Origin: Methanoregulaceae archaeon
Lineage (GTDB): Bacteria > Armatimonadota > Fimbriimonadia > Fimbriimonadales > Fimbriimonadaceae
NCBI GenBank assembly: GCA_020850325.1
Contig: JADZEW010000022.1
Location: 62,001-126,000, forward strand
Length of the DNA stretch: 64,000 nucleotides
Reading direction: 5' to 3'
In this document: in pieces, positions 1-64,000 of the stretch
Position numbering within the stretch: the first letter of the stretch is position 1
Layout: each line of letters opens with the position of its first letter
Program-made: the position numbers and the translations under genes
The notes under the pieces: model-generated
Told to the model about the DNA's origin: nothing
Database searches by the model: none
What the model saw: only the letters and a program-made list of their open reading frames with translations

Positions 1-1
1 C

Positions 2-940
2 GAGCAGTCAGAGAGCGCTCGGCTTACTCAGATTGCGGAAGAGGCGCTCGAGGATGTCCGAAGCGGTCTCAGCGTGTCACAGGCGCTTTCGAAGCATCCC
101 AAGGTTTTCAACGAGGTGTACACGCAGACGCTGCGCGCTGGCGAAGCCAGCGGTCAGTTCCCCGAGGTTGCGACGCGCCTGGCCGAGTTCCAAGAAACGG
201 AAGTCGCGCGGCGCTCACAGATCGTGTCCGCGCTGATCTATCCGGGCGTGCTGACCTTCACCGCGGTCATGGTCGTGGTCTTCCTGCTCACGTTCGTCGT
301 GCCCCGCTTGTCCGGCGTGTTCGAGGACCTTGGCGATGACCTTCCGGCCTCCACCAAGATTCTGCTCGCCACGACCGGCTTCCTAACCGAGAACGCGTTG
401 TTGGTCTTGCTGGGTATGGCGGGCACGGTCGTCCTGTATCGGATTTGGTCGGCCACGGAGCCCGGCGCGATGGCCCGAGACCGGTTCATCATGAAGCTCC
501 CCGCTGCCGGTCCGGTGATTGCGAAGGCGATCGTCTCTCGCTTTGCCCGGGTGTTGGGCACCCTGGTCTACGGCGGCGTTCCGATCTTGGAAGCGCTCCA
601 AATTGCAGGCATGTCCGCGGGAAACCGTCTGTTCAAAGTCACGAGCGAGAAGGTCGCGCAGGATGTCCGCGAAGGACGTCCGATCGCCGAAGCGATGCGC
701 GATTCGGGGGGCTTTCCGCCCGTGCTGGTGCACATGGTGGCGATCGGCGAAGAGACGGGCGATCTCCCCAAAATGTTGGGGCGCGTCTCGGACAGTTTGG
801 ACTTCGAAGTCGATAACGGTATGCGGCGGCTGACCGCACTCGTCGAACCGACGATCCTGCTCACGATGGGCGTGTTCGTCGGATTCGTCGTGCTGTCGGT
901 TGTGCTGCCGATCTTCCAAGCACAGGACTTGGTGAAATAG
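2..940 (+). CDS. gspF: Type II secretion inner-membrane platform protein GspF (5' truncated by window)
   Basis: Frame 2 is open from the window edge, so the gene starts upstream and the ATG at 74 listed in the track is internal. The visible 312 residues carry the GspF/PilC-family pattern: a cytoplasmic helical domain, a membrane pair near residues 80-145, a repeated second helical domain (SRFARVLGTLVYGGVPILEAL, a family hallmark) and a C-terminal membrane segment (VEPTILLTMGVFVGFVVLSV). GspF is the polytopic platform that couples the GspE ATPase to pseudopilus assembly. It is the first visible gene of an operon that continues without a break through gspG-gspM. gspE would be expected just outside the window. 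Confidence 0.95.
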   Translation, partial: EQSESARLTQIAEEALEDVRSGLSVSQALSKHPKVFNEVYTQTLRAGEASGQFPEVATRLAEFQETEVARRSQIVSALIYPGVLTFTAVMVVVFLLTFVVPRLSGVFEDLGDDLPASTKILLATTGFLTENALLVLLGMAGTVVLYRIWSATEPGAMARDRFIMKLPAAGPVIAKAIVSRFARVLGTLVYGGVPILEALQIAGMSAGNRLFKVTSEKVAQDVREGRPIAEAMRDSGGFPPVLVHMVAIGEETGDLPKMLGRVSDSLDFEVDNGMRRLTALVEPTILLTMGVFVGFVVLSVVLPIFQAQDLVK

Positions 941-966
941 GTTTGGTCTTCATGAGGAGAACAGGG

Positions 967-1413
967 ATGAAACAAAGAACGGTGTTCATGCGGCGGCGAT
1001 CGGCGTTTACGCTGATTGAGTTGCTTGTCGTAATCTTGATCTTGGCGATCTTGGCGGCGCTGATCGTGCCGCGCGTCGTGGGTCGAACCAGTGACGCGAA
1101 GCGTGCGAAGGCAGCCTCCGATATCGCCGCGCTCACGAACGCGCTCAACAACTTCCGCCTCGATTGCGATCGCTTTCCAACTTCGGAAGAAGGTCTCGAT
1201 GCGCTGCGAACTCAGCCTGGCGATGTAACCGGCTGGCGCGGCCCATACATCGAAAAGGCGATTCCGCCGGACCCTTGGCAAAATCCTTACGTGTATGAGT
1301 ATCCGGGATCGACGGGAGATGACTCGTTCTTCCTCATCTCATACGGGTCGGACGGAGCTCCGGGTGGTGAGGGCGACGCCGCAGACGTTGGGAACGACGA
1401 GGAGTTGGGTTAA
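967..1413 (+). CDS. gspG: Major pseudopilin GspG
   Basis: 148-aa pseudopilin with a prepilin leader (RRRSAFTLIELLVV), the conserved Glu at +5 of the mature protein and a long hydrophobic helix. The C-terminal half holds the GspG Ca-binding/turn signature (PWQNPYVYEYPG, then YGSDGAPGGEGDAADVGN), which distinguishes it from minor pseudopilins. It is the main subunit of the periplasmic pseudopilus and needs cleavage by a GspO-type prepilin peptidase, which is not in the window. I chose ATG 967 over TTG 943 or ATG 952 because AGGAG sits 8 nt upstream. Confidence 0.93.
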   Translation: MKQRTVFMRRRSAFTLIELLVVILILAILAALIVPRVVGRTSDAKRAKAASDIAALTNALNNFRLDCDRFPTSEEGLDALRTQPGDVTGWRGPYIEKAIPPDPWQNPYVYEYPGSTGDDSFFLISYGSDGAPGGEGDAADVGNDEELG

Positions 1414-1422
1414 CCCGTTTTC

Positions 1423-1947
1423 GTGCGACGCCGCGGCTTCACCCTGATCGAGATTTCCACGATCGTCGTCATCTTGGCGATGATCGCGGCGATCACGTAT
1501 CCGAGCCTTGCCTCGGTGGTTAAGTCGCAGCGCATACGTTCTTATCTCCAAGATGTCGAGCGGTTGACGACGGACGCCCGGGGTATTGCGGTGCAGACCG
1601 GGCAGACCGTGAGTCTAGCGAGCGACGGGGAAGGCAGCTTCCAAATCCGGGCGAGTTCGGAAGATGATTCCGGCGAGGGCCAAGTGTTCGAGCAGATTGC
1701 TCCCGTCCAGGGGATCAGCGCTACCAGCTTTCGCTTAGGCGCGGACGATATCGGGGCCGACGAATGGGAGATACGCTTTTACGAGGACGGCACTGCAGAT
1801 CCAGGGGGCGTGTTGCTCACCGAGGCCTCGTCGACTTGGGCGCTTGTGATCGAGCCCAAGACCGGACGAGGGCGTGTTCAGCGCGGAGAACTTCCCGACA
1901 CCACGTTGACCGAATGGGAAGCAGGTGACTATGTCCGCCGGTCGTAA
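1423..1947 (+). CDS. gspH: Minor pseudopilin GspH
   Basis: GTG start directly after gspG. The prepilin cleavage motif RRRGFTLIEIST is followed by a hydrophobic segment ending in YPSLASVVKSQR. The remaining 140 residues are a soluble beta-rich domain, as expected for GspH/FimT-type minor pseudopilins of the tip complex. No calcium-binding GspG tail is present. The 3' end overlaps the next gene by 17 nt, which suggests translational coupling. Assignment as GspH rests on leader type, size and position between G and I, because minor pseudopilins diverge strongly in sequence. Confidence 0.82.
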   Translation: MRRRGFTLIEISTIVVILAMIAAITYPSLASVVKSQRIRSYLQDVERLTTDARGIAVQTGQTVSLASDGEGSFQIRASSEDDSGEGQVFEQIAPVQGISATSFRLGADDIGADEWEIRFYEDGTADPGGVLLTEASSTWALVIEPKTGRGRVQRGELPDTTLTEWEAGDYVRRS

Positions 1948-2332
1948 GCGTGGCTTCACGATCGTGGAAGCGCTGGTCGCGGTCGTCCTCACCGGCATCG
2001 GCGTGGCGGCGTCGGTCAACGGCTTGGCTTCGTTGACGAAGGCGCAAGCTCTGGCCATCGAGCGTGAACGGATGAGCCGTCTCGCGGTCATGAAGCTTGA
2101 TGACCTCATCGCCACCGGGCAGATCACGAACGTGGGTGGCACCTTCGAGGAGATGGGCGACCCTCGCTTCCTCTGGGAGGCGAGTGTATCCACAACCGGC
2201 GTCGAGAACTTGAGTCAGCTGACGGTGTCGGTGCGGCTGGCCGAGACTTCGGGGAGGAGTGCTGAAGTCAACGCAACCGCACTCGCGTACGAAGAGCCCC
2301 AGGCTACGGTGGTAGGGGGCGAGGCGCCTTGA
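1931..2332 (+). CDS. gspI: Minor pseudopilin GspI
   Basis: Prepilin leader KRGFTIVEALVAVVLTGIG with Glu+5, then a helix and the MKLDDLIATG region. In GspI proteins the corresponding helix carries the A(E/D)xxAxxxA pattern that leads to the tip-complex fold. About 133 aa, which fits the family. Start taken as ATG 1931; GTG 1925 would add two residues and cannot be excluded. The gene overlaps gspH and its stop overlaps the TTG of gspJ (TTGA), so the I-J-K tip complex is translationally coupled. Confidence 0.8.
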   Translation: MSAGRKRGFTIVEALVAVVLTGIGVAASVNGLASLTKAQALAIERERMSRLAVMKLDDLIATGQITNVGGTFEEMGDPRFLWEASVSTTGVENLSQLTVSVRLAETSGRSAEVNATALAYEEPQATVVGGEAP

Positions 2333-3066
2333 AACGCCGCGGCATAACGCTGATCGAGCTCATGACCGCGTTGGTCATCGGAGTCTTCGTCGTGATGGGG
2401 CTTACCATCGCGTTCTCATCGGCGGTGCGATATCAGACCGAGGTCGCTCCTCGTCGACAGGCCGTGCTGCAGGAGTTCGCAATCGAGAATCAGCTTCGAT
2501 CGCTGATCGAGAATGCGTACATCGATAGCAGCCTGGACAGCGCCCACACGTTCTTCATTGCTCGCAACGACCCGTCGGGTTCGTCCGCACTTGGCTCGGG
2601 TGAGGCAGCAACCGAACTGATGTTCACGGTTGCGGGAAGTCGGCTTTCCGGGGGGGCGATCGCCTCTGACGGCTCGACGTTCGAGGATCGCAATGAGCGG
2701 ATTGGGCCGGTAGGCGGCGTTACCGAGCGACGGATCGGACTGACGCCAATAGGCGATGCGGGCAATCTGACCGGCGCATTCTTGCGGCAGCAGACGCCCT
2801 CGGACGACGATCCCGAGCAAGGCGGCTTCGAGTCGCTCTTAGACGAGCGAATCTCGTCGATGTCCTTCGAGTTCTGGGATGGGCTCGATTGGCAGCCCGA
2901 CTGGGATACCGAGACTTTTGAACGTCGGCTACCCGCAGCAGTGCGTATTACTTATACGTTGACCGAAGACGAGGAGACCCCTCGATCGTTCGTCGTTCGC
3001 GTGCTAGGAAGCGACATAACGGCTTCGAATCCGCTCGGCACCACGGTGGAGGGCGGCACACCATGA
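2329..3066 (+). CDS. gspJ: Minor pseudopilin GspJ
   Basis: TTG start overlapping the gspI stop. Leader KRRGITLIELMTALVIGVFVVMG is the class III signal. The 245-aa length is typical for GspJ, which is longer than H and I. The soluble part ends in a strand-rich region (ISSMSFEFWDGLDWQPDWD) resembling the conserved 'F.YYDG..W...W' stretch of GspJ. It forms the pseudopilus tip with I and K. The stop overlaps the gspK ATG. Confidence 0.82.
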   Translation: MKRRGITLIELMTALVIGVFVVMGLTIAFSSAVRYQTEVAPRRQAVLQEFAIENQLRSLIENAYIDSSLDSAHTFFIARNDPSGSSALGSGEAATELMFTVAGSRLSGGAIASDGSTFEDRNERIGPVGGVTERRIGLTPIGDAGNLTGAFLRQQTPSDDDPEQGGFESLLDERISSMSFEFWDGLDWQPDWDTETFERRLPAAVRITYTLTEDEETPRSFVVRVLGSDITASNPLGTTVEGGTP

Positions 3067-4292
3067 ACCGATGTAGGAGGCGCGGAGCGGTCATGATCCT
3101 CGCCATGGTGGTGGTGTTTGCCGTGACGGCGATGCTGATCTCAGCGCTCGCCGTCGAAAGAAGCGAGTTCCGAGCTGCGGTGCAGCGCATTGACGCGCAG
3201 CGCGCTCGCCTAGCCGCGCAGTCGGGTCTTGCCCGCGCTCTGGCGACTTTGCAGTTTCAGGTCAACGCTCCAGTTACCCAACTCGATGAGTGGTTCACTC
3301 TGGGTAACCAGGCGAACGACTCCTTTACCGTTGGCCGAATCCGGTTCCGGATGCAGATCATCGACGCCGCGAGCCTTGTGAATCTGAACGTGGCGGACGA
3401 GACGCAGCTGCAGAATTTGGGTCTGACCTCGGAGCAGATCGACTCGCTGCTTGACTGGCGCGAGGAGGGATTCACGCCGCGACCGGAGGGCGCGAAAGAC
3501 GAGTTCTACAATACGCTCGAACGACCTTACAACGCCAAGCTGGGGCGGCTAGATCACATCGATGAACTGCTGTTGATCAAAGGTTTTGAACCGGGGAGCC
3601 TCTTTCAGACCCCGGAGACCCAGAACACCACGGGCGCTACGCCGCAGCCGATTTACTCGCTGGCAACCGTTGATTCGTTCTCCCCGAACCTCACGCCCGA
3701 CGGTCAGACCAAAGGCAATATCAATACGGTCACTCAAGGGGCGCTGACCCAGGCGGGGGTGCCGGCTCCGATTGCGGCAGCGATCATCTTGCGGCGGAAC
3801 ACGCAGGGCACCTTCACCCGTATGGGGGACGTGCTCACCGTTGCCGGAATGACCCCCGAGGCCGCGGGAGTGGTGATCGATCGATTTCAAGTGGGGGGGC
3901 AGCCCCGGAACGAGGGCCGCATCAACGTCAACACCGCGCGGGAAGACGTCCTGGTGACGATCCCCGAACTGACGACGGACATTGCGCAAGCGATTGTTTC
4001 GCGCCAGGGCGCGGGTATCAATGCGCTGAGCGAGATGTTCCAGGTTCCGGGAGTTACCGTGCAGACGATGGCGGCCATGGTCGATCTGTTGACGACCGAT
4101 TCGGAGGTCTTCATCGTCCGTATCGAAGGACAGGCGGGGACGTCTCGGTACACGCTCGAGGCAATGGTGCGAGTGGCGGACAGCCGAGCGCAAGTTTTGA
4201 AAGTCAGTGAACCGGTTTATCGCAATATGAATGCACTATGGGGTTGGGCGGAAGAGACGACAAACGAGATTGTGCTTGGGGAGGATGAATGA
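3063..4292 (+). CDS. gspK: Minor pseudopilin GspK (pseudopilus tip cap)
   Basis: 409 aa. The leader is RRRGAVMILAMVVVFAVTAML, lacking Glu+5 as is normal for GspK. It is followed by the characteristic large insertion: two helix-hairpin-helix-like units around residues 105-140 (LVNLNVADETQLQNLGL...LLDWR) and 285-330 (GRINVNTAREDVLVTIPEL). GspK caps the pseudopilus and is the largest pseudopilin. The ATGA overlap with gspJ and the 4-nt overlap with the next gene keep it in the same operon. Confidence 0.88.
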   Translation: MNRCRRRGAVMILAMVVVFAVTAMLISALAVERSEFRAAVQRIDAQRARLAAQSGLARALATLQFQVNAPVTQLDEWFTLGNQANDSFTVGRIRFRMQIIDAASLVNLNVADETQLQNLGLTSEQIDSLLDWREEGFTPRPEGAKDEFYNTLERPYNAKLGRLDHIDELLLIKGFEPGSLFQTPETQNTTGATPQPIYSLATVDSFSPNLTPDGQTKGNINTVTQGALTQAGVPAPIAAAIILRRNTQGTFTRMGDVLTVAGMTPEAAGVVIDRFQVGGQPRNEGRINVNTAREDVLVTIPELTTDIAQAIVSRQGAGINALSEMFQVPGVTVQTMAAMVDLLTTDSEVFIVRIEGQAGTSRYTLEAMVRVADSRAQVLKVSEPVYRNMNALWGWAEETTNEIVLGEDE

Positions 4293-5554
4293 GTCGTAAC
4301 GACCACCCTCCGATCCCGGTTGTCGAATGGTCTCCGACGGGCGTTGTCTTGTTCGATCCGGCGAGTCAGAAGCTGATTCAAGCCGATTCGCTGGCGGGTC
4401 TGCGCTCGAAGATCGAAGGCGATGAAATCGTCGTGGCCCTCTCGCGAAGGAGTTCGTTTGTGCGGACGACGCGATTGCCCGACGCGAGCAAGTCGGAAGT
4501 CCAGAAGATCCTCAACTTGCAGGTGGGAACGCTGTTCCCAGTCAATCCCGCCGAAACCGCGGTCGACTTCTTTCTGACGGACAATCGTAACGGGGAAGGC
4601 AGGCTTGCCGTCGTTGCCGCGGTCAAAAGCGACACGCTGAAGACGGTCCTTGCCGAGCTGCAAGCGAGCGGACTCAAGTCGCGAGCAATCGTCCCCGCGG
4701 CGCTGGGGTCGGCGTTGTTGGCAGGCTCTCTGGGATTCAGGGACGCGGCCGTACTCCACGAAACGCCCGAGGGCCTGGCCATCGACCTTGTCGAGGAAGG
4801 TGAACTCAAAGCGGCGCGAGTGGTGCCGATGCCCGGAGGTTCGCAGATGCCGGCCGAAGTTGCCCGGAGCTTCGCTTCAGCCAAAATGAACCCCGCCCCG
4901 GTGATCGGCGCTGGAGGATTTGTCGCAGCCAAGGCGGATGCCGACGATCCACGATCGCCTTTGGCTGCTTTGTCAGGTGCGTCGCTCGCCATCAATCTCG
5001 AACCGCCTGACGTCGTTGCCCGGCGCGCGTACTCAAAGTCGAAGCGGTTCCAGCGTGTCGCGATCTGGCTGTGGGTGGCGACCATCATGCTCGCCGCGGT
5101 GATCTTCGACGAGCGCCTTACCAAACAGGCGGATGTCAAGAGCGGCGAGGCTAAGTGGACGAAGATTCTCACGGCGAAACGCCAAACGCAGTCGCAGGCC
5201 CAGTCGCGGCTCACCGACATTCAGAAGGTTGCGACCGTACTGGATCTTGGATTTGAGCCCCGCCAGCGTCTTGTCGATGTTGCGGCGATTGTGACGAAGT
5301 TGACGCCCGAGGGGCTGTGGGTTACCGGCATGACCCTGGAGCGCGGGAAGCCGGCTACGATCCGCGGCACCTCGCTGACCGGTGAGTCGGTCACGAACTA
5401 TCTTGAGCAGCTCTCGGCGAATCCGAGGTTCCGAGATGTGAAACTGATCTTCGCCAACAACGGACAAATCGAGAAGACGAGCGTGGTTCAGTTCTCGATG
5501 ACGCTCCACATCGTTGGCAACTTCAGCCTTGACTCGGAGGACTTCAAACCATGA
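4289..5554 (+). CDS. gspL: GspL-like assembly protein (PilM/PilN-like fusion layout)
   Basis: 421 aa. Residues 1-250 form a cytoplasmic actin-like (PilM/GspL) domain, with a short-range pattern such as VALSRRSSFVRTTRLPDAS and a late GGFVA turn. One membrane helix follows near residues 255-275 (VAIWLWVATIMLAAVIF), then a coiled-coil and a PilN/GspL periplasmic ferredoxin-like domain (LTPEGLWVTGMTLERGK). GspL docks the GspE ATPase to the inner-membrane platform. The order K-L-M in the operon supports the call. It shares a 4-nt overlap with the following gspM-like gene. Confidence 0.78.
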   Translation: MSRNDHPPIPVVEWSPTGVVLFDPASQKLIQADSLAGLRSKIEGDEIVVALSRRSSFVRTTRLPDASKSEVQKILNLQVGTLFPVNPAETAVDFFLTDNRNGEGRLAVVAAVKSDTLKTVLAELQASGLKSRAIVPAALGSALLAGSLGFRDAAVLHETPEGLAIDLVEEGELKAARVVPMPGGSQMPAEVARSFASAKMNPAPVIGAGGFVAAKADADDPRSPLAALSGASLAINLEPPDVVARRAYSKSKRFQRVAIWLWVATIMLAAVIFDERLTKQADVKSGEAKWTKILTAKRQTQSQAQSRLTDIQKVATVLDLGFEPRQRLVDVAAIVTKLTPEGLWVTGMTLERGKPATIRGTSLTGESVTNYLEQLSANPRFRDVKLIFANNGQIEKTSVVQFSMTLHIVGNFSLDSEDFKP

Positions 5555-6072
5555 GCGAGAAGAACTGGATTGCCCTCGGATACCTTGCCGTTGTCGTTGC
5601 CGCTTGTATGCTGGCGGCCAGTTTTGCGTTCCCGATCAAGTCGGCGGGTGCCGTCGTGGCAACTCGTGCCCAAGAGGATCGCAACCTCGATGCCTCGATC
5701 GAGACCCTCCGCACCGAAGTTTCCACGCTCCGGGCAAAGAACCTGATGCGGCTTTGGACTCAGCCTGCGGATGAGGTTGCCGCAGCGACCATGGCGAAGG
5801 TCACTTCGCTTGCTCAGGGGCGTAATCTGAAAGTCATCGCCTTCCGCCCGCAACGCACCGTAGACGACGCTGGGGTGGTTCGATTGCCTTATCAAGTCAC
5901 CCTCGAAGGTCCTTTTCCCCAGGTCATCGGCTTTCTCCAGGGTTTGGAAACTTCGAAGTTCCGTGCCATCGTATCTACAGTTCAGATAGCGTCCTCGGAT
6001 GGTGCGACCGACAAGGTCACTGCGACGATTGGAGTCGTGGCGTACCGTGAAGCTGACGCGGAGAAGAAATGA
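5551..6072 (+). CDS. gspM: GspM/PilO-like inner-membrane protein
   Basis: 173 aa with an N-terminal membrane helix (ALGYLAVVVAACMLAASFAF), a coiled-coil (residues 45-70) and a small periplasmic domain (LKVIAFRPQRTV..YQVTLEGPFPQVIGFLQGLE). The last stretch is the PilO/GspM 'hxGxhxxhhxFhxxLE' pattern. It stabilises GspL. Overlaps with both neighbours are 4 nt. Confidence 0.75.
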   Translation: MSEKNWIALGYLAVVVAACMLAASFAFPIKSAGAVVATRAQEDRNLDASIETLRTEVSTLRAKNLMRLWTQPADEVAAATMAKVTSLAQGRNLKVIAFRPQRTVDDAGVVRLPYQVTLEGPFPQVIGFLQGLETSKFRAIVSTVQIASSDGATDKVTATIGVVAYREADAEKK

Positions 6073-6770
6073 GTCTTATTAAGAAACCGATGTTTTGGAT
6101 TGGGGTTGGTACCGTAGCGGTTGTTGGCTGGATGGCGACCGCTCCGGAGGAGACGGCTTCCTCTCTTGCCACGACTCGCGTGACGAAGAAGAAGGCACCC
6201 GCAAAGAAGGGCACTGTCGCCTATGTCGAGGAAGATTACAACGCGACCTTCGAGCCCGTGAACATCGAACTCAAGAACTCGTTCCAGCCCGTCATCGCCC
6301 GTAAGGGCACGGGGCTGGGCGCTGGCGAGGGCATGGCCAACTCAATTCCGCCCGAGTTTGCGGGTGGTGATTCGGGGTGGTTCTTCACCGGAAACGCCGA
6401 AATCGACGGCGTTCCGACCGCCCTTTTGGAGAATCGCTCCACCGGCGAAGGGGTGTTTTTGAAGGCGGGCGAGCGGTGGAAGAGCGCGATGGTGTCGCAA
6501 ATCATGCCGGACAGCGTCGTGATGAAGGGACCGTCCGGAACCAAGACATTCTCCTTGGTGAACGAAGAGCGGCCGAAGATGACCGGCGGATTCGCTCCGT
6601 TGCCCGTGGCGGTCTCCCCCGAGATTCGCAACCAGGGTCGTCAGAACCAGAATCGGAACGCGGAATCAGGGAATCAGCGGTTTGGCGTCATGCCGGGAGC
6701 TGGGGCTGGCGTCGTGACCATCCCGTCTGAGAATGACAATAGTGAGTTCTTCTTCGCCCCGGGCGAGTGA
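6069..6770 (+). CDS. Probable GspC/PilP-like clamp protein linking platform and secretin
   Basis: 233 aa, one N-terminal membrane helix (residues 8-22), a Lys/Ala-rich linker, then a compact beta domain at 95-175 (GWFFTGNAEIDGVPTALLEN...GVFLKAGERW...VVMKGPSGTKTFSL). This repeats the strand pattern of the GspC/PilP homology region, which contacts secretin N-domains. The C-terminal 45 residues are Asn/Gln/Gly-rich. No PDZ domain is present. Its place between gspM and gspD fits, since no other gspC candidate is visible. The function is inferred from fold pattern and context, not from clear family identity. Confidence 0.6.
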   Translation: MSLIKKPMFWIGVGTVAVVGWMATAPEETASSLATTRVTKKKAPAKKGTVAYVEEDYNATFEPVNIELKNSFQPVIARKGTGLGAGEGMANSIPPEFAGGDSGWFFTGNAEIDGVPTALLENRSTGEGVFLKAGERWKSAMVSQIMPDSVVMKGPSGTKTFSLVNEERPKMTGGFAPLPVAVSPEIRNQGRQNQNRNAESGNQRFGVMPGAGAGVVTIPSENDNSEFFFAPGE

Positions 6771-6797
6771 TCGGCGTAGAATAAGTAGAGCAAGACC

Positions 6798-9197
6798 ATG
6801 AAAACAAGACTAGCATTGCTGGCATTTGCCGCTATCGTGCCTTTTAGCGCGATGGCGCAGTTTGACTTTGGCGGTGCAGCGGCGCAGAAGCCGGCATGGG
6901 AGAGTTTTACGTTGCCCAGCAAGAAGATGAAGCTGGACTTTCGAAACGCCAACGTCGATATGGTGCTGTCGTTGTTCACGCGAACTTCGGGCATTACGAT
7001 CGTCAAGGATCCGGGCCTGACCGCTCCTTTGACGCTGACGACGGCGAAGGAAGTGCCCCTCAAGGAAGCGTTCGAGATTCTCAACGCGGCCCTGTCCGTG
7101 CGCAACTTCGAGTTGAAGAAGGAAGGCAACCTGCTCGTCGTCCGACCTCGCCAGCAGCAGCGCGGTGGAGATCGCGGCGGATTTGGCGGCATGTCTCAGG
7201 ACCAGATCGGTGAGATGATGCGCAACATGGGCAACAGCAGCACCGAACTGAAGGTTTATCAGATTCAGTTTGCCAACGCTAGCCAGGTCGCCCGAGTCGT
7301 GAACGAAGTGTTTGCGCAGAGTGGCCAGAACCCGCTGCAGGGTCTCATGGGCATGTTTGCTGGGATGCAGCAGGGCGGTCGGGGTGGTCGTGGCGGCTTT
7401 AACCCGGGCGCGATGGGCGGCAACCAAACCGTGGTCCGCGCGTCTTCGGACGACTTCAGCAACACGGTGATCGTGAACGCCCCCCGCACCACGCACTCGC
7501 AGGTTGAGAACCTGATCAAACAGATCGACAAGCAGACTGACGATCCCACCAAGGCGAAGGTCTACAAGCTGAACTATGCGACGGCCCAGGAGATGCAGCC
7601 GATCATCCAAAACCTGTTGGTCGCTAATCAGCCGCTGGGGCGAGGCGGCCAGAGCGCCAGCCAGCAGCCGGTCGATCGCCGATTCAGCTTCATGGGGTTT
7701 GGCGGTAACAACCGAAACCAGACGCAGGGCTCGGCTATCGCCGAAGCGCGAACGAACTCGATCATCGTGACGACGACCGACGAGAACCAACTGCTCGTCG
7801 AACAGGTGATCAAGGAACTCGACACCGAGGTTAAGCTCGAATCGAACACCTTCGTCTTCCCGCTGGAGAATGCGCGCGCCGATCAGGTGGCGAACCTTCT
7901 GCGGCAGGCGTTCGGCAATCGCTCCGGCGCGGGAAATGCGGGTAACAACCAGAATCGCAACACCGGCACGACGAATCAGAATCGCAACAACCAGAACCGC
8001 AACAACCAGAACCGACAGGGCGGCGGTGGTGGCTTCGGAGCCAACAACATCGATCCGAACGCAACGGAACTCGAGTTGCTGCTCGAAGATGAGAACTTGA
8101 CCGCGGGTGAACTGATGACCAACGTCGCAGTCCAGGGTGGCATTTTCGGCCAGTTCTTTGGTGGTGGCGGTGGTCAGCAGAACCAGCAAAATCGCCAGAA
8201 CGTTCCGCTAGGGCGAGACGCGCAGGGCCGATTGGTGCCGGTCCAAGACCTCACCAACCAGGTGACGGTTATTCCGGACCAGAACACGAACAGTCTGATC
8301 GTGGTCACGACGCCGGAGAACGCCGAACTGATTCGCTCGCTTCTCGGACAGCTTGACCGCATCCCTGAGCAGGTGATGATCGAGACGATCATCGTCGAGG
8401 CTTCGCTGGATTCATCCAGCCGACTCGGAATCGAGTGGCAGGATGCGCACGGAAAGGTCTTCGGGTCAACCGGGACAAGTGGTACCGCGAACCAGGACTT
8501 CGGCCTCCGGCCGAACAACACCCTGCCGCAGGGCTTCCGCTATACGCTTACGGGTGGTGCACTGAGCGCGTTCATGAACGCGCTGAAGACCGACACCAAG
8601 TTCAACGTTCTCTCCACGCCGCGCATCTTCACGAGCAACAACGTCGAGGCGCAGATCAACATTAGCCAGCGTGTTCCGTTCGTGGTTAGCCAGCGGGCTG
8701 ATGCTAACGGCAACATCACGTTCAACTACGATTTCGAGGACGTCGGCATCGTTCTTACGGTGACGCCGCGGATTACCGCTGGTGGCTACGTGACGATGGA
8801 TGTCAACCAGACCGCGAACGACCTGCAAGGATTCACGAGCTTCAACGCTCCCATCGTCAACCAGCGCCAGGCGCAAACCACGGTTGCGGTGCGGGACGGC
8901 GAGACGATCATCCTTGGCGGAATCATTCGCAGCACGGTCTCGACGACTACGAAGAAGATTCCTCTGCTTGGTGACATTCCGATCCTCGGCAACCTGTTCC
9001 GTTCGACGGACAAGTCCGACCAGAAGACGGAACTGTTGGTGTTCCTCACGCCGCGAGTCGTACGCGATCCGGCCGAGGCCGCCAAACTCACCGACGAGCA
9101 AAGGAAAAAGTTGAGCTTGCCGACGCAAGATCAACTGAACAAGTCGGGGGTATTCGGCGACAAAACCAACAAGTCCCAAACTGGAGGGGGCAATTAA
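6798..9197 (+). CDS. gspD: Type II secretion outer-membrane secretin GspD
   Basis: 799 aa with signal peptide MKTRLALLAFAAIVPFSAMAQ. The N0 domain (LDFRNANVDMVLSLFTRTSG) is followed by at least three N1/N2/N3 KH-like repeats, each containing the TNSLIV-type strand (ARTNSIIVTTTDENQLLVEQVI, TNSLIVVTTPENAELIRSLL). The C-terminal secretin barrel ends in the signature PLLGDIPILGNLFRS and LLVFLTPRVV. Asn/Gln/Gly-rich low-complexity insertions lie between N-domains (residues about 130-215 and 380-420). The protein forms the gated outer-membrane channel. A possible -10 box TAGAAT lies about 16 nt before the ATG, so an internal promoter may boost secretin expression. Confidence 0.95.
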   Translation: MKTRLALLAFAAIVPFSAMAQFDFGGAAAQKPAWESFTLPSKKMKLDFRNANVDMVLSLFTRTSGITIVKDPGLTAPLTLTTAKEVPLKEAFEILNAALSVRNFELKKEGNLLVVRPRQQQRGGDRGGFGGMSQDQIGEMMRNMGNSSTELKVYQIQFANASQVARVVNEVFAQSGQNPLQGLMGMFAGMQQGGRGGRGGFNPGAMGGNQTVVRASSDDFSNTVIVNAPRTTHSQVENLIKQIDKQTDDPTKAKVYKLNYATAQEMQPIIQNLLVANQPLGRGGQSASQQPVDRRFSFMGFGGNNRNQTQGSAIAEARTNSIIVTTTDENQLLVEQVIKELDTEVKLESNTFVFPLENARADQVANLLRQAFGNRSGAGNAGNNQNRNTGTTNQNRNNQNRNNQNRQGGGGGFGANNIDPNATELELLLEDENLTAGELMTNVAVQGGIFGQFFGGGGGQQNQQNRQNVPLGRDAQGRLVPVQDLTNQVTVIPDQNTNSLIVVTTPENAELIRSLLGQLDRIPEQVMIETIIVEASLDSSSRLGIEWQDAHGKVFGSTGTSGTANQDFGLRPNNTLPQGFRYTLTGGALSAFMNALKTDTKFNVLSTPRIFTSNNVEAQINISQRVPFVVSQRADANGNITFNYDFEDVGIVLTVTPRITAGGYVTMDVNQTANDLQGFTSFNAPIVNQRQAQTTVAVRDGETIILGGIIRSTVSTTTKKIPLLGDIPILGNLFRSTDKSDQKTELLVFLTPRVVRDPAEAAKLTDEQRKKLSLPTQDQLNKSGVFGDKTNKSQTGGGN
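7944..8015 (+). repeat. Tandem AACAACCAGAAYCGC units coding Asn/Gln/Arg repeats in gspD
   Basis: Four copies or part-copies of a 15-nt unit (AACAACCAGAAYCGC) encode the NNQNR tract of the secretin linker. The perfect 15-nt period suggests slippage-driven length variation of a flexible periplasmic linker. Confidence 0.7.
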
Positions 9198-9201
9198 TCA
9201 C

Positions 9202-9933
9202 ATGAAGAACGTAATCAAGTCAGTTCTCCTGGCTTCGCTACTCGCGATTGGCGCGACGGCGATCGCTCAGGGTCAAGGTCAGGGTCGTGGTCAAGGCGGC
9301 GGTCGTGGCGGCCAGTTTGGCATGCAGGGCCGTGGCGGCATGGGAGGCCCATCCAGCCTCGTCAACCGCGCGGATGTGCAAGAGGATCTCAAGCTCACGG
9401 CGGCCCAGAAGGAATCGCTGACGAAGCTGCGTGAGAAGCAGCAGGAAGATCAGCGCGCCATGATGGAGAACCTCCGCAACAGCGGTGGTGGCGGCGGCGG
9501 TTTCGATCGCGAAGCCATGACCAAGATGATTCAGGAGAATCAGGCCAAGAACGAGAAGGCCGTCAACGAGATTCTCACCGCTGAGCAGCAGAAGCGCCTT
9601 AAGGAAATCTGGGTTCAACTGCAGGGCAACCGTGCAATCATGGATGCCAAGATCCAGGACGAGCTCGGATTCGATCAGGGTCAAAAGGATGCTGTGAAGG
9701 CGCTCCAAGCCAAGCAGCAAGAAGCGGCGATGAGCCTGATGGAGAAGATGCGAAATCAGGAAATCGACCGTGAGCAGATGACCGAGATTTCCCGCAAGAA
9801 CGACGAAGTGATGCTTGCCGAACTCGGCAAGATCATGAAGGAAGATCAAGCGGCGAAGCTGAAGGCCATGGGTGGCGCGCCGTTCAAGGCGGCTCCGCAG
9901 CAGGGTCGCGGCGGTGGTGGCGGCGGACGCTAA
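9202..9933 (+). CDS. Secreted Spy/CpxP-like helical protein, Gly/Gln-rich
   Basis: 243 aa with a signal peptide (SVLLASLLAIGATAIAQ), then a QGQGQGRGQGG low-complexity tract. Two long helical hairpins carry LTxxQ-type motifs (LKLTAAQKESLTKLREK, ILTAEQQKRLKEIW), the pattern of the Spy/CpxP periplasmic chaperone-like family. The C-terminus is again Gly/Arg-rich. It sits 4 nt after gspD and before a strong terminator, so it is the last gene of the secretion operon and may act in the periplasm on the pseudopilus or on substrates. That role is inference. The same Gly/Asn/Gln-rich style occurs in gspD and the GspC-like gene. Confidence 0.65.
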   Translation: MKNVIKSVLLASLLAIGATAIAQGQGQGRGQGGGRGGQFGMQGRGGMGGPSSLVNRADVQEDLKLTAAQKESLTKLREKQQEDQRAMMENLRNSGGGGGGFDREAMTKMIQENQAKNEKAVNEILTAEQQKRLKEIWVQLQGNRAIMDAKIQDELGFDQGQKDAVKALQAKQQEAAMSLMEKMRNQEIDREQMTEISRKNDEVMLAELGKIMKEDQAAKLKAMGGAPFKAAPQQGRGGGGGGR

Positions 9934-9956
9934 CGTCCCTCGTCTCTTTCACTAGC

Positions 9957-9993
9957 GCAAGCCTCCCATTTCTGGGAGGCTTGCCGTCTTTTT
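9957..9993 (+). terminator. Rho-independent terminator of the secretion operon
   Basis: A perfect 12-bp stem GCAAGCCTCCCA / TGGGAGGCTTGC with a TTTC loop is followed by CGTCTTTTT. It begins 23 nt after the last stop codon. Confidence 0.93.
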
Positions 9994-10028
9994 GAGGCTC
10001 GACATTGTGGAATCGACATAAAAGCCCG

Positions 10029-10034
10029 TACAAT
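10029..10034 (+). promoter_or_regulatory. -10 box TACAAT immediately upstream of a GTG start
   Basis: TACAAT lies 4 nt before GTG 10039. This is one of many genes in the window with a -10 box at leaderless distance, and the best of these boxes are TACAAT exactly. Confidence 0.5.
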
Positions 10035-10038
10035 CGGG

Positions 10039-10434
10039 GTGAGGTCGGGGTTGGCGCGTAGGCTAGAGGAGTTGAGCGGACCGTGGAAGGGGTTCTGGAC
10101 CCAAGAACGTGTGCGCGGCTACATGCGGCTCAAGCTTCAGTTTCGCGAGGCCAATCTGAGCGGCACGGGGAACGACCCCATCGGCAGTTTCGAGATTAAC
10201 GGAATCCTCTGTGAAGACGGAGAGCGGGTCATGTTTACCCAGCAGTACCGAACCCACGGCGTGGAATACGCGGGCCAGTGGGACGGCAACATGATCTACG
10301 GCAAGTGGACCCTTCACGACGAGTTCTTTACGGAAATGGGCGAGTTTGAGATTTGGCCTGATCGAGATGAAGCCCTCGAACTCTCTGCGGTTTCGGCCTG
10401 GGAGCACGGCCTCGTCGTTCCCGGAGGATCCTAG
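10039..10434 (+). CDS. Conserved-looking hypothetical protein, 131 aa
   Basis: No family recognised. The protein is soluble, lacks a signal peptide and has a strand-rich centre (FEINGILCEDGERVMFTQQYRTHGVEYAGQWDGNMIYGKWTL). That pattern is consistent with a small beta-sandwich or lipocalin-like fold, as in proteins with repeated 'G.W.G....G.W' turns. The GTG start fits the -10 box 4 nt upstream; TTG 10051 is an alternative. The next gene follows on the same strand. Confidence 0.6.
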   Translation: MRSGLARRLEELSGPWKGFWTQERVRGYMRLKLQFREANLSGTGNDPIGSFEINGILCEDGERVMFTQQYRTHGVEYAGQWDGNMIYGKWTLHDEFFTEMGEFEIWPDRDEALELSAVSAWEHGLVVPGGS

Positions 10435-10459
10435 TCTGGAGATCCCGCCCGAAGTACGG

Positions 10460-11035
10460 ATGCACGACCTGACGTCGGGGGAGCGTCTCCTTTGGACGGG
10501 GCGTCCCGTGCCGGGCTTTCGGTTGGCCAAGGCCGATCGGAAGAACTGGGCCGGGGGCTGTGTCTTCACCGGCTTCGCGCTCTTCTGGACGGGTGCGGCT
10601 TTCTTGATCACGTGGGCGGGGGATGCGCCCCCCTTCTTTCGATTCGTGTTTCCCCTATTCGGCCTACCGTTCGTGGCCGTAGGACTCATGGTGCTCTTCG
10701 GGAGCGCGTTTCGCCGCTCAAAGAATGGCCAGCATACGGCCTACGCGATTACCGAGCGGCGAATCATCATTGTCGTGGAGAAAGGCAGCCGTGAGGTTAC
10801 GAGCTTCAATCTGGAGCGGTTGGAATCGACCGACTTACAGGAAGGGAGTGATGGCGTGGGGACGATCACGTTCACGATAAGTCGTCGTGATCAAGACCGT
10901 CTGATCCAACAGCAACGACTGGATGCCCTCTCGCGCCTGTCCTTGGAATCAGTCGCCGAAGCCGCATCCGTCTACGCAACGCTGGAGGCGGCAAAGGCTC
11001 GCCGTGTGGCCGAAGTGGGCGAGATCGACCCCTAG
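10460..11035 (+). CDS. Membrane protein with PH-like domain
   Basis: About 191 aa from ATG 10460. The N-terminus has the HDLTSGERLLWTGRPVPG motif typical of bacterial PH-domain membrane proteins ('L..gE.llW.G.P'). Two adjacent membrane helices (residues 35-80) and a soluble PH-like region (YAITERRIIIV...LERLESTDLQEGSDGVGTITF) follow. Longer starts in the track would overlap the previous gene by up to 89 nt, so I prefer the internal ATG. Role unknown; these proteins are membrane-anchored adaptors. The stop codon overlaps the stop of the convergent gene (shared CTAG). Confidence 0.65.
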   Translation: MHDLTSGERLLWTGRPVPGFRLAKADRKNWAGGCVFTGFALFWTGAAFLITWAGDAPPFFRFVFPLFGLPFVAVGLMVLFGSAFRRSKNGQHTAYAITERRIIIVVEKGSREVTSFNLERLESTDLQEGSDGVGTITFTISRRDQDRLIQQQRLDALSRLSLESVAEAASVYATLEAAKARRVAEVGEIDP

Positions 11036-11619
11036 CCGCGCAAGCGATCCCGGATGACGCGGCTGAGCCGGCGGTTTCCCCAGAGAGTACGGGCCTCGCG
11101 TGGCTCGATCCGAAGTTGGGCGGGACGCCCATCGATGATCGCTTCAATCGAGACCCACCGGCCCAGGCCGATCATCGTGTGAATATTGGGACGAAAGCGG
11201 ATTGCCGTGATCGCCTTTCTTGGGATTTCGAGTCGGTACTGTTCTCCGCTGAAGCCGATCTTCTGCGTGTCCATCCACAGGAAGCCCACGTCCTCGTGAG
11301 GATCGATCCACCCGACGAACGACGGGGTCGCGGCTCCAACAAACCACCGGGTCTCCGGCAAGCCCTCCGTGCGCCGCTCGAGGGTTCGTCTCATCGCGGC
11401 GTTCTCGAAGAGTCCCAACCAGTTCACGCCCAGCCACAGTGCAACCGGGCTGACTGCGAACACAGCCAAACCCGGACCGAGGACCTCGCCGCTTCGATAC
11501 ATCACGATGAGCCCGATCACGCCAAAGGGGGCAGCAATCAGCATCGGCAGCAGGTTGCCGATCACACGCCGCCGAGCCGTCCACACCGGCGGGCCTGAGG
11601 GGGGAGGGGTGGACGCCAC
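11032..11619 (-). CDS. Two-helix membrane protein of unknown function
   Basis: About 195 aa from GTG 11619. Two membrane segments (LLPMLIAAPFGVIGLIVMY and GPGLAVFAVSPVALWLGVNW) precede a soluble domain with strand pattern FVGWIDPHEDVGFLWMDTQKIGFSGEQYRLEIP. The last part resembles the PH-like proteins encoded nearby. The GTG start is preferred to ATG 11640 because TATCAT lies 7 nt upstream of the GTG. The promoter overlaps that of the divergent AddB-like gene. Confidence 0.6.
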   Translation of the reverse strand: MASTPPPSGPPVWTARRRVIGNLLPMLIAAPFGVIGLIVMYRSGEVLGPGLAVFAVSPVALWLGVNWLGLFENAAMRRTLERRTEGLPETRWFVGAATPSFVGWIDPHEDVGFLWMDTQKIGFSGEQYRLEIPRKAITAIRFRPNIHTMIGLGRWVSIEAIIDGRPAQLRIEPREARTLWGNRRLSRVIRDRLRG

Positions 11620-11626
11620 GTTTCCG

Positions 11627-11636
11627 ATGATACACT
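11627..11636. promoter_or_regulatory. Overlapping divergent -10 boxes
   Basis: The minus-strand TATCAT (11632-11627) lies 7 nt before GTG 11619. The plus-strand TACACT (11631-11636) lies 7 nt before ATG 11644. The two hexamers overlap by two bases, so the two genes probably compete for polymerase. Confidence 0.55.
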
Positions 11637-11643
11637 GCATGCC

Positions 11644-14535
11644 ATGGCATCGCGGCTTCAGGTGATCCTAGCCACGCCCGGCTTCGATGCCGTGCGCGTT
11701 GTGCTGGACAAACTGCGCCGCGGCGATCAGTTGTATCTGACCGCGTTCTCGGGAGCCCGGGTCAGCGCACTTCGCGAACTGGATCAGGATGATCCGACCC
11801 TGGAAGTGGTCGAGTTTGGCCAGTTTGTGGGCCATTGCCTCTCCCATCTCGGCGGGCACCCAATTGGTCTGCCGAATCAGGGTCATCTACGCGCCGCACT
11901 GGCCCAAGCGTGCGAGGACCTGCCTGAAGACTCCCCGTTCGCGGCGACGGCGTTCACGCTGGGATTCCAAAGGTATGCGGGGCGACTCTTAGACGATCTG
12001 AGAGCGTACGGGCTCGAAGCCGCTGAACTCCGCAGTGCGGTGTCCCACGCGCCGGTGGAACTGGCTCCCAAGCTGCGCGACCTCGCTCACCTCCAGGAGG
12101 CGGTCGCACATTCGATGTCCATGCTCGGCAAGCGGTTCAATCGCGAGCGGATGGAGGCGTGCTACGAGGTCGAGGGAGATGGTGAACTCGATCTGGACGT
12201 GCTCGTGTGGGCAGGATCCGACGATGCGCCTCTCGCTCTCGACTGGCTGAAGTGGGCAGCGGATCAGGGAGTCCGAGTGACGATCCTGATTGAATCCCAC
12301 CCGACGAACCAGACTCTCTTTGAAGGGGCGCAGAACGCTCTGGCGCGGCTGGAGGCCGAGCCGGCCAGCCTGCCACGGGCCAACCGACTGACCGCCCAGC
12401 TGTTCGCCGAGAGCGAGTTCGCGGGGAGCGCGCCGGACCTCGATGTGCAGGTTACGGTCGCGCCCGACCAGCTTGCCGAGGTCGAGTGGGCGATTCGGGC
12501 GTTGCTGGACGAGGTGAACCGCGGAACACCGGCCTCGAAGATCGCGATCTTGACTCGGAGCCTGCCCGACTATGCGCCGTTGATCGAAGCGGCCGCCAAG
12601 CGGTTGGGACTGCCGTTGCGGTGCGGCCGTTCGGTGCCGCTGCTGTCGAATGGCTTCGTGCGCTTCTTTGTCGATTTGTTGCGAGCGCTAGCCGCCCGCG
12701 ACGTCAGAGCGTTGCTGCCGTTGCTAACGAGCAGCTACTTGCGGATGCCTCGGCGCGTGGTGGGAGAGATTGAGTCGGTGATCCGGGAAGCGCATCGGGT
12801 GCGATCCGACGAGTGGCAGGCTCTGGAAGATGCGATCCGCACGGAGAGCGCGGCCGAGATCGCCCTTTGGCTGTTGCCGGTTTTGGAGTGGCGGACCGAG
12901 TCGCGAACCGTCGCCAAGCCGCTCGACGAATGGGCCGACCGGATTCGCGACTTAGGGGATCAGGCTTGGCTGGCGGCGGCGCTCGAGGCGAAGACTCCGA
13001 CTCAAGAACGGGACGGTTACGCGCAGAACGCGATGCAGCGTGCGCTGGCGGATGCGGCGACGGTCGAACGCCTGCGCGGCGGTCGCGCACGCACCTTTGA
13101 GAGTTTTGTTCGCGATGCGTTGCGGCTGTGGGAAGCAACCGAGGTCTCGTTGCCGCACGACCCGGACGGGGTGGCGGTGGTGAGCGCCGCGGAGTCGCTG
13201 GGGGACGTGGAAGTCGTTTGGGTGCTGGGCATGCTCGAAGGGGTTTTCCCGCGGCGGCGCTCCGAGAACCCGATCCTCTTCGATACCGACTTGAAGTGGA
13301 TGAGCGGCTACTTCGGAGTCTCGCTCCCCGACAGCCATCGGCAGGCGCGAGAAGAACGTGATGAGTTCTACCGTGTGGCCTGCGCGCCAAGCCGCCGGCT
13401 ACTGCTGAGCTATCCGCAGACCGGAGAGGAGCGCGATAACGTGCCCGCCTACTATCTGCAGGAGGTGCAGCGCCTGATGGCGGTCACCGAGCAGACCTAC
13501 TCGCGCCAGCAGTTTGTGCCGGAGTCGCCGACCCTACCGAGCGATGTGCAGCTTGCCGAGGCCCTGTCGGGGCCGAGGTCCAAACCTACTTCCCTCGACC
13601 TCGCTTCCGAGGAGGCGAAGCTTGCGATCCAGCGAGACCTGGAAGAGCCGTTCTCGATGCGGGAGTTGGTGTACGTCCTCCAGTGCCCTTTCCGGTATGC
13701 GGCATCGTCGCGGATGCGCATCCATGGGCCGAGACTGACGACCCGGTGGAATCGGCTGCTCAACCTGCCTCAGGTGGCGGCGCTCGCTAGCCAACCGGAT
13801 CGCGAGTCAGCGTCGAACAAGCTGCTTGAAGAACTCGACACGATGCTGACCGACCTGTACAGCGAGAGTACAGCGGCGGATCTAGCGCTGATGCGGGCGG
13901 GAGGAAAGCGGCTGATTCGCGAGTGGGTAGATCGCGAGTTCGAGGCAAGGGAGCGGTGGCCGCGGGATGAGGTCGTCGGCCACGGCGTGGGTTTCGACGA
14001 TGAGCACTTGCGCTCGTCCATCAAGTTCGAAGATGGCCGGACGATTCGTTTCCGAGGCGAATACCCGGCGATGACGGTTCAGCAGGGCTACCGCGTGCTC
14101 CACGTGTTTCGGCAGACCGACCCCGTCACGCGGAAATCCGATCAGAGTGTCTTCGGCGAGATGGCTCCCGAGGACCAACTTGAGCTCGGGCTGGCGATGC
14201 TTGCGATTCGGCCAGCTCGGGCGAATGCCGCGCTTGAGATCGACTGCGCGGCGACCGGAAGGCGGCGCATGATCTTCCGCGAGGGCGACGGCCACTTCGC
14301 GCCAAACTTCGGGACGCTCGTGAGTTCACGAGTCGAGCCCGCCGAGCAGATCGAAGTGCGGCGCAACGTGATCCAGCAGCTCGAGCAAGCGACCCAGCGA
14401 GTGGCGCAGGGGCGGATCAATCCGACTCCCGGCGATCCGTGCCGCAACTGCGAGTTCGGCGAAATCTGCCGCCGCTCGCGCGACTTCAGCGATATCGACG
14501 ATCCGTTCGACTTCGGAGGCGGCAATGAGGCTTGA
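11644..14535 (+). CDS. addB: AddB-like helicase/nuclease subunit, apparently nuclease-dead
   Basis: 963 aa with the architecture of AddB/PD-(D/E)XK superfamily proteins: a helicase-like body with a UvrD-type C-terminal half (VSAAESLGDVEVVWVLGMLEGVFPRR, YRVACAPSRRLLLSYPQTG) and a C-terminal Fe-S-type nuclease domain. The four cluster cysteines are visible (QCPFRYAAS at about residue 680 and CRNCEFGEIC at about 935). The nuclease motif region reads FRGEYPAMTVQQGYRVLHVF, where the family has a GRIDRID...DYK pattern, so catalytic Asp and Lys are missing. The N-terminus also lacks a Walker A loop, as in other AddB. It would pair with the next gene, which it overlaps by 11 nt, for double-strand-break end processing. 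Confidence 0.8.
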   Translation: MASRLQVILATPGFDAVRVVLDKLRRGDQLYLTAFSGARVSALRELDQDDPTLEVVEFGQFVGHCLSHLGGHPIGLPNQGHLRAALAQACEDLPEDSPFAATAFTLGFQRYAGRLLDDLRAYGLEAAELRSAVSHAPVELAPKLRDLAHLQEAVAHSMSMLGKRFNRERMEACYEVEGDGELDLDVLVWAGSDDAPLALDWLKWAADQGVRVTILIESHPTNQTLFEGAQNALARLEAEPASLPRANRLTAQLFAESEFAGSAPDLDVQVTVAPDQLAEVEWAIRALLDEVNRGTPASKIAILTRSLPDYAPLIEAAAKRLGLPLRCGRSVPLLSNGFVRFFVDLLRALAARDVRALLPLLTSSYLRMPRRVVGEIESVIREAHRVRSDEWQALEDAIRTESAAEIALWLLPVLEWRTESRTVAKPLDEWADRIRDLGDQAWLAAALEAKTPTQERDGYAQNAMQRALADAATVERLRGGRARTFESFVRDALRLWEATEVSLPHDPDGVAVVSAAESLGDVEVVWVLGMLEGVFPRRRSENPILFDTDLKWMSGYFGVSLPDSHRQAREERDEFYRVACAPSRRLLLSYPQTGEERDNVPAYYLQEVQRLMAVTEQTYSRQQFVPESPTLPSDVQLAEALSGPRSKPTSLDLASEEAKLAIQRDLEEPFSMRELVYVLQCPFRYAASSRMRIHGPRLTTRWNRLLNLPQVAALASQPDRESASNKLLEELDTMLTDLYSESTAADLALMRAGGKRLIREWVDREFEARERWPRDEVVGHGVGFDDEHLRSSIKFEDGRTIRFRGEYPAMTVQQGYRVLHVFRQTDPVTRKSDQSVFGEMAPEDQLELGLAMLAIRPARANAALEIDCAATGRRRMIFREGDGHFAPNFGTLVSSRVEPAEQIEVRRNVIQQLEQATQRVAQGRINPTPGDPCRNCEFGEICRRSRDFSDIDDPFDFGGGNEA

Positions 14536-16915
14536 GCCTTCCGGCGAACAGGAACTCGTCATCGGATCGGACGCCAGTCGCATTGTCGTATCAGCGGCGG
14601 CGGGTGCAGGGAAGACGTACGTGCTGGTCGAGCGCTACTTGCGGCTCCTCCAGGAACGCTCGCACGCGGATGCGCTGCGGCCCGACCACATCTTGACGAT
14701 TACGTTCACGCGCAAGGCCGCGGCCGAGATGAAGAGCCGCATCGTCAAGCGATTGCACGAGGCGGGGCTGGAGCATGACGCGCAGATCGCCGAGACGGGA
14801 CCTATCCAGACCATCCACTCCTTCTGCCAGCGGGTGCTGAAGGAGAACTCCCTGGCGGCGGGGCTCGACCCCGATTGCGGGATCATGGCCGACGCTGACA
14901 GCGCCCGGCTGAAGCGGGACATTGTGCTGGAGGTGCTCGCCGATTCGTATGACGATGAGCCCGATATCGCCGCACTGCTCGAGATGCTCGCGGGGAATCA
15001 GGTGTACGGCACCTCCGGCCCTCAAGCAGCGTTGCAACGAGCCATCGAACGGGCGCTCAGCAACCTACGCGGGACCGGCATCACCGCCGCAGAGCTCGAG
15101 CGGCGATATGCCACGCCGGAGGCAACTCGCGAGGCCTGGAATCGGACCCTCCTTGAGACCCTCGACGCCCGCATCGTCGCCGAGATCGACCCAGAGCAAC
15201 CGCTCGAGACGCAGCTGCTCGGGCTATTCAGCCAGCTCAGGATCAAGAAGCCGGCGTGGCTCAAGAAAGGGCAGGAGGACGGTGAGGCCGCATGGCAGAC
15301 CTCGGCCTTTGTGCGGCTAGTCGTTGCGGTATGGCGGCGGTTGGAGTCGGAGATGCGCCGCCGAGGTGAGCTCGATTTCACGCTCTTGGAGCAGCTGGCG
15401 GTTGATTTGGTCGAAAACAACGCGTCGGTGCGGGCTCGGCTACGCGAGCAGTATCGGGTTGTTTTTGTGGACGAGGCGCAGGACCTGAACCCCGTGCAGT
15501 ATCGGCTGCTGACCGGGCTTGGCATAGAGACGGAGCTGATGGTAGGTGACGCCCAGCAGTCGATCTACGGCTTTCGCCTCGCCGACCGGCAGTTGTTCGT
15601 GAACCGCAAGGAAAGCGACGAGCACGCGAGCCTAACGCTCACGCGCAACTACCGTTCGACCCCGGGCATCCTCAACTTCGTTGACAAGGTGTTCTCGCAG
15701 CAGTGGTTGAGTGACTACGTGCCGATGACCGCATCGACCCCCGAGACCACCCAGTCGGACAACGTCTTGACACTCCACTTTCCGGAGACGGCTTGCGAAG
15801 GTGTGGAGGTGTGGCCGATGCGCCAACCCGACCATCAGCGCGTGGCCGAGTTGACGAAGATCGTGATCGAGCAGACGACTCGGAAGGACGATCAGCCAAT
15901 CCGGCGAGGGGACGTGTGCGTGCTGGTTAAGACCGGTGAGCAGGCGCTCGCCACGCAAAAGGCACTCGGCCGCGTGGGGATCGAGTCGCAGGTGATTGGC
16001 TCGAACGAGCGCTACTACACACGCTTAGAAGTGCGTGACGTGGCGAACGCATTGCGGTGGCTGTGCGATCCTCATGACAACTACACCGCGCTCGCCGTAC
16101 TGAGGAGTCCGTTCGTCGACGTCTCGGCCGATGCGTTCGTCATCCTGGCCAAGCGCAGCCAATCCGGTCCGAGCGTGTACGAGCAGGTGCTGGAGGCGAC
16201 CGCGCACCCGGCGGCTTCCGGGCTGCCCGACGAGGATATCGCGAAGCTGTGGGGGTTGCGGCGGTGGTTCGACGAGCTTTGCACCCACGCCGATCGCCTG
16301 AGCGCATGGGAGGTGATCGGAGAGCTGTTTGCGCGAACCGGATTCTTGGAAGCGCTCGCCCGTCGCGATGCCAAGGAGCAGCTGCTGGCCAATGTGAGGA
16401 AGCTGCTGATGCTGGCGGCCGAGCGGCCCGAAGTCGGGGCTCGGGAGTTCGCCGAGACCGTGCGGGATATCCAACAAATGGCTCACCGCGAGAGCCAGGC
16501 TTCGACCCTCGACGACGATGCCGACGTGGTGAAGATCATGACCATCCACAAGTCGAAGGGCTTAGAGTTTCCCGTGGTCATCGTGCCGGAGACGCTCAAG
16601 CCCGACAAACCGCGCGAGCAAGAGGTTGCCCTCGACACGCGACGGGGATTGGTGGCCACCTGCTTCCGGAAGCAGATCGGCTTGACGGCGGCGTGGCTGC
16701 TTCACGAAGAGGCGGAGCGGGAGCGAGACGAGCAGTGGCGGGTGATGTACGTGGCGATGACGCGAGCGCGGGAGCGGCTTTGCGTGGTGATTCACGAACA
16801 GCGATCTCACAACTCGATCGGCGGGAAGCTGGCCAACATCCTGAGAGTGGACACCGACTTCCGTCCGGAGGGGCTCACTGTTCGGGAGTACGGGGTCGGT
16901 AAACTCGAACCATGA
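14525..16915 (+). CDS. addA: AddA/UvrD-type SF1 DNA helicase without C-terminal nuclease
   Basis: 796 aa. All SF1A helicase motifs are visible: Walker A SAAAGAGKT (residues 23-31), motif Ia TFTRKAAAEM, motif II VDEAQD (about 315), GDAQQSIYGFR, motif IV RNYRSTPGIL, motif V MTIHKSKGLEFPVVIVPE (about 670) and motif VI YVAMTRARERL (about 745). The protein stops about 50 residues after motif VI, whereas canonical AddA (about 1,200 aa) continues into a RecB-type nuclease domain. With the degenerate AddB partner this leaves no evident nuclease in the pair. It overlaps the nitrilase gene by 4 nt. Confidence 0.88.
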   Translation: MRLEPSGEQELVIGSDASRIVVSAAAGAGKTYVLVERYLRLLQERSHADALRPDHILTITFTRKAAAEMKSRIVKRLHEAGLEHDAQIAETGPIQTIHSFCQRVLKENSLAAGLDPDCGIMADADSARLKRDIVLEVLADSYDDEPDIAALLEMLAGNQVYGTSGPQAALQRAIERALSNLRGTGITAAELERRYATPEATREAWNRTLLETLDARIVAEIDPEQPLETQLLGLFSQLRIKKPAWLKKGQEDGEAAWQTSAFVRLVVAVWRRLESEMRRRGELDFTLLEQLAVDLVENNASVRARLREQYRVVFVDEAQDLNPVQYRLLTGLGIETELMVGDAQQSIYGFRLADRQLFVNRKESDEHASLTLTRNYRSTPGILNFVDKVFSQQWLSDYVPMTASTPETTQSDNVLTLHFPETACEGVEVWPMRQPDHQRVAELTKIVIEQTTRKDDQPIRRGDVCVLVKTGEQALATQKALGRVGIESQVIGSNERYYTRLEVRDVANALRWLCDPHDNYTALAVLRSPFVDVSADAFVILAKRSQSGPSVYEQVLEATAHPAASGLPDEDIAKLWGLRRWFDELCTHADRLSAWEVIGELFARTGFLEALARRDAKEQLLANVRKLLMLAAERPEVGAREFAETVRDIQQMAHRESQASTLDDDADVVKIMTIHKSKGLEFPVVIVPETLKPDKPREQEVALDTRRGLVATCFRKQIGLTAAWLLHEEAERERDEQWRVMYVAMTRARERLCVVIHEQRSHNSIGGKLANILRVDTDFRPEGLTVREYGVGKLEP

Positions 16916-17757
16916 CCTTCACGGTCGGCACGGCTCAGTTCACCCCCCGCAAGGCCCAGGTTCCGGCGAACCTCGACCGTATCGCCGAGTTTATGGAGCA
17001 AGGCGCCCAAGAGGGCGTCGATCTGATGGTCTTTCCCGAGACGATCACGAGCGGCTACTTCCTGGAGGGTGGCGTGCTCGACTCGGCGCACTCGTCCGAT
17101 GAGTTGCTCCGGCAGATTGTGCGGCGGAGCAGTCCCCGAATGGACGTGCTGATCGGGTTCTACGAGCGGTTCGAAGACAACCTTTACAACTCGGCGGCGT
17201 ACATCGAACTCGGCAGCGAGCCGCGCGTGGTGCACGTGTACCGCAAGTTCTTCCTGCCGACCTACGGCGTGTTCGACGAGGAACGGTTTGTCGCTCGCGG
17301 GCACGAGCTTGGCGTGTTCAATACGCGCCTGGGGCGCATGGGCGTGCTGATCTGCGAGGATGTTTGGCACTCGATCCTGCCGTCCCTGTGCGCGGTTCGA
17401 GGTGCGCAGGTGATGCTGGTGCCGTCCGCATCCCCCGCACGGGGATTCCAAGGCGAGTCAGTGGGCAACCTGGAGCGGTACGGGCGCATGCTTCGGTCGG
17501 TGAGCGATGAGCACGGCGTGTACTGCGTCAATGCTCAGCTGTGCGGCTTTGAGGGAGGGAAGGGGTTCGTTGGCGGCAGTTCGGTGGTGGACCCGTTTGG
17601 GCAGGTGCTTGTGCAGGCTCCGCTGCTCGAAGACTACCTTGCGGTAGCGCCCGTCGACCTCGACCAGATTGCGATCGCGCGTTCGCAGATTCCACTCACT
17701 TCGGATCTGCAGAGCGCCTGGGCGGACATCCAGCGCATCGTCGCGGGCGACGAGTAG
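16912..17757 (+). CDS. Carbon-nitrogen hydrolase (nitrilase superfamily), NAD-synthase-glutaminase-like
   Basis: 281 aa. The Glu-Lys-Cys catalytic triad is visible: E in VFPETITSGYF (about 43), K in YRKFFLPTYGVFDE (about 111) and C in LICEDVWHS (about 148). The 'LP.YGVFDE.R' and 'CEDxW' wording resembles the glutaminase domain of bacterial NadE, but no synthetase domain follows. A stand-alone amidase of the NAD-synthase-associated type is likely; the substrate is unknown. The gene is translationally coupled to the AddA-like gene (ATGA overlap), possibly only for expression. Confidence 0.85.
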   Translation: MTFTVGTAQFTPRKAQVPANLDRIAEFMEQGAQEGVDLMVFPETITSGYFLEGGVLDSAHSSDELLRQIVRRSSPRMDVLIGFYERFEDNLYNSAAYIELGSEPRVVHVYRKFFLPTYGVFDEERFVARGHELGVFNTRLGRMGVLICEDVWHSILPSLCAVRGAQVMLVPSASPARGFQGESVGNLERYGRMLRSVSDEHGVYCVNAQLCGFEGGKGFVGGSSVVDPFGQVLVQAPLLEDYLAVAPVDLDQIAIARSQIPLTSDLQSAWADIQRIVAGDE

Positions 17758-18077
17758 ATATTCCGTTCTTGGTTGAAATGACTTGTGGCCGCCCGATCCA
17801 GAATCCTTCGTAGCCGCGGGATGATACGTGCCCGCGTTAAGCTGGCGGCTATAGGGAAGTTGACGGTGACACAATGCAACAGCCTTCCATTTTGCCTGCG
17901 TTGACGCAGACCGAGGTCAGCTGTCACGCGGGCACGAATGCATCCTGCGGCTACGAGGAGGAAGGGATGGTGACGAAAGCGGCACGACGCAGCCGCTTTC
18001 CGCGCTCCAACTCGCAGCAAGATTGCCTCTGCCTCCCCTAAGCCAAACGAGGGCCCCGACCGATAGTTACTTGAGCA
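17758..18077. other. Gene-free stretch with a long inverted repeat
   Basis: About 320 nt between convincing genes. The only ORFs are shadows with no family features. The main content is the imperfect inverted repeat described separately at 17808-17956. No tRNA or clear terminator U-tract is present. Confidence 0.6.
17808..17956. repeat. Long imperfect inverted repeat, arms about 40 bp, loop about 68 bp
   Basis: The left arm (17808-17846) begins TCGTAGCCGCGGGATG and contains CGTGCCCGCGT. The right arm (17915-17956), read on the minus strand, begins TCGTAGCCGCAGGATG and also contains CGTGCCCGCGT, then AGCTG. The arms agree at about 32 of 40 positions. This could be a MITE-like element, a structured RNA or a bidirectional terminator. 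Confidence 0.75.
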
Positions 18078-18422
18078 ATGGCGCGCAGCGAAATGGAAGG
18101 AACAACCTTGATGGTAACGGGACGCCTCCAGGTGCGTCCGGATCGGCGCGATGCTGCCCTGGCCGCATCATTAGCGCTGGCCGAGGCGTCTCGGGCGGAG
18201 CCCGGGTGCCTGGAGTTTCGAGTCTGCAGCGACGCTGCGGACCCTTACCTGCTCGTCTTCCTCGAGCAGTGGAGCGGAGTCGATACCATGACCCGCAACT
18301 TCCAAACGTTCCACATGACGCAGTTTCGCGAATCCGCCAAGCAGTTTGCGGTGGGCGAGCTTGAAGTCAAGCGATACGTGGTGACGCCAGTCGCCCCTTC
18401 CATCTCCCAGATCGCGTCGTAG
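18078..18422 (+). CDS. ABM-family (antibiotic biosynthesis monooxygenase-like) small protein
   Basis: 114 aa, or about 103 from ATG 18111. Typical dimeric alpha-beta barrel pattern of the YgiN/ABM family: MVTGRLQVRPDRRDAALAA, then EPGCLEFRVCSDAADPYLLVFLEQWSG and a final strand. Conserved 'E.gc..f.v..........f.e.w' positions are present. Members are quinol or small-aromatic monooxygenases or act in stress responses. No operon partner; the ABC permease lies convergently 4 nt downstream. Confidence 0.75.
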   Translation: MARSEMEGTTLMVTGRLQVRPDRRDAALAASLALAEASRAEPGCLEFRVCSDAADPYLLVFLEQWSGVDTMTRNFQTFHMTQFRESAKQFAVGELEVKRYVVTPVAPSISQIAS

Positions 18423-18425
18423 CGG

Positions 18426-19301
18426 CTAGGCGAACGAGCCGGCCGTCGAGTTGCGCATGAGTCGGAACTGCAACAGCGAGATCAGCACAATCACCGCCAG
18501 CAGAATGAACGACTTGGCGGAGGCGAGTCCCGTGTTGAAGTTCAGCCAAGCCTCGGAGTAGATGTGGTACCCGACCACGTCGGTCGTGCCCTCCGGGCCG
18601 CCCTTCGTCATCATGTACACGGGCGTGAAGACCTGCATCGCGCCGATCGTGCTCGTCACTAGAACGAACAGCGTGGTTGGGGTGAGCATCGGCAGCGTGA
18701 TGTTCCAAAACGACTGCCAGCGGGTCGCGCCGTCGAGCTCTGCAGCTTCGTAGAGCGAGGACGGGATGCCGATGAGGCCCGCCAAGAACAGCACCATGCG
18801 CGGGCCGAGCCCGGTCCACACTGACATGAACGCGAGGGCAGGCATCGCCCACTCGGGTCGGTTGAGGAAGTCGATGCTCTGCAATCCGAACGCTCGGAGC
18901 GTGAGGTTGATCAGTCCGGTCTCGGGTAGGTAGATGTAGATCCAGAGCATCGAGATGGCGACGCCCGAGGCGATGGCTGGCACATAGAAGAGTGTGCGGA
19001 ACACCGTTACGCCGCGCAACTTCTGATTGACGAGGATCGCCACCGCCAGCGCAATCGCCATGCCCAGCGGCACCGCCATGATCGCAAATCGGAACGAGTG
19101 CCACAGGGACGCCCAAAACGGGGACTCACCAAAGGCGAGGGCGTAGTTGCCAAAGCCGACGAACGTGCGCTCGGTTTTGAAGAGTTGCCACTGGTACAGG
19201 CTGACGTAGAACGCGTAGCCCATCGGGATGAGCGCAAACACCAGGAGGTGGAGCGTGGCCGGAGCGACAAAGGCGTAACCAATGGGGCGATTGCGCTGCA
19301 T
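18426..19301 (-). CDS. ABC sugar-type transporter permease (MalF/UgpA family)
   Basis: 291 aa with six predicted membrane helices and the EAA loop contacting the ATPase (EAAELDGATRWQSFWNITLPMLTP). The N-terminal GYAFVAPATLHLLVFALIPMGYAFYVSL is the typical carbohydrate-uptake permease start. It would normally work with a second permease, a binding protein and an ATPase. None is adjacent, so this is an orphan permease locus or the partners are elsewhere. Substrate not predictable. Confidence 0.88.
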   Translation of the reverse strand: MQRNRPIGYAFVAPATLHLLVFALIPMGYAFYVSLYQWQLFKTERTFVGFGNYALAFGESPFWASLWHSFRFAIMAVPLGMAIALAVAILVNQKLRGVTVFRTLFYVPAIASGVAISMLWIYIYLPETGLINLTLRAFGLQSIDFLNRPEWAMPALAFMSVWTGLGPRMVLFLAGLIGIPSSLYEAAELDGATRWQSFWNITLPMLTPTTLFVLVTSTIGAMQVFTPVYMMTKGGPEGTTDVVGYHIYSEAWLNFNTGLASAKSFILLAVIVLISLLQFRLMRNSTAGSFA

Positions 19302-19327
19302 CCGCCTTCATTTTGCCGCATCGAAGG

Positions 19328-19792
19328 CTAGGATTTGCCGTCTTCGATCTCTGCGCGCGGGCATCGTCGCTGCAGTTCGTCGAAGATGTCGGCCTCCGCG
19401 TGGTGGACGCTGGGCACCACGAAGCGCCGATTGTCGTTCAGCACCATCTTCATGACAAACCTGGGTGGGTACTTGCCAGGGACTCGTTCGCGCCTCAGCC
19501 CATTGATGTTCGAGTAGCTAAACACGTGGGTGCCGAAGAGGCTGCGGATCACCAACTCGTAGGGGGTAAGCCGCACCTCGTAGGTCCACATCCACGCCGT
19601 GATCATGGCGAGGCTTAAGATCGCGAAGATAAAGATGCCACCGAGCAGCATGATGTCCGGGGTCTGGCGCTGCATCAAAAAGACGAAGAGACCGATGAAC
19701 AGCAACGAATCGAAGACGAGTACGCCGGCGAGAACCCATCGCTCTTTGCGGCGGAAGATCAAGTCGCTATCGGAAGGTACGAACGAGTCCAC
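19328..19792 (-). CDS. Two-helix membrane protein with PH-like domain
   Basis: 154 aa. Two adjacent membrane helices (residues 20-70) are followed by a soluble region (YEVRLTPYELVIRSLFGTHVFSYSNINGLRRER) that fits the bacterial PH-domain pattern ('l....lv.r.l....i.y..I..i'). It resembles the membrane PH-like proteins at 10.5-11.6 kb. Function unknown. Confidence 0.65.
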   Translation of the reverse strand: MDSFVPSDSDLIFRRKERWVLAGVLVFDSLLFIGLFVFLMQRQTPDIMLLGGIFIFAILSLAMITAWMWTYEVRLTPYELVIRSLFGTHVFSYSNINGLRRERVPGKYPPRFVMKMVLNDNRRFVVPSVHHAEADIFDELQRRCPRAEIEDGKS

Positions 19793-19843
19793 GATCAGGG
19801 GTAGTACGGACGGGCAACAAACTAGGATTCACGGTTACTCACT

Positions 19844-21727
19844 TCAACGCAAGAGTCGGAGTCCGTTCAAGATCACGATGACCGTGCTTCCTTCGTGGCC
19901 GATGACCGCGAGGGGGAGCGGCAACTCGAAGAAGAGGGAACTGACGGTAAGGGCGATGATGACGCCCGCGGCGAACACGAGGTTGGCGGTGATGATCCGT
20001 GAGGTTCGCTCGCCCAGAGCGATGACCTGAGGGACGCGCACGAGGCGATCTTGCATGAGGACGATATCGGCGGCATTGAGGGCGATGTCGCTTCCGAGCC
20101 CGCCCATGGCGATTCCGACTGATGCTCGCGAAAGAGCAGGCGCGTCGTTGATGCCGTCGCCGACCATCATCACGGGCTGGCCGGACTCCTCAAGTTCGGC
20201 GATCCGGTGGGTCTTGTCCGCGGGAAGTAAACCGCCGTGGAATTCCTCGACTCCGACTTCCTCGGCAACGGCCTTGGCGGTCGGAACGGTGTCGCCGGTG
20301 AGCATGATCACGCGGCGGCCCGATGCCTTCAGCTGGCGGACGACCTCCGGTGCCTCAGGTCGGGGAGCGTCGCGCAGTCCGAGCGCAGCGAACTTCCCTT
20401 GGAACTCCATAATCGCTACGGTCATGCCTCGCGATTGAAGCTCCTCGACATGGCCCGCGAATTCGGCGGGCAGATGGTCGAAGAACCGTTGCTGGCCGAT
20501 GTGAACTGTGCCCTCGGCGAGGTGGGCTTCTATTCCGAGGCCGGGATGGTCGGTTTGCTCATGCGCCTCGGGAACGTCGATTCCGCTTTCCCGGGCGGAT
20601 CGAGTGATCGCGACCGCAAGCGGGTGACTGCTGTACTGCTCGGCAGCCGCGGCGGCTCGGAGCATGTGTCGGGCGTCTTCGGAAAGGTCACCCGTGCCGT
20701 GCCAGCAAGCCTTGTCTTCTCGGCAAACCGCCCCGGCGGCGACCGGCGCGCACACGCAGATTTCGGCCAACTGAGGGGTGCCGGCGGTCAGCGTGCCGGT
20801 CTTGTCCATCACCACCACTTTGATGGCGCGGAGCCGCTCGAGGTACTCGCCACCGCGCACGAGGATGCCCTGCCGACCTGCCCAAGCCAGGGCACTCAGG
20901 GTGGATGCCGGAGTCGAGATGACCATCGCACACGGGCTCAACGCGACCAGGAGCACCAGCGCCCCGTACAGAGCTTCGTGGATCGGCTGCTTCAGCGAGA
21001 GCCGGACCAGCAGCGCCACGATAAACACGGCGATCACGAAGAAGGTGTACCGCTGGCCGAACCACTGGCTGATGCGCTCGCCGCTCGCCTTGTTCTCCTG
21101 CGCATCGCGGACGAGATCGACCACCTTATCCAGCATGGTTCCGCCCGCCGGGGCGGTAACGCGCATGACGAACATGCCGTCGAGGTTTTGAGTTCCCGCG
21201 AGAACAGGCTCGCCCGCCGCTTTGGGTACAGGGACGCTTTCGCCGGTCATCGCGGCTTGGTTGACGCTGGTGTTTCCCGACTCAACCTCGCCATCGACCG
21301 GGATGTTTTCGAAGGCGGCCACGCGAACGCGGTCACCGACCACGAGGTCATGGGTGGGGACGAGCTTATCGCCTTCGTCGGTGAGAAGCGTTGCGCGGTC
21401 GGGACGCAGCTTGACGAGCCCTTCGATGGCCGACTTGGTCTTGGCCATTGCGTAGGTTTCGAGCGTGCCCGAGAGGCTGAACAAGAAGAGCAGGGCGGCG
21501 GCATCCGCGGGGCGCCCAACGACAATCGCTCCGATCGCAGCCAGCACCATCAGAAAGTTGACGTCGATCGATCGCTCGCGCAAGGAGTCCCAGGTGGTGC
21601 GGAGCGCAAACACCGAACCAAAGGCCGCGCTGGCGTAGGCCCATGCGGGCCCAGCCACATACCCAAGCACGAGAAACACTCCGCACAGAGCGGTGAGAAC
21701 TGCTTGAGCGTTGCGTAGCCACCCCAT
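19844..21727 (-). CDS. P1B-4-type metal-exporting ATPase (Co/Fe class)
   Basis: 627 aa. P-type core: phosphorylation loop DKTGTLT (about 304), TGES actuator, GDGINDAPAL hinge and the SSHPLA nucleotide-site motif. The membrane metal motif is SPC (LSPCAMV, about 260) instead of CPC, and the last helices carry HEGST (about 609). SPC plus HEGxT without an N-terminal metal-binding domain defines P1B-4 pumps (CoaT/CtpD; Co2+ or Fe2+). Unusual: a Cys-rich insertion in the nucleotide-binding domain (CVCAPVAAGAVCREDKACWH). CATAAT sits 6 nt upstream of the ATG, so the mRNA may be leaderless. Confidence 0.92.
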   Translation of the reverse strand: MGWLRNAQAVLTALCGVFLVLGYVAGPAWAYASAAFGSVFALRTTWDSLRERSIDVNFLMVLAAIGAIVVGRPADAAALLFLFSLSGTLETYAMAKTKSAIEGLVKLRPDRATLLTDEGDKLVPTHDLVVGDRVRVAAFENIPVDGEVESGNTSVNQAAMTGESVPVPKAAGEPVLAGTQNLDGMFVMRVTAPAGGTMLDKVVDLVRDAQENKASGERISQWFGQRYTFFVIAVFIVALLVRLSLKQPIHEALYGALVLLVALSPCAMVISTPASTLSALAWAGRQGILVRGGEYLERLRAIKVVVMDKTGTLTAGTPQLAEICVCAPVAAGAVCREDKACWHGTGDLSEDARHMLRAAAAAEQYSSHPLAVAITRSARESGIDVPEAHEQTDHPGLGIEAHLAEGTVHIGQQRFFDHLPAEFAGHVEELQSRGMTVAIMEFQGKFAALGLRDAPRPEAPEVVRQLKASGRRVIMLTGDTVPTAKAVAEEVGVEEFHGGLLPADKTHRIAELEESGQPVMMVGDGINDAPALSRASVGIAMGGLGSDIALNAADIVLMQDRLVRVPQVIALGERTSRIITANLVFAAGVIIALTVSSLFFELPLPLAVIGHEGSTVIVILNGLRLLR

Positions 21728-21733
21728 GTCTGG

Positions 21734-21763
21734 ATTATGGACGACCTACACGTGCGGCACAAT
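21734..21763. promoter_or_regulatory. Divergent -10 boxes at leaderless distance
   Basis: The minus-strand CATAAT (21739-21734) ends 6 nt before ATG 21727 of the metal ATPase. The plus-strand CACAAT (21758-21763) ends 6 nt before ATG 21770 of the acetyltransferase. This spacing supports the shorter acetyltransferase start. Confidence 0.6.
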
Positions 21764-21769
21764 GCAGCT

Positions 21770-22351
21770 ATGGTCTCGCGGAGCCTCGTTCTTGAAGGGA
21801 AGTTCGTGCGGTTGGAGCCACTGAGCGCTTCGCACGCGATCGACCTGTGGCGGCTTGCGGATGAGGTCACGCTCGCCTATCTCAATCTTTGGCATCCCGT
21901 TTCGACCGAAGACGCGATGGCCGAACTGATCAACCGCGTGCTCAATGCCGAAGAGTCGGTGTTCTTCGCGGTCATCGACCGGGGAACGGGTCAGGCGGTG
22001 GGATCGACGAGCTACCTCGATCTGCGACCTGCCCATCGGAGTCTTGAGATCGGCAACACGTGGATTGGGCGGGAGGCTCAGGGCACCGCGATCAACCCGG
22101 AGATGAAGCTCCTGCTGCTCGAACACGCATTCGAGAGTCTGGATTGTGTGCGGGTGCAACTGAAGACCGATGCCCGTAACGTCCAAAGCCAAGCCGCGAT
22201 GCGCAAACTTGGGGCAGTCTGCGAAGGGACACTGAGGCAACACCTCATTTGCCGTGATGGCTTCATTCGAGACACGGTGATGTTCAGCATCACTGACGAC
22301 GAGTGGCCCACCGTTCGCGAAGGGCTTCGTGAGCGTTTAACGACCCCCTAA
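21770..22351 (+). CDS. GNAT-family N-acetyltransferase (RimJ/RimL-like)
   Basis: 193 aa from ATG 21770; the track start at 21737 adds 11 residues upstream of the -10 box and is unlikely. Typical RimJ/RimL pattern: LEGKFVRLEPLSASHA start, a strand IDRGTGQAVGSTSYLDL, then EIGNTWIGREAQGTAINPEMKLLLLEHAFE (acetyl-CoA-binding region) and VQLKTDARNVQSQAAMRKLG. Likely acetylates a protein N-terminus or small amine; substrate unknown. Confidence 0.85.
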   Translation: MVSRSLVLEGKFVRLEPLSASHAIDLWRLADEVTLAYLNLWHPVSTEDAMAELINRVLNAEESVFFAVIDRGTGQAVGSTSYLDLRPAHRSLEIGNTWIGREAQGTAINPEMKLLLLEHAFESLDCVRVQLKTDARNVQSQAAMRKLGAVCEGTLRQHLICRDGFIRDTVMFSITDDEWPTVREGLRERLTTP

Positions 22352-22363
22352 TCAAGATCCCTG

Positions 22364-22369
22364 TACAAT
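22364..22369 (+). promoter_or_regulatory. -10 box TACAAT of the alkaline phosphatase gene
   Basis: TACAAT lies 7 nt before ATG 22377, the spacing expected if transcription starts at or next to the start codon. Confidence 0.6.
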
Positions 22370-22376
22370 TAAGGGC

Positions 22377-23879
22377 ATGGCTATCTCCCGACGATCCGTT
22401 CTCGGGGCCGGTGCGCTCGGTGCGCTCGGCCTCGCCCTGCCCAATCTAAGTTTGGGTCAGTCCGATGGGGAGAAGCGACGAGCCAAGAACGTGATCTTCT
22501 GCGTGTCGGACGGGATGAGCCTCGGCACCTTGTCGATGGTCGACCAACTGAGCCGCTTGTTGCATGGGCGACCGTCTTACTGGGCGGAACTGCTGAATCA
22601 AGAGTATGTGGTCAACGGATTCCAAGAGACGAGATCGCTGAACTCGGTGGTCACCGACTCTGCCGCTGCCGCCTCAACGTGGGGCAGTGGGCGGAGGATC
22701 TGGAGTGGAGCGCTGAACGAGTTTCCCGACGGCACCAAGCTTCGCACCCTGACTCAGTTGCTCGGCGAGGCAAAGGTGCGGACGGGCTTGGTCACGACCG
22801 CGACGATCACCCACGCGACTCCGGCCGGGTTCTGCGTGAACGCTCCCACTCGGGATAATCAGCCCTTTATCGCGACTCAGTATCTGGCTTCGGGCGTGGA
22901 CGTGTTGATGGGCGGCGGCACGCAGTACTTCGACGCCAGCAAACGAACGGACAAGCGCGATCTGTTCTCCGACTTCGCCAAAGCCGGCTATGCGGTGGCT
23001 AAGTCTCGCGAGGAGATGTTGGCGATCGAGGGCTCGAAAGCACTGGGCATCTACTCGAACTCACACTTGCCTTACTGGGTCGATCACATGAACTCGCCGG
23101 AGCTCATGCGCAGCACCCCAACCCTTGCCGAGATGAGCCGCAAGGCGATCGACATGCTGAAGGGCAGTGATCAAGGCTTCCTTCTTCAGATCGAAGGAGC
23201 CAAGATCGACCACGCCGCCCACGGCAATGACCTAGCGGGTCTCATCTACGACCAGATTGCCTTCGAGGCGGCGGTCAAGGTTGCCATCGACTTTGCCATC
23301 GAGGATGGAGAGACGCTTGTGGTTATCACTACCGACCATGGCAATGCAAGCCCCACGCTCAATGGCGCGGGCGCAGGTTACGGTGATTCCGAGGCTGGCC
23401 TCGCTCGGGTGGCGAAGATGAAATCCAGCTACGACCGACTCTTTACCGAACTCGGCACCGAGCCCAAGGCCGCTAAGATTCGGGAGTCAATCGAGGCGCA
23501 CCTTGGCATCGCGATCAAGCCCGAAGAAGCCGAGCTCTTGGCGGGCAAGTCGCCCTTCGCGAGCTCGATCTTCTACGGCGGACGAAACGCGACCCTGTCG
23601 GTGATTCTCGGCAACTACACCAAGGTCACTTGGACGAGCGGCAACCATACGTCGGATCACGTGCTGTGCACGGCTTTCGGCCCCGGCAAGGAGGCGTTCC
23701 ACGGCCTCACGCCGAACGTGGCCTCGTTCGCCAACATCTTGGCGCACTACGATATCCGTCACGAGAACCCGAAGATGACGTATGAGGAAGCGAAGAAAAT
23801 CCGCGATGCGAAGAATGTCAAAGACGGTGACGGCGGTCTCGCGGCTCACCTCCACGCTGATGTCTGCGACTGTGACTGA
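22377..23879 (+). CDS. phoA: Alkaline phosphatase (PhoA family), Tat-exported
   Basis: 500 aa. The Tat-type signal ISRRSVLGAGALGALGLAL suggests folded export. Alkaline phosphatase core: metal ligand strand NVIFCVSDGMS, nucleophile Ser in VTDSAAAAST (about 92-99), IEGAKIDHAAHGND and VVITTDHGNA (about 318) ligating the second zinc, and a late TSGNHTSDHV histidine site. It hydrolyses phosphomonoesters in the periplasm. The C-terminus is Asp/His/Cys-rich (HLHADVCDCD), which is unusual. It stands alone and converges on hisI. Confidence 0.92.
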   Translation: MAISRRSVLGAGALGALGLALPNLSLGQSDGEKRRAKNVIFCVSDGMSLGTLSMVDQLSRLLHGRPSYWAELLNQEYVVNGFQETRSLNSVVTDSAAAASTWGSGRRIWSGALNEFPDGTKLRTLTQLLGEAKVRTGLVTTATITHATPAGFCVNAPTRDNQPFIATQYLASGVDVLMGGGTQYFDASKRTDKRDLFSDFAKAGYAVAKSREEMLAIEGSKALGIYSNSHLPYWVDHMNSPELMRSTPTLAEMSRKAIDMLKGSDQGFLLQIEGAKIDHAAHGNDLAGLIYDQIAFEAAVKVAIDFAIEDGETLVVITTDHGNASPTLNGAGAGYGDSEAGLARVAKMKSSYDRLFTELGTEPKAAKIRESIEAHLGIAIKPEEAELLAGKSPFASSIFYGGRNATLSVILGNYTKVTWTSGNHTSDHVLCTAFGPGKEAFHGLTPNVASFANILAHYDIRHENPKMTYEEAKKIRDAKNVKDGDGGLAAHLHADVCDCD

Positions 23880-23886
23880 TTGAGAT

Positions 23887-24240
23887 TCAGTCTGAGATCG
23901 GCTCGCTGTTGACCTGCAGGCCGTCAGGCGTCATGTCGCGGTAGAAGCACGACCGATAGTTGTCGTGGCATGCCGCGCCGACTTGCTCCACGTCGATGAG
24001 CAGGGTATCGAGGTCGCAATCGACTCGGATGCGCTTCACGGCTTGGGTGTGGCCGCTGGTTTCGCCCTTGACCCAAAACTCCCGGCGCGAGCGGCTCCAA
24101 TAGGTGCACTTGCCGGTCTCCATGGTTCTCCGCAGCGACTCTGCGTTCATCCAAGCCATCATCAGAACCTCGCCATTGTCGGCATCGACGATGACGGCGG
24201 GGATGAGGCCATCGAGGTTGAACTTGAGCTGGTCGATCAT
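23887..24240 (-). CDS. hisI: Phosphoribosyl-AMP cyclohydrolase HisI
   Basis: 117 aa, the usual length of a monofunctional HisI. Signature motifs: [34 protein letters not shown] and the zinc ligands in [29 protein letters not shown]. It opens the purine ring of PR-AMP in histidine synthesis. There is no HisE fusion and no neighbouring his gene. It converges on the alkaline phosphatase, with a short GACTGA/TCAGTC stem at the junction. Confidence 0.95.
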
Positions 24241-24304
24241 TTGACCAATTGTAGGACGGCCAAGGCATGCCCTGCTTGGTAGATTCGAAAGGGGTCCGCC
24301 GTGC

Positions 24305-24310
24305 TATAAT
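24305..24310 (+). promoter_or_regulatory. Consensus -10 box TATAAT of rpsR
   Basis: Perfect TATAAT, 31 nt before ATG 24342. Unlike most promoters here it leaves a real 5' leader of about 25 nt. A strong promoter fits a ribosomal protein gene. Confidence 0.65.
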
Positions 24311-24341
24311 CTTTGTTCGAACTCCGATTTTGGACCAGCAT

Positions 24342-24764
24342 ATGAGTGAAGATTTGAAGACAGGCGTCGTTGGGGCGCGAATGGACAAAGACTTTGCCGC
24401 GGAGACCGGTGGCAAGTTCCGCGGTCGCAAGCGACGCAAAGTGAGCTACCTGACGATCAATAAGATCGAAGTGGTTGATTACAAGGATGTCAACATCCTC
24501 CGCAAGTTCATCAACGATCGCGGAAAGATGCTCCCTTGCCGCCAGACCGGCAACACCGCCAAGCAGCAGCGCATGATCGCTCGTGCGATTCGCCGAGCCC
24601 GTGAGCTGGCCCTTCTTCCGTTCGTGGTGACCGAGATGAGCGCAGATCGACGCGAGTTCACGCCGCGCCGCGCGCCGCGAGAGCACGGTCAAGGTCATGG
24701 TCAGTCTTCCGCTCCCGCGCCGGTCGAAGCCGCTCCGGCCGCCGAAACCACGGCAACCGAGTAG
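24342..24764 (+). CDS. rpsR: Ribosomal protein bS18 with N- and C-terminal extensions
   Basis: 140 aa against about 75-80 for most bS18. The core is unmistakable: [50 protein letters not shown]. It binds 16S rRNA with bS6. An extra 35 residues precede the core and about 45 residues of Pro/Ala/Glu/His-rich sequence follow it. I use ATG 24342 because the track start at 24267 lies upstream of the TATAAT box. The usual rpsF/ssb/rplI neighbours are absent, so the gene is monocistronic. Confidence 0.93.
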
Positions 24765-24783
24765 GGATTTCTACCGCAATATC

Positions 24784-24815
24784 AAGCCCCCTCCCGCCCA
24801 GCGGTAGGGGGCTTT
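24784..24815 (+). terminator. Stem-loop terminator between rpsR and purS
   Basis: AAGCCCCCT / AGGGGGCTT, a 9-bp stem with a 13-nt loop, lies 20 nt after the rpsR stop. It has no long U-tract and runs directly into the purS -10 box. Confidence 0.75.
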
Positions 24816-24817
24816 GC

Positions 24818-24823
24818 TACAAT
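24818..24823 (+). promoter_or_regulatory. -10 box TACAAT of purS
   Basis: TACAAT ends 5 nt before ATG 24829, directly after the rpsR terminator stem. This supports ATG 24829 rather than TTG 24814 as the start. Confidence 0.6.
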
Positions 24824-24828
24824 TGACT

Positions 24829-25062
24829 ATGTCCACCGTGCGCGTCTACGTCACCCTCAAACCCTCGCTCCTCGATTCGGCCGGGAGAACCGTGACGGAT
24901 TCATTGCAGAAGCTGGGTTTCGACGAGGTGAAGGATGCCCGGATCGGCAAGGTGATCGAGATGGTCGTCGACCCGTACGATGAGGCCCGCGTTCGGGAGA
25001 TGGGTGAGCGCCTGCTCGCCAATCCCGTCATCGAGAACTTCCGCATCGAGGTGGCCGGTTGA
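24829..25062 (+). CDS. purS: Phosphoribosylformylglycinamidine synthase subunit PurS
   Basis: 77 aa, the normal PurS size. Pattern VRVYVTLKPSLLDSAGRTVTDSLQKLGFDEV followed by RIGKVIEM and a final ANPVIENFRIEV strand. PurS bridges PurQ and PurL in the three-subunit FGAR amidotransferase of purine synthesis. The stop overlaps the TTG of purQ by 4 nt. purL is not adjacent. Confidence 0.95.
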   Translation: MSTVRVYVTLKPSLLDSAGRTVTDSLQKLGFDEVKDARIGKVIEMVVDPYDEARVREMGERLLANPVIENFRIEVAG

Positions 25063-25742
25063 AGGTCGCCGTCGTTCGCTTTCCCGGCGCGAACTGTGAC
25101 CAGGATGCGCTCTGGTCGCTGCGGGACGATCTTTGCCTGAGCGCGGAGTACGTGTGGCACGAGGACACCAGCCTGGCCGGATTCGACGCCGTCATCCTGC
25201 CCGGTGGGTTCACCTATGGCGACTATCTGAGGTGCGGCGCTATTGCCGCCCGCGCGCCGATTATGGCGGAGGTCGCTCGCTTTGCCCTGGAAGGTCGCTT
25301 CGTTATCGGGGTCTGCAACGGATTCCAAGTGCTGTGCGAAGCGGGATTGCTGCCGGGGGCGCTGCTGCTGAACCAGAACCAGAAGTTCCTCTGCCAAGAC
25401 GTTTATCTTCGCGCCGAGAATCGGACGTCGCCGTGGACCGAAGGCGTCGATCATATCTTGCGCATCCCGATCGCGCATGGAGAGGGCCGCTATGTTTGCG
25501 ACGATCTGACCCTCGCCCGACTTGCCAGTGAGGACAGAATCGCGTTTCGTTACGTGGATGCAGAAGGTCGACAGACGGAAGAATCTAACCCAAATGGATC
25601 GGTAGATTCGATTGCGGGAGTATTGAACGACGCTGGAAACGTATTAGGAATGATGCCGCACCCCGAGCGAGCGACGCGGAAGCTGTTGGGGTCGGATGAT
25701 GGCCGTCAGATCTTGGCGGCACTATGCCGTGTGACGGTTTGA
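25059..25742 (+). CDS. purQ: Phosphoribosylformylglycinamidine synthase subunit PurQ (glutaminase)
   Basis: 227 aa, TTG start overlapping purS. Class I amidotransferase triad: Cys in FVIGVCNGFQVL (about 86), His and Glu in MMPHPERA (about 202-204). The N-terminus (VAVVRFPGANCDQD) and PGGFTYGDYLRCGAIAA are PurQ-specific. It supplies ammonia from glutamine to PurL. Confidence 0.97.
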   Translation: MKVAVVRFPGANCDQDALWSLRDDLCLSAEYVWHEDTSLAGFDAVILPGGFTYGDYLRCGAIAARAPIMAEVARFALEGRFVIGVCNGFQVLCEAGLLPGALLLNQNQKFLCQDVYLRAENRTSPWTEGVDHILRIPIAHGEGRYVCDDLTLARLASEDRIAFRYVDAEGRQTEESNPNGSVDSIAGVLNDAGNVLGMMPHPERATRKLLGSDDGRQILAALCRVTV

Positions 25743-25818
25743 ACGTCGGAGGGAAGTGACCTCGTCTGAATACGAGGAGCCTTTCGACCGAAAAGAAAGA
25801 AGAGAGCCAAGCGGAAAC

Positions 25819-26538
25819 ATGAGAATTTTGATTGCAGGATTGGTTTTTGTGAGCTCGCTCGCCTTGAGCGCGGCTCAGGAGCGGGTTGTCTTGGGCAAGT
25901 TGGGCCAGGCAATCAAGGAGACCAAGATCCTCAGCAAGCCGGGCGGACGCGCGTATTACACCGCCAAGCCGTTTGAGTATCTCGTCCTTCGCACCAGCGA
26001 TAAGCCGAACACCTACAAGGTTCTGCTCCAGAACGGCCGCGATGGCTACGTCGCTTCCGACGATGTCGCGAAGCTCCCTTACGACGTCACCCGTCCTGCA
26101 ACCCCCAAGGCACCGACCGGCAGCCTCGGTTCGCCCCGCCGATCCGGTACCACGACCCTGACCTCTCGGTCGCGCGCATCGATTGCTGAGTATTCGCTGA
26201 ACTTCACCGGGACGCCCTACAAGTGGGGCGGCAACGATCCGAACAAGGGCATCGACTGTTCCGCCTTCGTGAAGTACCTCTACGGCCAGATCGGAGTGAG
26301 TCTGCCTCGCACCGCCGCCGAGCAGGTGAATGTGGGCCAGCCGATCGCGCGCCTCGAAGATCTCCAGCCGGGCGACCGCCTCTACTTCTGGAGTTCATCG
26401 CGCAACAAGATCGGCCACACTGGCATCTATCTCGGTAACGGCTACTTTAGCCATGCCACGTCCAGCAAGGGCAAGGTCACAACCGACTATCTGGGCGAGC
26501 AGAAGTGGTTGAAGATTTTGGTCGCCGCGCGCCGCTAG
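25819..26538 (+). CDS. Secreted NlpC/P60 cell-wall peptidase with SH3-like domain
   Basis: 239 aa from ATG 25819, where a signal peptide starts (MRILIAGLVFVSSLALSAAQ); the track start is 21 codons upstream and would bury the signal. Residues 25-95 are a bacterial SH3-like domain (ILSKPGGRAYYTAKPFEYLVL...GRDGYVASDDV). Residues 125-239 are NlpC/P60 with catalytic Cys in GIDCSAFVKYLY (about 146), His in IGHTGIYLG (about 199) and a third polar residue in FSHATSS. It cleaves peptidoglycan stem peptides. It converges on tyrS with a shared CTAG stop. Confidence 0.9.
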   Translation: MRILIAGLVFVSSLALSAAQERVVLGKLGQAIKETKILSKPGGRAYYTAKPFEYLVLRTSDKPNTYKVLLQNGRDGYVASDDVAKLPYDVTRPATPKAPTGSLGSPRRSGTTTLTSRSRASIAEYSLNFTGTPYKWGGNDPNKGIDCSAFVKYLYGQIGVSLPRTAAEQVNVGQPIARLEDLQPGDRLYFWSSSRNKIGHTGIYLGNGYFSHATSSKGKVTTDYLGEQKWLKILVAARR

Positions 26539-27725
26539 ACCAGCTTCCGATACTGGTGCTTCCCGACTCGGAGGATCTTTCCAACCAAATCTTGCCGGGG
26601 GATGCGGATTCCCGCGTCGCTGAGTTTCTCCTCGTCGAGCGAGATTGCACCCGCTTTCATGAGGTCCTTTGCCGCGCCGTTGCTCTTCGCAAGCCCCAAC
26701 TGCGCCACCAGAGCGGGAATCGACACCAGATCACCTAAGTCGTTAGGGATGGCCGCCTCGGGGGCGTCAGTGACCGTCTGGCGTTTTGAGAACGTCTCCA
26801 CGAAGTACCGCTCAGCCTCGTTGGCGGCCTCATCAGAGTGGTACAGCGCGACGATCGCCTTGGCGAGCTCGACCTTGGAATCACGAGGGTTCTTTCCTTC
26901 GGCGCTGAGCTCCTTCACGCGCTCCATGGGAACATCGGTGCAAAGCTCGAACCAGTTGGCGATCAACTCGTCGGGGATCGACATCGTCTTGCCAAACATG
27001 TCGTTCGGCGAGTCGGTGATCGACACGTAGTTGCCGAGCGACTGGGACATCTTCTCTTTCCCGTCGGTGCCCACCAACAGCGGACACGTCATCACGACCT
27101 GCGGCGCCTGGCCGTATTGCTCCATGAGCGTCCGACCGACGAGGTTGTTGAAGAGTTGGTCGTTACCGCCGAGTTCGATGTCGGCGTTGATCTCGACGGA
27201 GTCCATGCCCTGGCACAGCGGATACATGATCTCGTGCATGGCGATCGGTCGATTCTCGCGGAGCCGGTTGGTGAAGTCGTCGCGCTCGAGGATTCGGGCG
27301 ACGGTGTAGCGCGAGCACAGCCGGATGACGTCCTCGAAAGTCATCTTGCCCAGCCAGTCCGCGTTGTAGAAGATCTCCGTTCGCTCGGGGATGAGGATCT
27401 TGAAGAGCTGTTCCTTGACGGCTTCGACGTTGATTTGCACTTCTTCGCGAGTCAACTGGCGGCGGGTCTTGCTCTTGCCGCTGGGGTCACCGATGAGGGC
27501 GGTGAAATCGCCGACGATGATGCAGCCGGTGTGGCCGAGCCTCTGGAAGTCGCGGATTTTGCGCAGAACCACGGCCCAACCGAGGGTGACATCCTTGGCG
27601 GTGGGGTCGAGTCCGAGCTTGACGCGCAACGGACGCCCCTCAGCGAGCTTCTTGCGGAGGTCGGTCTCATCGATGATCTGCGTCGTCCCCCGCCGCAGGA
27701 TGTCCATTTGTTGGTCGAGCGTCAT
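26535..27725 (-). CDS. tyrS: Tyrosyl-tRNA synthetase with altered HIGH motif
   Basis: 396 aa, class I synthetase of the TyrZ-like type: GLDPTAKDVTLGW, GDFTALIGDPSGKSKTR, YPLCQGMDSVEINADIELGGNDQLFNNLVGR and KMSQS (about 224), plus a C-terminal S4-like domain. It charges tRNA-Tyr. The HIGH box reads TLGW (47-50) where HLGH is expected, so both catalytic histidines are replaced. The second loop is KMSQS rather than KMSKS. The rest of the active site is intact and no other tyrS is in the window. TACAAT lies 9 nt upstream. Confidence 0.93.
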   Translation of the reverse strand: MTLDQQMDILRRGTTQIIDETDLRKKLAEGRPLRVKLGLDPTAKDVTLGWAVVLRKIRDFQRLGHTGCIIVGDFTALIGDPSGKSKTRRQLTREEVQINVEAVKEQLFKILIPERTEIFYNADWLGKMTFEDVIRLCSRYTVARILERDDFTNRLRENRPIAMHEIMYPLCQGMDSVEINADIELGGNDQLFNNLVGRTLMEQYGQAPQVVMTCPLLVGTDGKEKMSQSLGNYVSITDSPNDMFGKTMSIPDELIANWFELCTDVPMERVKELSAEGKNPRDSKVELAKAIVALYHSDEAANEAERYFVETFSKRQTVTDAPEAAIPNDLGDLVSIPALVAQLGLAKSNGAAKDLMKAGAISLDEEKLSDAGIRIPRQDLVGKILRVGKHQYRKLV

Positions 27726-27734
27726 GCTTCGGGA

Positions 27735-27740
27735 ATTGTA
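27735..27740 (-). promoter_or_regulatory. -10 box TACAAT of tyrS
   Basis: Read on the minus strand, TACAAT ends 9 nt before ATG 27725, leaving at most a few nucleotides of leader. Confidence 0.55.
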
Positions 27741-27772
27741 GCGCGGAATGGGTGGAGGGCTTGGGTTGGCCC

Positions 27773-27908
27773 GGGCTCCCCCTCGCCTCGGTGATCGTCC
27801 GGGGAGAGGGGGCTGGGGGGTGAGGGGCTTCAGGCAAGCAGTTTGCGCCCCGCGCAGTATTCCTCTCCCTCCCCAACCCCTCCCTCTCGCCGGAGCGAAA
27901 GGGAGGGG
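27773..27908. repeat. Intergenic GC-rich inverted repeats between tyrS and acpS
   Basis: Two hairpin-forming blocks of C-rich/G-rich sequence: an imperfect one (CTCCCCCTC ... GGGGAGAGGGGG, 27776-27814) and a better one (CCCCTCCC ... GGGAGGGG, 27877-27908). Such CCCTCTCCC/GGGAGAGGG palindromic units are common dispersed intergenic repeats in GC-rich bacteria. No gene lies in this 220-nt gap. Confidence 0.6.
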
Positions 27909-27949
27909 CCATCGCGTCGGGACGAGCCCACCGACGACCTCAGGCTGCG

Positions 27950-28288
27950 CTAGCCCGCAAAATCTCGCTCATAAATCGCGAAGGCCGCCGCCATAGAGCG
28001 CTCGTGGGTGATCGAAACCCACAACGTGCCTTCGAACGAGGGGTGGGTCACCCGCACGGCCAACTTCGAATCCACATCGGGCAGAATCTCGACATCCTGC
28101 CAAGACAATCGGAAGGGAAGGGCCTTTGCAGTTGCTTCCTTAGCCGCCCAGCGACCGGCGACCTGCTCGGCGGTGCGGCAGTACTCCCGCTCCGCGGGGG
28201 TGAGGATTCGACGGACAAACCGCGGGTTCCGCATGGCTCGCGCCACGCGGTCGACTTCGACCAGGTCCAGCCCTACTCCGCAGATCAC
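27950..28288 (-). CDS. acpS: Holo-[acyl-carrier-protein] synthase AcpS
   Basis: 112 aa from GTG 28288, matching the usual AcpS N-terminus (ICGVGLDLVEVDRVARAM). The Mg/CoA motif GRWAAKEATAKAL and the late LWVSITHERSMAAAFA strand are present. It transfers phosphopantetheine to acyl carrier protein. The track start at 28339 adds 17 residues lying before the family N-terminus. It is divergent from the SPFH gene, with a gap of only 56 nt. Confidence 0.9.
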   Translation of the reverse strand: MICGVGLDLVEVDRVARAMRNPRFVRRILTPAEREYCRTAEQVAGRWAAKEATAKALPFRLSWQDVEILPDVDSKLAVRVTHPSFEGTLWVSITHERSMAAAFAIYERDFAG

Positions 28289-28344
28289 CTCTCCAGTTTG
28301 GCATTGTGCAACCGGAACCCGGTCCGCAACGTCCTCCAATTGCC

Positions 28345-29301
28345 ATGCGCAATCCTCTGCCTTTCATTCTCTGGTTAGCCGCCACTGTCGGAAGCTGGTT
28401 CGCCTTCACTCCGTCCGTGGAGAACCCTGCCAACTTGCTGTGGGTGATTGGCGGATCGATCATCGGCGGCATCCTCGCGTCTTCGATCAAGGTTGCGGCG
28501 CAGTGGGAGCGGTCGCTGGTGTTCCGGTTGGGTCGGTTTAGTGCGGTGAAGGGCCCGGGGATCTTCTTCATCATGCCGTTCTTCGATTCGGTGAGGGCGG
28601 TCGATACGCGAATCGTCACCCTCGATATCCCGGTGCAGCAGGCGATTACCAAGGACAACGTGCCGGTTTCGATCGATGGCGTCATCTTCATGCGGGTGAG
28701 CAGTCCGGAAGATGCGGTGATCCAAGTTCAGAACTACGCCCACGCGATCCGGCAGTATGCGCAGACCGCGCTCCGCGACGTTATCGGTGCGATGACGCTC
28801 GACCAGATTCTCGCCGACCGCGAGCATGTCGGCCACCAGATCGAGAAGATGGTGGAGGCAGAGACCGCAGGTTGGGGTCTCGAGGTCGCGGCGATCCGGA
28901 TTCAGGACATCGTGCTGCCCGAGGATCTCAAGCGGGTTATGGCTCGGCAAGCTTCGGCCGAGCGCGAAAAACGCGCAAACATCACCAAGTCGGAAGGCGA
29001 CCGCGAAGCGGCGGAAAACCTGGCTGCGGCGGCGTCGACGATGTCGGCCAGCCCGGGTGCCCTGCAACTGCGCACGCTGCAAACCCTCGACTCGCTGGGT
29101 AGCTCGGCCGCGAATACGGTCGTCCTGGCTTTGCCGATCGAGGTCACCAACGCGCTGGGCGCGGTGCCGGGCTTAGCTCAGGCGGTCCAAGCGGCAGTCA
29201 AGCCGAAGACGGAGACGAAGGCGGAGGTCGATCGGGCCGCGCTTTCCACGCCGCGCAAGGTCGAGACGGATCAGGCTGGCGAGCAGACGACGCGGGGATG
29301 A
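28345..29301 (+). CDS. SPFH/stomatin-like membrane protein (slipin)
   Basis: 318 aa from ATG 28345. Two N-terminal hydrophobic segments, then the SPFH core: WERSLVFRLGRFSAVKGPGIFFIMPFFDSVRAVDTRIVTLDIPVQQAITKDNVPVSIDGV, followed by a coiled-coil rich in Ala/Glu (VMARQASAEREKRANITKSEGDREAAENLA). Slipins scaffold membrane microdomains and often pair with an NfeD protease partner, not seen here. The C-terminal 40 residues are Lys/Ala-rich. It is the last host gene before the island. Confidence 0.92.
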   Translation: MRNPLPFILWLAATVGSWFAFTPSVENPANLLWVIGGSIIGGILASSIKVAAQWERSLVFRLGRFSAVKGPGIFFIMPFFDSVRAVDTRIVTLDIPVQQAITKDNVPVSIDGVIFMRVSSPEDAVIQVQNYAHAIRQYAQTALRDVIGAMTLDQILADREHVGHQIEKMVEAETAGWGLEVAAIRIQDIVLPEDLKRVMARQASAEREKRANITKSEGDREAAENLAAAASTMSASPGALQLRTLQTLDSLGSSAANTVVLALPIEVTNALGAVPGLAQAVQAAVKPKTETKAEVDRAALSTPRKVETDQAGEQTTRG

Positions 29302-29304
29302 GGT

Positions 29305-29360
29305 TGGTGGGCGAGGAGAGACTCGAACTCTCACGGCTATCAACCGCTGGAACCTAAATC
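29305..29360 (-). pseudogene. Displaced 3' half of tRNA-Leu (left attachment site)
   Basis: Read on the minus strand this holds the anticodon loop (UUUAGGU with UCCAG), a variable arm, a GAGAG/CUCUC T-stem and CUCGCCC-ACCA. It has no matching 5' half; the adjacent sequence does not form D- or acceptor stems. CUCGCCC pairs perfectly with the GGGCGAG 5' end of the tRNA-Leu at the far end of the island, so this is most likely the original chromosomal 3' half. The 14-bp core CTGGAACCTAAATC (29347-29360) is shared with 58914-58927. Confidence 0.85.
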
Positions 29361-29389
29361 ACCCCAGCTCACCGATTTGAACCTATGGT

Positions 29390-29403
29390 GGCAGAATTCT
29401 GCC
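29390..29403. promoter_or_regulatory. 14-bp perfect palindrome next to left attachment site
   Basis: GGCAGAATTCTGCC lies between the att core and the GAGTTGCA arm repeats, upstream of the integrase. It may bind an excisionase or a repressor; the inner part recurs as ATTCTGCAGAAT before hsdM. Confidence 0.45.
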
Positions 29404-29409
29404 CTCCAT

Positions 29410-29431
29410 TTGAGTTGCATAGTGAGTTGCA
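29410..29431. repeat. Left arm-type direct repeats (integrase binding candidate)
   Basis: Two copies of GAGTTGCA separated by TAGT. The same 22 bp plus GGACGATT after one mismatch recur at 58782-58812 inside the right end. The position 50 bp from the core matches arm-type sites of lambda-like integrases. Confidence 0.7.
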
Positions 29432-29468
29432 CGGACGATTCGGGCTTGCCGGTGCGATAAGTACATCC

Positions 29469-30893
29469 ATGGCACGTCGCAAATCACCCATCTCGGAACC
29501 CCACCCGCATCGGTTCCGCATCACCCGAAACAAGACCTACTTTTATGTGGAGGGAAGGAAGGCTGCGGAGAGGGAGGTTGGCAGGAAGGACTGCATCACT
29601 TGGCGTTGCTACGTCCACCTTCCAACGGGCGTCAACGGCAAGATGGGCTTGAAGCGGACAGCCGTATACGGAGGTACATCGGAAGAATGCAAGCAGAAAG
29701 CAGAGGCACTTGCTCGGTCGGCGCCCTTCGTACTCGACGTCAATTTGCATCAAGCCCGAATCGGACTGGAGACAATTGCTGCGAAGGACTTTGCATGGGC
29801 TCTGGCTGCGCATGAAGACCCTAACAACAGTCTGAGCACATCAATCAAGAGGGCCAAGTCGGCGGCACTCCCCACAGTGAGGCAGCTCGCCGAGCAGGCT
29901 ATCCAGCGAAAGGCGTCATTGAACAAGAACACAAATTCCGACCGGGCTCACCTCAGCAAGTTGGAATGGGCAGTCAGTCACAAGGACGGCAAGTTCAAGC
30001 TCGGTCGGCTCAAGGTGGACGAGGTCACCCAATCTCATCTGGTGGCGTGGGTCACCACGGTCACCAACCACGTCAGCAAGCACACCGGACAGACCTTGTC
30101 GGAACACTCGGTTGAACTTGCCATCGCTTTGGTCAAGGTCGCCTGGAACGAGTTGCTTCATGATGAAGAGCAGGCAAAGTGCTTTGATTCGCTCCGCTTC
30201 GACTCGCTGGGGAGCCTATTCCGACGCGCTACTCCGCGCGAAGTCGACCGCAGATTGCTTGACATAGACAAGCTACTGACTGTGGCTGACGCTGCCAGCT
30301 CACCGCAAGAAGCAGGGGTTTTGGCGCTCCTATTGATGGGACTTCGAATGAACGAGGTTGGAGCCGTTCGATGGGAGGATGTGACAACCGATGAGCACGG
30401 ACGGCTCTGGGTCGAACCCATTGGAAGTACCTCAGCCTCAAGGCGGCAATGGCGGCCACGAACAAAGCCGGGTTGGCGGGAGAATCGAACAATTCCTGTC
30501 TCCGATTTCCAGCGTCAGATGCTCGATTTGGCTAGACAGGCAGGCGGCGAGTTTGTTTGCGGCCCTTCGCCCTGCAGCTCAAGCGACGTCGCGAAAATTT
30601 TCCAGGACTTATCACGCAGGGCGGGTGTCTGCTGGAGCAAAGGTGACCACTGTAAGTTCCTCCGTCACACAGTGCTATCGACAGTCTCAGAGGTTGCAGG
30701 CGAGCTTGTTGCCGAGCAGTGGGGTCACCAGAAGCATCGCGACACGATGCTTTCGAGGGTGTACGACTTGCGGCAGGTGCGAGCCAAGCGAAGGGCCGCA
30801 CGTCAGAACCTCTTTGCGAATGGAACTTGTGCGAGCGACTTGCTTCCATGGGCAACCCGGACTTTCGCAAGACCACATTCAAAGTCCGGTTAG
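29469..30893 (+). CDS. int: Tyrosine-recombinase integrase of the island
   Basis: 474 aa from ATG 29469; the longer track ORF reads through the arm repeats. The N-terminal region (RFRITRNKTYFYVEGRK) resembles an arm-binding domain, followed by a SAM-like core-binding domain (about 155-250). In the catalytic domain, the first Arg lies in LLLMGLRMNEVGAVRW. Box II reads KFLRHTVLST, with Lys where HxxR usually has its first His. Then WGHQKHRDTMLSRVY has the His/Trp position and a nucleophile Tyr. It would integrate and excise the element at the tRNA-Leu anticodon loop. Confidence 0.9.
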   Translation: MARRKSPISEPHPHRFRITRNKTYFYVEGRKAAEREVGRKDCITWRCYVHLPTGVNGKMGLKRTAVYGGTSEECKQKAEALARSAPFVLDVNLHQARIGLETIAAKDFAWALAAHEDPNNSLSTSIKRAKSAALPTVRQLAEQAIQRKASLNKNTNSDRAHLSKLEWAVSHKDGKFKLGRLKVDEVTQSHLVAWVTTVTNHVSKHTGQTLSEHSVELAIALVKVAWNELLHDEEQAKCFDSLRFDSLGSLFRRATPREVDRRLLDIDKLLTVADAASSPQEAGVLALLLMGLRMNEVGAVRWEDVTTDEHGRLWVEPIGSTSASRRQWRPRTKPGWRENRTIPVSDFQRQMLDLARQAGGEFVCGPSPCSSSDVAKIFQDLSRRAGVCWSKGDHCKFLRHTVLSTVSEVAGELVAEQWGHQKHRDTMLSRVYDLRQVRAKRRAARQNLFANGTCASDLLPWATRTFARPHSKSG

Positions 30894-31117
30894 TCTTGCT
30901 TTCGTCCAGTCGGTTCGCTTTGGTGACCGGTTCTGGCTAATCGAGAAGGACTCACCACCGGCCTGCCCTTCTTTAGCTTGACCTCGACGGCGATTACCTT
31001 GCTCCCCTGAACAGCTTGCTGCCAGGTTGCAACGAACTCGACCGGGTCGACCTCGCATGCTTGCAGATACAAGTCGATGTGCCTCTACCATGAACTGGGT
31101 GCTCTTGGTGCCAAAAC
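30894..31117. other. Intergenic region with possible gene remnant
   Basis: Between the integrase and cadA. A minus-strand frame (31072-30890, VDPVEFVATWQQAVQGSK) has protein-like composition but no start signal or recognisable family; it may be a decayed gene. No terminator was identified with confidence. Confidence 0.35.
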
Positions 31118-33214
31118 TCAGTGCCGGACCGGCACGCGTAGCATTCGGAGGCCGTTGAAGACCACCAGGAGACTTGCCCCCATGTCTGCAAACACAGCCA
31201 TCCACAACGTGGCTATTCCTACGAGGGCCAATGCAAAGAATACGACCTTAATCCCAAGAGCGAAGGCTATGTTCTGCGCCAAGATGGTCGAAGTCCTTCG
31301 GCTGAGCAAGATGTAGCTTGGAATCTTTCGGAGGTCGTCGTCCATCAGCGCAACATCAGCCGTTTCGATTGCCGTATCCGTGCCCGCCGCGCCCATGGCG
31401 AAGCCAACCGTCGACTTCGCCAGCGCTGGTGCATCGTTTACACCGTCGCCTACCATGCCTACCTTTTCGCCATTCGAAGCCAGCTCTTCGACAACCTTGA
31501 GCTTTGCTTCGGGAAGCATCTCAGCCTGAATCTGGTCAATCCCGACCTTTGCACCGATGACATTGGCCGTGGCCAGATTGTCACCCGTTAGCATCACTAC
31601 CTTGAGGCCCATGGAGTGAAGCTCTTGGACAGCCTCAATACTTTCTGGCCTCACGGTGTCAGCGACACCAAAGACAGCAACCGCTTCCCTGGTGGTCGCC
31701 AGAATCACGATTGACATGCCCCTGGCCTCAAGGTCTGACAGGACTTCGTGCACATGGTCACAGCAAGCACCATTCTCCTCAACCAGGCGGTGATTGCCGA
31801 GGATGTAGTGCTCACCGTTAACGCGACCCTTAACCCCTCGGCCCGGCGAAGACTCAAACGAGTCGACCGTCAGGGGCTTCCCGTCCCAATACCGAACAAT
31901 GGCTTTGGCAACCGGGTGCGCACTGAGGAAGTCGAGGCTTGCAGCAACCTGCTTCGCTAAGTTGTGGTCGAATCCATGAAGCGGAACCATGGATTCGACC
32001 CTAGGTTGGCCATAGGTCAGCGTGCCTGTCTTATCCAAGGCTATTGTCGTAAGGTGCTTGCCGGACTCAAGGTGAGCCCCACCTTTAACGAGGATTCCCA
32101 GTTTCGCGGCGGCTGCAAGGCCACTAACAACAGTAACCGGCGTTGAGATGACCAGAGCGCATGGGCACGCTATAACCAGCAAGACCAGCGACTTGTAAAG
32201 CCAGGGTACAAACGGTTGCCCAAAGAAAACACTCGGAATGGTAGCTACGAGTAGGGCCAAACACACGACAACTGGCGTGTAGACACGAGCGAAGGCATCT
32301 ATGAAGCGCTGAGAAGCTGCCCGGGACCCCTGAGCCTCTTGAACTGTCTTGATAATTCTGTCAAGGGTTGTGTGTCCTTTGGTGCCGGTGACTTCGAACT
32401 CCAAGACACCCTCCTCGTTGATGGTGCCCGCGAAGAGGGTTGAGCCCACGGTTTTTTCCACGGGGAGACTCTCCCCGGTGATGGGAGCCTGGTTGACGCT
32501 GCTAGAGCCTACAACCACATTGCCATCAAGCGGGATTCGGTCTCCGGGCCGAACCCGGACAACTTCTCCAATTTGGACCGCTGCCGCGTCAACCTCAATC
32601 CAGGACTCACCTCGGCTGACCAAGGCCTTGTCTGGAGCAAGGCTCATCAACGAGCGAACGGCATTCCGAGCTTTGTCAAGCGCGAACGACTCAATGCGCT
32701 CGGCTATCGCAAACAGCACCGTCACCATCGCTGCCTCGGGATAGGAGCCAATGACAAAGGCTCCTATCACCGCCAAGCACATTAGGAAGTTGATGTTCAG
32801 AGTGAACGTGCGAACTGCAACCAGCCCCTTCTTGAAAGTCTGCACTCCTCCCATTAGAATGGCCAGGACTGCCATTGATGCAACCGGAACCGACCGCTCA
32901 TTCCCCGTTGAGAAGGCCAACAGTTCGGCCCCAACCGCAACGGCAAGGGAGAGGGCAAGCAGCAAGTCACGTTTTGAGGATGGCCCCGGTTGCGGTGCGC
33001 AACCAACATCGCAATCGGCTTCCGCAGGCAAGCCGATTTCCTCCAACAATCGCCGAACAGGCTCTTCAGATGGAAACTCGTGCTCCACCGTCAGTTGCCG
33101 ATTCATTAGGTCAAATGTCAGGGTCGAGACCTCGCTGACTCTCCCGAATCTCTTCCTGATGACCTGCTCTTCTGACGAGCAATCCATGCCCTTAATGCGG
33201 AAATCGGATTTCAA
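31118..33214 (-). CDS. cadA: Zn/Cd-exporting P1B-2-type ATPase (CadA/ZntA)
   Basis: 698 aa. The N-terminal HMA-like domain has GMDCSSEE (9-16), the CxxE variant of Zn/Cd/Pb pumps. Eight membrane helices, TGES, the membrane motif ACPCALV (about 348), DKTGTLT (about 396), SAHPVAKAI and GDGVNDAPAL follow. It exports soft divalent cations across the inner membrane. It is the last gene of the czc operon, overlapping czcA by 4 nt, so inner-membrane pump and trans-envelope pump are made together. Gene style differs from the host P1B-4 ATPase. Confidence 0.95.
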   Translation of the reverse strand: MKSDFRIKGMDCSSEEQVIRKRFGRVSEVSTLTFDLMNRQLTVEHEFPSEEPVRRLLEEIGLPAEADCDVGCAPQPGPSSKRDLLLALSLAVAVGAELLAFSTGNERSVPVASMAVLAILMGGVQTFKKGLVAVRTFTLNINFLMCLAVIGAFVIGSYPEAAMVTVLFAIAERIESFALDKARNAVRSLMSLAPDKALVSRGESWIEVDAAAVQIGEVVRVRPGDRIPLDGNVVVGSSSVNQAPITGESLPVEKTVGSTLFAGTINEEGVLEFEVTGTKGHTTLDRIIKTVQEAQGSRAASQRFIDAFARVYTPVVVCLALLVATIPSVFFGQPFVPWLYKSLVLLVIACPCALVISTPVTVVSGLAAAAKLGILVKGGAHLESGKHLTTIALDKTGTLTYGQPRVESMVPLHGFDHNLAKQVAASLDFLSAHPVAKAIVRYWDGKPLTVDSFESSPGRGVKGRVNGEHYILGNHRLVEENGACCDHVHEVLSDLEARGMSIVILATTREAVAVFGVADTVRPESIEAVQELHSMGLKVVMLTGDNLATANVIGAKVGIDQIQAEMLPEAKLKVVEELASNGEKVGMVGDGVNDAPALAKSTVGFAMGAAGTDTAIETADVALMDDDLRKIPSYILLSRRTSTILAQNIAFALGIKVVFFALALVGIATLWMAVFADMGASLLVVFNGLRMLRVPVRH

Positions 33215-36200
33215 AGCTCCTCCTGGACTTCTGTATCTCGCTCAAACATGGCGTAAAGGGCGGGAAGCACGACCAGCGTCAGTAGCGTCGCCGACAAGAT
33301 GCCGCCGATAACCACCGTTGCCAGCGGGCGTTGGACCTCTGCGCCAGTGCCGGTGTTGAGAGCCATCGGAATGAAACCAAGCGCGGCAACAAGGGCGGTC
33401 ATCAAGACTGGTCGCAGTCGCTCGGTTGCTCCCTCACGAACGGCATCGACAACCAAGCGCCCTTCAGCCCTGAGCCTATTGATGGCCGAAACCATGACAA
33501 CGCCATTCATCACCGCGACACCAGACAGCGCGATGAATCCGATACCCGCAGTGATGCTGAATGGGAGGCTTCGAAGGGCTAGCGCCAATATGCCGCCAGT
33601 TATAGCCAAGGGCACGCCTGTGAAGATGAGAACCGCTTGCTTGAGCGACCCAAACGTTGAGAAGAGCAGAATGAAAATCAGAGCCAGAGCAACCGGCACA
33701 ACGAGAGTCAACCGCTGCGATGCCTGCTGCAGGTTTTCAAATTGGCCGCCCCACGTGATGTAATAGCCCTCCTTTAGCTTCACCTTTTCCTTGATGGCGG
33801 ATTGTGCCTTCGCGACGAACGAGCCGAGGTCTGTTCCCCTCACATTGAGCTGAACAACAACTCGACGTTTGCCCATTTCGCGTGAGATTTGAGCTGGCGC
33901 CGGTACATTGTCGATATGCGCAACCGAACTTAGCGGTACGCCGCCGCCGTCAGGAGTTTCCACGAGCATTCCCTTGATTGCGTCGATATCATTTCGCAGC
34001 TCATCTGGCATCGTCACTGTCAGTGCAAACCGCTTGTCCCCTTCAATAATTTGCCCGACAGGTTCACCACCAAGCGCTGTGGCAACGAGTTCTTGGATGT
34101 CGTCGATGTTAATGCCAAGTCGAGATATCGCATCTCGGTCGATGTCTATTTGGAGGACTGGAACCTCGTCAACCTGCTCGACTTCGACGTCTTGTGCGCC
34201 CGGAATTTCCCGCATTACCGAAGCAATCTCATCCGCCCTAGATTTCAGCTCCTTCAGGTCTTCTCCGAATACTTTGATTCCAATATCCGCCTTTACACCC
34301 GATACAAGTTCCGCAAAGCGCATTTGTATGGGCTGCGAGAAGTTGTAGCCTTGGCCAGGAACTTCGGCGACCTTTGCCTCAAGCTCTTCAACAAGTGCTT
34401 CCTTCGTCAACCCCTTTCGCCATTGGTCGCGGGGCTTGAGCATGATGAAACTGTCTGTCAGGCTCAACGGCATCGGGTCGGTAGCCACTTCTGGCGTGCC
34501 ACTTCGTGAGAAGACCGTCAATACCTCGGGCACCTCAAGGACTTTCCTTTCGAAGGCTGTGACCAACCTGACGGTCTGCTCGGCATCAACAGTCCGAACC
34601 CTGACAGGCTGTATCACCAGTGAGCCTTCGTCAAGCTGGGGAACAAACTCCGAGCCCAACCGTGTGAACACAAAGGCAGAAACCGCTAGTAGGGCAAAGG
34701 CACCCCCGATGACGACTCCTCGCGCTCTAAGCGAAAAGTTGAGTGCTCGGGCGTACAACCGGCTAAACAGGCTCATGACTGGGTTGTTGCCCTCCTTGGT
34801 GTCGCCTGAAAGGAACATGCTTGCCAGCACCGGCACGAGCGTCATTGTCAGCAGCAGGGCGCCAATGAGAGCGAATACAACTGTGAAGGCCATTGGCTTG
34901 AACATTTTGCCTTCTGTGCCTTCCAATGCGAGAATGGGAAGATAGACGACGGTTATGATGGTGACGGCAAAGGCGGTCGGCTTGGCTACCTCGCGAGCAG
35001 ATTCCCAAACAGAATGCCTCACCTCTTTCCGTGTCAGGGTTGAGCCCTTATGCTCTCTTGCTTCGGCCAGTCGACGAACCGCGTTCTCCATCATCACAAC
35101 GGCACCGTCTACAATCAAGCCGAAGTCAATTGCGCCTAGGCTCATCAGGTTGCCTGAGATGCCAAATCGGTTCATACCTATGACCGCGCACAGCATTGCG
35201 AGCGGGATTGCTAGAGCGACGACGACCGCACCCCGTACATTGCCAAGAAGCAGAACCAGGACGATGATGACAAGGGCCGCGCCTTCGAGAAGGCTCTTCG
35301 CGACCGTGTGCAACACGTCGTCGACGAGGAGCGACCGGTCATAGGTCGTCGTCAATGTGACGTCCTTGGGAAGCTGGGCCCTGATTTCCTTGATGCGGTC
35401 GTCAACAGCTTTCGCGACCTCGCGTCCATTCGCACCCTTGAGCATCATCACGATGCCAAGGAGTGACTCCTTCCCGTCTTTGGTGGAAATGCCTGTGAGA
35501 GTAGGAATCCCGAGTCTCACGTCCGCTACATCGCGGATGAGAACGGGAACTCCGCTCTCCGACTTGACGACGATGCGCTCGATGTCGCTTATCGTAGTCG
35601 CCATTCCGACTGAGCGGATGAGCACTCGCTCGCCGTTTTGCTCCAGAACACCGCCTCCGGCATTCTGGTTGTTCTTCTGGAGGGCCGTGACAACCTCGTC
35701 CACAGCGATGCCACGTGCCAACATGGCACGAGGACGAACGACAACTTGATACTGCTTGACGCTACCGTCCGCTGCGTTGACTTCGGCAACGCCTGGAACT
35801 GTTCGCAACTGGGGCGAAATGAACCAGTCCTGCAGGCTCCGCAACTCCATCGGCGGTCTGCTTTCAGACTCAATGACATACATGTAGATGTCGCCCAGGC
35901 CAGTGGACACCGGACCCATCTGTGGAGACTCGATTCCTGTGGGAAGTAGCTCCTTGACGTTGTTGAGCCGTTCGCTTACTAGCTGTCGTGCGAAGTAGGT
36001 GTCGACCTCGTCCTTGAAGGTCACAGTCACCTGTGAGAGCCCGTACTGGCTAAGACTCCGGACCTGAGTTACGCCAGGAATGCCACCCATCGCAGTCTCG
36101 ATAGGGAACGTGACAAGCTTCTCAACTTCTTCGGGTCCCATTCCTCCCGTTTCAGTGTTGATTGCGACCTGGTTGGTTGTGATGTCGGGAACAGCGTCGA

Positions 36201-36306
36201 GGTTGAGCTGGCGCCAAGAGACCAGACCGAGCCCGACGAGAAGTATGGTCCCAATGATGACGAGAAACCTCTGGGTGAGGCTGAAGTGCAAGAGGCGGTC
36301 AAGCAT
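33211..36306 (-). CDS. czcA: Heavy-metal RND efflux pump CzcA
   Basis: 1,031 aa, the standard HME-RND size. N-terminus LLHFSLTQRFLVIIGTILLV and NLDAVPDITTNQVAINT are HME hallmarks. The TM4 proton-relay motif is DFGLIVDGAVVMMEN (about 395), the Zn/Co/Cd class rather than the Cu/Ag class. It exchanges protons for periplasmic or cytoplasmic metal and works with CzcB and CzcC. Start and stop abut or overlap its neighbours. Confidence 0.96.
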   Translation of the reverse strand: MLDRLLHFSLTQRFLVIIGTILLVGLGLVSWRQLNLDAVPDITTNQVAINTETGGMGPEEVEKLVTFPIETAMGGIPGVTQVRSLSQYGLSQVTVTFKDEVDTYFARQLVSERLNNVKELLPTGIESPQMGPVSTGLGDIYMYVIESESRPPMELRSLQDWFISPQLRTVPGVAEVNAADGSVKQYQVVVRPRAMLARGIAVDEVVTALQKNNQNAGGGVLEQNGERVLIRSVGMATTISDIERIVVKSESGVPVLIRDVADVRLGIPTLTGISTKDGKESLLGIVMMLKGANGREVAKAVDDRIKEIRAQLPKDVTLTTTYDRSLLVDDVLHTVAKSLLEGAALVIIVLVLLLGNVRGAVVVALAIPLAMLCAVIGMNRFGISGNLMSLGAIDFGLIVDGAVVMMENAVRRLAEAREHKGSTLTRKEVRHSVWESAREVAKPTAFAVTIITVVYLPILALEGTEGKMFKPMAFTVVFALIGALLLTMTLVPVLASMFLSGDTKEGNNPVMSLFSRLYARALNFSLRARGVVIGGAFALLAVSAFVFTRLGSEFVPQLDEGSLVIQPVRVRTVDAEQTVRLVTAFERKVLEVPEVLTVFSRSGTPEVATDPMPLSLTDSFIMLKPRDQWRKGLTKEALVEELEAKVAEVPGQGYNFSQPIQMRFAELVSGVKADIGIKVFGEDLKELKSRADEIASVMREIPGAQDVEVEQVDEVPVLQIDIDRDAISRLGINIDDIQELVATALGGEPVGQIIEGDKRFALTVTMPDELRNDIDAIKGMLVETPDGGGVPLSSVAHIDNVPAPAQISREMGKRRVVVQLNVRGTDLGSFVAKAQSAIKEKVKLKEGYYITWGGQFENLQQASQRLTLVVPVALALIFILLFSTFGSLKQAVLIFTGVPLAITGGILALALRSLPFSITAGIGFIALSGVAVMNGVVMVSAINRLRAEGRLVVDAVREGATERLRPVLMTALVAALGFIPMALNTGTGAEVQRPLATVVIGGILSATLLTLVVLPALYAMFERDTEVQEEL

Positions 36307-37871
36307 TAGTGTTCGTGCCCCTTGAGTTCGTCCTTCTTTTGTTCGCTGGCTAGAACGAAGCCTCCCTTCACAACGACGATGTCGCCAACCTTCAAACCAG
36401 ACACAACTTCTACGTGACCGTCAGAGCGTGTGCCGAGCTTCACTGGAGACTTGAGGTAACCATCTTCGTGCTTGACAAAGACAAACGACTCTCCTTCCTC
36501 GGTTACGACTGCAGACCTAGGAACGGCGATTGCTTGCTCACCAGCCCCGTAGTTGAGGTGCACCGTAGCGAACATGTCTGGCTTGAGCTCCCCGGACACC
36601 CCGGTTACCAAACACTGAACGGGAATAGCCCGCGTCTTTGGGTCGACTCGATTGCCGACCACCTGGACGACACCGACAAACTCACGGCCCTTAAGAGCTG
36701 CAACCGTGACGCGTACGGATGCACCAGTTCTCACTTTGACCGCGTCCTGCTCGGGCACATTGGCCGTGACCCAGACCGATGAGAGGTTTTCAACCTCCAT
36801 CAGCACCTGAGTGCGGTCGACAGCCTGACCCTTGGTGACATCCAAATGTGTCAATGTTCCGGTTATGGGCGCCGTGAGGGCGACTCTCCCTACGGACGCG
36901 TTTCCACCAGCACTCGATGACCGATACACCGACCGTGCATTGGCAATCTCGCGATTTGCGTTTGCAACCGCAGCCTCTGCTGAACGAACCCTTATTCGCG
37001 CGCGGTCGACTTCAAGCTGGGCAGAGCGTACATCAGCCTCAGCCGTCTGTAGCTCCTTGGCATTGAGTAACCCCCGAGAAGCAATGTTCTTCTCCCGGTC
37101 GTAGGTGGCCTTGGCGTTTGCGATGCGGGCAGCCGCTCGGTCGAGTCGAATCTGGTCCTGCTGTAGTTCGAGCCTCGCCGCTTCAAGTTCAGACTTGGAG
37201 ACAATGCCATCACGGTAGAGGTTCTCCAACCGCCGGACAACTTCGGCGTGGCTTGCCTGCTCCTTTTGAACGCTGAGCAACTCGCTCTGCGCATCGTTGA
37301 GCTCACTCTGTGCTTGCTGCAAGGGAGCTTGACTGAATGCACCGGCATTTGCAAGTTCCCGCTGGCGGGCCAGATTGGACTTGGCGGCAGACAGCTTCGA
37401 GAGGGCAAGGTCGACCTCGGATTTCGTTTCTCTGAGCGTGGCAGACGCTGCGTCACGGTTCCGCTCGGCGTCCGCAATACTGGCCCATGACTGCGCTAGT
37501 TCAACCGACTCGATAGTGGCCAGTGTTTGCCCCTGCCTCACCTTGTCCCCGAGAGCGACATTGATGGTGACTATTCGGCCTGCAACTGGCGGCGTCACGA
37601 CCGCTCGTCCCTTCGTCGTTGAGTTGACAACACCCGGCACATCTAGGCTTGCCTGAATGGCACGCATCTGGACGGTTTCAACCTCGATTCCGGCAAGCTT
37701 CTCTTGCTCTGCATCCAGCTTGACCTCACCCTCGACATGGCCCTCCTCTTTTTGGGACTGGGCAGCTTCCGCTTCGTGGCCATGTCCATCGCCTTCTGTG
37801 TGGGGTGCTTCTTTGCCGCAACCTGCCGCAAACACCGCTATCACGGCGAAAAGGAAAGTAAATTTGTTCAT
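36306..37871 (-). CDS. czcB: CzcB membrane-fusion lipoprotein with His-rich N-terminus
   Basis: 521 aa. The lipobox FAAGC makes it a lipoprotein, followed by a His/Glu-rich stretch (HTEGDGHGHEAEA) that could bind metal. A barrel-sandwich (VVTPPVAGRIVTINVALGDKVRQGQTL), an unusually long alpha-hairpin (about 130-300) and a beta-barrel (ALTAPITGTLTHLDVTKGQAV, VWVTANVPEQDAVKVRTG) follow. It links CzcA to the outer-membrane channel. The stop abuts the czcA ATG. Confidence 0.93.
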   Translation of the reverse strand: MNKFTFLFAVIAVFAAGCGKEAPHTEGDGHGHEAEAAQSQKEEGHVEGEVKLDAEQEKLAGIEVETVQMRAIQASLDVPGVVNSTTKGRAVVTPPVAGRIVTINVALGDKVRQGQTLATIESVELAQSWASIADAERNRDAASATLRETKSEVDLALSKLSAAKSNLARQRELANAGAFSQAPLQQAQSELNDAQSELLSVQKEQASHAEVVRRLENLYRDGIVSKSELEAARLELQQDQIRLDRAAARIANAKATYDREKNIASRGLLNAKELQTAEADVRSAQLEVDRARIRVRSAEAAVANANREIANARSVYRSSSAGGNASVGRVALTAPITGTLTHLDVTKGQAVDRTQVLMEVENLSSVWVTANVPEQDAVKVRTGASVRVTVAALKGREFVGVVQVVGNRVDPKTRAIPVQCLVTGVSGELKPDMFATVHLNYGAGEQAIAVPRSAVVTEEGESFVFVKHEDGYLKSPVKLGTRSDGHVEVVSGLKVGDIVVVKGGFVLASEQKKDELKGHEH

Positions 37872-39058
37872 TTCTGCACCCCGATGAGGTTGCCTGCTGC
37901 CTCGTACTTCGAAGCTAGGGCGAGATTCACAGCCAGTTGAGATTCGGCAAGCTCTTGTTCTATCTCCCTAAGTGAGCGTGTCGCTTCGAGCACATCGAGA
38001 AGGGTGCCAATTCCCTCGGCGAACCCACGTTGAGACTTCGCCACAAGGTCCTTGGCTGATTCGCGAATCGCCTCATAGGATGCTAGGCGCCTGCGAGATG
38101 CTTCAATTTCGATTTCAATTGATGCGATGACGGCCTCGGCCCTCTTCGTTGAATCAAGTAAGAGCGCTTGGATTGACTCAGTCTGCTTAGTCGCCGCCCC
38201 TTGTTCATATCGTGAGCGACCAAAGTCGAAGACACGCCAAGTCAGCTGCAATCGCAATCCATACGATGAGGAGGACTCTCGCCATGGGGTGCGAAGACCG
38301 AGAAGCTCTAACTCCGGGAGGTTCGCGCGCGACGCGACGACTTTCTCAGCATGGGCTGCGCTCGCTTGAGCTGACAGGGCCATGATGTCGGGGCGTTGGC
38401 TCAGGTCGACGTTGGGATTCGCGATGGTTGCACTGAGGTCGACCGATGCTATTGGTTCGTTCGAACCGGTTGCTGCAGCCAACTTCTTCAGCGAGGCACG
38501 CAGTTGCGCAACCCGCAATGCGGACGTTTGCTTGGCGCGGTCAAGCTCGATGGTCGCCCGAGTCAACTGCACCTCGGGAATTTTGCCTTCCTCGAACCGG
38601 CGCACTGTCGCTTTCTGCAAGGCTTCCGCAACTTGGAGAAGGTCCCCGGCAACCATGCTCAAGCGGGTCGCCGCACTCGCCTCGAAGTACGCCACCATCA
38701 CATCCGACTGCACAGCGAGCAGCGTTTGTCGGCGCTCAGCCTCGGCAATACGGACCTGTGCGCGACCGAAGTTCGCCGAGGCCGAAGTCCTGCCGAACAG
38801 GTCGATGGGCTGACTGACGAAGAGGTCTTGGTCTGTGGCACCCAGTCCTTCACGACTTGATTGGCCAACGCCGACCGTCAGGGCGGGATAGGCGCCAAGT
38901 GCTCGGGCGGACAGCTTGGCCCGGTCGAGATTTAGCTGCGTCGCGAGAACGGCCTGTCTAGATGCGCGAGCATCGGATAGTGCTTGGTGCAAGCTCAGCG
39001 GTTGAGCCTGCACGCAAAAGGGAAAAATGATAAGTGCAATTACTGCTTGGGTCTTCAA
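37868..39058 (-). CDS. czcC: CzcC outer-membrane efflux channel (TolC family)
   Basis: 396 aa with signal peptide (QAVIALIIFPFCVQAQ) and two TolC-type repeats: SLHQALSDARASRQAVLATQ and the second half around QTESIQALLLDSTKRAEAVIASI, both long coiled-coils. It is the outer-membrane exit duct for CzcBA. It overlaps czcB by 4 nt. Confidence 0.9.
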   Translation of the reverse strand: MKTQAVIALIIFPFCVQAQPLSLHQALSDARASRQAVLATQLNLDRAKLSARALGAYPALTVGVGQSSREGLGATDQDLFVSQPIDLFGRTSASANFGRAQVRIAEAERRQTLLAVQSDVMVAYFEASAATRLSMVAGDLLQVAEALQKATVRRFEEGKIPEVQLTRATIELDRAKQTSALRVAQLRASLKKLAAATGSNEPIASVDLSATIANPNVDLSQRPDIMALSAQASAAHAEKVVASRANLPELELLGLRTPWRESSSSYGLRLQLTWRVFDFGRSRYEQGAATKQTESIQALLLDSTKRAEAVIASIEIEIEASRRRLASYEAIRESAKDLVAKSQRGFAEGIGTLLDVLEATRSLREIEQELAESQLAVNLALASKYEAAGNLIGVQK

Positions 39059-39112
39059 GTTGCTTTCACTCCAAGGTGGTCATGCCGCTCCGTAGGACAG
39101 CGCGGCGGTCGA

Positions 39113-39538
39113 CTAAACCACTTGGAAGAAAGGAGGCCCACGAGGCGATGCATCGCCCGGCGGGCCTGTTGGGGGGCAACCCGCAATGAAGTGCACTGTT
39201 GAGCGAGGCGTTCTGACCACCCATCCAGTCGGTAACTCGATGGACTTCGGGATGTCGATGACCAGGCTAAAGGCAGACTGAGCTAGGAGGTCTGATTGCG
39301 GGGTCTCGTCATCATGACAAGCGGTCAAGACGCAACAGTCATGGCAATCGCCATGCCCATCGGTCAAGAAGGCTCGTGAACTCTCTGGCGTCTCTGGGTG
39401 AGACAGAGTCGGACACGTCTCGCACTGACGGCCGTCGGCAAACTGGAATGTCGGCGAGCAGAGGTGCATCTGTACGCCAAGAAGCAGGACCGCCATGAGC
39501 GTTCCAATGAACTTTTTGACAAACAGGAGCTTAACCAC
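39113..39538 (-). CDS. Cys/His-rich small membrane-anchored protein heading the czc operon
   Basis: About 141 aa from GTG 39538, where a hydrophobic signal/anchor begins (VVKLLFVKKFIGTLMAVLLLGVQMHLC); the track ORF is 41 codons longer. After it come CETCPTLSHPE and GHGDCHDCCVLTACHDDE, giving seven Cys with several His, likely a periplasmic metal-binding site. Position and export signal recall CzcI-type small proteins at the head of czc operons, but I see no clear homology. It may be a metal buffer or regulator. Confidence 0.6.
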   Translation of the reverse strand: MVKLLFVKKFIGTLMAVLLLGVQMHLCSPTFQFADGRQCETCPTLSHPETPESSRAFLTDGHGDCHDCCVLTACHDDETPQSDLLAQSAFSLVIDIPKSIELPTGWVVRTPRSTVHFIAGCPPTGPPGDASPRGPPFFQVV

Positions 39539-39738
39539 AGAAAATCTCAGTGACTCGTTAGTATGACGGCTTGCTGCTACCAAACGTCGCCCGGCCCCAA
39601 CCAGTGCCTCCTCAAGAGCCCCTTTGAAGTGGCGCAACCCTCGACTGCGCCTTTCGCGCAAAGAGCGCAGTTGCCGATAACACGCCAGGTTCGACTCCCG
39701 GCCCCGGAGGAGCTAGGAACCTCTCGATTTGAGAGACT

Positions 39739-40455
39739 ATGCGCTCCCCAAAACTGAAAAGCGAAGAAGTCGAACTTCAGCCCCTCGAACCCGCCGTCCG
39801 CGAAGTCGCGACCATCATCCGCCGGTATCGGTTGAGCTATGAGCAACTCTCATACGTGACGAAGATGGCGCGGCGCCGGACAGACCTTCGAAACCCGAGG
39901 CCATCCAAGAAGTTGCCGCGCAACCTAACCGACCAGCAACTGGCATCCTTCTTTCAAGCCATTGAGCGTGGTGGCAACGCTGAACATGCTTTGCTCTTCC
40001 GTCTCGCGTACTTCACCGGCCTCCGAGTCGCCGAGCTCTGTGGTCTGCTACGTGATGATGTCGACGTTCAAGGTCTGACCATCCGGGTCAACCAAGGCAA
40101 GGGGAGCAAAGACAGAACCGTCCTGTTCCCCGAACAGCTTCGGTTAGCCATGCGGCTTCACCTTGACTCGACTCGCGACCGACGATTCGTCTTTGAGTCA
40201 CGAAGAAACACCAAGCTATCCCCTCGATGGGTGCAAACGCTGGCATCGGAGTATGGCCGTCAAGCAGGAATTGAGGGTATGACACCTCATCGGTTGCGCC
40301 ACACCCTATTGACCGACCTCTGCCGAGCCGGTCTCTCAGACGCAGCCGTACAGCAGATTTCCGGCCACGCCGACCGGAGAGTCTTGGCGATGTACCAGCA
40401 TCTGGCCTTGAGCGACGTGCGCGACGACTACCAAGAGGCGATGAGGCAGAAGTAA
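39739..40455 (+). CDS. Compact tyrosine recombinase (XerC/D-like)
   Basis: 238 aa with a complete catalytic set: Arg in YFTGLRVAELCGLL, Lys in GKGSKDRTVLF, HRLRHTLLTDL, then GHADRRVLAMYQHLA with Tyr. The N-terminal core-binding domain is abbreviated to about 60 residues. It is divergent from the czc operon and just upstream of hsdM. Recombinases in this position sometimes invert hsdS segments, but only one hsdS is present here. It could also be the integrase of a nested element. GGCCCCGGAG lies 38 nt before its start. Confidence 0.85.
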   Translation: MRSPKLKSEEVELQPLEPAVREVATIIRRYRLSYEQLSYVTKMARRRTDLRNPRPSKKLPRNLTDQQLASFFQAIERGGNAEHALLFRLAYFTGLRVAELCGLLRDDVDVQGLTIRVNQGKGSKDRTVLFPEQLRLAMRLHLDSTRDRRFVFESRRNTKLSPRWVQTLASEYGRQAGIEGMTPHRLRHTLLTDLCRAGLSDAAVQQISGHADRRVLAMYQHLALSDVRDDYQEAMRQK

Positions 40456-40538
40456 GAGTTCCAACCTGGAAAGCACTCGAAGTAACATAGTCTCAGGTAG
40501 ACAGGATTCTGCAGAATAGGACCTGTCAAACTAGTTAG
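40456..40538 (+). promoter_or_regulatory. hsdM upstream region with palindrome
   Basis: Contains a 12-bp perfect palindrome ATTCTGCAGAAT (40506-40517) nested in a looser ACAGG...CCTGT repeat, 21 nt before the hsdM ATG. It is a candidate operator for controlled expression of the restriction-modification locus. Confidence 0.4.
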
Positions 40539-42179
40539 ATGGCGAGGAAGGGCAAGGCACAATCCAATGGGTCAGGAGCACACTTGGGCTTCGAGGCGAC
40601 CATGTGGGCCGCAGCGGACAAGTTGCGGGGGAATATTGATGCCTCCGATTACAAGCATGTTGTGCTCGGCCTCATCTTCCTGAAGTACATCTCCGACGCC
40701 TTTACCGAGCGACGGCTTGCCCTCCTCGACGAAATCAAGAAGGAGCAACCCTCACTCTTTACGGCCGAGGCCCGAAAGGGATATGACGGCGCGGCCCCGG
40801 ACGTGGCCTTGCCCCAATGGGTGAGAGAGACGCTCGACGACCGAGACGAGTATCTCGCCGAGCACGTCTTCTACGTTCCCGAGGTTGCACGGTGGGAGTA
40901 CGTCCAGGCGCAGGCCAAGTTGCCGACGATAGGCAAGACCATCGATGAGGCCATGCTCGCCATCGAGAAGGAGAACCCCCGGCTCCGAGGAGTTTTGCCC
41001 AAAGACTACGCCCGTGAGCAGCTTGACAAGCGGCGACTTGGCGAACTCGTCGACCTCATCGGCAGCATCCAACTTGGCGACAAAGAGAACCGGTCGAAGG
41101 ACGTTCTCGGCCGCGTCTACGAATACTTCCTAGGCCAATTCGCAAGTTCGGAAGGAAAGAAGGGCGGCGAGTATTTCACCCCTCAGGCAGTCGTCCGAGT
41201 CCTCGTCGAGATGTTGGAGCCCCATGAAGGCGCACGCATCTACGACCCGTGCTGTGGTTCTGGAGGAATGTTCGTCCAGTCAGAGAAGTTCATCGAACAG
41301 CATGGCGGTCGCAAAGGACGAATCGCCGTCTACGGCCAAGAGCTCAACCACACCACTTGGCGACTGGCTCAGATGAATCTTGCCATTCGCGGCATCGAGG
41401 CGACCATCGAGGAAGGAGACACCTTCCATGCCGACAAGCACCCCGACCTGAAAGCGGATTTCATCATCGCGAACCCCCCATTTAACATCAGCGACTGGGG
41501 AGGCGACCGCTTGCGGCAAGACGTCCGGTGGAAGTTCGGGGCTCCGCCGGTCGGCAACGCCAACTTCGGCTGGGTTCAGCACTTCATCCATCACTTGGCG
41601 CCCAACGGTACCGCTGGGTTCGTTCTGGCAAACGGTTCTCTCAGCTCGACTCAGTCGGGCGAAGGCGACATTCGCAAAGCCATCGTCGAGGCAGACTTGG
41701 TCGACTGCGTGGTCGCCTTGCCGCCCCAGCTCTTCTACACAACGGGCATCCCGGTTTGCCTGTGGTTCCTCACTCGGAACAAAAACAACGGAAAGTTGCG
41801 CGACCGGCGCGGCGAGGTCTTGTTCATCGACGCCCGCAAGATGGGGACGCTCGTCACCCGAGTCCTGCGCGAACTGTCCACCGAGGAAATCGCCGAAATC
41901 GCTGGCACCTACCATGCTTGGCGAGGTGAACCGGAGGCCGGCACTTTCGAAGACCAGAAGGGCTTTTGCATGTCGGCAAAGCTCTCCGACATCCGCGAGC
42001 ACAATCACATCCTCACTCCCGGTCGATACGTGGGTGCCGAGGACATCGAGGCGGACGACGAGCCGTTTGAGGAGAAGTTTGCTCGGCTGAGCAAGCAACT
42101 TGAGGAGCAATTCTCCGAGTCCAACCGACTTCAGGAAGTCATCCGGGGCAACCTCGCCAGGTTGCGGAGGCCAGAGTGA
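40539..42179 (+). CDS. hsdM: Type I restriction-modification methyltransferase HsdM
   Basis: 546 aa. The HsdM N-terminal helical domain ([32 protein letters not shown]) is followed by an N6-adenine methyltransferase domain with SAM motif [17 protein letters not shown] (about 237) and catalytic NPPFNISDW (about 312). It methylates adenine with HsdS and also serves the restriction complex. It overlaps the next gene by 4 nt (GTGA). HsdS and HsdR follow only after several inserted genes. Confidence 0.97.
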
Positions 42180-43177
42180 GCAAGGCGATTTCGCTCTTCT
42201 CTGGATACTCCCAGAAGGAGAACCGGACGACCAACTACTGCCTGCTCGTCCTCAAGCTCCTTTATGAAGAAAACCCGAAGTTTCTGGGTGAAGTGCTCGG
42301 CACGCTAATGGGGGAGCAAATCGGTGAACAGGTCGGGGTTCAGTTTCGCCAGCAGCACAAGCGAGCAAAGAGCATCCCAGATGGGCTGATTTGCCAAACC
42401 GCCTTCACCATCTACATTGAGACCAAGAACTTCGATTGGTTCTATGACGCCCAGATTGCCAACCACCTGGCCGCGCTGAACTATGAAGCGCCGGGTCTGA
42501 AAATCCTGCTGGCCCTCGGCAACTTCGAGTCCTACGACGAGAACCGCTTCGAGACCGTTCAGAAGCTCTGCGAGACCACCTATCAAGGGAAAGTCGTGTT
42601 CGCATCGGCGGGCTTCGAAGACCTTCTCGATGCCCTGCGCAACATCACTTTGCCCAAGAACCTTGCCGATGCAGTCGAGGACTTCGGCGCCTACCTCGAC
42701 GAGGAGGGTCTGCTTCCGAACTGGCAGTATCGACTCGACGTCGTGAACTGCGCGGGCATCGTGGATGAACCGATTGAAGGGCAGGTCTATCTTTGCCCGG
42801 CGACCGGCGGCCATTACAATCACAAGCGGAGCAAGTTCTTCGGTCTCTACAAAGGCAAGCAGGTTGGCTATGTCGCGCTCATCGAGGCTGTGGTTGACCT
42901 GCATGGAGACGATGACCACCAGATTCTCTGGAAGAACGTCGCCATCACTGACAAGGAGGTCGTAGAGCAGGCTCGGGCTAAGCTTGCCCGGTGGCGACCC
43001 GGCAACTTCCCGACGCGGGTCTTCTTACTTGGCGAACTCGTAGCAACATCATTCAGAAAGGACACTCCGAAAGGGATGCAAGGCTCGAAGCAGTATTTCT
43101 GGGTCAATGCCAAGGATGCCCATGACCTAGCCGGCCAGCTTGCTGACCGGGGCTGGTCGGAATGGAGGGCGAGTTGA
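42176..43177 (+). CDS. PD-(D/E)XK-like nuclease protein inside the type I locus
   Basis: 333 aa, GTG start overlapping hsdM. The stretch [25 protein letters not shown] has the spacing of a PD-(D/E)XK active site (D, then ExK about 14 residues later). No helicase or target-recognition domain is present. The rest is an alpha/beta protein of unknown family ending in a small domain ([28 protein letters not shown]). Tight coupling to hsdM suggests co-function with the methylase, perhaps as an accessory nuclease that senses modification. That is inference. Confidence 0.6.
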
Positions 43178-43232
43178 GGATGGCAAACCATCGTGAGGGG
43201 TTGCGTCGGAGTTCGTTCGACGGGGTGACCCC

Positions 43233-44126
43233 ATGGCAATAACGCAACGCGTTCGGGACCGACTTCTCGTTGAAGCACGACACCGGTGCACTATCTGCGC
43301 TGAGAAAGCCTATGAGCTTCATCACATCATCGAACAAGCTCAGGGCGGTGACGACTCAGAGGAGAACCTGATTGTCCTTTGCCCCAACTGTCACCAGCAG
43401 CGCGTACATCGGAACAAGGAGTTCTCGATGGAGCAGCTCCGCCAATACAAAGCCAACCTAAGGGAGCGCAACGAGGTCGAGCGAAGACTGGTGATGAACC
43501 TCCAAGACATTCGGGTTCTCATGGAGACCGAAGGCTTGGCAGCGGCGCAAAAATCCCTTCGACGGGAGTTATCAGAAGCTGCATCACAGATTGATGAGGC
43601 TAACTCTCCCTCTGCCTTTGAGGCAGTCGAGACTACGGCTCGCTGGCTCGCCGAGCGGGAGGCGCTCCATGCAGGAGCCCGCGAGGCCCTGGAACTGGAG
43701 TGCGACATCGACATTCAGCGAGAACTTGCGAAGTGGGGCGAGTTCAAGATTGTCGAGGTTGATGAAGCTGGATGGAAGAAGGCGGACGACTTTCCAGCAG
43801 CCTATTCATTCGTCGTTAAGCTCAATGGACCCCCATACAGCCAGTGGTGCGAAGTGTTCGAGAACGAATACAAAACCTCGTTCTACATGATGAAACGCAA
43901 GTCTAGGGTGTCCGGCGACCGCCTGGTTATGATAGTGGCGGACTCTGACAACCTCCAAAACCACCTCGACTTCCTGAAGCAACTTGTCGAGTCGACGAAT
44001 CAACGAATTCGAGACCACTTGGAGAGAACACTTCGACCGCACCTCAACCGCGAGAGGGCACGGGTCTTGGCCGAGTTCGATACCATTGAGTCGCTCAAGA
44101 GCAAGGTGAAGGGGTTGAAGCTATGA
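43233..44126 (+). CDS. HNH endonuclease-domain protein
   Basis: 297 aa. Residues 15-60 are an HNH domain with zinc knuckles and catalytic His: CTICAEKAYELHHIIEQAQGG...NLIVLCPNCHQQRVH. A coiled-coil (65-150) and an unknown C-terminal alpha/beta domain follow. HNH proteins with long C-terminal partners are frequent in defence islands. It lies between the PD-(D/E)XK gene and hsdS on the same strand; the start is preceded by GGGGTGA. Confidence 0.8.
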   Translation: MAITQRVRDRLLVEARHRCTICAEKAYELHHIIEQAQGGDDSEENLIVLCPNCHQQRVHRNKEFSMEQLRQYKANLRERNEVERRLVMNLQDIRVLMETEGLAAAQKSLRRELSEAASQIDEANSPSAFEAVETTARWLAEREALHAGAREALELECDIDIQRELAKWGEFKIVEVDEAGWKKADDFPAAYSFVVKLNGPPYSQWCEVFENEYKTSFYMMKRKSRVSGDRLVMIVADSDNLQNHLDFLKQLVESTNQRIRDHLERTLRPHLNRERARVLAEFDTIESLKSKVKGLKL

Positions 44127-44218
44127 GTCCCGCAGTCATTTTCGACTCCAGGGCTCGGGGAGAACATCCTGTTATGAGTGCTCAATGCCCGCAGCGACTT
44201 CCTGTCCCTGCCGGTGGG

Positions 44219-44353
44219 CTACTTGCCCTTCTTGGGTTGTCGCTGGCTGAGAGCAGACCCGGCGACCGACTTGGCGGCCTTGCTCGCGTTTCCGCTCTGC
44301 AAGACCTTGCTGGCCGTCGAGGCAACCTTCGGCGACGTTTTCTTACATCCCAT
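44219..44353 (-). CDS. 44-aa Ala/Ser/Lys-rich small protein, antisense inside the locus
   Basis: ATG 44353 to TAG 44219 on the minus strand, below the length cut-off of the track. It starts MGCKKTSPKVASTASKVLQS and ends in a basic tail. Two similar Ser-Lys-rich segments (VASTASKVLQSG, ASKAAKSVAGSALSQ) give it an internal repeat. The composition is clearly protein-like and resembles small 'K-S-P-K-V-A-S-x-A-x-K-x-L' hypothetical proteins found in many bacteria. I know no function. It is the only minus-strand gene in the 40.5-52.3 kb defence block. Confidence 0.6.
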   Translation of the reverse strand: MGCKKTSPKVASTASKVLQSGNASKAAKSVAGSALSQRQPKKGK

Positions 44354-44496
44354 GGTGGTTTGACCTCGTTGTTAGATTTCGGCGCACCGGTCGCTTGCGC
44401 GACGCCCATCGACCGAGGCACGGTGCTCCACAATTACAGACGCACGTCTACGCTGACGCGATGCGCGAATTTGGCAGTCGGAGCAAGAGAGTGCTA

Positions 44497-45789
44497 ATGG
44501 GGGAATCAAGTTGGCCACTAATAAGCATCGAGGATGCTACCGAAGCCATCATCGACTATCGCGGGAAAACTCCCGAAAAGACGCAGTCCGGGGTTCCCCT
44601 GATTACCGCGAAAGTAGTCAAGAACGGTCGAATCGAAGAACCTGACGAGTTCATCGCAGAAGCTGACTACATTCCCTGGATGAGACGGGGGATGCCGAAG
44701 CCAGGAGATGTCCTAATCACCACTGAGGCTCCGCTCGGGGAAGTAGCGCAACTAGATGGTCGCCGAGTTGCCTTGGCACAACGTCTCATCGGCCTACGCG
44801 GTCGAGCAGGCTTTCTCGACAACGGGTTCTTGAAGTACACCTTGATGTCGCAGTTTGTGCAAGACCAGTTGCACAGCCGAGCCTCTGGAAGCACCGTGAG
44901 TGGTATCAAGCAGAGCGAACTTCGGAAGGTTGAACTACCCATACCGGACTTTGAAACGCAATGCCGCATCTCTGGGCTGTTGAGCGCGCTCGACGACAAG
45001 ATTGAACTCAACCGGCGCATGAATGAGACGCTGGAGGCGATGGCACGGGCGCTGTTCCGGTCGTGGTTCGTCGACTTCGACCCGGTGCGAGCAAAGTCCG
45101 AAGGCCGCCCAACCGGCCTCCCCGCCGACCTCGAAGCCCTCTTCCCCAACGAATTCGAAGACTCCCCCCTCGGCGAGATACCTAGGGGCTGGAGGGCTGG
45201 AAGCGTATCTGATGTTGCGGGTATTGGCCGCCAACAGGTCAACCCAGGGGATGCGCCGGATGAGGTCTTCGCCCACTTCAGCATCCCCGCGTTCGATGCC
45301 GGCCGCAACCCGATTCTGGAAGTTGGGTTTGCCATCAAGAGCAACAAGCTCGTTGTCACACTTGGCTCGATTCTGGTCTCGAAGCTGAATCCCCACATCC
45401 CTAGGGTCTGGCTAACCGATGTCGACCCGGCATATCGTGCTGTTGGCTCTACCGAGTTCTTCGTCCTGCAAGCCAAGGCACCACACTCCTCAGCGTTCCT
45501 GTATTCCTTGATGTCGTCGCCCGAGTTCGCGGTTGACCTTCAGACCCTGGTGACCGGAACATCGAACAGCCATCAGCGGGTGCAACCCGAGGCCTTCATG
45601 TCCTACTCGCTGGTGGTGCCTTCCGACGAGACTGCGACGGCCTTCGAGTCCCTTGTGAAGCCACTCCTCGACCAGGTTCTAGCAAACCGGAAGGAGATGG
45701 CGCAACTGGCCAAGACTCGCGATGAACTGCTTCCTAAGCTGCTGAGTGAGGAGATAGAGGTCGCCGAGGCGGAGGTCAAGGAATCATGA
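44497..45789 (+). CDS. hsdS: Type I restriction-modification specificity subunit HsdS
   Basis: 430 aa from ATG 44497; the longer track ORF starts in sequence that also codes the shadow ORF of the upstream gap. Two target-recognition domains, each followed by a conserved helical spacer: MNETLEAMARALFRSWFVDFDPVRAKSEGRPTG (about 185-220) and RKEMAQLAKTRDELLPKLLSEEIEV at the C-terminus. It determines the bipartite DNA sequence recognised by HsdM/HsdR. The stop overlaps the abortive-infection gene by 4 nt. Confidence 0.93.
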   Translation: MGESSWPLISIEDATEAIIDYRGKTPEKTQSGVPLITAKVVKNGRIEEPDEFIAEADYIPWMRRGMPKPGDVLITTEAPLGEVAQLDGRRVALAQRLIGLRGRAGFLDNGFLKYTLMSQFVQDQLHSRASGSTVSGIKQSELRKVELPIPDFETQCRISGLLSALDDKIELNRRMNETLEAMARALFRSWFVDFDPVRAKSEGRPTGLPADLEALFPNEFEDSPLGEIPRGWRAGSVSDVAGIGRQQVNPGDAPDEVFAHFSIPAFDAGRNPILEVGFAIKSNKLVVTLGSILVSKLNPHIPRVWLTDVDPAYRAVGSTEFFVLQAKAPHSSAFLYSLMSSPEFAVDLQTLVTGTSNSHQRVQPEAFMSYSLVVPSDETATAFESLVKPLLDQVLANRKEMAQLAKTRDELLPKLLSEEIEVAEAEVKES

Positions 45790-46802
45790 GTCTGCCGCTG
45801 TACCGTTCCGAACAGAGGGCAGTCTCCGAGGTAACGCGCAAGGAGCTGTTCGACCTACTGCGCCTTTGTGACGGCGACTATCACGGGTCAATAGATGAAG
45901 TCGATTTCCTCAACCGAATCTACGACCTAGACGCAATGCCATCTTACGATGGCCGCTCCGCCTACAACACCGCCCGTAAGGACATCATCCAGCACACGGT
46001 CAATAACAACGACTGGGAGTCAGATTGGGTCTTTACGGATGATAGATTTGAGCTAGCTAAGGGAGCTGACGAGGTGCTTCTCCGTTTCCTCGCTGAGACC
46101 CTGCACCCAGTTGTACGAAGCAGCGACGAAGCACAGGAACTTGCGAAGAAGTATAACGACCTGCTCCGAATGGACGGGTGGCAACTGCTCCCCGTCCGTG
46201 AGATTTCCGGAAGACCGGTCTACGGCGCTGTCCCCTTTGCGGCAGACGGAGCTTTGGTGTTCGGTGCAGCGAAGACGATTCAGCAGAAGCTGGACAGTGC
46301 TTACTTAGGCATCCAGATTACGCGGCTTCAACAGGCCGTGGTCAATGACCCCGAACTGGCCATAGGCACGGCCAAGGAGTTCCTGGAGTCCGTCACCAAG
46401 ACTGTCCTTCAGGCCAAGGGTGAGGCGTGGGGTTCCGGCGATTCGTTTCCGTCACTGGTCAAGCAGGCGCTGAAGGTCCTCAAGGTCGTGCCCGATGGCA
46501 TCTCGCGACAGCCCGAAACCGAACAAGCGATTCGGGTTCTTATCAACAACCTGGGTTCGAGTGTCGACAAGCTGGCGGAACTTCGCAACTGGCATGGCAC
46601 CGGCCACGGAAAGGATGCACAACCACAGGATGAGACCTGGCTTGGCGAACACCATGCTCGATTCGTGGTTGGTGTTTCTATCCAAATCGCCCAGTTCATC
46701 TTCGATTGTCTGCAAGCCGAAGGGCAACGGCCCTTGCCGGTGGTTGCTGCGGACGCTGAATTTGTTGCATCCGACGAATACGACCCCTTCGCGGATAACT
46801 GA
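45786..46802 (+). CDS. Abortive-infection family protein with HEPN-like C-terminus
   Basis: 338 aa. The N-terminal 100 residues look like an AbiJ-type NTD (TRKELFDLLRLCDGDYHGSIDEVDFLNRIYDLD). The C-terminal half matches the Abi_C domain: AKEFLESVTKTVLQ...LNNLGSSVDKLAELRNWHGTGHGKD, where R-N-x-x-G-x-x-H is the HEPN-RNase-type motif. Such proteins are phage-triggered RNases or cofactors. ATGA coupling to hsdS implies co-expression with the restriction-modification specificity subunit. Confidence 0.8.
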   Translation: MSLPLYRSEQRAVSEVTRKELFDLLRLCDGDYHGSIDEVDFLNRIYDLDAMPSYDGRSAYNTARKDIIQHTVNNNDWESDWVFTDDRFELAKGADEVLLRFLAETLHPVVRSSDEAQELAKKYNDLLRMDGWQLLPVREISGRPVYGAVPFAADGALVFGAAKTIQQKLDSAYLGIQITRLQQAVVNDPELAIGTAKEFLESVTKTVLQAKGEAWGSGDSFPSLVKQALKVLKVVPDGISRQPETEQAIRVLINNLGSSVDKLAELRNWHGTGHGKDAQPQDETWLGEHHARFVVGVSIQIAQFIFDCLQAEGQRPLPVVAADAEFVASDEYDPFADN

Positions 46803-46949
46803 CCATGACTACCCGAGGGTCGCAACCAACCACAATGTTGACTACTAGCCTCTGTGAGAGACAGTCAGGTCCGTTGATTGCGGACCAGAATGAAGTCATG
46901 TGGTCCCAAAGAGAAGTGGCACGGTTGAGCTCGCGTGCATGGGGGAGCC

Positions 46950-49244
46950 ATGCTTGAAAAGGTCATCACCATACAGGGTGTGGGGCTCTTCGAGGAGGCA
47001 AGCACCCCAGTGGACTTTGGCCGGGTGACGCTGATTTACGGCGAGAATGCAAAGGGTAAATCGACCTTCGCCTGGATACTCAGCAACGCGGCCAAAGGAG
47101 ATGCGACCCAAATGGCGGCAAAGAAGACGTTCAAGTTTGGTGGCTCCCCCAAGGTAGGTCTCTTGTTTAGCACCAAAGGCGGAAAACTGAATTGCACGTT
47201 CAAAGACGGTGCGTGGTCAAACACCTTTGCCTCCATTGAAGTGTTTGACTCGGTCTTCGTAGATGACAATGTCTATTCCGGGATGGCGGTGGAGTCCAAA
47301 CAGCGCCAGCAATTGCTGGATTTCGTGTTGGGTGACGTCCCAGTTGAAATCAAGAAGTCGATTGATAGGTTGGACTCCGACTCGCGCCGAGCATCTGCTG
47401 ACAAGTCCAGTGCAGAAGCTACTTTAAGGGGATATGCTGCCCCATATACAGTCCCCCAGTACATTAAGGCTACGGTACCAGCTGACCTGGAAATCCAGTT
47501 GCAGCGTGCTCTCCAGACCCTGCAGGACGTAAAGAATGCCGAGTCCATCCACGCGCGCGTCAGACCCAAAAGCATCATGCAACTGGGGTTCTTTCTTGAT
47601 GAGCTATTTGCGCAATTCCAGGTCAACGTTAAGGGGCTTGAGGAGAGTGCGGAACGGCGTTTGCGCCAGCACATCGGGACTCGTCCAGCGAACATGGAAC
47701 CATGGCTGCAAGAGGGTCTAGAGTTCTGCATCGACGATAGGTGCCCGTTCTGTGGACAGGCACAGGCCCCGGACTCCCTCATCGATTCCTATAAGGCCTT
47801 CTTCAATGAGGCATATAGAGAGTTTCAGCAGAATCTTGGCAAACTAGTTGCCCAGGCAAGGACGCGAATGAGCGACGCTACAGTCGAGAAGCTCATCACT
47901 CTTGCTACAACTAACAATGATGCCATGGCGTCTTGGGCTCCTCAAGTGGACCTGAAGCCTGTTCCTTTCCCGGAAGACACATTTCGTGCAGCACTCACAA
48001 CCTTTCGTGAGTCCCTAGAGGGGCTTGTGGCGAAGAAGCTTAGTTCGCCACTTGAGGCCATCAGCGAAGATGCTCAAGCCGAAGTTACTGAACTAGCCGA
48101 GCAAGTCAACACGACGCTCGATGACTACCGAACAGAAGTCAACCGTCGAATCGAAGGCATCACCCAGTTCCTTCAGTCCTTGAAGAAGGGCAGCGTCAAG
48201 CAGGTAGAAACGGACGTTTCGAAGTTGGAGGCCCTCAAGAAGCGCAGCTTGCCAGTTGTCGCCGATTTGGTTGGCAAGTACACGACCGCCGCTGCAGACT
48301 ATAAGCGACTAAACGAGGAGAAAGGCAAGCTGCAGAGGAAGCTGCGAGAACTGGCCCCAAGTATCATCACGCCTTACGTAACTGAGATTAATAAACTCCT
48401 CAAGAGTTTTGGGGCTGAGTTTGTCATTGAGAGCGTTGCTCAGGCCAATGACGGCGGGAGGCCAACTGTGAAGTACAGCCTCAATGTGCGGGGAAATGAG
48501 GTTCAGTTGGGTAACCGAGAATCGTCGAAGGGTTCTCCTTCATTCGGTTCTTCGTTGAGTGAAGGGGACAAGCGAACGCTGGCCCTCGCGTTCTTCTTAG
48601 CCAAAATTCGTACAGACACGTCGTTGCCTGAGAAGGTCATCGTGATAGACGACCCCATGTCCAGTTTGGACAGAAACCGGCAGCGCCAAACTATCCAAGT
48701 ATTGGAGGAGCTATCGCGAAGCACCCGGCAGCTTGTTGTCTTATCTCATGATGCGCGATTTTTGGAAGCTCTTAGGGCGAAAGTGATAGGTCGAGCTGCG
48801 GGGGGAGTTCAACCGGGAGTCGTCGCTCTTGCCTTGACTCGTGGCCAAGTTGGTGTCTCGTTCTCTGTATGCAATCTAAATCGATTGGCCATGCAGGGAT
48901 ATGCCGACAAGCGCGCTCGGCTGCAAGAGTATCTGGATGGGAAGAATGGCGACCCTCAGGCTGCAATTCCACTTGTTCGGGCTGTACTGGAGGGTTTTCT
49001 AAAGTTGAAGTACCCTACGGCAATAAATCCGGACCACTCTTTGGGCGATATTATCTACCAAAAGGACACTTATCCAGTGTTTGTCAAGCAGGGCCTCGAA
49101 CCACACTTGGAGCGACTTAAGGTCCTGAATGGGACTTGTGTGTTCAGTCACGGTGGAAATCTCGACGATGAACTGGGTGTGACGGATAGTGAAGTTAGGC
49201 AGTGGGCGCAAGAGGTGCTCGACCTGATACATGGAGGCCTGTAG
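46950..49244 (+). CDS. Zinc-hook AAA/ABC-type ATPase, RloC/PrrC-like
   Basis: 764 aa from ATG 46950, preceded by GGGGGAG. ABC-type head: Walker A YGENAKGKSTF (about 30), signature LSEGDKRTLALAFFLAKI (about 540), Walker B VIVIDDPMSSLD (about 565), H-loop VVLSHDARF. The halves are separated by long coiled-coils with CPFCGQ at about 265, a Rad50/RloC-like zinc hook. The C-terminus has RAVLEGFLKLKYP and later FSHGG. An R-x3-E pair followed by His recalls the PrrC/RloC anticodon nuclease triad, but the spacing differs from PrrC. Its place just before hsdR is where prrC sits in classic type I loci. Confidence 0.75.
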   Translation: MLEKVITIQGVGLFEEASTPVDFGRVTLIYGENAKGKSTFAWILSNAAKGDATQMAAKKTFKFGGSPKVGLLFSTKGGKLNCTFKDGAWSNTFASIEVFDSVFVDDNVYSGMAVESKQRQQLLDFVLGDVPVEIKKSIDRLDSDSRRASADKSSAEATLRGYAAPYTVPQYIKATVPADLEIQLQRALQTLQDVKNAESIHARVRPKSIMQLGFFLDELFAQFQVNVKGLEESAERRLRQHIGTRPANMEPWLQEGLEFCIDDRCPFCGQAQAPDSLIDSYKAFFNEAYREFQQNLGKLVAQARTRMSDATVEKLITLATTNNDAMASWAPQVDLKPVPFPEDTFRAALTTFRESLEGLVAKKLSSPLEAISEDAQAEVTELAEQVNTTLDDYRTEVNRRIEGITQFLQSLKKGSVKQVETDVSKLEALKKRSLPVVADLVGKYTTAAADYKRLNEEKGKLQRKLRELAPSIITPYVTEINKLLKSFGAEFVIESVAQANDGGRPTVKYSLNVRGNEVQLGNRESSKGSPSFGSSLSEGDKRTLALAFFLAKIRTDTSLPEKVIVIDDPMSSLDRNRQRQTIQVLEELSRSTRQLVVLSHDARFLEALRAKVIGRAAGGVQPGVVALALTRGQVGVSFSVCNLNRLAMQGYADKRARLQEYLDGKNGDPQAAIPLVRAVLEGFLKLKYPTAINPDHSLGDIIYQKDTYPVFVKQGLEPHLERLKVLNGTCVFSHGGNLDDELGVTDSEVRQWAQEVLDLIHGGL

Positions 49245-52200
49245 GTGAGCAGCTTCGTCGAATCGCACGTTGAGGAAGCTGCGCTCGACTGGCTTGGCCA
49301 GTTGGGGTACCAGGTTATCTACGGCCCGGATATTCAACCCGAAGGGCCGTATCAAGAACGTGCGACGTTCGGCGAGGTTCTCCTCATCGGCAGGCTTCAG
49401 ACGGCCCTGGCGAGGTTGAACCCGACGCTTCCCGCCGATGCGCTCGACCAGGCGCTTCGCAAGGTGCTGGCTGTCGAGGGTGCCAACCTCATAGACCAGA
49501 ACCGCAACTTCCACCGGCTGCTCGTCGATGGCATCTCAGTCGACTACCGAACTCCACAGGGAGACATCCGGCACGACCTTGCTCGGGTCATCGACTTCGA
49601 CGATGTATCGGCCAACGATTGGCTGGCCTGCAACCAGCTCACGGTGACCGAGGGCAAGTTCAACCGACGCCCAGACGTTGTCCTCTTTCTTAACGGCATC
49701 CCCATCGCGACGCTAGAACTCAAGAACGCGGCGGATGCCAACGCGACGGTCCAAAAGGCGTGGCAACAGCTTCAGACCTACAAGCAGGAGATTCCTCTCC
49801 TGTTCGTCTACGATGGCGTTCTGGCCATCTCTGACGGCTTGGATGCCCGTGGAGGCACCATCAGCGCGGACTTCGAGCGCTTCGCCCCGTGGAGGACGGC
49901 AGACGGCATCAACCTGGCGCCCAAGGGCGTTCCGATGCTGGAAACCCAACTGCGCGGTATGTTCGACCGCCAGAGGCTGCTCGACCTGATTCGCAACTTC
50001 GTCGTCTTCGAGAGCGACGGCGAACACCTCATCAAGAAGCTGGCCGCTTACCACCAGTATTTCGCGGTCAACAAGGCCCTGGAATGCACTCTCGAGGCGA
50101 CCGCAGCCACCGGCGACCGGCGCATCGGCGTGGTCTGGCACACCCAGGGCTCGGGGAAGAGCCTTTCGATGGTGTTCTACGCGGGCAAGGTCATCCAGCA
50201 CCCGGTGATGGAGAACCCGACGCTGGTGGTGGTCACCGACCGCAACGACCTGGACGACCAGTTGTTCCAGACCTTTGCCAGATGCAGCGACTTGTTGCGC
50301 CAGACACCGGTTCAGGCTGAGAACCGCGGCCACTTGAGGGAGTTGCTAAGCGTCAACTCAGGCGGGGTGATTTTCACGACCATTCAGAAGTTCCAACCTG
50401 ATGAACGCGGGGACATCTTGCCAGTGCTGACCAGCCGCCGCAACGTGGTCGTCATCGCGGATGAAGCCCACCGGTCGCAGTATGGATTTTCGGCAAAGTT
50501 GGTCGAGGGAGAAGTGGTGTACGGCTACGCCAAGCACATGCGCGACGCTCTGCCGAACGCTTCGTACATCGGATTCACCGGCACGCCCATCGAGGGCTCT
50601 GACCGGTCGACTCCTGCCGTCTTTGGCGACTACATCGACGTCTACGACATCCAGCGTGCCGTCGAGGACAACGCAACTGTTCCCATCTACTATGAGGCAC
50701 GGCTGGCCAAGCTGGCCCTTGCCGAGGAAGAGAAGCCCAAGGTCGACGACGAGTTCGAGGAGGTGACCGAGGGCGAAGAGGATGCGGTCAAGAACAAGCT
50801 GAAGAGCAAGTGGGCTCGGCTTGAAGCGATGGTTGGCGCGGAGCACCGATTGGAGCTGGTGGCCAAGGACATCGTCGACCACTTCGAGAACCGATTGGCT
50901 GCCATGGATGGCAAGGGCATGATTGTCTGCATGTCGAGGCGAATCTGCATCGACCTCTACAACGAAATCATCAAGCTACGACCCGACTGGCACTCCGAGG
51001 ATGATGACAAGGGAACGCTGAAGGTCATCATGACGGGCTCGGCGACAGACCCTCTCGACTGGCAGCAGCACATCAGAAACAAGGCACGACGAGAACACCT
51101 CGCCGGCCGCTATCGCAACCCCAAAGAGGATTTCAAGCTCGTCATCGTGCGGGACATGTGGCTGACCGGCTTCGACGCTCCGAGCATGCACACGATGTAC
51201 CTGGACAAGCCGATGAAGTCGCACGGCTTGATGCAGGCGATTGCCCGTGTCAACCGGGTCTTCAAGGACAAGCCTGGTGGTTTGGTTGTCGATTATCTTG
51301 GCCTTGCCGACCAACTCAAGGCGGCGATGAAGGACTACACCGAGAGCGGTGGCAAGGGCGACACCACGGTCGACATTGAGGAAGCGGTCGCTCGGATGCT
51401 GGAACTGTTCGAGGTCGTGGAAGGCATCATGCATGGCTTCGCCTGGTCTCACTGGAGCACGTTGTCCCCTGGCGACCGTCTAAGCCTCATTGCCGCGGGT
51501 ATGGAGCATGTGCTGGCGCAGGAGGACGGCGCCAAGCGGTACGTCGACGCGGTCACGAAACTGGCCAAGGCATTCGCCTTAGCAATGCCCCACGATGAGG
51601 CGCTCCGAGTTCGGGAAGACGTTGCGTTCTTCCAAGCAGTGAAGGGAGGATTGGTCAAATACACCATATCCACTGGCCCCGGTCAGACCCAGGCGGAACT
51701 TGATGCCGCCATCCGGCAAATCGTCGCCAAGGCGGTGGTGAGCGACGAAGTCATCGACATCTTCGCGGCCGCCGGCCTGAAGAAACCCGACATCGGCATC
51801 TTGAGTGAGGAGTTCCTTGAGGAAGTCCGCCAGATGCCGCATCGCAACCTCGCGCTTGAATTGTTGCGAAAGTTGATGAGCGACGAGATTCGCTCGCAGT
51901 CCAAGAAGAACGTCGTTCAAGCGCGGTCATTCTCTGAGATGCTGGAGCAAGTGATGCGGTCTTACCAGGCTCGCAGCATCACGGCAGCACAGGTCATCGC
52001 GGAACTCATTGAGTTGGCCAAGGAGATGAACGAAGCCAAGGTCCGCGGTGAGCAACTTGGGCTGTCTGATGACGAGGTCGCATTCTATGATGCCTTGGAA
52101 GTCAACGACTCTGCGGTCGCGATTCTCGGGGATGAAGCTCTTCGCCAAATTGCCCGCGAACTGGTTGAGGTAGTCAAGCGAAGCGTGAGCATCGACTGGA

Positions 52201-52346
52201 CATCACGGGAATCGGTGAAGGCGAATCTGCGACGGATGGTGCGGCGTGTTCTTCGGGCCAATGGCTACCCGCCAGACAAGCAGGAGAAGGCGGTCGAGAC
52301 CGTTCTGCTCCAGGCCGAGACTCTGGCCGCAGATTGGGCATCCTGA
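49245..52346 (+). CDS. hsdR: Type I restriction enzyme HsdR
   Basis: 1,033 aa, GTG start directly after the ATPase stop. The N-terminal nuclease has [21 protein letters not shown] (D...ExK, about 148-165). The SF2 translocase has [17 protein letters not shown] (about 300), [13 protein letters not shown] (about 405), GFTGTPIEG and [20 protein letters not shown]...[10 protein letters not shown], and the helical tail binds HsdM. It translocates and cuts unmodified DNA. It closes the locus. Confidence 0.97.
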
Positions 52347-52347
52347 T

Positions 52348-52596
52348 TCAACTCTCTTCGACAGGTTGAGATTTGCTTTGCAGTTCCCGGCGCATTTGCT
52401 CTCTCTGCCTTGCGAGGAGAAAGCATTCCATCTTCTGCCTGGCCAGTTGGTGGGCGGCATCAGCGCGCTCGATGGCGAAGGCTCTAATCAACTCCTCAAG
52501 TTCTCGCCGCTGGGTGTAGCTGGCCAGCGACTTGACCATTTTGTCGTGTGTCATGTACATGATGAGCTTGTACAAGAACTTGCCAAGACCCAGCAT
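52348..52596 (-). CDS. Small helical hypothetical protein, 82 aa
   Basis: Mostly one long charged helix (RRELEELIRAFAIERADAAHQLARQKMECFLLARQREQMRRELQ). No family recognised. It follows the HTH gene on the same strand after 24 nt, so it is probably its operon partner. It converges with hsdR, with a 1-nt gap. Confidence 0.5.
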   Translation of the reverse strand: MLGLGKFLYKLIMYMTHDKMVKSLASYTQRRELEELIRAFAIERADAAHQLARQKMECFLLARQREQMRRELQSKSQPVEES

Positions 52597-52620
52597 TCAC
52601 GAGACTTGCCGGACTTTGAT

Positions 52621-53034
52621 TCAGGGGAAGTCGGGTCTCGGCGGAACGGGTGGTGCGCCAATATAGAAATCGCCATCAGGGAGCCGACGGTCCGCGTAGT
52701 CCTGGATGTAAAGGAATGCGTAGTTCGTCACCGCTTGTGCCAGCTTCTCGGCCTCTTCCTTGTCTAGCCACTCGAAGCGCATGCCGACCCAAACCTCGAC
52801 GAATGCAGGCAGGTCATCGCCCGGCCGCTGCCACTCGGCATATGCAACGCCGTCGACCGCACCTTGCCGTAGATAGGCTGAGACCCGTTCCCGTAGCTTA
52901 GCGCTCACGGGGGTCCTACCAGACATCACCATGGAGAGCAGCGAACGGGCTACGCCAAGGGCCTTGCCAGCCCCCGCTTGTCCTCGCTCTGCCACTAGGC
53001 GGCGGACTACATCCAGTGTCTCTTCGTCGGTCAC
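52621..53034 (-). CDS. HTH (Cro/XRE-like) repressor candidate
   Basis: 137 aa, GTG start 6 nt after CATACT (leaderless spacing). Residues 15-50 form a helix-turn-helix (RGQAGAGKALGVARSLLSMVMSGRTPVSAKLRERVSAYL) with the Cro/XRE layout. The C-terminal part is unknown and ends in a Pro-rich tail. It faces the AAA ATPase gene across a region with three GTCAA-N4-TTGAC palindromes, so it most likely represses both promoters. Confidence 0.7.
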   Translation of the reverse strand: MTDEETLDVVRRLVAERGQAGAGKALGVARSLLSMVMSGRTPVSAKLRERVSAYLRQGAVDGVAYAEWQRPGDDLPAFVEVWVGMRFEWLDKEEAEKLAQAVTNYAFLYIQDYADRRLPDGDFYIGAPPVPPRPDFP

Positions 53035-53045
53035 GCAAGGAGTAT

Positions 53046-53128
53046 GTCAAAAACTTGACGCGATTTGCAAGTTCCTCTTGACTTTCGCGTCAAAAACTTG
53101 ACACAATACAAGCGGTCAAATTTTTGAC
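53046..53128. promoter_or_regulatory. Three palindromic operators in a divergent promoter region
   Basis: GTCAAAAACTTGAC at 53046-53059 and 53089-53102, and GTCAAATTTTTGAC at 53115-53128. All are GTCAA-N4-TTGAC. The middle copy sits between a plus-strand -35 TTGACT (53078-53083) and -10 CACAAT (53102-53107). The first lies between a minus-strand TTGCAA and CATACT. The third lies downstream of the plus -10. The layout suggests autorepression by the adjacent HTH protein. Confidence 0.85.
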
Positions 53129-53146
53129 ACTCGAAACCACCGCGAA

Positions 53147-54043
53147 ATGAAAATCATCATCCGCACCTACGAAGAACTGGAGCAACGGGTAAACGCCTTC
53201 TCGCAAATGACGCTCCCCTTACTGGTCCTCCATGGACCTCCCGGCACATCGAAATCGACTGCCGTCCGCAAGATGTTTCCGCATGGAACCAACGCACGTT
53301 GGGTGAACGGAACCGCATCGGCTTTTGGACTCTTCGGCGAACTACGGCGATACAGAGACATGCCTTTCGTGCTCGACGACCTCGACGATGCCTTCCGAGA
53401 CAAAGCCTTGATTCGCCTGATGAAACAGGTCTGTCAAACCGATTCCGTAAGACGCATTTCATGGGTGACCAATGCCATCAAAGGAACCCCAGGGGATGGT
53501 GATGACAGCCGGTCCTTTGAGACCTCATCGAGAGTCGTCCTCATCGTGAATGATTGGCAGAAGATGAACCGGCATGTTGGAGCGGTCGGCGACCGGGCCT
53601 GGGAGCTTGAGTTCTTGCCCACTCCCCAAGAGATTCATCGCTTTGTTGGCAGTTGGCGACACGAGGCATTCAATGAGGACGGTATGCCAACGGTTGCAGA
53701 ACCAGTTTACGAATACATCGGCGACCGCCTTGATGCTGTGTCGGACACCTCTATCCGCCAATACATTCTTGCGACGCAGGGGCTCCGTGTTGGAGTCGAT
53801 TGGCGCAAGGACCTGGAATCCGAGTGGGGCAACACCGACCCCAAGATGCTCGTTAGACGGTTGGCCGACGACGACAGCTATGAGAAGGAAGAGCATCGTA
53901 TCGAGCGGTTCCGCGACCTTACCGGACTCAGCCGGTCACGGTACTTCGAAATCAAAGACTCACTCGGGCTGAAGTGCAATCGACAGCGGGGCGGCTTCCG
54001 CCAGGGAGCAGGCAGAAAACCGAACTCTCCGGACTTTGATTGA
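53147..54043 (+). CDS. AAA-type ATPase with C-terminal HTH-like tail
   Basis: 298 aa. Walker A LVLHGPPGTSKSTAVRKMFP (about 27-46), Walker B-like FVLDDLDDAF (about 85), sensor stretch SSRVVLIVNDW. The C-terminus (LTGLSRSRYFEIKDSLGLKCNRQRGGFRQGAGRKP) resembles a small DNA-binding helix pair and a basic tail. No known family is assigned. Tight operator control and phage/plasmid-like surroundings suggest a role in element maintenance or DNA handling, but that is inference. Confidence 0.65.
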   Translation: MKIIIRTYEELEQRVNAFSQMTLPLLVLHGPPGTSKSTAVRKMFPHGTNARWVNGTASAFGLFGELRRYRDMPFVLDDLDDAFRDKALIRLMKQVCQTDSVRRISWVTNAIKGTPGDGDDSRSFETSSRVVLIVNDWQKMNRHVGAVGDRAWELEFLPTPQEIHRFVGSWRHEAFNEDGMPTVAEPVYEYIGDRLDAVSDTSIRQYILATQGLRVGVDWRKDLESEWGNTDPKMLVRRLADDDSYEKEEHRIERFRDLTGLSRSRYFEIKDSLGLKCNRQRGGFRQGAGRKPNSPDFD

Positions 54044-54460
54044 GGGTGAGCAGTAGGTAGCGGATGAACCGGAGGGCGATTTCAAAGTCAGCCAAGTCTG
54101 ACCAACTCGACCTCCGGTTGTCTCTTCCAGTTGACTCAATTTGCCCCACCTGAGACAGGCGGATGAGACAAGCGGAAGAAATTCTACGAATTTGAACCTA
54201 GATTGGCTTTCACCGAGACGCCCTACCGGGTCGCCGCTATAGGGTGCTTTAGATAACTGTATCATTCCCGTCTCGCTCGTGCATGCGCCCTCGCTCCGAC
54301 GTAACCCGCACGGCGACACTCGCTCCGCTCCGCTCGCTCGTCGTCTCCGCGCATCCTAGTGGCATGGATGCATTCTCCGATTCTCTTTTTGCTTTTCGGT
54401 GCTCTCATGCCCTCCGGGCTCGGGCACCGGACCGGCTCCGCCCGAAGTCGAAGGGAGATG
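54044..54460. other. Gene-free stretch, GC-skewed and partly low-complexity
   Basis: About 417 nt. It contains a repetitive CTCCGCTCCGCTCGCTCG tract near 54322-54340 and a CCCTA...TAGGG pair near 54221-54245. The ORFs listed here are Arg/Ala/Ser-rich shadows. No RNA gene or promoter was identified with confidence. Confidence 0.5.
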
Positions 54461-55108
54461 TCATTGCATCGCCTTCTCGGCGGGCACGCCCTTGGCGATT
54501 CTTCGAGCCAGCGTTGCACGGGATACCTTACACCTTGAATCAGTTGACCAAGACCTGAGCGATTTGGTTTCCCCAAAGGCGAACACCTTCGTCCTGACTT
54601 TTCTTGAATGGCTGCGATACTCCTTCAGGCAGTTCCTACTGTAAGCAGGCATCTCAACTGGTGCAATCCTTCTTCGATGAAGTGCTTGAACCGTGATGAA
54701 TTCGACCGTGTAGTCGGCAACCCATTGCCACTGGGGAACCGTTCCAGGCATTTGATAAATCGGATAAATGGTTCGGGTGAACACTAGCTTGCCCTTCTCC
54801 CATGCGCAAGTAGTTCTAAACGATAATGTCGTATCGGGGATTAAGGTCTTGCTCGTGTAGATTGGCACAGTTCCCGGTCGCCAATTACGTTGTTTAGCCC
54901 ATGAATAGAAGTCATCCAGGCACTTGATGGTCTGAATGTCGGAAATGTATCGAGGGTTGATGCGCCTGACCTTGATGTTTCCCTCTTTCACCATCTGGGT
55001 CTGAAACTTTCGAAGCGAACGCCAGATGGCGTAGAGTTCGTCGCGATGTGCCGATGGCACATAGTGGTCTTGGAATTTGAGCCGTTCCGCTGTTGTTTGA
55101 TAAGACAT
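54461..55108 (-). CDS. Hypothetical protein with C-terminal HTH/NUMOD-like segment
   Basis: 215 aa from ATG 55108, preceded by a textbook AAGGAG at 7 nt; the track start lies 71 codons upstream in an untranslated-looking region. No family recognised. The centre is strand-rich (WEKGKLVFTRTIYPIYQMPGTVPQWQWVADYTVEF). The last 25 residues (CKVSRATLARRIAKGVPAEKAMQ) resemble short DNA-binding modules of homing endonucleases and phage proteins. It has a Shine-Dalgarno while host genes mostly do not, which suggests foreign origin. Confidence 0.6.
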   Translation of the reverse strand: MSYQTTAERLKFQDHYVPSAHRDELYAIWRSLRKFQTQMVKEGNIKVRRINPRYISDIQTIKCLDDFYSWAKQRNWRPGTVPIYTSKTLIPDTTLSFRTTCAWEKGKLVFTRTIYPIYQMPGTVPQWQWVADYTVEFITVQALHRRRIAPVEMPAYSRNCLKEYRSHSRKVRTKVFAFGETKSLRSWSTDSRCKVSRATLARRIAKGVPAEKAMQ

Positions 55109-55322
55109 TTGAATTCTCCTTGGATGCCTTGCACCCAAGTTACTTATCGCACCTAGAATGTGAGACAAACGGAAATGTGCGAAGGCAGGCTGACCAGCAA
55201 AATCAAAGTCCAGTGAGTCTGGTGAATATCGAGGGGACACTCGGCTCAGCGGCCCCGGAAATCCGAGCCTGACCGCTCCCCCACCTTCGTCGGAGCAATC
55301 CCGACAAGGAGACCTGACCAAA

Positions 55323-55853
55323 GTGGGAGCTGATTTATTTCTTCGTTCAGAATTCGACCGCCTTCAACAGGAGCATCAATGCGATTTCGAGTTTGCTGTG
55401 GCCAAGCGAGACAGAGCACGGACTCCCGGCGAGCACGACCGAGCCCAGGGCGAGGTCTCGCGAATCCACGACTTGATGCATCCACCATCCGCATACTTTC
55501 GGGACCCGTATAACAAGTGGTCGCTTCTCGCACAACTTGGGCTTAGCTGGTGGAATGATATCTCTCCCCTGCTAGATTTGGAGGACAGACTGCCGCTTGA
55601 GAAAGTAGAGTGGTTGCGCCGTGAAGTTCTAATCCGCCGACTCCATGGACAGGGGCGCCCGACGTTTGAGCAAATCGTCGCTTCCGAGGCCATTGCTGAG
55701 GTCTGCGGCGATAGGTCAGGTGGTGCAAAGCCGGATGTCATTACGAGCTACACGGCCAACGATTTGGAATGGTTTGTGACCAAGAAGGCAGCTTTGCTTG
55801 TTTTTCTCGGTGAGGCGTTACGCGTTGCCGAGCCGCCCGTATTTTCGTTGTAG
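55323..55853 (+). CDS. Hypothetical protein, 176 aa
   Basis: GTG start, soluble, helix-rich (EFDRLQQEHQCDFEFAVAKRDRARTPGEHDRAQGEVSRIHD). No domain recognised. First plus-strand gene of the small-gene series that includes the DUF932 and DUF2958 genes. A GGCCCCGGA motif lies 72 nt upstream of its start. Confidence 0.5.
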   Translation: MGADLFLRSEFDRLQQEHQCDFEFAVAKRDRARTPGEHDRAQGEVSRIHDLMHPPSAYFRDPYNKWSLLAQLGLSWWNDISPLLDLEDRLPLEKVEWLRREVLIRRLHGQGRPTFEQIVASEAIAEVCGDRSGGAKPDVITSYTANDLEWFVTKKAALLVFLGEALRVAEPPVFSL

Positions 55854-55923
55854 TCCGCGGCCTCGGATGTCAGTCCTTCCAGCAGTTGGCTTCCACAGCA
55901 ACTTGCTGGGAGGACATAACACA

Positions 55924-57063
55924 GTGATACAGACCTACGACCACGCTCGATTCGACCATGAGTGCCGACCATTCGCCGACGTATTGAAGCAGCTTCGGGA
56001 GGACCACGAGATGAAGTTCGATGAGTTGCTCTCGCTGCCTCAACTTCATCTCGACGACGAACTGCGCCTCGTCCACAATGGTGCGCGACTTACGCCTCGT
56101 GGCTTGGCATCATTGGCGCATCTGGTCGAGATTCCGCCCGCAGCCGTCCACTGGCTCAAGGAACGACAGTACGACCGGGAACTCAGCCATATCGTGAACG
56201 ACCAGCTTATGCGTCTCCGGGCGCAAGAATCGGGGTGCGCAGACCGGCGCGTGTTTTCGCGTTTTCGAGGTAGCAAGGACGCGAACCTTTACCTCCGAGC
56301 GCTTTTCAGTGACCGCTTTTGTCCGGTCGATTCGTTGCCGGCCCTGGAAATGGTCCGTGAAGCCTTGACCGACAATGAGTTCAACTCCGCTCACGTCCAT
56401 CGACTGAGCTACGACGGCGATGAACTGTTCTGCAACATCCTGTGGTCAGGAGGCGACCGTAATGTTGGAGGGAGTAGCTACGCGTGCGGTATCGCACTGC
56501 AAAACGGAGAGGTTGGAACGATTAGGCTCAAACTCGCTCCAGTCGTGCTCAGAAAGGTCTGCAGCAATGGACTGGTCGTTCAAAACTCGATGGACGTGGC
56601 CGGCGTTTCAAAGCGCCATGTCGGACGAATCGACATGAATGACCTTGCAAAGGGTATCCGCGCCGCACTGGGCTGTGCTCTCGAAGTGGCCGACCAAACC
56701 ATCATCGGAATGGAAGCCGCGCGAAACATCCCCGTCGAGGACGCTACCCGAGCCATCGCGCAGGTAAGCCGAGAAATGAAGCTGACCCGTGAACAGACAC
56801 GGGCCTGGTTGGATGGACATGATGCTACGCTCAACGAACCCGGAGTCGGCGAGGTGAGTGTCTTCAGCATAGTCAACGGCTTAACAAAGGGCGCCCAAAA
56901 TCCGGGATTCGAGCCGACAAGTCGTGTCTTTCTGGAGACGGTTGCTGGTCGTATCCTAGCGCCTTCACCTTTTTCTTCGGAATCAGCGGTGAGGGGCTGG
57001 TGGAACGAATTGGAGATTCGCGCTCGGTCGCTGAGCGATGAAGTCCTCGCTAGCTATCTGTAG
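55924..57063 (+). CDS. DUF932 family protein
   Basis: 379 aa from GTG 55924, with GGGAGGA about 10 nt upstream; the track start overlaps the previous gene. The order of strands and motifs (VHNGARLTPRGLASLAHLVEIPPAAVHWL, then LYLRALFSDRFCPVDSLPALEMVREAL, LSYDGDELFCNILW, RKVCSNGLVV, RAALGCALEVA) matches DUF932/YfjQ-type proteins found on plasmids, phages and integrative elements. Molecular role unknown. Confidence 0.8.
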   Translation: MIQTYDHARFDHECRPFADVLKQLREDHEMKFDELLSLPQLHLDDELRLVHNGARLTPRGLASLAHLVEIPPAAVHWLKERQYDRELSHIVNDQLMRLRAQESGCADRRVFSRFRGSKDANLYLRALFSDRFCPVDSLPALEMVREALTDNEFNSAHVHRLSYDGDELFCNILWSGGDRNVGGSSYACGIALQNGEVGTIRLKLAPVVLRKVCSNGLVVQNSMDVAGVSKRHVGRIDMNDLAKGIRAALGCALEVADQTIIGMEAARNIPVEDATRAIAQVSREMKLTREQTRAWLDGHDATLNEPGVGEVSVFSIVNGLTKGAQNPGFEPTSRVFLETVAGRILAPSPFSSESAVRGWWNELEIRARSLSDEVLASYL

Positions 57064-57177
57064 GCTGTAACTGATGGATAAGTGGACGGTCGCGAACCTG
57101 TGACCGTCCTATCCTTCAACCCAAACCCCGGCAAGCCATCCGGCCCCGGAGGTTACGTTCGCGCCTTGTTCACAAGC

Positions 57178-57528
57178 ATGGACGCACACCACGAGACTTC
57201 CATTTTTAACATCAGCCAACTCCGCATGTCTCTGGAAAAGCTCGACCTAAACGAGGTCGCGAAGCGCACTATCGAACTGGCCGAGGACTACATGCCCGGC
57301 TGTGCTTGGCTTGACAGTCAAGGCGAAATCCACATCGCCGAAACGATGGGTGAGGTCCAAGGGCTTGTCCTCTGCCAAGCTACGGAAGTTGATGAAGACT
57401 CACCTAATGAAGTCCCATACTGGGTAGCAAGCTGGTTGGACGAGCTCTTTCCGGGCATCGCTGAGAGGCTCAGAACGGCTCTTGACTTAGCATCTTGGGG
57501 CAACGACTCGGCCCCGGAAATGGAGTGA
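57178..57528 (+). CDS. Hypothetical acidic small protein, 116 aa
   Basis: Start taken at ATG 57178, which is 36 nt after a GGCCCCGGAG motif like other genes in this block; GTG 57082 or 57100 would extend it upstream. Soluble and acidic (VLCQATEVDEDSPNEVPYWVASWLDELFPGI). No family recognised. Confidence 0.5.
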   Translation: MDAHHETSIFNISQLRMSLEKLDLNEVAKRTIELAEDYMPGCAWLDSQGEIHIAETMGEVQGLVLCQATEVDEDSPNEVPYWVASWLDELFPGIAERLRTALDLASWGNDSAPEME

Positions 57529-57546
57529 AGAAGCAGCCCATTCAGT

Positions 57547-57873
57547 ATGGGACTCAAGCTTCCAACCAACCTTCCGCCACTTGACTCGACCGACTCAACG
57601 CCTTTCGCGGAGAAGTCCATCGTTGCCCGTATATTCGCTCTTGGAAGCACTGCAACATGGCTCATCGCCGAATATGACCCCGAAGAAAAGGTCGCCTTTG
57701 GCTATGCCGACTTGTTCGGGCAAGGTTCATCAGGCGGTGCTGAATGGGGGTACGTCTCCATCGAAGAACTGGAGTCGCTCAAGTTCATGGGCATTCCCCG
57801 TGTCGAACTTGACGCCCACTTCTCTCCGCGACGTTTCGCGGAGTGCGTTCGAAGTGACGGGACCATCCTCTGA
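57547..57873 (+). CDS. DUF2958 domain protein
   Basis: 108 aa. The pattern LPTNLPPLDSTD...IVARIFALGSTATWLIAEYDPEEKVAFGYADL...EWGYVSIEELESL...PRVELDAHFSPRRF fits DUF2958, a small family common on plasmids and integrative elements. Function unknown. The motif GGCCCCGGAA lies 37 nt before the ATG. Confidence 0.78.
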   Translation: MGLKLPTNLPPLDSTDSTPFAEKSIVARIFALGSTATWLIAEYDPEEKVAFGYADLFGQGSSGGAEWGYVSIEELESLKFMGIPRVELDAHFSPRRFAECVRSDGTIL

Positions 57874-57917
57874 TGGTCAGCGGCCTCGGAGTAATCCGGG
57901 GCAGTTGCGGGAGCACC

Positions 57918-58175
57918 ATGCAACCACCCAAGGGATACTACAAGCAACTCCTTCCACCCGACCTGTCGCACGTGAGGCTTGCCTTCTCCAACATCCCAAT
58001 GTCTGGGGTGCGCAAGCTTGACCCTGCGCCTGTTCTCGCCGTACTAGACGCCCTGAAGAGCAACCAGCACGCTAGGTACTACGCCGATGGCATCCGCAAT
58101 GGAAGCATTCTCGCCGTTGAAGAAGTTGGTGGCGGGAGGTACTGGGCACCCGGAGAGTTGTTCTTCAGGTCGTAA
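57918..58175 (+). CDS. Hypothetical small protein, 85 aa
   Basis: ATG 57918 lies exactly 36 nt after GGCCTCGGAG. The track start (57873, in a TGATG overlap) would place the motif inside the coding region. MQPPKGYYKQLLPPDL, a strand-helix pattern, then EEVGGGRYWAPGELFF. No family recognised. Confidence 0.55.
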   Translation: MQPPKGYYKQLLPPDLSHVRLAFSNIPMSGVRKLDPAPVLAVLDALKSNQHARYYADGIRNGSILAVEEVGGGRYWAPGELFFRS

Positions 58176-58216
58176 CCACCGGCCTCGGAGCCATCCGGGG
58201 CTGGCTTCTCTTGCCC

Positions 58217-58531
58217 ATGAGCAGCCACAGACTTCAGACTCGAGAGTGCCTCGTCAACATCAGCGTCGACCGGCCGCTCAGGCAAATCCTGGCTTCGGTC
58301 ATGACCACGACCGGTCGACCTGCGCCTGGGTTCCCGGCAATGACCAGTTTCCAAGCAACCACCGAAGGAGTCGACCAGGTTGCCGTCAGCGTTGAGACGT
58401 TCATCCGAAAGGCAGAGCCTGGTTGGTCGCTGGCTGAGTCTGTACGTAATGCACTGCTCGATGACGTGCATGCGCTTGAGGCGGGGCGCGACATCAACTA
58501 TGTTCGAGTTCACGAGTTGTCCGATGGGTAG
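58217..58531 (+). CDS. Hypothetical small protein, 104 aa
   Basis: ATG 58217 lies exactly 36 nt after GGCCTCGGAG. Mixed alpha/beta composition (SVDRPLRQILASVMTTTGRP, then SLAESVRNALLDDVHALEAG). No family recognised. Last gene of convincing length before the right end of the island. Confidence 0.5.
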   Translation: MSSHRLQTRECLVNISVDRPLRQILASVMTTTGRPAPGFPAMTSFQATTEGVDQVAVSVETFIRKAEPGWSLAESVRNALLDDVHALEAGRDINYVRVHELSDG

Positions 58532-58715
58532 CGACCACCGGCCCAGGATTCATCGGAAGAGGTTTCGTTTACACGGTGAAAGGCGTAAACGACTCTCGCC
58601 CCGTCTCGCTGAGATGAACCTGCGCCCCCCTTGCCCGAGTTCGGCCTTGGCCCCGCATCGGTCTCTGAAATCTCCGTAAGGCCCCCGGTGGGGTGGAAAG
58701 AAAGGTACCGGACTT

Positions 58716-58871
58716 GTGCCGCCAACCATCCCTCTTTTTGAGTCCCATCATTCCTCTGTGCGAGGGTTTCTCAGCCGCCAATTGAGTTGCATAGTGAGTT
58801 GCATGGACGATTTCCATGCCGGGAGGCTCTGTCCAAACCCCGTCCGGGACGGGGATTTGAAGCTAGAATAG
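58716..58871 (+). CDS. Possible 51-aa ORF reading into the right att region
   Basis: GTG 58716 lies 36 nt after a degenerate motif copy at 58680. The frame (starting MPPTIPLFESHHSSVRGF) crosses the arm repeats and stops 1 nt before the tRNA CCA. It may be a chance frame; the only support is the conserved distance. Confidence 0.2.
   Translation: MPPTIPLFESHHSSVRGFLSRQLSCIVSCMDDFHAGRLCPNPVRDGDLKLE
58782..58803. repeat. Right arm-type direct repeats (integrase binding candidate)
   Basis: Identical over 22 bp to 29410-29431, with two GAGTTGCA units separated by TAGT, followed after one mismatch by GGACGATT. It lies 110 bp inside the right core site. Confidence 0.7.
58838..58854 (-). terminator. 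Hairpin terminator downstream of tRNA-Leu
   Basis: On the minus strand CCCCGTC-CCG-GACGGGG followed by TTTGG, 17 nt after the tRNA CCA. The 7-bp GC stem fits a tRNA terminator, although the U-tract is short. This sequence is on the element side of the junction. Confidence 0.65.
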
Positions 58872-58957
58872 TGGTGGGCAAGGAGGGACTCGAACCCTCA
58901 CGTCTTTTAGACACTGGAACCTAAATCCAGTGCGTCTACCAATTTCGCCACTCGCCC
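58872..58957 (-). tRNA. tRNA-Leu(UAG), 3' half supplied by the island
   Basis: Minus strand, 86 nt including an encoded CCA. Acceptor GGGCGAG / CUUGCCC (one G-U), D-arm with GGUAGACG, anticodon stem CUGGA/UCCAG with loop UUUAGGU (anticodon UAG), class II variable arm GUCU-AAA-AGAC, T-arm GAGGG-UUCGAGU-CCCUC. The gene is functional-looking. The better-pairing CUCGCCC 3' strand now lies at the other end of the island. Confidence 0.95.
58914..58927. other. Right attachment core (crossover site)
   Basis: CTGGAACCTAAATC, identical to 29347-29360 and located over the anticodon loop and 3' anticodon stem of tRNA-Leu. Integrases of this class commonly use anticodon loops as crossover sites. Confidence 0.8.
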
Positions 58958-59009
58958 GCGGCAGCGCTGAGTCTACCATCCGCGCTTGTTCAGCTTAGGC
59001 CGCCAGCAA

Positions 59010-59037
59010 AGTGCCCGCCTCCCCTCGAGCGGGCACT
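59010..59037 (-). terminator. Terminator of the downstream Ig-like lipoprotein gene
   Basis: A 9-bp stem AGTGCCCGC / GCGGGCACT followed on the minus strand by TTTGC, 20 nt after the stop of the 59057-60169 gene. Confidence 0.75.
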
Positions 59038-59056
59038 GTTAGTCTGAATGAGCGAC

Positions 59057-60169
59057 CTACGGGTGCTTCATCGTAATCACGACTTGCCGCGAAGTCGAAG
59101 TCGCCGCATGGGTGGCGGTGAACGTCACGTGGATATCGTTTGTGCCGTAGTAGCGCTGGAACCGACGGGTGAAGGTTGTAGGTGTTCCGGGGATCACCGT
59201 AAACGTCTCTGCGCCAACGGTGGGAATGATGCCCGTTTCGCCATCTGCGTCCGGATCAACCACGACATCTCCGCTGAAGCCGTTCTGGCTGGTTAGGGTG
59301 AACGTGACCGTTGGCGACTCCTCGTAGATTGCGGAAGTTACCTGGAGCGGCGTCGCGGTGAAGGTGAAGTGGGGGGTTCCTGTACCAGCATTGATCGTGA
59401 TCGGCACCGATGCGATGTCATACGAAGTCTGACTCCATGTTATCGAGGAACGAAGCTGGTTGGTACCCGTGTAGGAGTTTGCGGCCGCGCTGACCGTCAC
59501 CAGTTGGTTCACGGGTGTGGTGGCGCCCTGAGTGAGGTTGACGACAAACGTCGGAGGTGATAACGTGATTCCGGAGAGGTTGTGGTCCATCGCGACCAGG
59601 ACTGGCCCCGAGGTGTTGCCGCGCGGTAACACCCTGACATTGAGCGAAACCGAGGTGCCGCGATTCATGACGAGGCTGGTCGGGTCATACGTAATGCTGA
59701 CCAAGTTGGGGATGACTTCTCCAGATAGCGGAGTCGCGGTAAACACCGATTTGTCGTTCTCGATCGAGTGGTCGGTTCGACTGACGTTGAATGCCAACCG
59801 CGTATAGCCCGATGCCGGGGTCCGAACCAGGAACGTTGTTGCGAGTTCACCCGACACCAGTGCAAGCTGGCGCGTGGGCGGAGTGACCGTGACGCCCGCC
59901 GGGACAGTCGGGGTGATGGTCACCATCTGACCTACTTGCTCCCCAGCCGCCCGCGACGTTCGCACCGTGACGGTGAACTCCTCATTCGTAGCCGATAACG
60001 CAGGAACTCCTGCCGCAAAGATCATCTTCGAGCGTGGAGGATCGTAGGCTGCAGAATCTTCCCCGTTGAGGCAAGGGCACCCAAACAAGGCAAACAGCCC
60101 GAGGAAGAACAGCACGTTCTTGTAGGTGATCGGCCTAAACTGGCGTTCGGTTGCGGCATCACGCTTCAT
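59057..60169 (-). CDS. Ig-like repeat lipoprotein A of the SARP locus
   Basis: 370 aa. Hydrophobic leader with lipobox-like LFALFGC (about 31), then at least three beta-sandwich units with VTVRTSRAAGEQV / VSLNVRVLPRGNTSG / VTFTLTSQNGFSG openings. The C-terminal 70 residues parallel those of the other lipoprotein at 62908-63690 (GFSGDVVV..., TTFTRRFQRYYG, RQVVITMK). Probably a surface- or periplasm-exposed adhesive or binding protein. ATG is 7 nt after TATCCT, with SARP-type direct repeats upstream. Confidence 0.75.
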   Translation of the reverse strand: MKRDAATERQFRPITYKNVLFFLGLFALFGCPCLNGEDSAAYDPPRSKMIFAAGVPALSATNEEFTVTVRTSRAAGEQVGQMVTITPTVPAGVTVTPPTRQLALVSGELATTFLVRTPASGYTRLAFNVSRTDHSIENDKSVFTATPLSGEVIPNLVSITYDPTSLVMNRGTSVSLNVRVLPRGNTSGPVLVAMDHNLSGITLSPPTFVVNLTQGATTPVNQLVTVSAAANSYTGTNQLRSSITWSQTSYDIASVPITINAGTGTPHFTFTATPLQVTSAIYEESPTVTFTLTSQNGFSGDVVVDPDADGETGIIPTVGAETFTVIPGTPTTFTRRFQRYYGTNDIHVTFTATHAATSTSRQVVITMKHP

Positions 60170-60176
60170 ATCAGTC

Positions 60177-60210
60177 AGGATAGAAGCGGAACCGTTACAA
60201 GATCGTCACA
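60177..60210 (-). promoter_or_regulatory. Predicted SARP operator-promoter of lipoprotein A
   Basis: Minus strand: TGTGACGAT (60210-60202) and TGTAACGGT (60199-60191), 11 bp apart, then 8 nt, then -10 TATCCT (60182-60177), then 7 nt to ATG 60169. The upstream repeat overlaps the stop codon of the activator gene. Geometry is identical to that at 63715-63748. Confidence 0.75.
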
Positions 60211-62785
60211 GAGCGAGAACCGCTTCAATCGCCGACGCCAACCCATCCGGGGGTGACTCCGCCAAGGCTTCCTCGAAGAACCCGCCAAAGTGCGCATGCC
60301 GTCGGGAGCAAGGAGGTACCAAACGCTCCGCGACCTGCCGGCAAATGTGGGCATCTCGATCATTTTCGAGGACGGTGAAGACGCGACTGGCAATCACAAA
60401 CACGTGGGGATGGCGGGAAGTCGCGTGATGCGTGTGGAGAATCTGGAGCGCCTCGCGAAGCCACTTGCGGCACTCGGCCAAGTCACCGAGGGCGAAGTGT
60501 GCACTTGCCCCGTCGGCGTAAGAAAGCGCCAAGGATGATGGAGCACTTGTCCGTCGCTTAAGTTCCATGCTTTCCTCCTGAAGCTCAAGAGACCGCCGGT
60601 GATCGCCCGCCAGATGGTGGGCCATCGCCCACTCGTTCAGCGCCGAAGCGATCCCCCAACCGTAACCTCCCTCTCGGCAGAACTCGACGGCCGTCGCACC
60701 AGCGGCGAGCGCCTCCGAGACCAGTCCCCGTCGATTCGCCACCAACACTCGAATCACGTGCGCCGCGCCCATCCAGTTCGCTTCGCCAACCCGCTCCATG
60801 ACTCGAACCCCTTCGGTGACATTCGCCTGAGCCACCTCGTAGCGCCCTTCCTCAACTCGAAGCTGGGCAAGTTGAAGAATCGCGAGGCCCTCGTGTAACG
60901 GATCATCCGCCTGACGGGCAAGGCTTCGCGCCTTCTCAAACCAGGGCTCGGCCGACGAGCGGTGGCCTTGGAACAGCAGAAAGTTGCCTTGGGTGTGGCA
61001 TGCAAACGTGAGATCGTGCAGCGGCGCGTCATGAGCGGCATCAAGCGCCTCGCGGAGTCGCGACTCGGCCCACTCCCAATGCCCGCGTAGGATCGTGAAC
61101 CAGTTGATCCCACTCACCAAACGCAAGGCCTCGGCGGGATCGTGGCGGATGAGCCACTGCCAGGCCGCTTCCAAGTTCGGGAGTTCGAGTTCCGCCTGGT
61201 CGTGAAGCGCTGATTCGCGCGGTGTGAACGCGTTGGCCTTGCACGTTTGGGCGAACGCGGCGAAGGTGCGAGCATGGCGCTCTTGAAGCTCGCGGTGTCG
61301 GGCTGGTTTCGCCAGATCGCCCGCGAACTGCCGTACCGACTCGATCAGCCGGAACCGCCGTGGTTCTGTACCCGGCTGCGGTAACACCCATGCCGATGAA
61401 ACCAGATCGGCAAGCTTGTCCCGAAGGTCGGGCCCCACTACATCGGCGAGCGTCTGCCACGTGAAAGTCCCTTCGAATACGGCGAGGTCGGTCAGCAACT
61501 CCTGCGCTTGCGGATCGAGGAGTTCACAGCTGACGTCAAGAACGTGCTGCAGCGATCGATGTCGGGGTTGAGCTTGACGGTGGGTCAAGAACTCAAAGCG
61601 GTCTTCGAGCTCGGCCAGCATTTCGCGAAGTGTAAGAAGCCGTGCCTTGGCCGCGCAGATCTCCAGCGCTAACGGATAGCCGTCGAGTTTTCGGCAAAGC
61701 TCTCGCAGAGTCGCTTCATTCCCGATGAGATCGAGGTCGGGACTCACGAGGCGACATCGCTCTCCGAACAAGCGCTCGGCTTCGGCGGCTTCCAGCGGCC
61801 CAAGCGGATACTCGAACTCCCCCGCCGCACCAAGCGGCACGCGCGACGTGACGACCACCTGCAGATGCGGTAACGCGTCGATCAGGTCAACGACACTCTG
61901 GGCACCGACCCGCAGATCTTCGAGATTGTCGAGGACGAGGAGCGCGGTGCTCTCGGCGAACGCATGGACGAGGGCATCCAGCGGGGGCGTTCCTTGCGGC
62001 GCACTGATGCGAAGACTGCTCGCGACGGTGGACAGGATGCGCGTGGGGTCGGCGAGGTGGGCGAGCGGGACAAACCACGAGTTGGGGTGCCGATCCTTCA
62101 CCAGTTGATGAGCGAGACGCGACTTGCCGCAGCCTCCCGGACCGGTGATCGTGATCAGGCGATGCTCACCGAGCAAGCGGTCAAGTTCGGCGCGCTCCCG
62201 CACCCGGCCCACGAAGGAGGTTTCGATCGCGGGGACCTGGAGCGTGTCAAAAGACGGCCCGAGGTCGCGAAGTCTCGCTCGGAGGTCAAGGCGCGTGGGG
62301 TCGATGGTCAGGGCTCGCGTGATGAGCGCGATGGCCTCTTGGGTGGAGAGTTCGAAGCTACAAGCAAGCACGCGTTCGAAGTACAGCTCGTCGAGTTCCA
62401 GGAGCCTCGTCATGTGCCATCCGCCGTCATAGCCTTCGAGGAGCCTTCCCCGGTAAAGCGTGGGGTCGAGTTCGCGGATGAATCTCAAAACGTCGACGTC
62501 GAAGCTCGCGGGTTCGAGCCAGGCTGATTGGCGATTGGCGCCAATAGCTTCGCCGAAGGTCTGACGGAGGGACGTGAGGGCGGTCCTCAGATTGCGCCCG
62601 CTGGCCTCGTCACCCGCGGCCGGCCAGATTTCGGAGGCAAGGACTTCGCGGCTGACATGCTCACCAAGTCGTAGTGCGAGATAAGCGAAGACCGCTTCGG
62701 TCGCGCGGGTTCGAAAATGCACAGGCGGGCGATCGTCGAGTTCGACGCGCATTCGACCGAACAAGCGCACCTGCCATACCGGCAC
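60206..62785 (-). CDS. SARP-type transcription activator: BTAD + NB-ARC-like ATPase + TPR
   Basis: 859 aa, GTG start 7 nt after TACGAT. Residues 1-100 are an OmpR-type winged helix (VRLFGRMRVELDDRPPVHFRTRATEAVFAYLAL...NLRTALTSLRQTFG). Residues 100-165 are the BTAD segment (LDVLRFIRELDPTLYRGRLLEGYDG, LDELYFERVL). An NB-ARC/STAND ATPase follows with GPGGCGKSRLAHQL (about 215) and LLVLDNLEDL (about 282). The C-terminal 350 residues are TPR-like. STAND regulators of this build switch on a few target promoters on ligand sensing. Both flanking lipoprotein genes have 11-bp-spaced repeats typical of SARP sites. Confidence 0.9.
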   Translation of the reverse strand: MPVWQVRLFGRMRVELDDRPPVHFRTRATEAVFAYLALRLGEHVSREVLASEIWPAAGDEASGRNLRTALTSLRQTFGEAIGANRQSAWLEPASFDVDVLRFIRELDPTLYRGRLLEGYDGGWHMTRLLELDELYFERVLACSFELSTQEAIALITRALTIDPTRLDLRARLRDLGPSFDTLQVPAIETSFVGRVRERAELDRLLGEHRLITITGPGGCGKSRLAHQLVKDRHPNSWFVPLAHLADPTRILSTVASSLRISAPQGTPPLDALVHAFAESTALLVLDNLEDLRVGAQSVVDLIDALPHLQVVVTSRVPLGAAGEFEYPLGPLEAAEAERLFGERCRLVSPDLDLIGNEATLRELCRKLDGYPLALEICAAKARLLTLREMLAELEDRFEFLTHRQAQPRHRSLQHVLDVSCELLDPQAQELLTDLAVFEGTFTWQTLADVVGPDLRDKLADLVSSAWVLPQPGTEPRRFRLIESVRQFAGDLAKPARHRELQERHARTFAAFAQTCKANAFTPRESALHDQAELELPNLEAAWQWLIRHDPAEALRLVSGINWFTILRGHWEWAESRLREALDAAHDAPLHDLTFACHTQGNFLLFQGHRSSAEPWFEKARSLARQADDPLHEGLAILQLAQLRVEEGRYEVAQANVTEGVRVMERVGEANWMGAAHVIRVLVANRRGLVSEALAAGATAVEFCREGGYGWGIASALNEWAMAHHLAGDHRRSLELQEESMELKRRTSAPSSLALSYADGASAHFALGDLAECRKWLREALQILHTHHATSRHPHVFVIASRVFTVLENDRDAHICRQVAERLVPPCSRRHAHFGGFFEEALAESPPDGLASAIEAVLAL

Positions 62786-62792
62786 GCGGATG

Positions 62793-62798
62793 ATCGTA
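62793..62798 (-). promoter_or_regulatory. -10 box TACGAT of the SARP gene
   Basis: On the minus strand TACGAT ends 7 nt before GTG 62785. No TGTRACG repeats lie upstream, so the gene is probably not autoactivated. Confidence 0.5.
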
Positions 62799-62907
62799 CC
62801 GGGTTAGGCCGAACCTACGCCAAGCTTGGCTATGGAGTGCGAACTCCGCCGGTATTCCCGAAGCATCGCCGTGGATGTCCCAAGAACTGGTAACGCCCTG
62901 GTCGCCC

Positions 62908-63690
62908 CTATTCCTTGTTCACCGTGATGACGACTTGTGCACTGGCCCCCAAGGCGGTGTTGGTCGCCCGCCAGGTCATGCGCTCGGGTCCAGCGGTATA
63001 GCCGGCACGTCGGAAGCTCTGCGTGAACCTTGCCGGTTGAGAAGGCGAGATGGTCACGGTTCGGTTATTGTCCGCAGGTACGGTGCTCAACGCCACCTCG
63101 GTGGTGTAGCTGATGACCACTTCTCCGGAGAATCCACCCACTGATGCGACCTCGAAGTCAATCATCTGCTCGGCGAGCGCACCGTCCGGCCCGGATATCG
63201 TTTGCGGATCGGCCGTTATGGTAATCCCTGGTGTACCATCGGTAATGGTCACATTCAGTTGGTTGCCGGCGGTCGTGATGTTTGCAGAGCCCCAAAACAC
63301 AGTTGTGACTTTGACCCCAAGTTCCGCCCCAGGATCAGCCGTTACGGTTAGGGTTTGGGACGCACTGTCCACAGAAGTCATGTTGAGGGTGAACTCGTTC
63401 GGCTCAACATCAAATACTCCTGGAACATCCGGGACGGTAAAAACTTGCTGGCCAGTGACTGGGTAGTCGATCGGATTGACTTTCCTAACCGTCACGACAG
63501 CGGAACTGGTCTCGCCGCGGCGGAGCTCAAGTGGGGGGGCGAAGCTCCCACTGAGGCGCAAGAACGACGCGTCCGGATTCTCGCCGCAGTTGATCCCGCC
63601 CCAGCAACCGACGGTGAGCAGAAGAGTCAACAGGAACATGAGCCTTCTGGCGGCAGACCCCAATGGTCGTCGAGTTTCTTGGTGATACAT
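62908..63690 (-). CDS. Ig-like lipoprotein B of the SARP locus
   Basis: 260 aa. Signal and lipobox MFLLTLLLTVGCWGG (about 18-32). Two or more beta-sandwich units (ETSSAVVTVRKVNPID, SASQTLTVTADPGAELG). The C-terminal unit is related to lipoprotein A: GFSGEVVISYT, PARFTQSFRRAGYT, AQVVITVNKE at the very end. It lies upstream of the activator gene and is transcribed in the same direction. Function unknown. Confidence 0.75.
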   Translation of the reverse strand: MYHQETRRPLGSAARRLMFLLTLLLTVGCWGGINCGENPDASFLRLSGSFAPPLELRRGETSSAVVTVRKVNPIDYPVTGQQVFTVPDVPGVFDVEPNEFTLNMTSVDSASQTLTVTADPGAELGVKVTTVFWGSANITTAGNQLNVTITDGTPGITITADPQTISGPDGALAEQMIDFEVASVGGFSGEVVISYTTEVALSTVPADNNRTVTISPSQPARFTQSFRRAGYTAGPERMTWRATNTALGASAQVVITVNKE

Positions 63691-63714
63691 GGTTACATCC
63701 CGCGAGATGCAATC

Positions 63715-63758
63715 ATCGTAGCTAGGCGATCGTCACAGAATCGTTACAGAACGTGACC
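63715..63758 (-). promoter_or_regulatory. Predicted SARP operator-promoter of lipoprotein B
   Basis: Minus strand: GGTCACGTT (63758-63750, degenerate), TGTAACGAT (63748-63740), TGTGACGAT (63737-63729), the last two 11 bp apart, then 8 nt and -10 TACGAT (63720-63715). This is the same spacing as upstream of lipoprotein A. ATG 63690 leaves a leader of about 17 nt. Confidence 0.75.
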
Positions 63759-63814
63759 GCAAACTGAAGCGGCCCCAGTGTAGGGGTTCGATCGTCCGTC
63801 AAACGCCGTGTGGT

Positions 63815-64000
63815 CTAGCTTTGACCAACACCCACGAGCGCTTCCTCGCCCATGATCTCCTTCACAACCTTGTTTTGGTTGATCCGATACTTCCGGGGGC
63901 GGGGGGCGATGAAGTTCGTCTCCACCTTCTCGGTGAGGTCGAACTCAGGGCCGCTTGGAGTCCACGTCGCCTTGGTCGTAACCAGCCAAGTCTCATCGTT
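63815..64000 (-). CDS. Unknown gene, 3' end only (runs off the window)
   Basis: An open minus-strand frame from the window edge to TAG 63815, 61 codons, not in the track because no start is visible. Sequence includes WLVTTKATWTPSGPEFDL and ends KVVKEIMGEEALVGVGQS. No family recognised. It ends about 57 nt before the upstream operator repeats of lipoprotein B. Confidence 0.6.
   Translation of the reverse strand, partial: NDETWLVTTKATWTPSGPEFDLTEKVETNFIAPRPRKYRINQNKVVKEIMGEEALVGVGQS

Follow-up and report, generated by a model that had tools for sequence, protein, structure and literature searches.

A gene-start element shared by a chromosomal island of Armatimonadota and a co-oriented gene block of huge phages

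Short sequences that recur before genes

Promoters of the extracytoplasmic-function (sigmaE) type have a -35 element, at about -36 to -30, that is read by region 4 of the sigma factor. The motif described here would resemble them as a single strong element at what may be a -35 position, with a phage sigma factor whose region 4 is sigmaE-like; it differs in that no conserved -10 was found, and in that the motif is not GGAAC-like. Integron cassettes were also considered, because gene content shuffles between the islands concerned, but attC sites are unlike a 9-10 bp motif tied to the start codon downstream.

Mycobacteriophages of cluster K carry start-associated sequences (SAS): 11-19 copies of a 13-bp sequence, GGGATAGGAGCCC, with an AGGAG Shine-Dalgarno (SD) core, located 3-7 bp before the start codon (PMC3203893). 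The likeness is considerable, and the initial annotation of our locus was well guided in pointing to such phage sequences. Both elements are short and asymmetric, and stand in one orientation before the start codons of unrelated non-structural genes; both occupy one part of a genome only, are nearly absent from the host, and form an inverted repeat in some copies. However, neither GGGATAGGAGCCC nor an SD core at 3-7 bp was found: the present motif, CGGYCCCRGA, is 9-10 bp long, unrelated in sequence, present in 82 copies, and placed 36-37 nt before the start.

Two further phage systems invite comparison. The stoperators of L5-like cluster A phages are likewise asymmetric, oriented, numerous and located in short intergenic gaps (PMC9283540), but they are bound by the immunity repressor, with a halt to elongation, and no anchoring to start codons is described; no such repressor is assigned to the present motif. 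Late promoters of the giant phage AR9, AACA-(6N)-TA/G, give 5' UTRs of 26-491 nt (PMC5312081). They too are a class-defining short motif before many genes of one huge phage; the present motif, in contrast, keeps a set distance to the start codon, and would occupy the -35 position if transcripts are leaderless, as presumed.

The motif in the island

The window (the whole 64,000-nucleotide stretch of DNA analysed) holds a chromosomal island with an integrase gene at 39739; the genes considered here form the end that adjoins tRNA-Leu (Table 1). The initial annotation had claimed that GGCCYCGGA stands 36 nt before the starts of consecutive small genes, in one case 37 nt, and this was borne out. 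Counted from the first base of the motif to the ATG, the distances for four consecutive small genes are 36, 37, 36 and 36 nt: exact copies at 57142, 57882 and 58181 precede ATGs at 57178, 57918 and 58217 by 36 nt, and the copy at 57510 precedes the ATG at 57547 by 37 nt. The long form GGCCTCGGAGNNATCCGGGGC, reported for two copies, is indeed exact at 57882 and 58181, with a chance expectation of 0.04. GGCCYCGGA occurs 11 times in the window, where shuffled sequence gives 2.1 +/- 1.4, and several of the 11 are coding or chance copies (20534-, 40793, 47765, 55683-). Two copies were added to those first listed, at 55251 (gene F) and 55859 (the DUF932 gene); in each of these leaders there is an extra stretch with an SD sequence.

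Table 1. Motif copies, genes and flanking features of the island in the window
Feature	Position	Strand	Remarks
Tyrosine integrase of the island	39739..40455	+	PF00589
Motif copy GGCCCCGGA before gene F	55251..55259	+	GTG start 55323, 72 nt off; SD between
Gene F, orphan, 176 aa	55323..55853	+	Homologues L134, L144; weak match in huge-phage block
Motif copy GGCCTCGGA before DUF932 gene	55859..55867	+	GTG 55924 at 65 nt; second hairpin and SD between
Gene G, DUF932 protein, GTG start	55924..57063	+	Pfam PF06067; homologues L134, L144, G060, huge phage
Motif copy GGCCCCGGA before gene A	57142..57150	+	36 nt; spacing kept in four genomes
Gene A, 116 aa	57178..57528	+	
Motif copy GGCCCCGGA before gene B	57510..57518	+	Within 3' end of gene A; 37 nt
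Gene B, DUF2958 protein	57547..57873	+	PF11171; 69% identical to huge-phage homologue, 59% to G060
Motif copy with full hairpin GGCCTCGGAGTAATCCGGGGC before gene C	57882..57902	+	36 nt
Gene C, 85 aa	57918..58175	+	No relative in compared loci
Motif copy with full hairpin GGCCTCGGAGCCATCCGGGGC before gene D	58181..58201	+	36 nt, likewise in three genomes
Gene D, 104 aa	58217..58531	+	Homologues L134, L135, huge-phage block
Degenerate end-of-array copy GGCCCAGGA	58540..58548	+	No conserved start downstream
tRNA-Leu, array end of island	58872..58957	-	

Homologous islands were reached through genes D and A in three genomes of the same bacterial family: L134 (genome G053), L135 (G025) and L144 (G018). 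Two of the three are in GenBank MAGs named Chthonomonadaceae (Armatimonadota). The motif has the form GGCCCCGGA in all three, and the spacing is 36 nt in all seven of the short leaders (gene A three times, B, D twice, E), so that the proposal to look for the motif in related islands was answered with both the 9-mer and its spacing. For gene B the distance is 36 nt in L135 and in a further genome, G060, and 36 nt to a GTG in the phage described below. Gene order and content vary between islands: E is present in L134, C only in the window.

The 27 nt that separate the motif from the ATG have diverged among islands and contain in-frame stops for gene D; the leader is therefore not coding. This disposes of a reading in which 36 nt are simply 12 codons, with the motif read in frame as GPG or GLG: for gene D, an in-frame TAA lies between motif and ATG in both homologues (L134, L135) and speaks against an upstream start; the codons of the gene A leader differ throughout, and protein conservation begins at the proposed methionine. 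The starts corrected from the motif are supported for these two genes; for gene C, which has no relative among the sequences tested, the start at 57918 is predicted from the motif rule. The degenerate copies at 58540 and 58680 do have a GTG at 36 nt (58576 and 58716), as had been claimed, but their interpretation as gene starts fails. The first GTG opens an ORF of 13 codons, and the second lies in the stretch adjoining the tRNA, with no gene after it. Copies of the 58540 type keep a conserved position in the islands, 8-10 nt past the last stop; at the corresponding place L135, L134 and L144 lack a start codon, so 58540 is not a gene start.

Other features of these islands deserve mention. Defence genes lie inside the island of the window (40539-52346): type I restriction-modification genes HsdM, HsdS and HsdR, an AbiJ-type gene, and an AAA_13 ATPase, possibly RloC-like. 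Directly before the integrase gene, GCCAGGTTCGACTCCCGGCCCCGGAGG (39680-39735) resembles a tRNA 3' end, other than the Leu one, and is a possible attachment-site remnant. Beside the end-of-array motif, the window (58566-58579) and L135 carry the 14-mer GGTTTCGTTTACAC, whereas L134 (about 4809-4822) and L144 carry its exact reverse complement, GTGTAAACGAAACC: to judge by the letters, a small inversion beside the presumed attachment region. In G018 (L144:14085-14468) a deletion has fused gene A onto the end of gene E, and in L134 gene A is truncated, which suggests that island genes are decaying or recombining. A heavy-metal efflux operon abuts the island in G018 (L144:10382-13200); its proteins share 39-45% identity with proteins encoded immediately to the left of the window island (36306-39058).

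A co-oriented block in a huge phage

Gene B (69% identical) and DUF932 both led to a 479-kb IMG/VR contig, 3300044957_000763. Its genes for DNA polymerase, ribonucleotide reductase, terminase and portal identify it as a huge phage. Since it shares genes with the island, such phages probably infect this bacterial group, the Armatimonadota. Every match to GGCCCCRGA-N24..40-ATG in the whole contig falls between 320 and 369 kb, on one strand. When the variant GGTCCCGGA is included, this 50-kb block holds 82 copies of GGYCCCRGA and the opposite strand none; the flanking 47.5 kb hold 2. At 63 of the 82 copies an ATG or GTG stands at 36/37 nt, where the background rate predicts about 6. Homologues of island families B, D, E, H and G, and weakly F, are encoded in the block. 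A huge-phage SNF2-family helicase of 1449 aa (L223:4372-8721) has Hint and LAGLIDADG domains and appears to carry an intein.

A second example is contig C5 of G060, in the region with a relative of gene F: within 60.5 kb, GGCCCCRGA occurs 39 times on the gene strand and once on the opposite strand, where a first-order simulation expects 0.5, and the remaining 360 kb hold 2 copies. C5 is collinear with the phage over at least 216-345 kb, and also carries an rpoD-like gene, at 1.277 Mb; the collinear element may be either an integrated or a co-assembled phage. Evidence on the large element comes from one phage contig and one MAG region.

CGG(C/T)C(C/T)C(A/G)GA is accordingly a sequence-specific gene-start element, 36-37 nt before the start codon, in a co-oriented 50-kb block of huge phages, and the chromosomal island of the window has homologous genes with the same element. 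This distribution supports the motif as a property of the mobile element rather than of the host. Directly upstream of the block, in both the phage and G060, lies a sigma factor gene, at 316232-317089 in the phage and at 294457-295368 in G060; the two are 43-47% identical, and region 4 of the phage protein is sigmaE-like. Neither the genome of the window nor those of the other islands contain a close relative of the phage sigma factor.

Wider searches returned little more. Among 291 genomes of the phylum, a dense one-strand excess of the motif was found only in G060 (17 versus 0); closer inspection of G016, G022, G025 and G250 recovered nothing beyond the island already known in G025. An IMG/VR scan for contigs with several copies of the composite motif gave only 3300044957_000763, and two protein scans of viral contigs gave nothing. 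Searches for plasmid relatives by tblastn yielded none or one weak match for genes D and F and the G060 proteins, and only distant DUF2958 proteins for gene B. An initial hairpin scan of viral sequences matched mostly ordinary terminators; GGCCYCGGAGNRATCCGGGGC, flanked by an A-run on its 5' side and a T-run on its 3' side, occurs very commonly as a terminator in diverse phage contigs (L011-L130).

Anatomy of the leader

Besides an ATC before the start codon, the 10-mer CGGYCCCRGA is the sole strongly conserved upstream sequence. Phage leaders aligned on the motif show only (C/G)CGGCCCCGGA as an invariant part; aligned on the start, they show the preceding ATC, with C at -1 in 34 of 42 leaders against 6 of 38 ORFs outside the block. 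Familiar signals are missing. TANNNT at a fixed distance, as a -10 box, is present in 0-8% of the leaders in the phage and in 10% in G060, which argues against leaderless transcription from a promoter with a -10 of the sigma70 kind. Leaders are not enriched for SD sequences relative to the control. The best complementarity to 16S rRNA is a 7-nt match of one variant inside the 16S of G018. A scan of the window from 44 to 64 kb with Rfam 15 found only the tRNA and a sub-threshold CRISPR-repeat match, and none for the motif.

The motif forms the 5' arm of a hairpin in 38 of the 82 phage copies. Where its position 3 is T, T-A (10) or T-G (7) pairs take the place of C-G (21), and UUCG or UACG loops are visible in many. 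These traits would suit an element for mRNA processing or stability, at which cleavage of a polycistronic transcript would leave each gene a 36-nt leader, half of them with a 5' hairpin. The other 44 copies lack a hairpin and yet have an unchanged 10-mer. They make processing a decidedly improbable account, and they also dispose of the 5'-UTR hairpin, offered in the initial annotation, as a universal feature.

In 18 of the 82 copies the hairpin is followed by a T-run that ends a few nt before the start codon. It might be supposed that all copies are ordinary intrinsic terminators, whose GC-rich 5' arm recurs by chance, as GGCCYCGGANNNATCCGRGGC followed by a T-run does in many unrelated phage contigs. 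As a complete explanation this is largely refuted and very improbable: the 18 copies fit a GC-rich hairpin with T-run, but the rest, and the copies in the window, do not; most lack a 3' arm or T-run while the 9-mer stays invariant, and the next start codon follows at a fixed distance.

That distance was tabulated for 103 start-assigned copies from six loci. None has its start below 36 nt, 62 are at 36-37, and the tail extends toward longer distances only: a near-hard lower edge at 36. The search for starts began at 34, and counts of any ATG or GTG below 34 are near zero; the 36/37 peak persists when any ATG or GTG is counted, regardless of ORF length. Outside homologous pairs the gene starts are our own ORF calls, some guided by the motif rule. 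An SD sequence accompanies 11 of 23 distant-start copies and 12 of 62 at 36-37 (p = 0.013), a modest difference that is carried by the islands and the phage and is absent in G060 alone. Six distant-start copies have a short mini-ORF, of 1-8 codons, that begins exactly at 36/37; in three, the stop codon of the mini-ORF adjoins or overlaps the SD sequence or start codon of the actual gene.

This pattern bears on a perspective drawn from mycobacteriophage L5, that the motif is an operator or stoperator, an asymmetric intergenic site at which a bound phage repressor would keep the block silent or arrest its transcription. Published stoperators share several traits with the motif (PMC9283540): asymmetry, a single orientation relative to transcription, location in short intergenic gaps and a high number of copies. 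Stoperators are not described at a fixed distance from start codons, however, and the lower edge at 36 and the mini-ORFs at 36/37 would go unexplained; we consider a repressor site improbable.

Perspectives on function

The explanation we prefer, tentatively and with somewhat less than even confidence, is that the motif is the outer element, at the -35 position, of a phage promoter class with transcripts that begin on the start codon or only a few nt away from it. Recognition would fall to the sigma factor encoded by the phage, with its sigmaE-like region 4, or to an activator at the same site, and the G-poor stretch just upstream of the start codon could be the melting region. Genes with a more distant start would then need an SD sequence or a mini-ORF, and the island genes may respond to the phage factor or to some host factor. 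Confinement to the block with strand exclusivity (82 versus 0; 39 versus 1) favors a promoter, and so do the sigma gene before the block in both elements and the finding that promoters of the sigma70 type are not enriched within it. The absence of starts below 36, with a tail toward longer distances only, fits an RNA 5' end near +36; any mRNA begun upstream would stop at the 18 hairpins with T-runs; the ATC before the start codon supplies a pyrimidine/purine step at the proposed transcript start. Together, the lower edge, the SD sequences and mini-ORFs at distant starts, and the terminator-like hairpins suggest 5' ends near the start codon, and hence a motif at the -35 position.

The initial annotation had reached a similar idea, a promoter element at the -35 position of leaderless transcripts, served by an island-specific sigma factor or activator. 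The gene-start position and the restriction to mobile elements agree with it, but the sigma gene resides in the huge phage, not the island; the location fits -35 if mRNAs are leaderless, but no -10 box accompanies it. Also counting against a promoter, no strongly conserved column exists other than the 10-mer and ATC, the G-poor stretch, which is not strictly AT-rich, also fits selection for unstructured mRNA, and the motif is kept in island genomes although no close relative of the phage sigma is there.

Because of the missing -10 box and the missing sigma relative, a translational start-associated sequence remains a close rival, one we rate as possible though rather unlikely. Here the 10-mer would act in the mRNA leader, where a bound phage or host protein or RNA sets the ribosome 36-37 nt downstream and replaces SD pairing. 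The fixed distance to the start codon, the mini-ORFs that begin exactly at 36/37, SD sequences no more frequent than in the control, and the spacer before the start, which is G-poor and A/C-rich, AACAAACATC, all agree. So does the arrangement in G060, where the motif stands at 33-55 nt in 21 of 30 genes with a gap of 31-80 nt but in 4 of 28 genes that adjoin or overlap another, as though coupling made it unnecessary. Against this, the terminator-like hairpins lie between motif and start in those 18 phage copies, and such a leader often would miss its gene; no useful 16S rRNA complementarity is seen; and SD sequences are scarce in the same phage outside the block as well (4 of 38 genes), so that SD loss does not require the motif.

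Significance

A bolder extension of the promoter reading, which we think unlikely, is that the island acts as a satellite or defence element and has brought a run of its genes under a huge phage's start signal, to be expressed only once the sigma factor of that phage is present in the cell; the signal would then constitute a new class of promoter, with one outer element alone and with leaderless mRNAs. What the sequences show directly is the position, orientation and conservation of the motif, its confinement to the block and the sigma gene beside it; we infer that the motif is DNA read by a sigma factor, that the mRNAs are leaderless and that the island genes respond to a phage.

The motif rule predicts the start codon of about 80 huge-phage genes as well as of the island genes, and the phage sigma factor can be named as a candidate reader. 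Chromosomal defence islands of Armatimonadota are linked to huge phages both by shared genes and by the same control signal. If the leaderless reading is true, the signal would represent an unusual promoter class; if not, it would be a rare SD-free translational signal.
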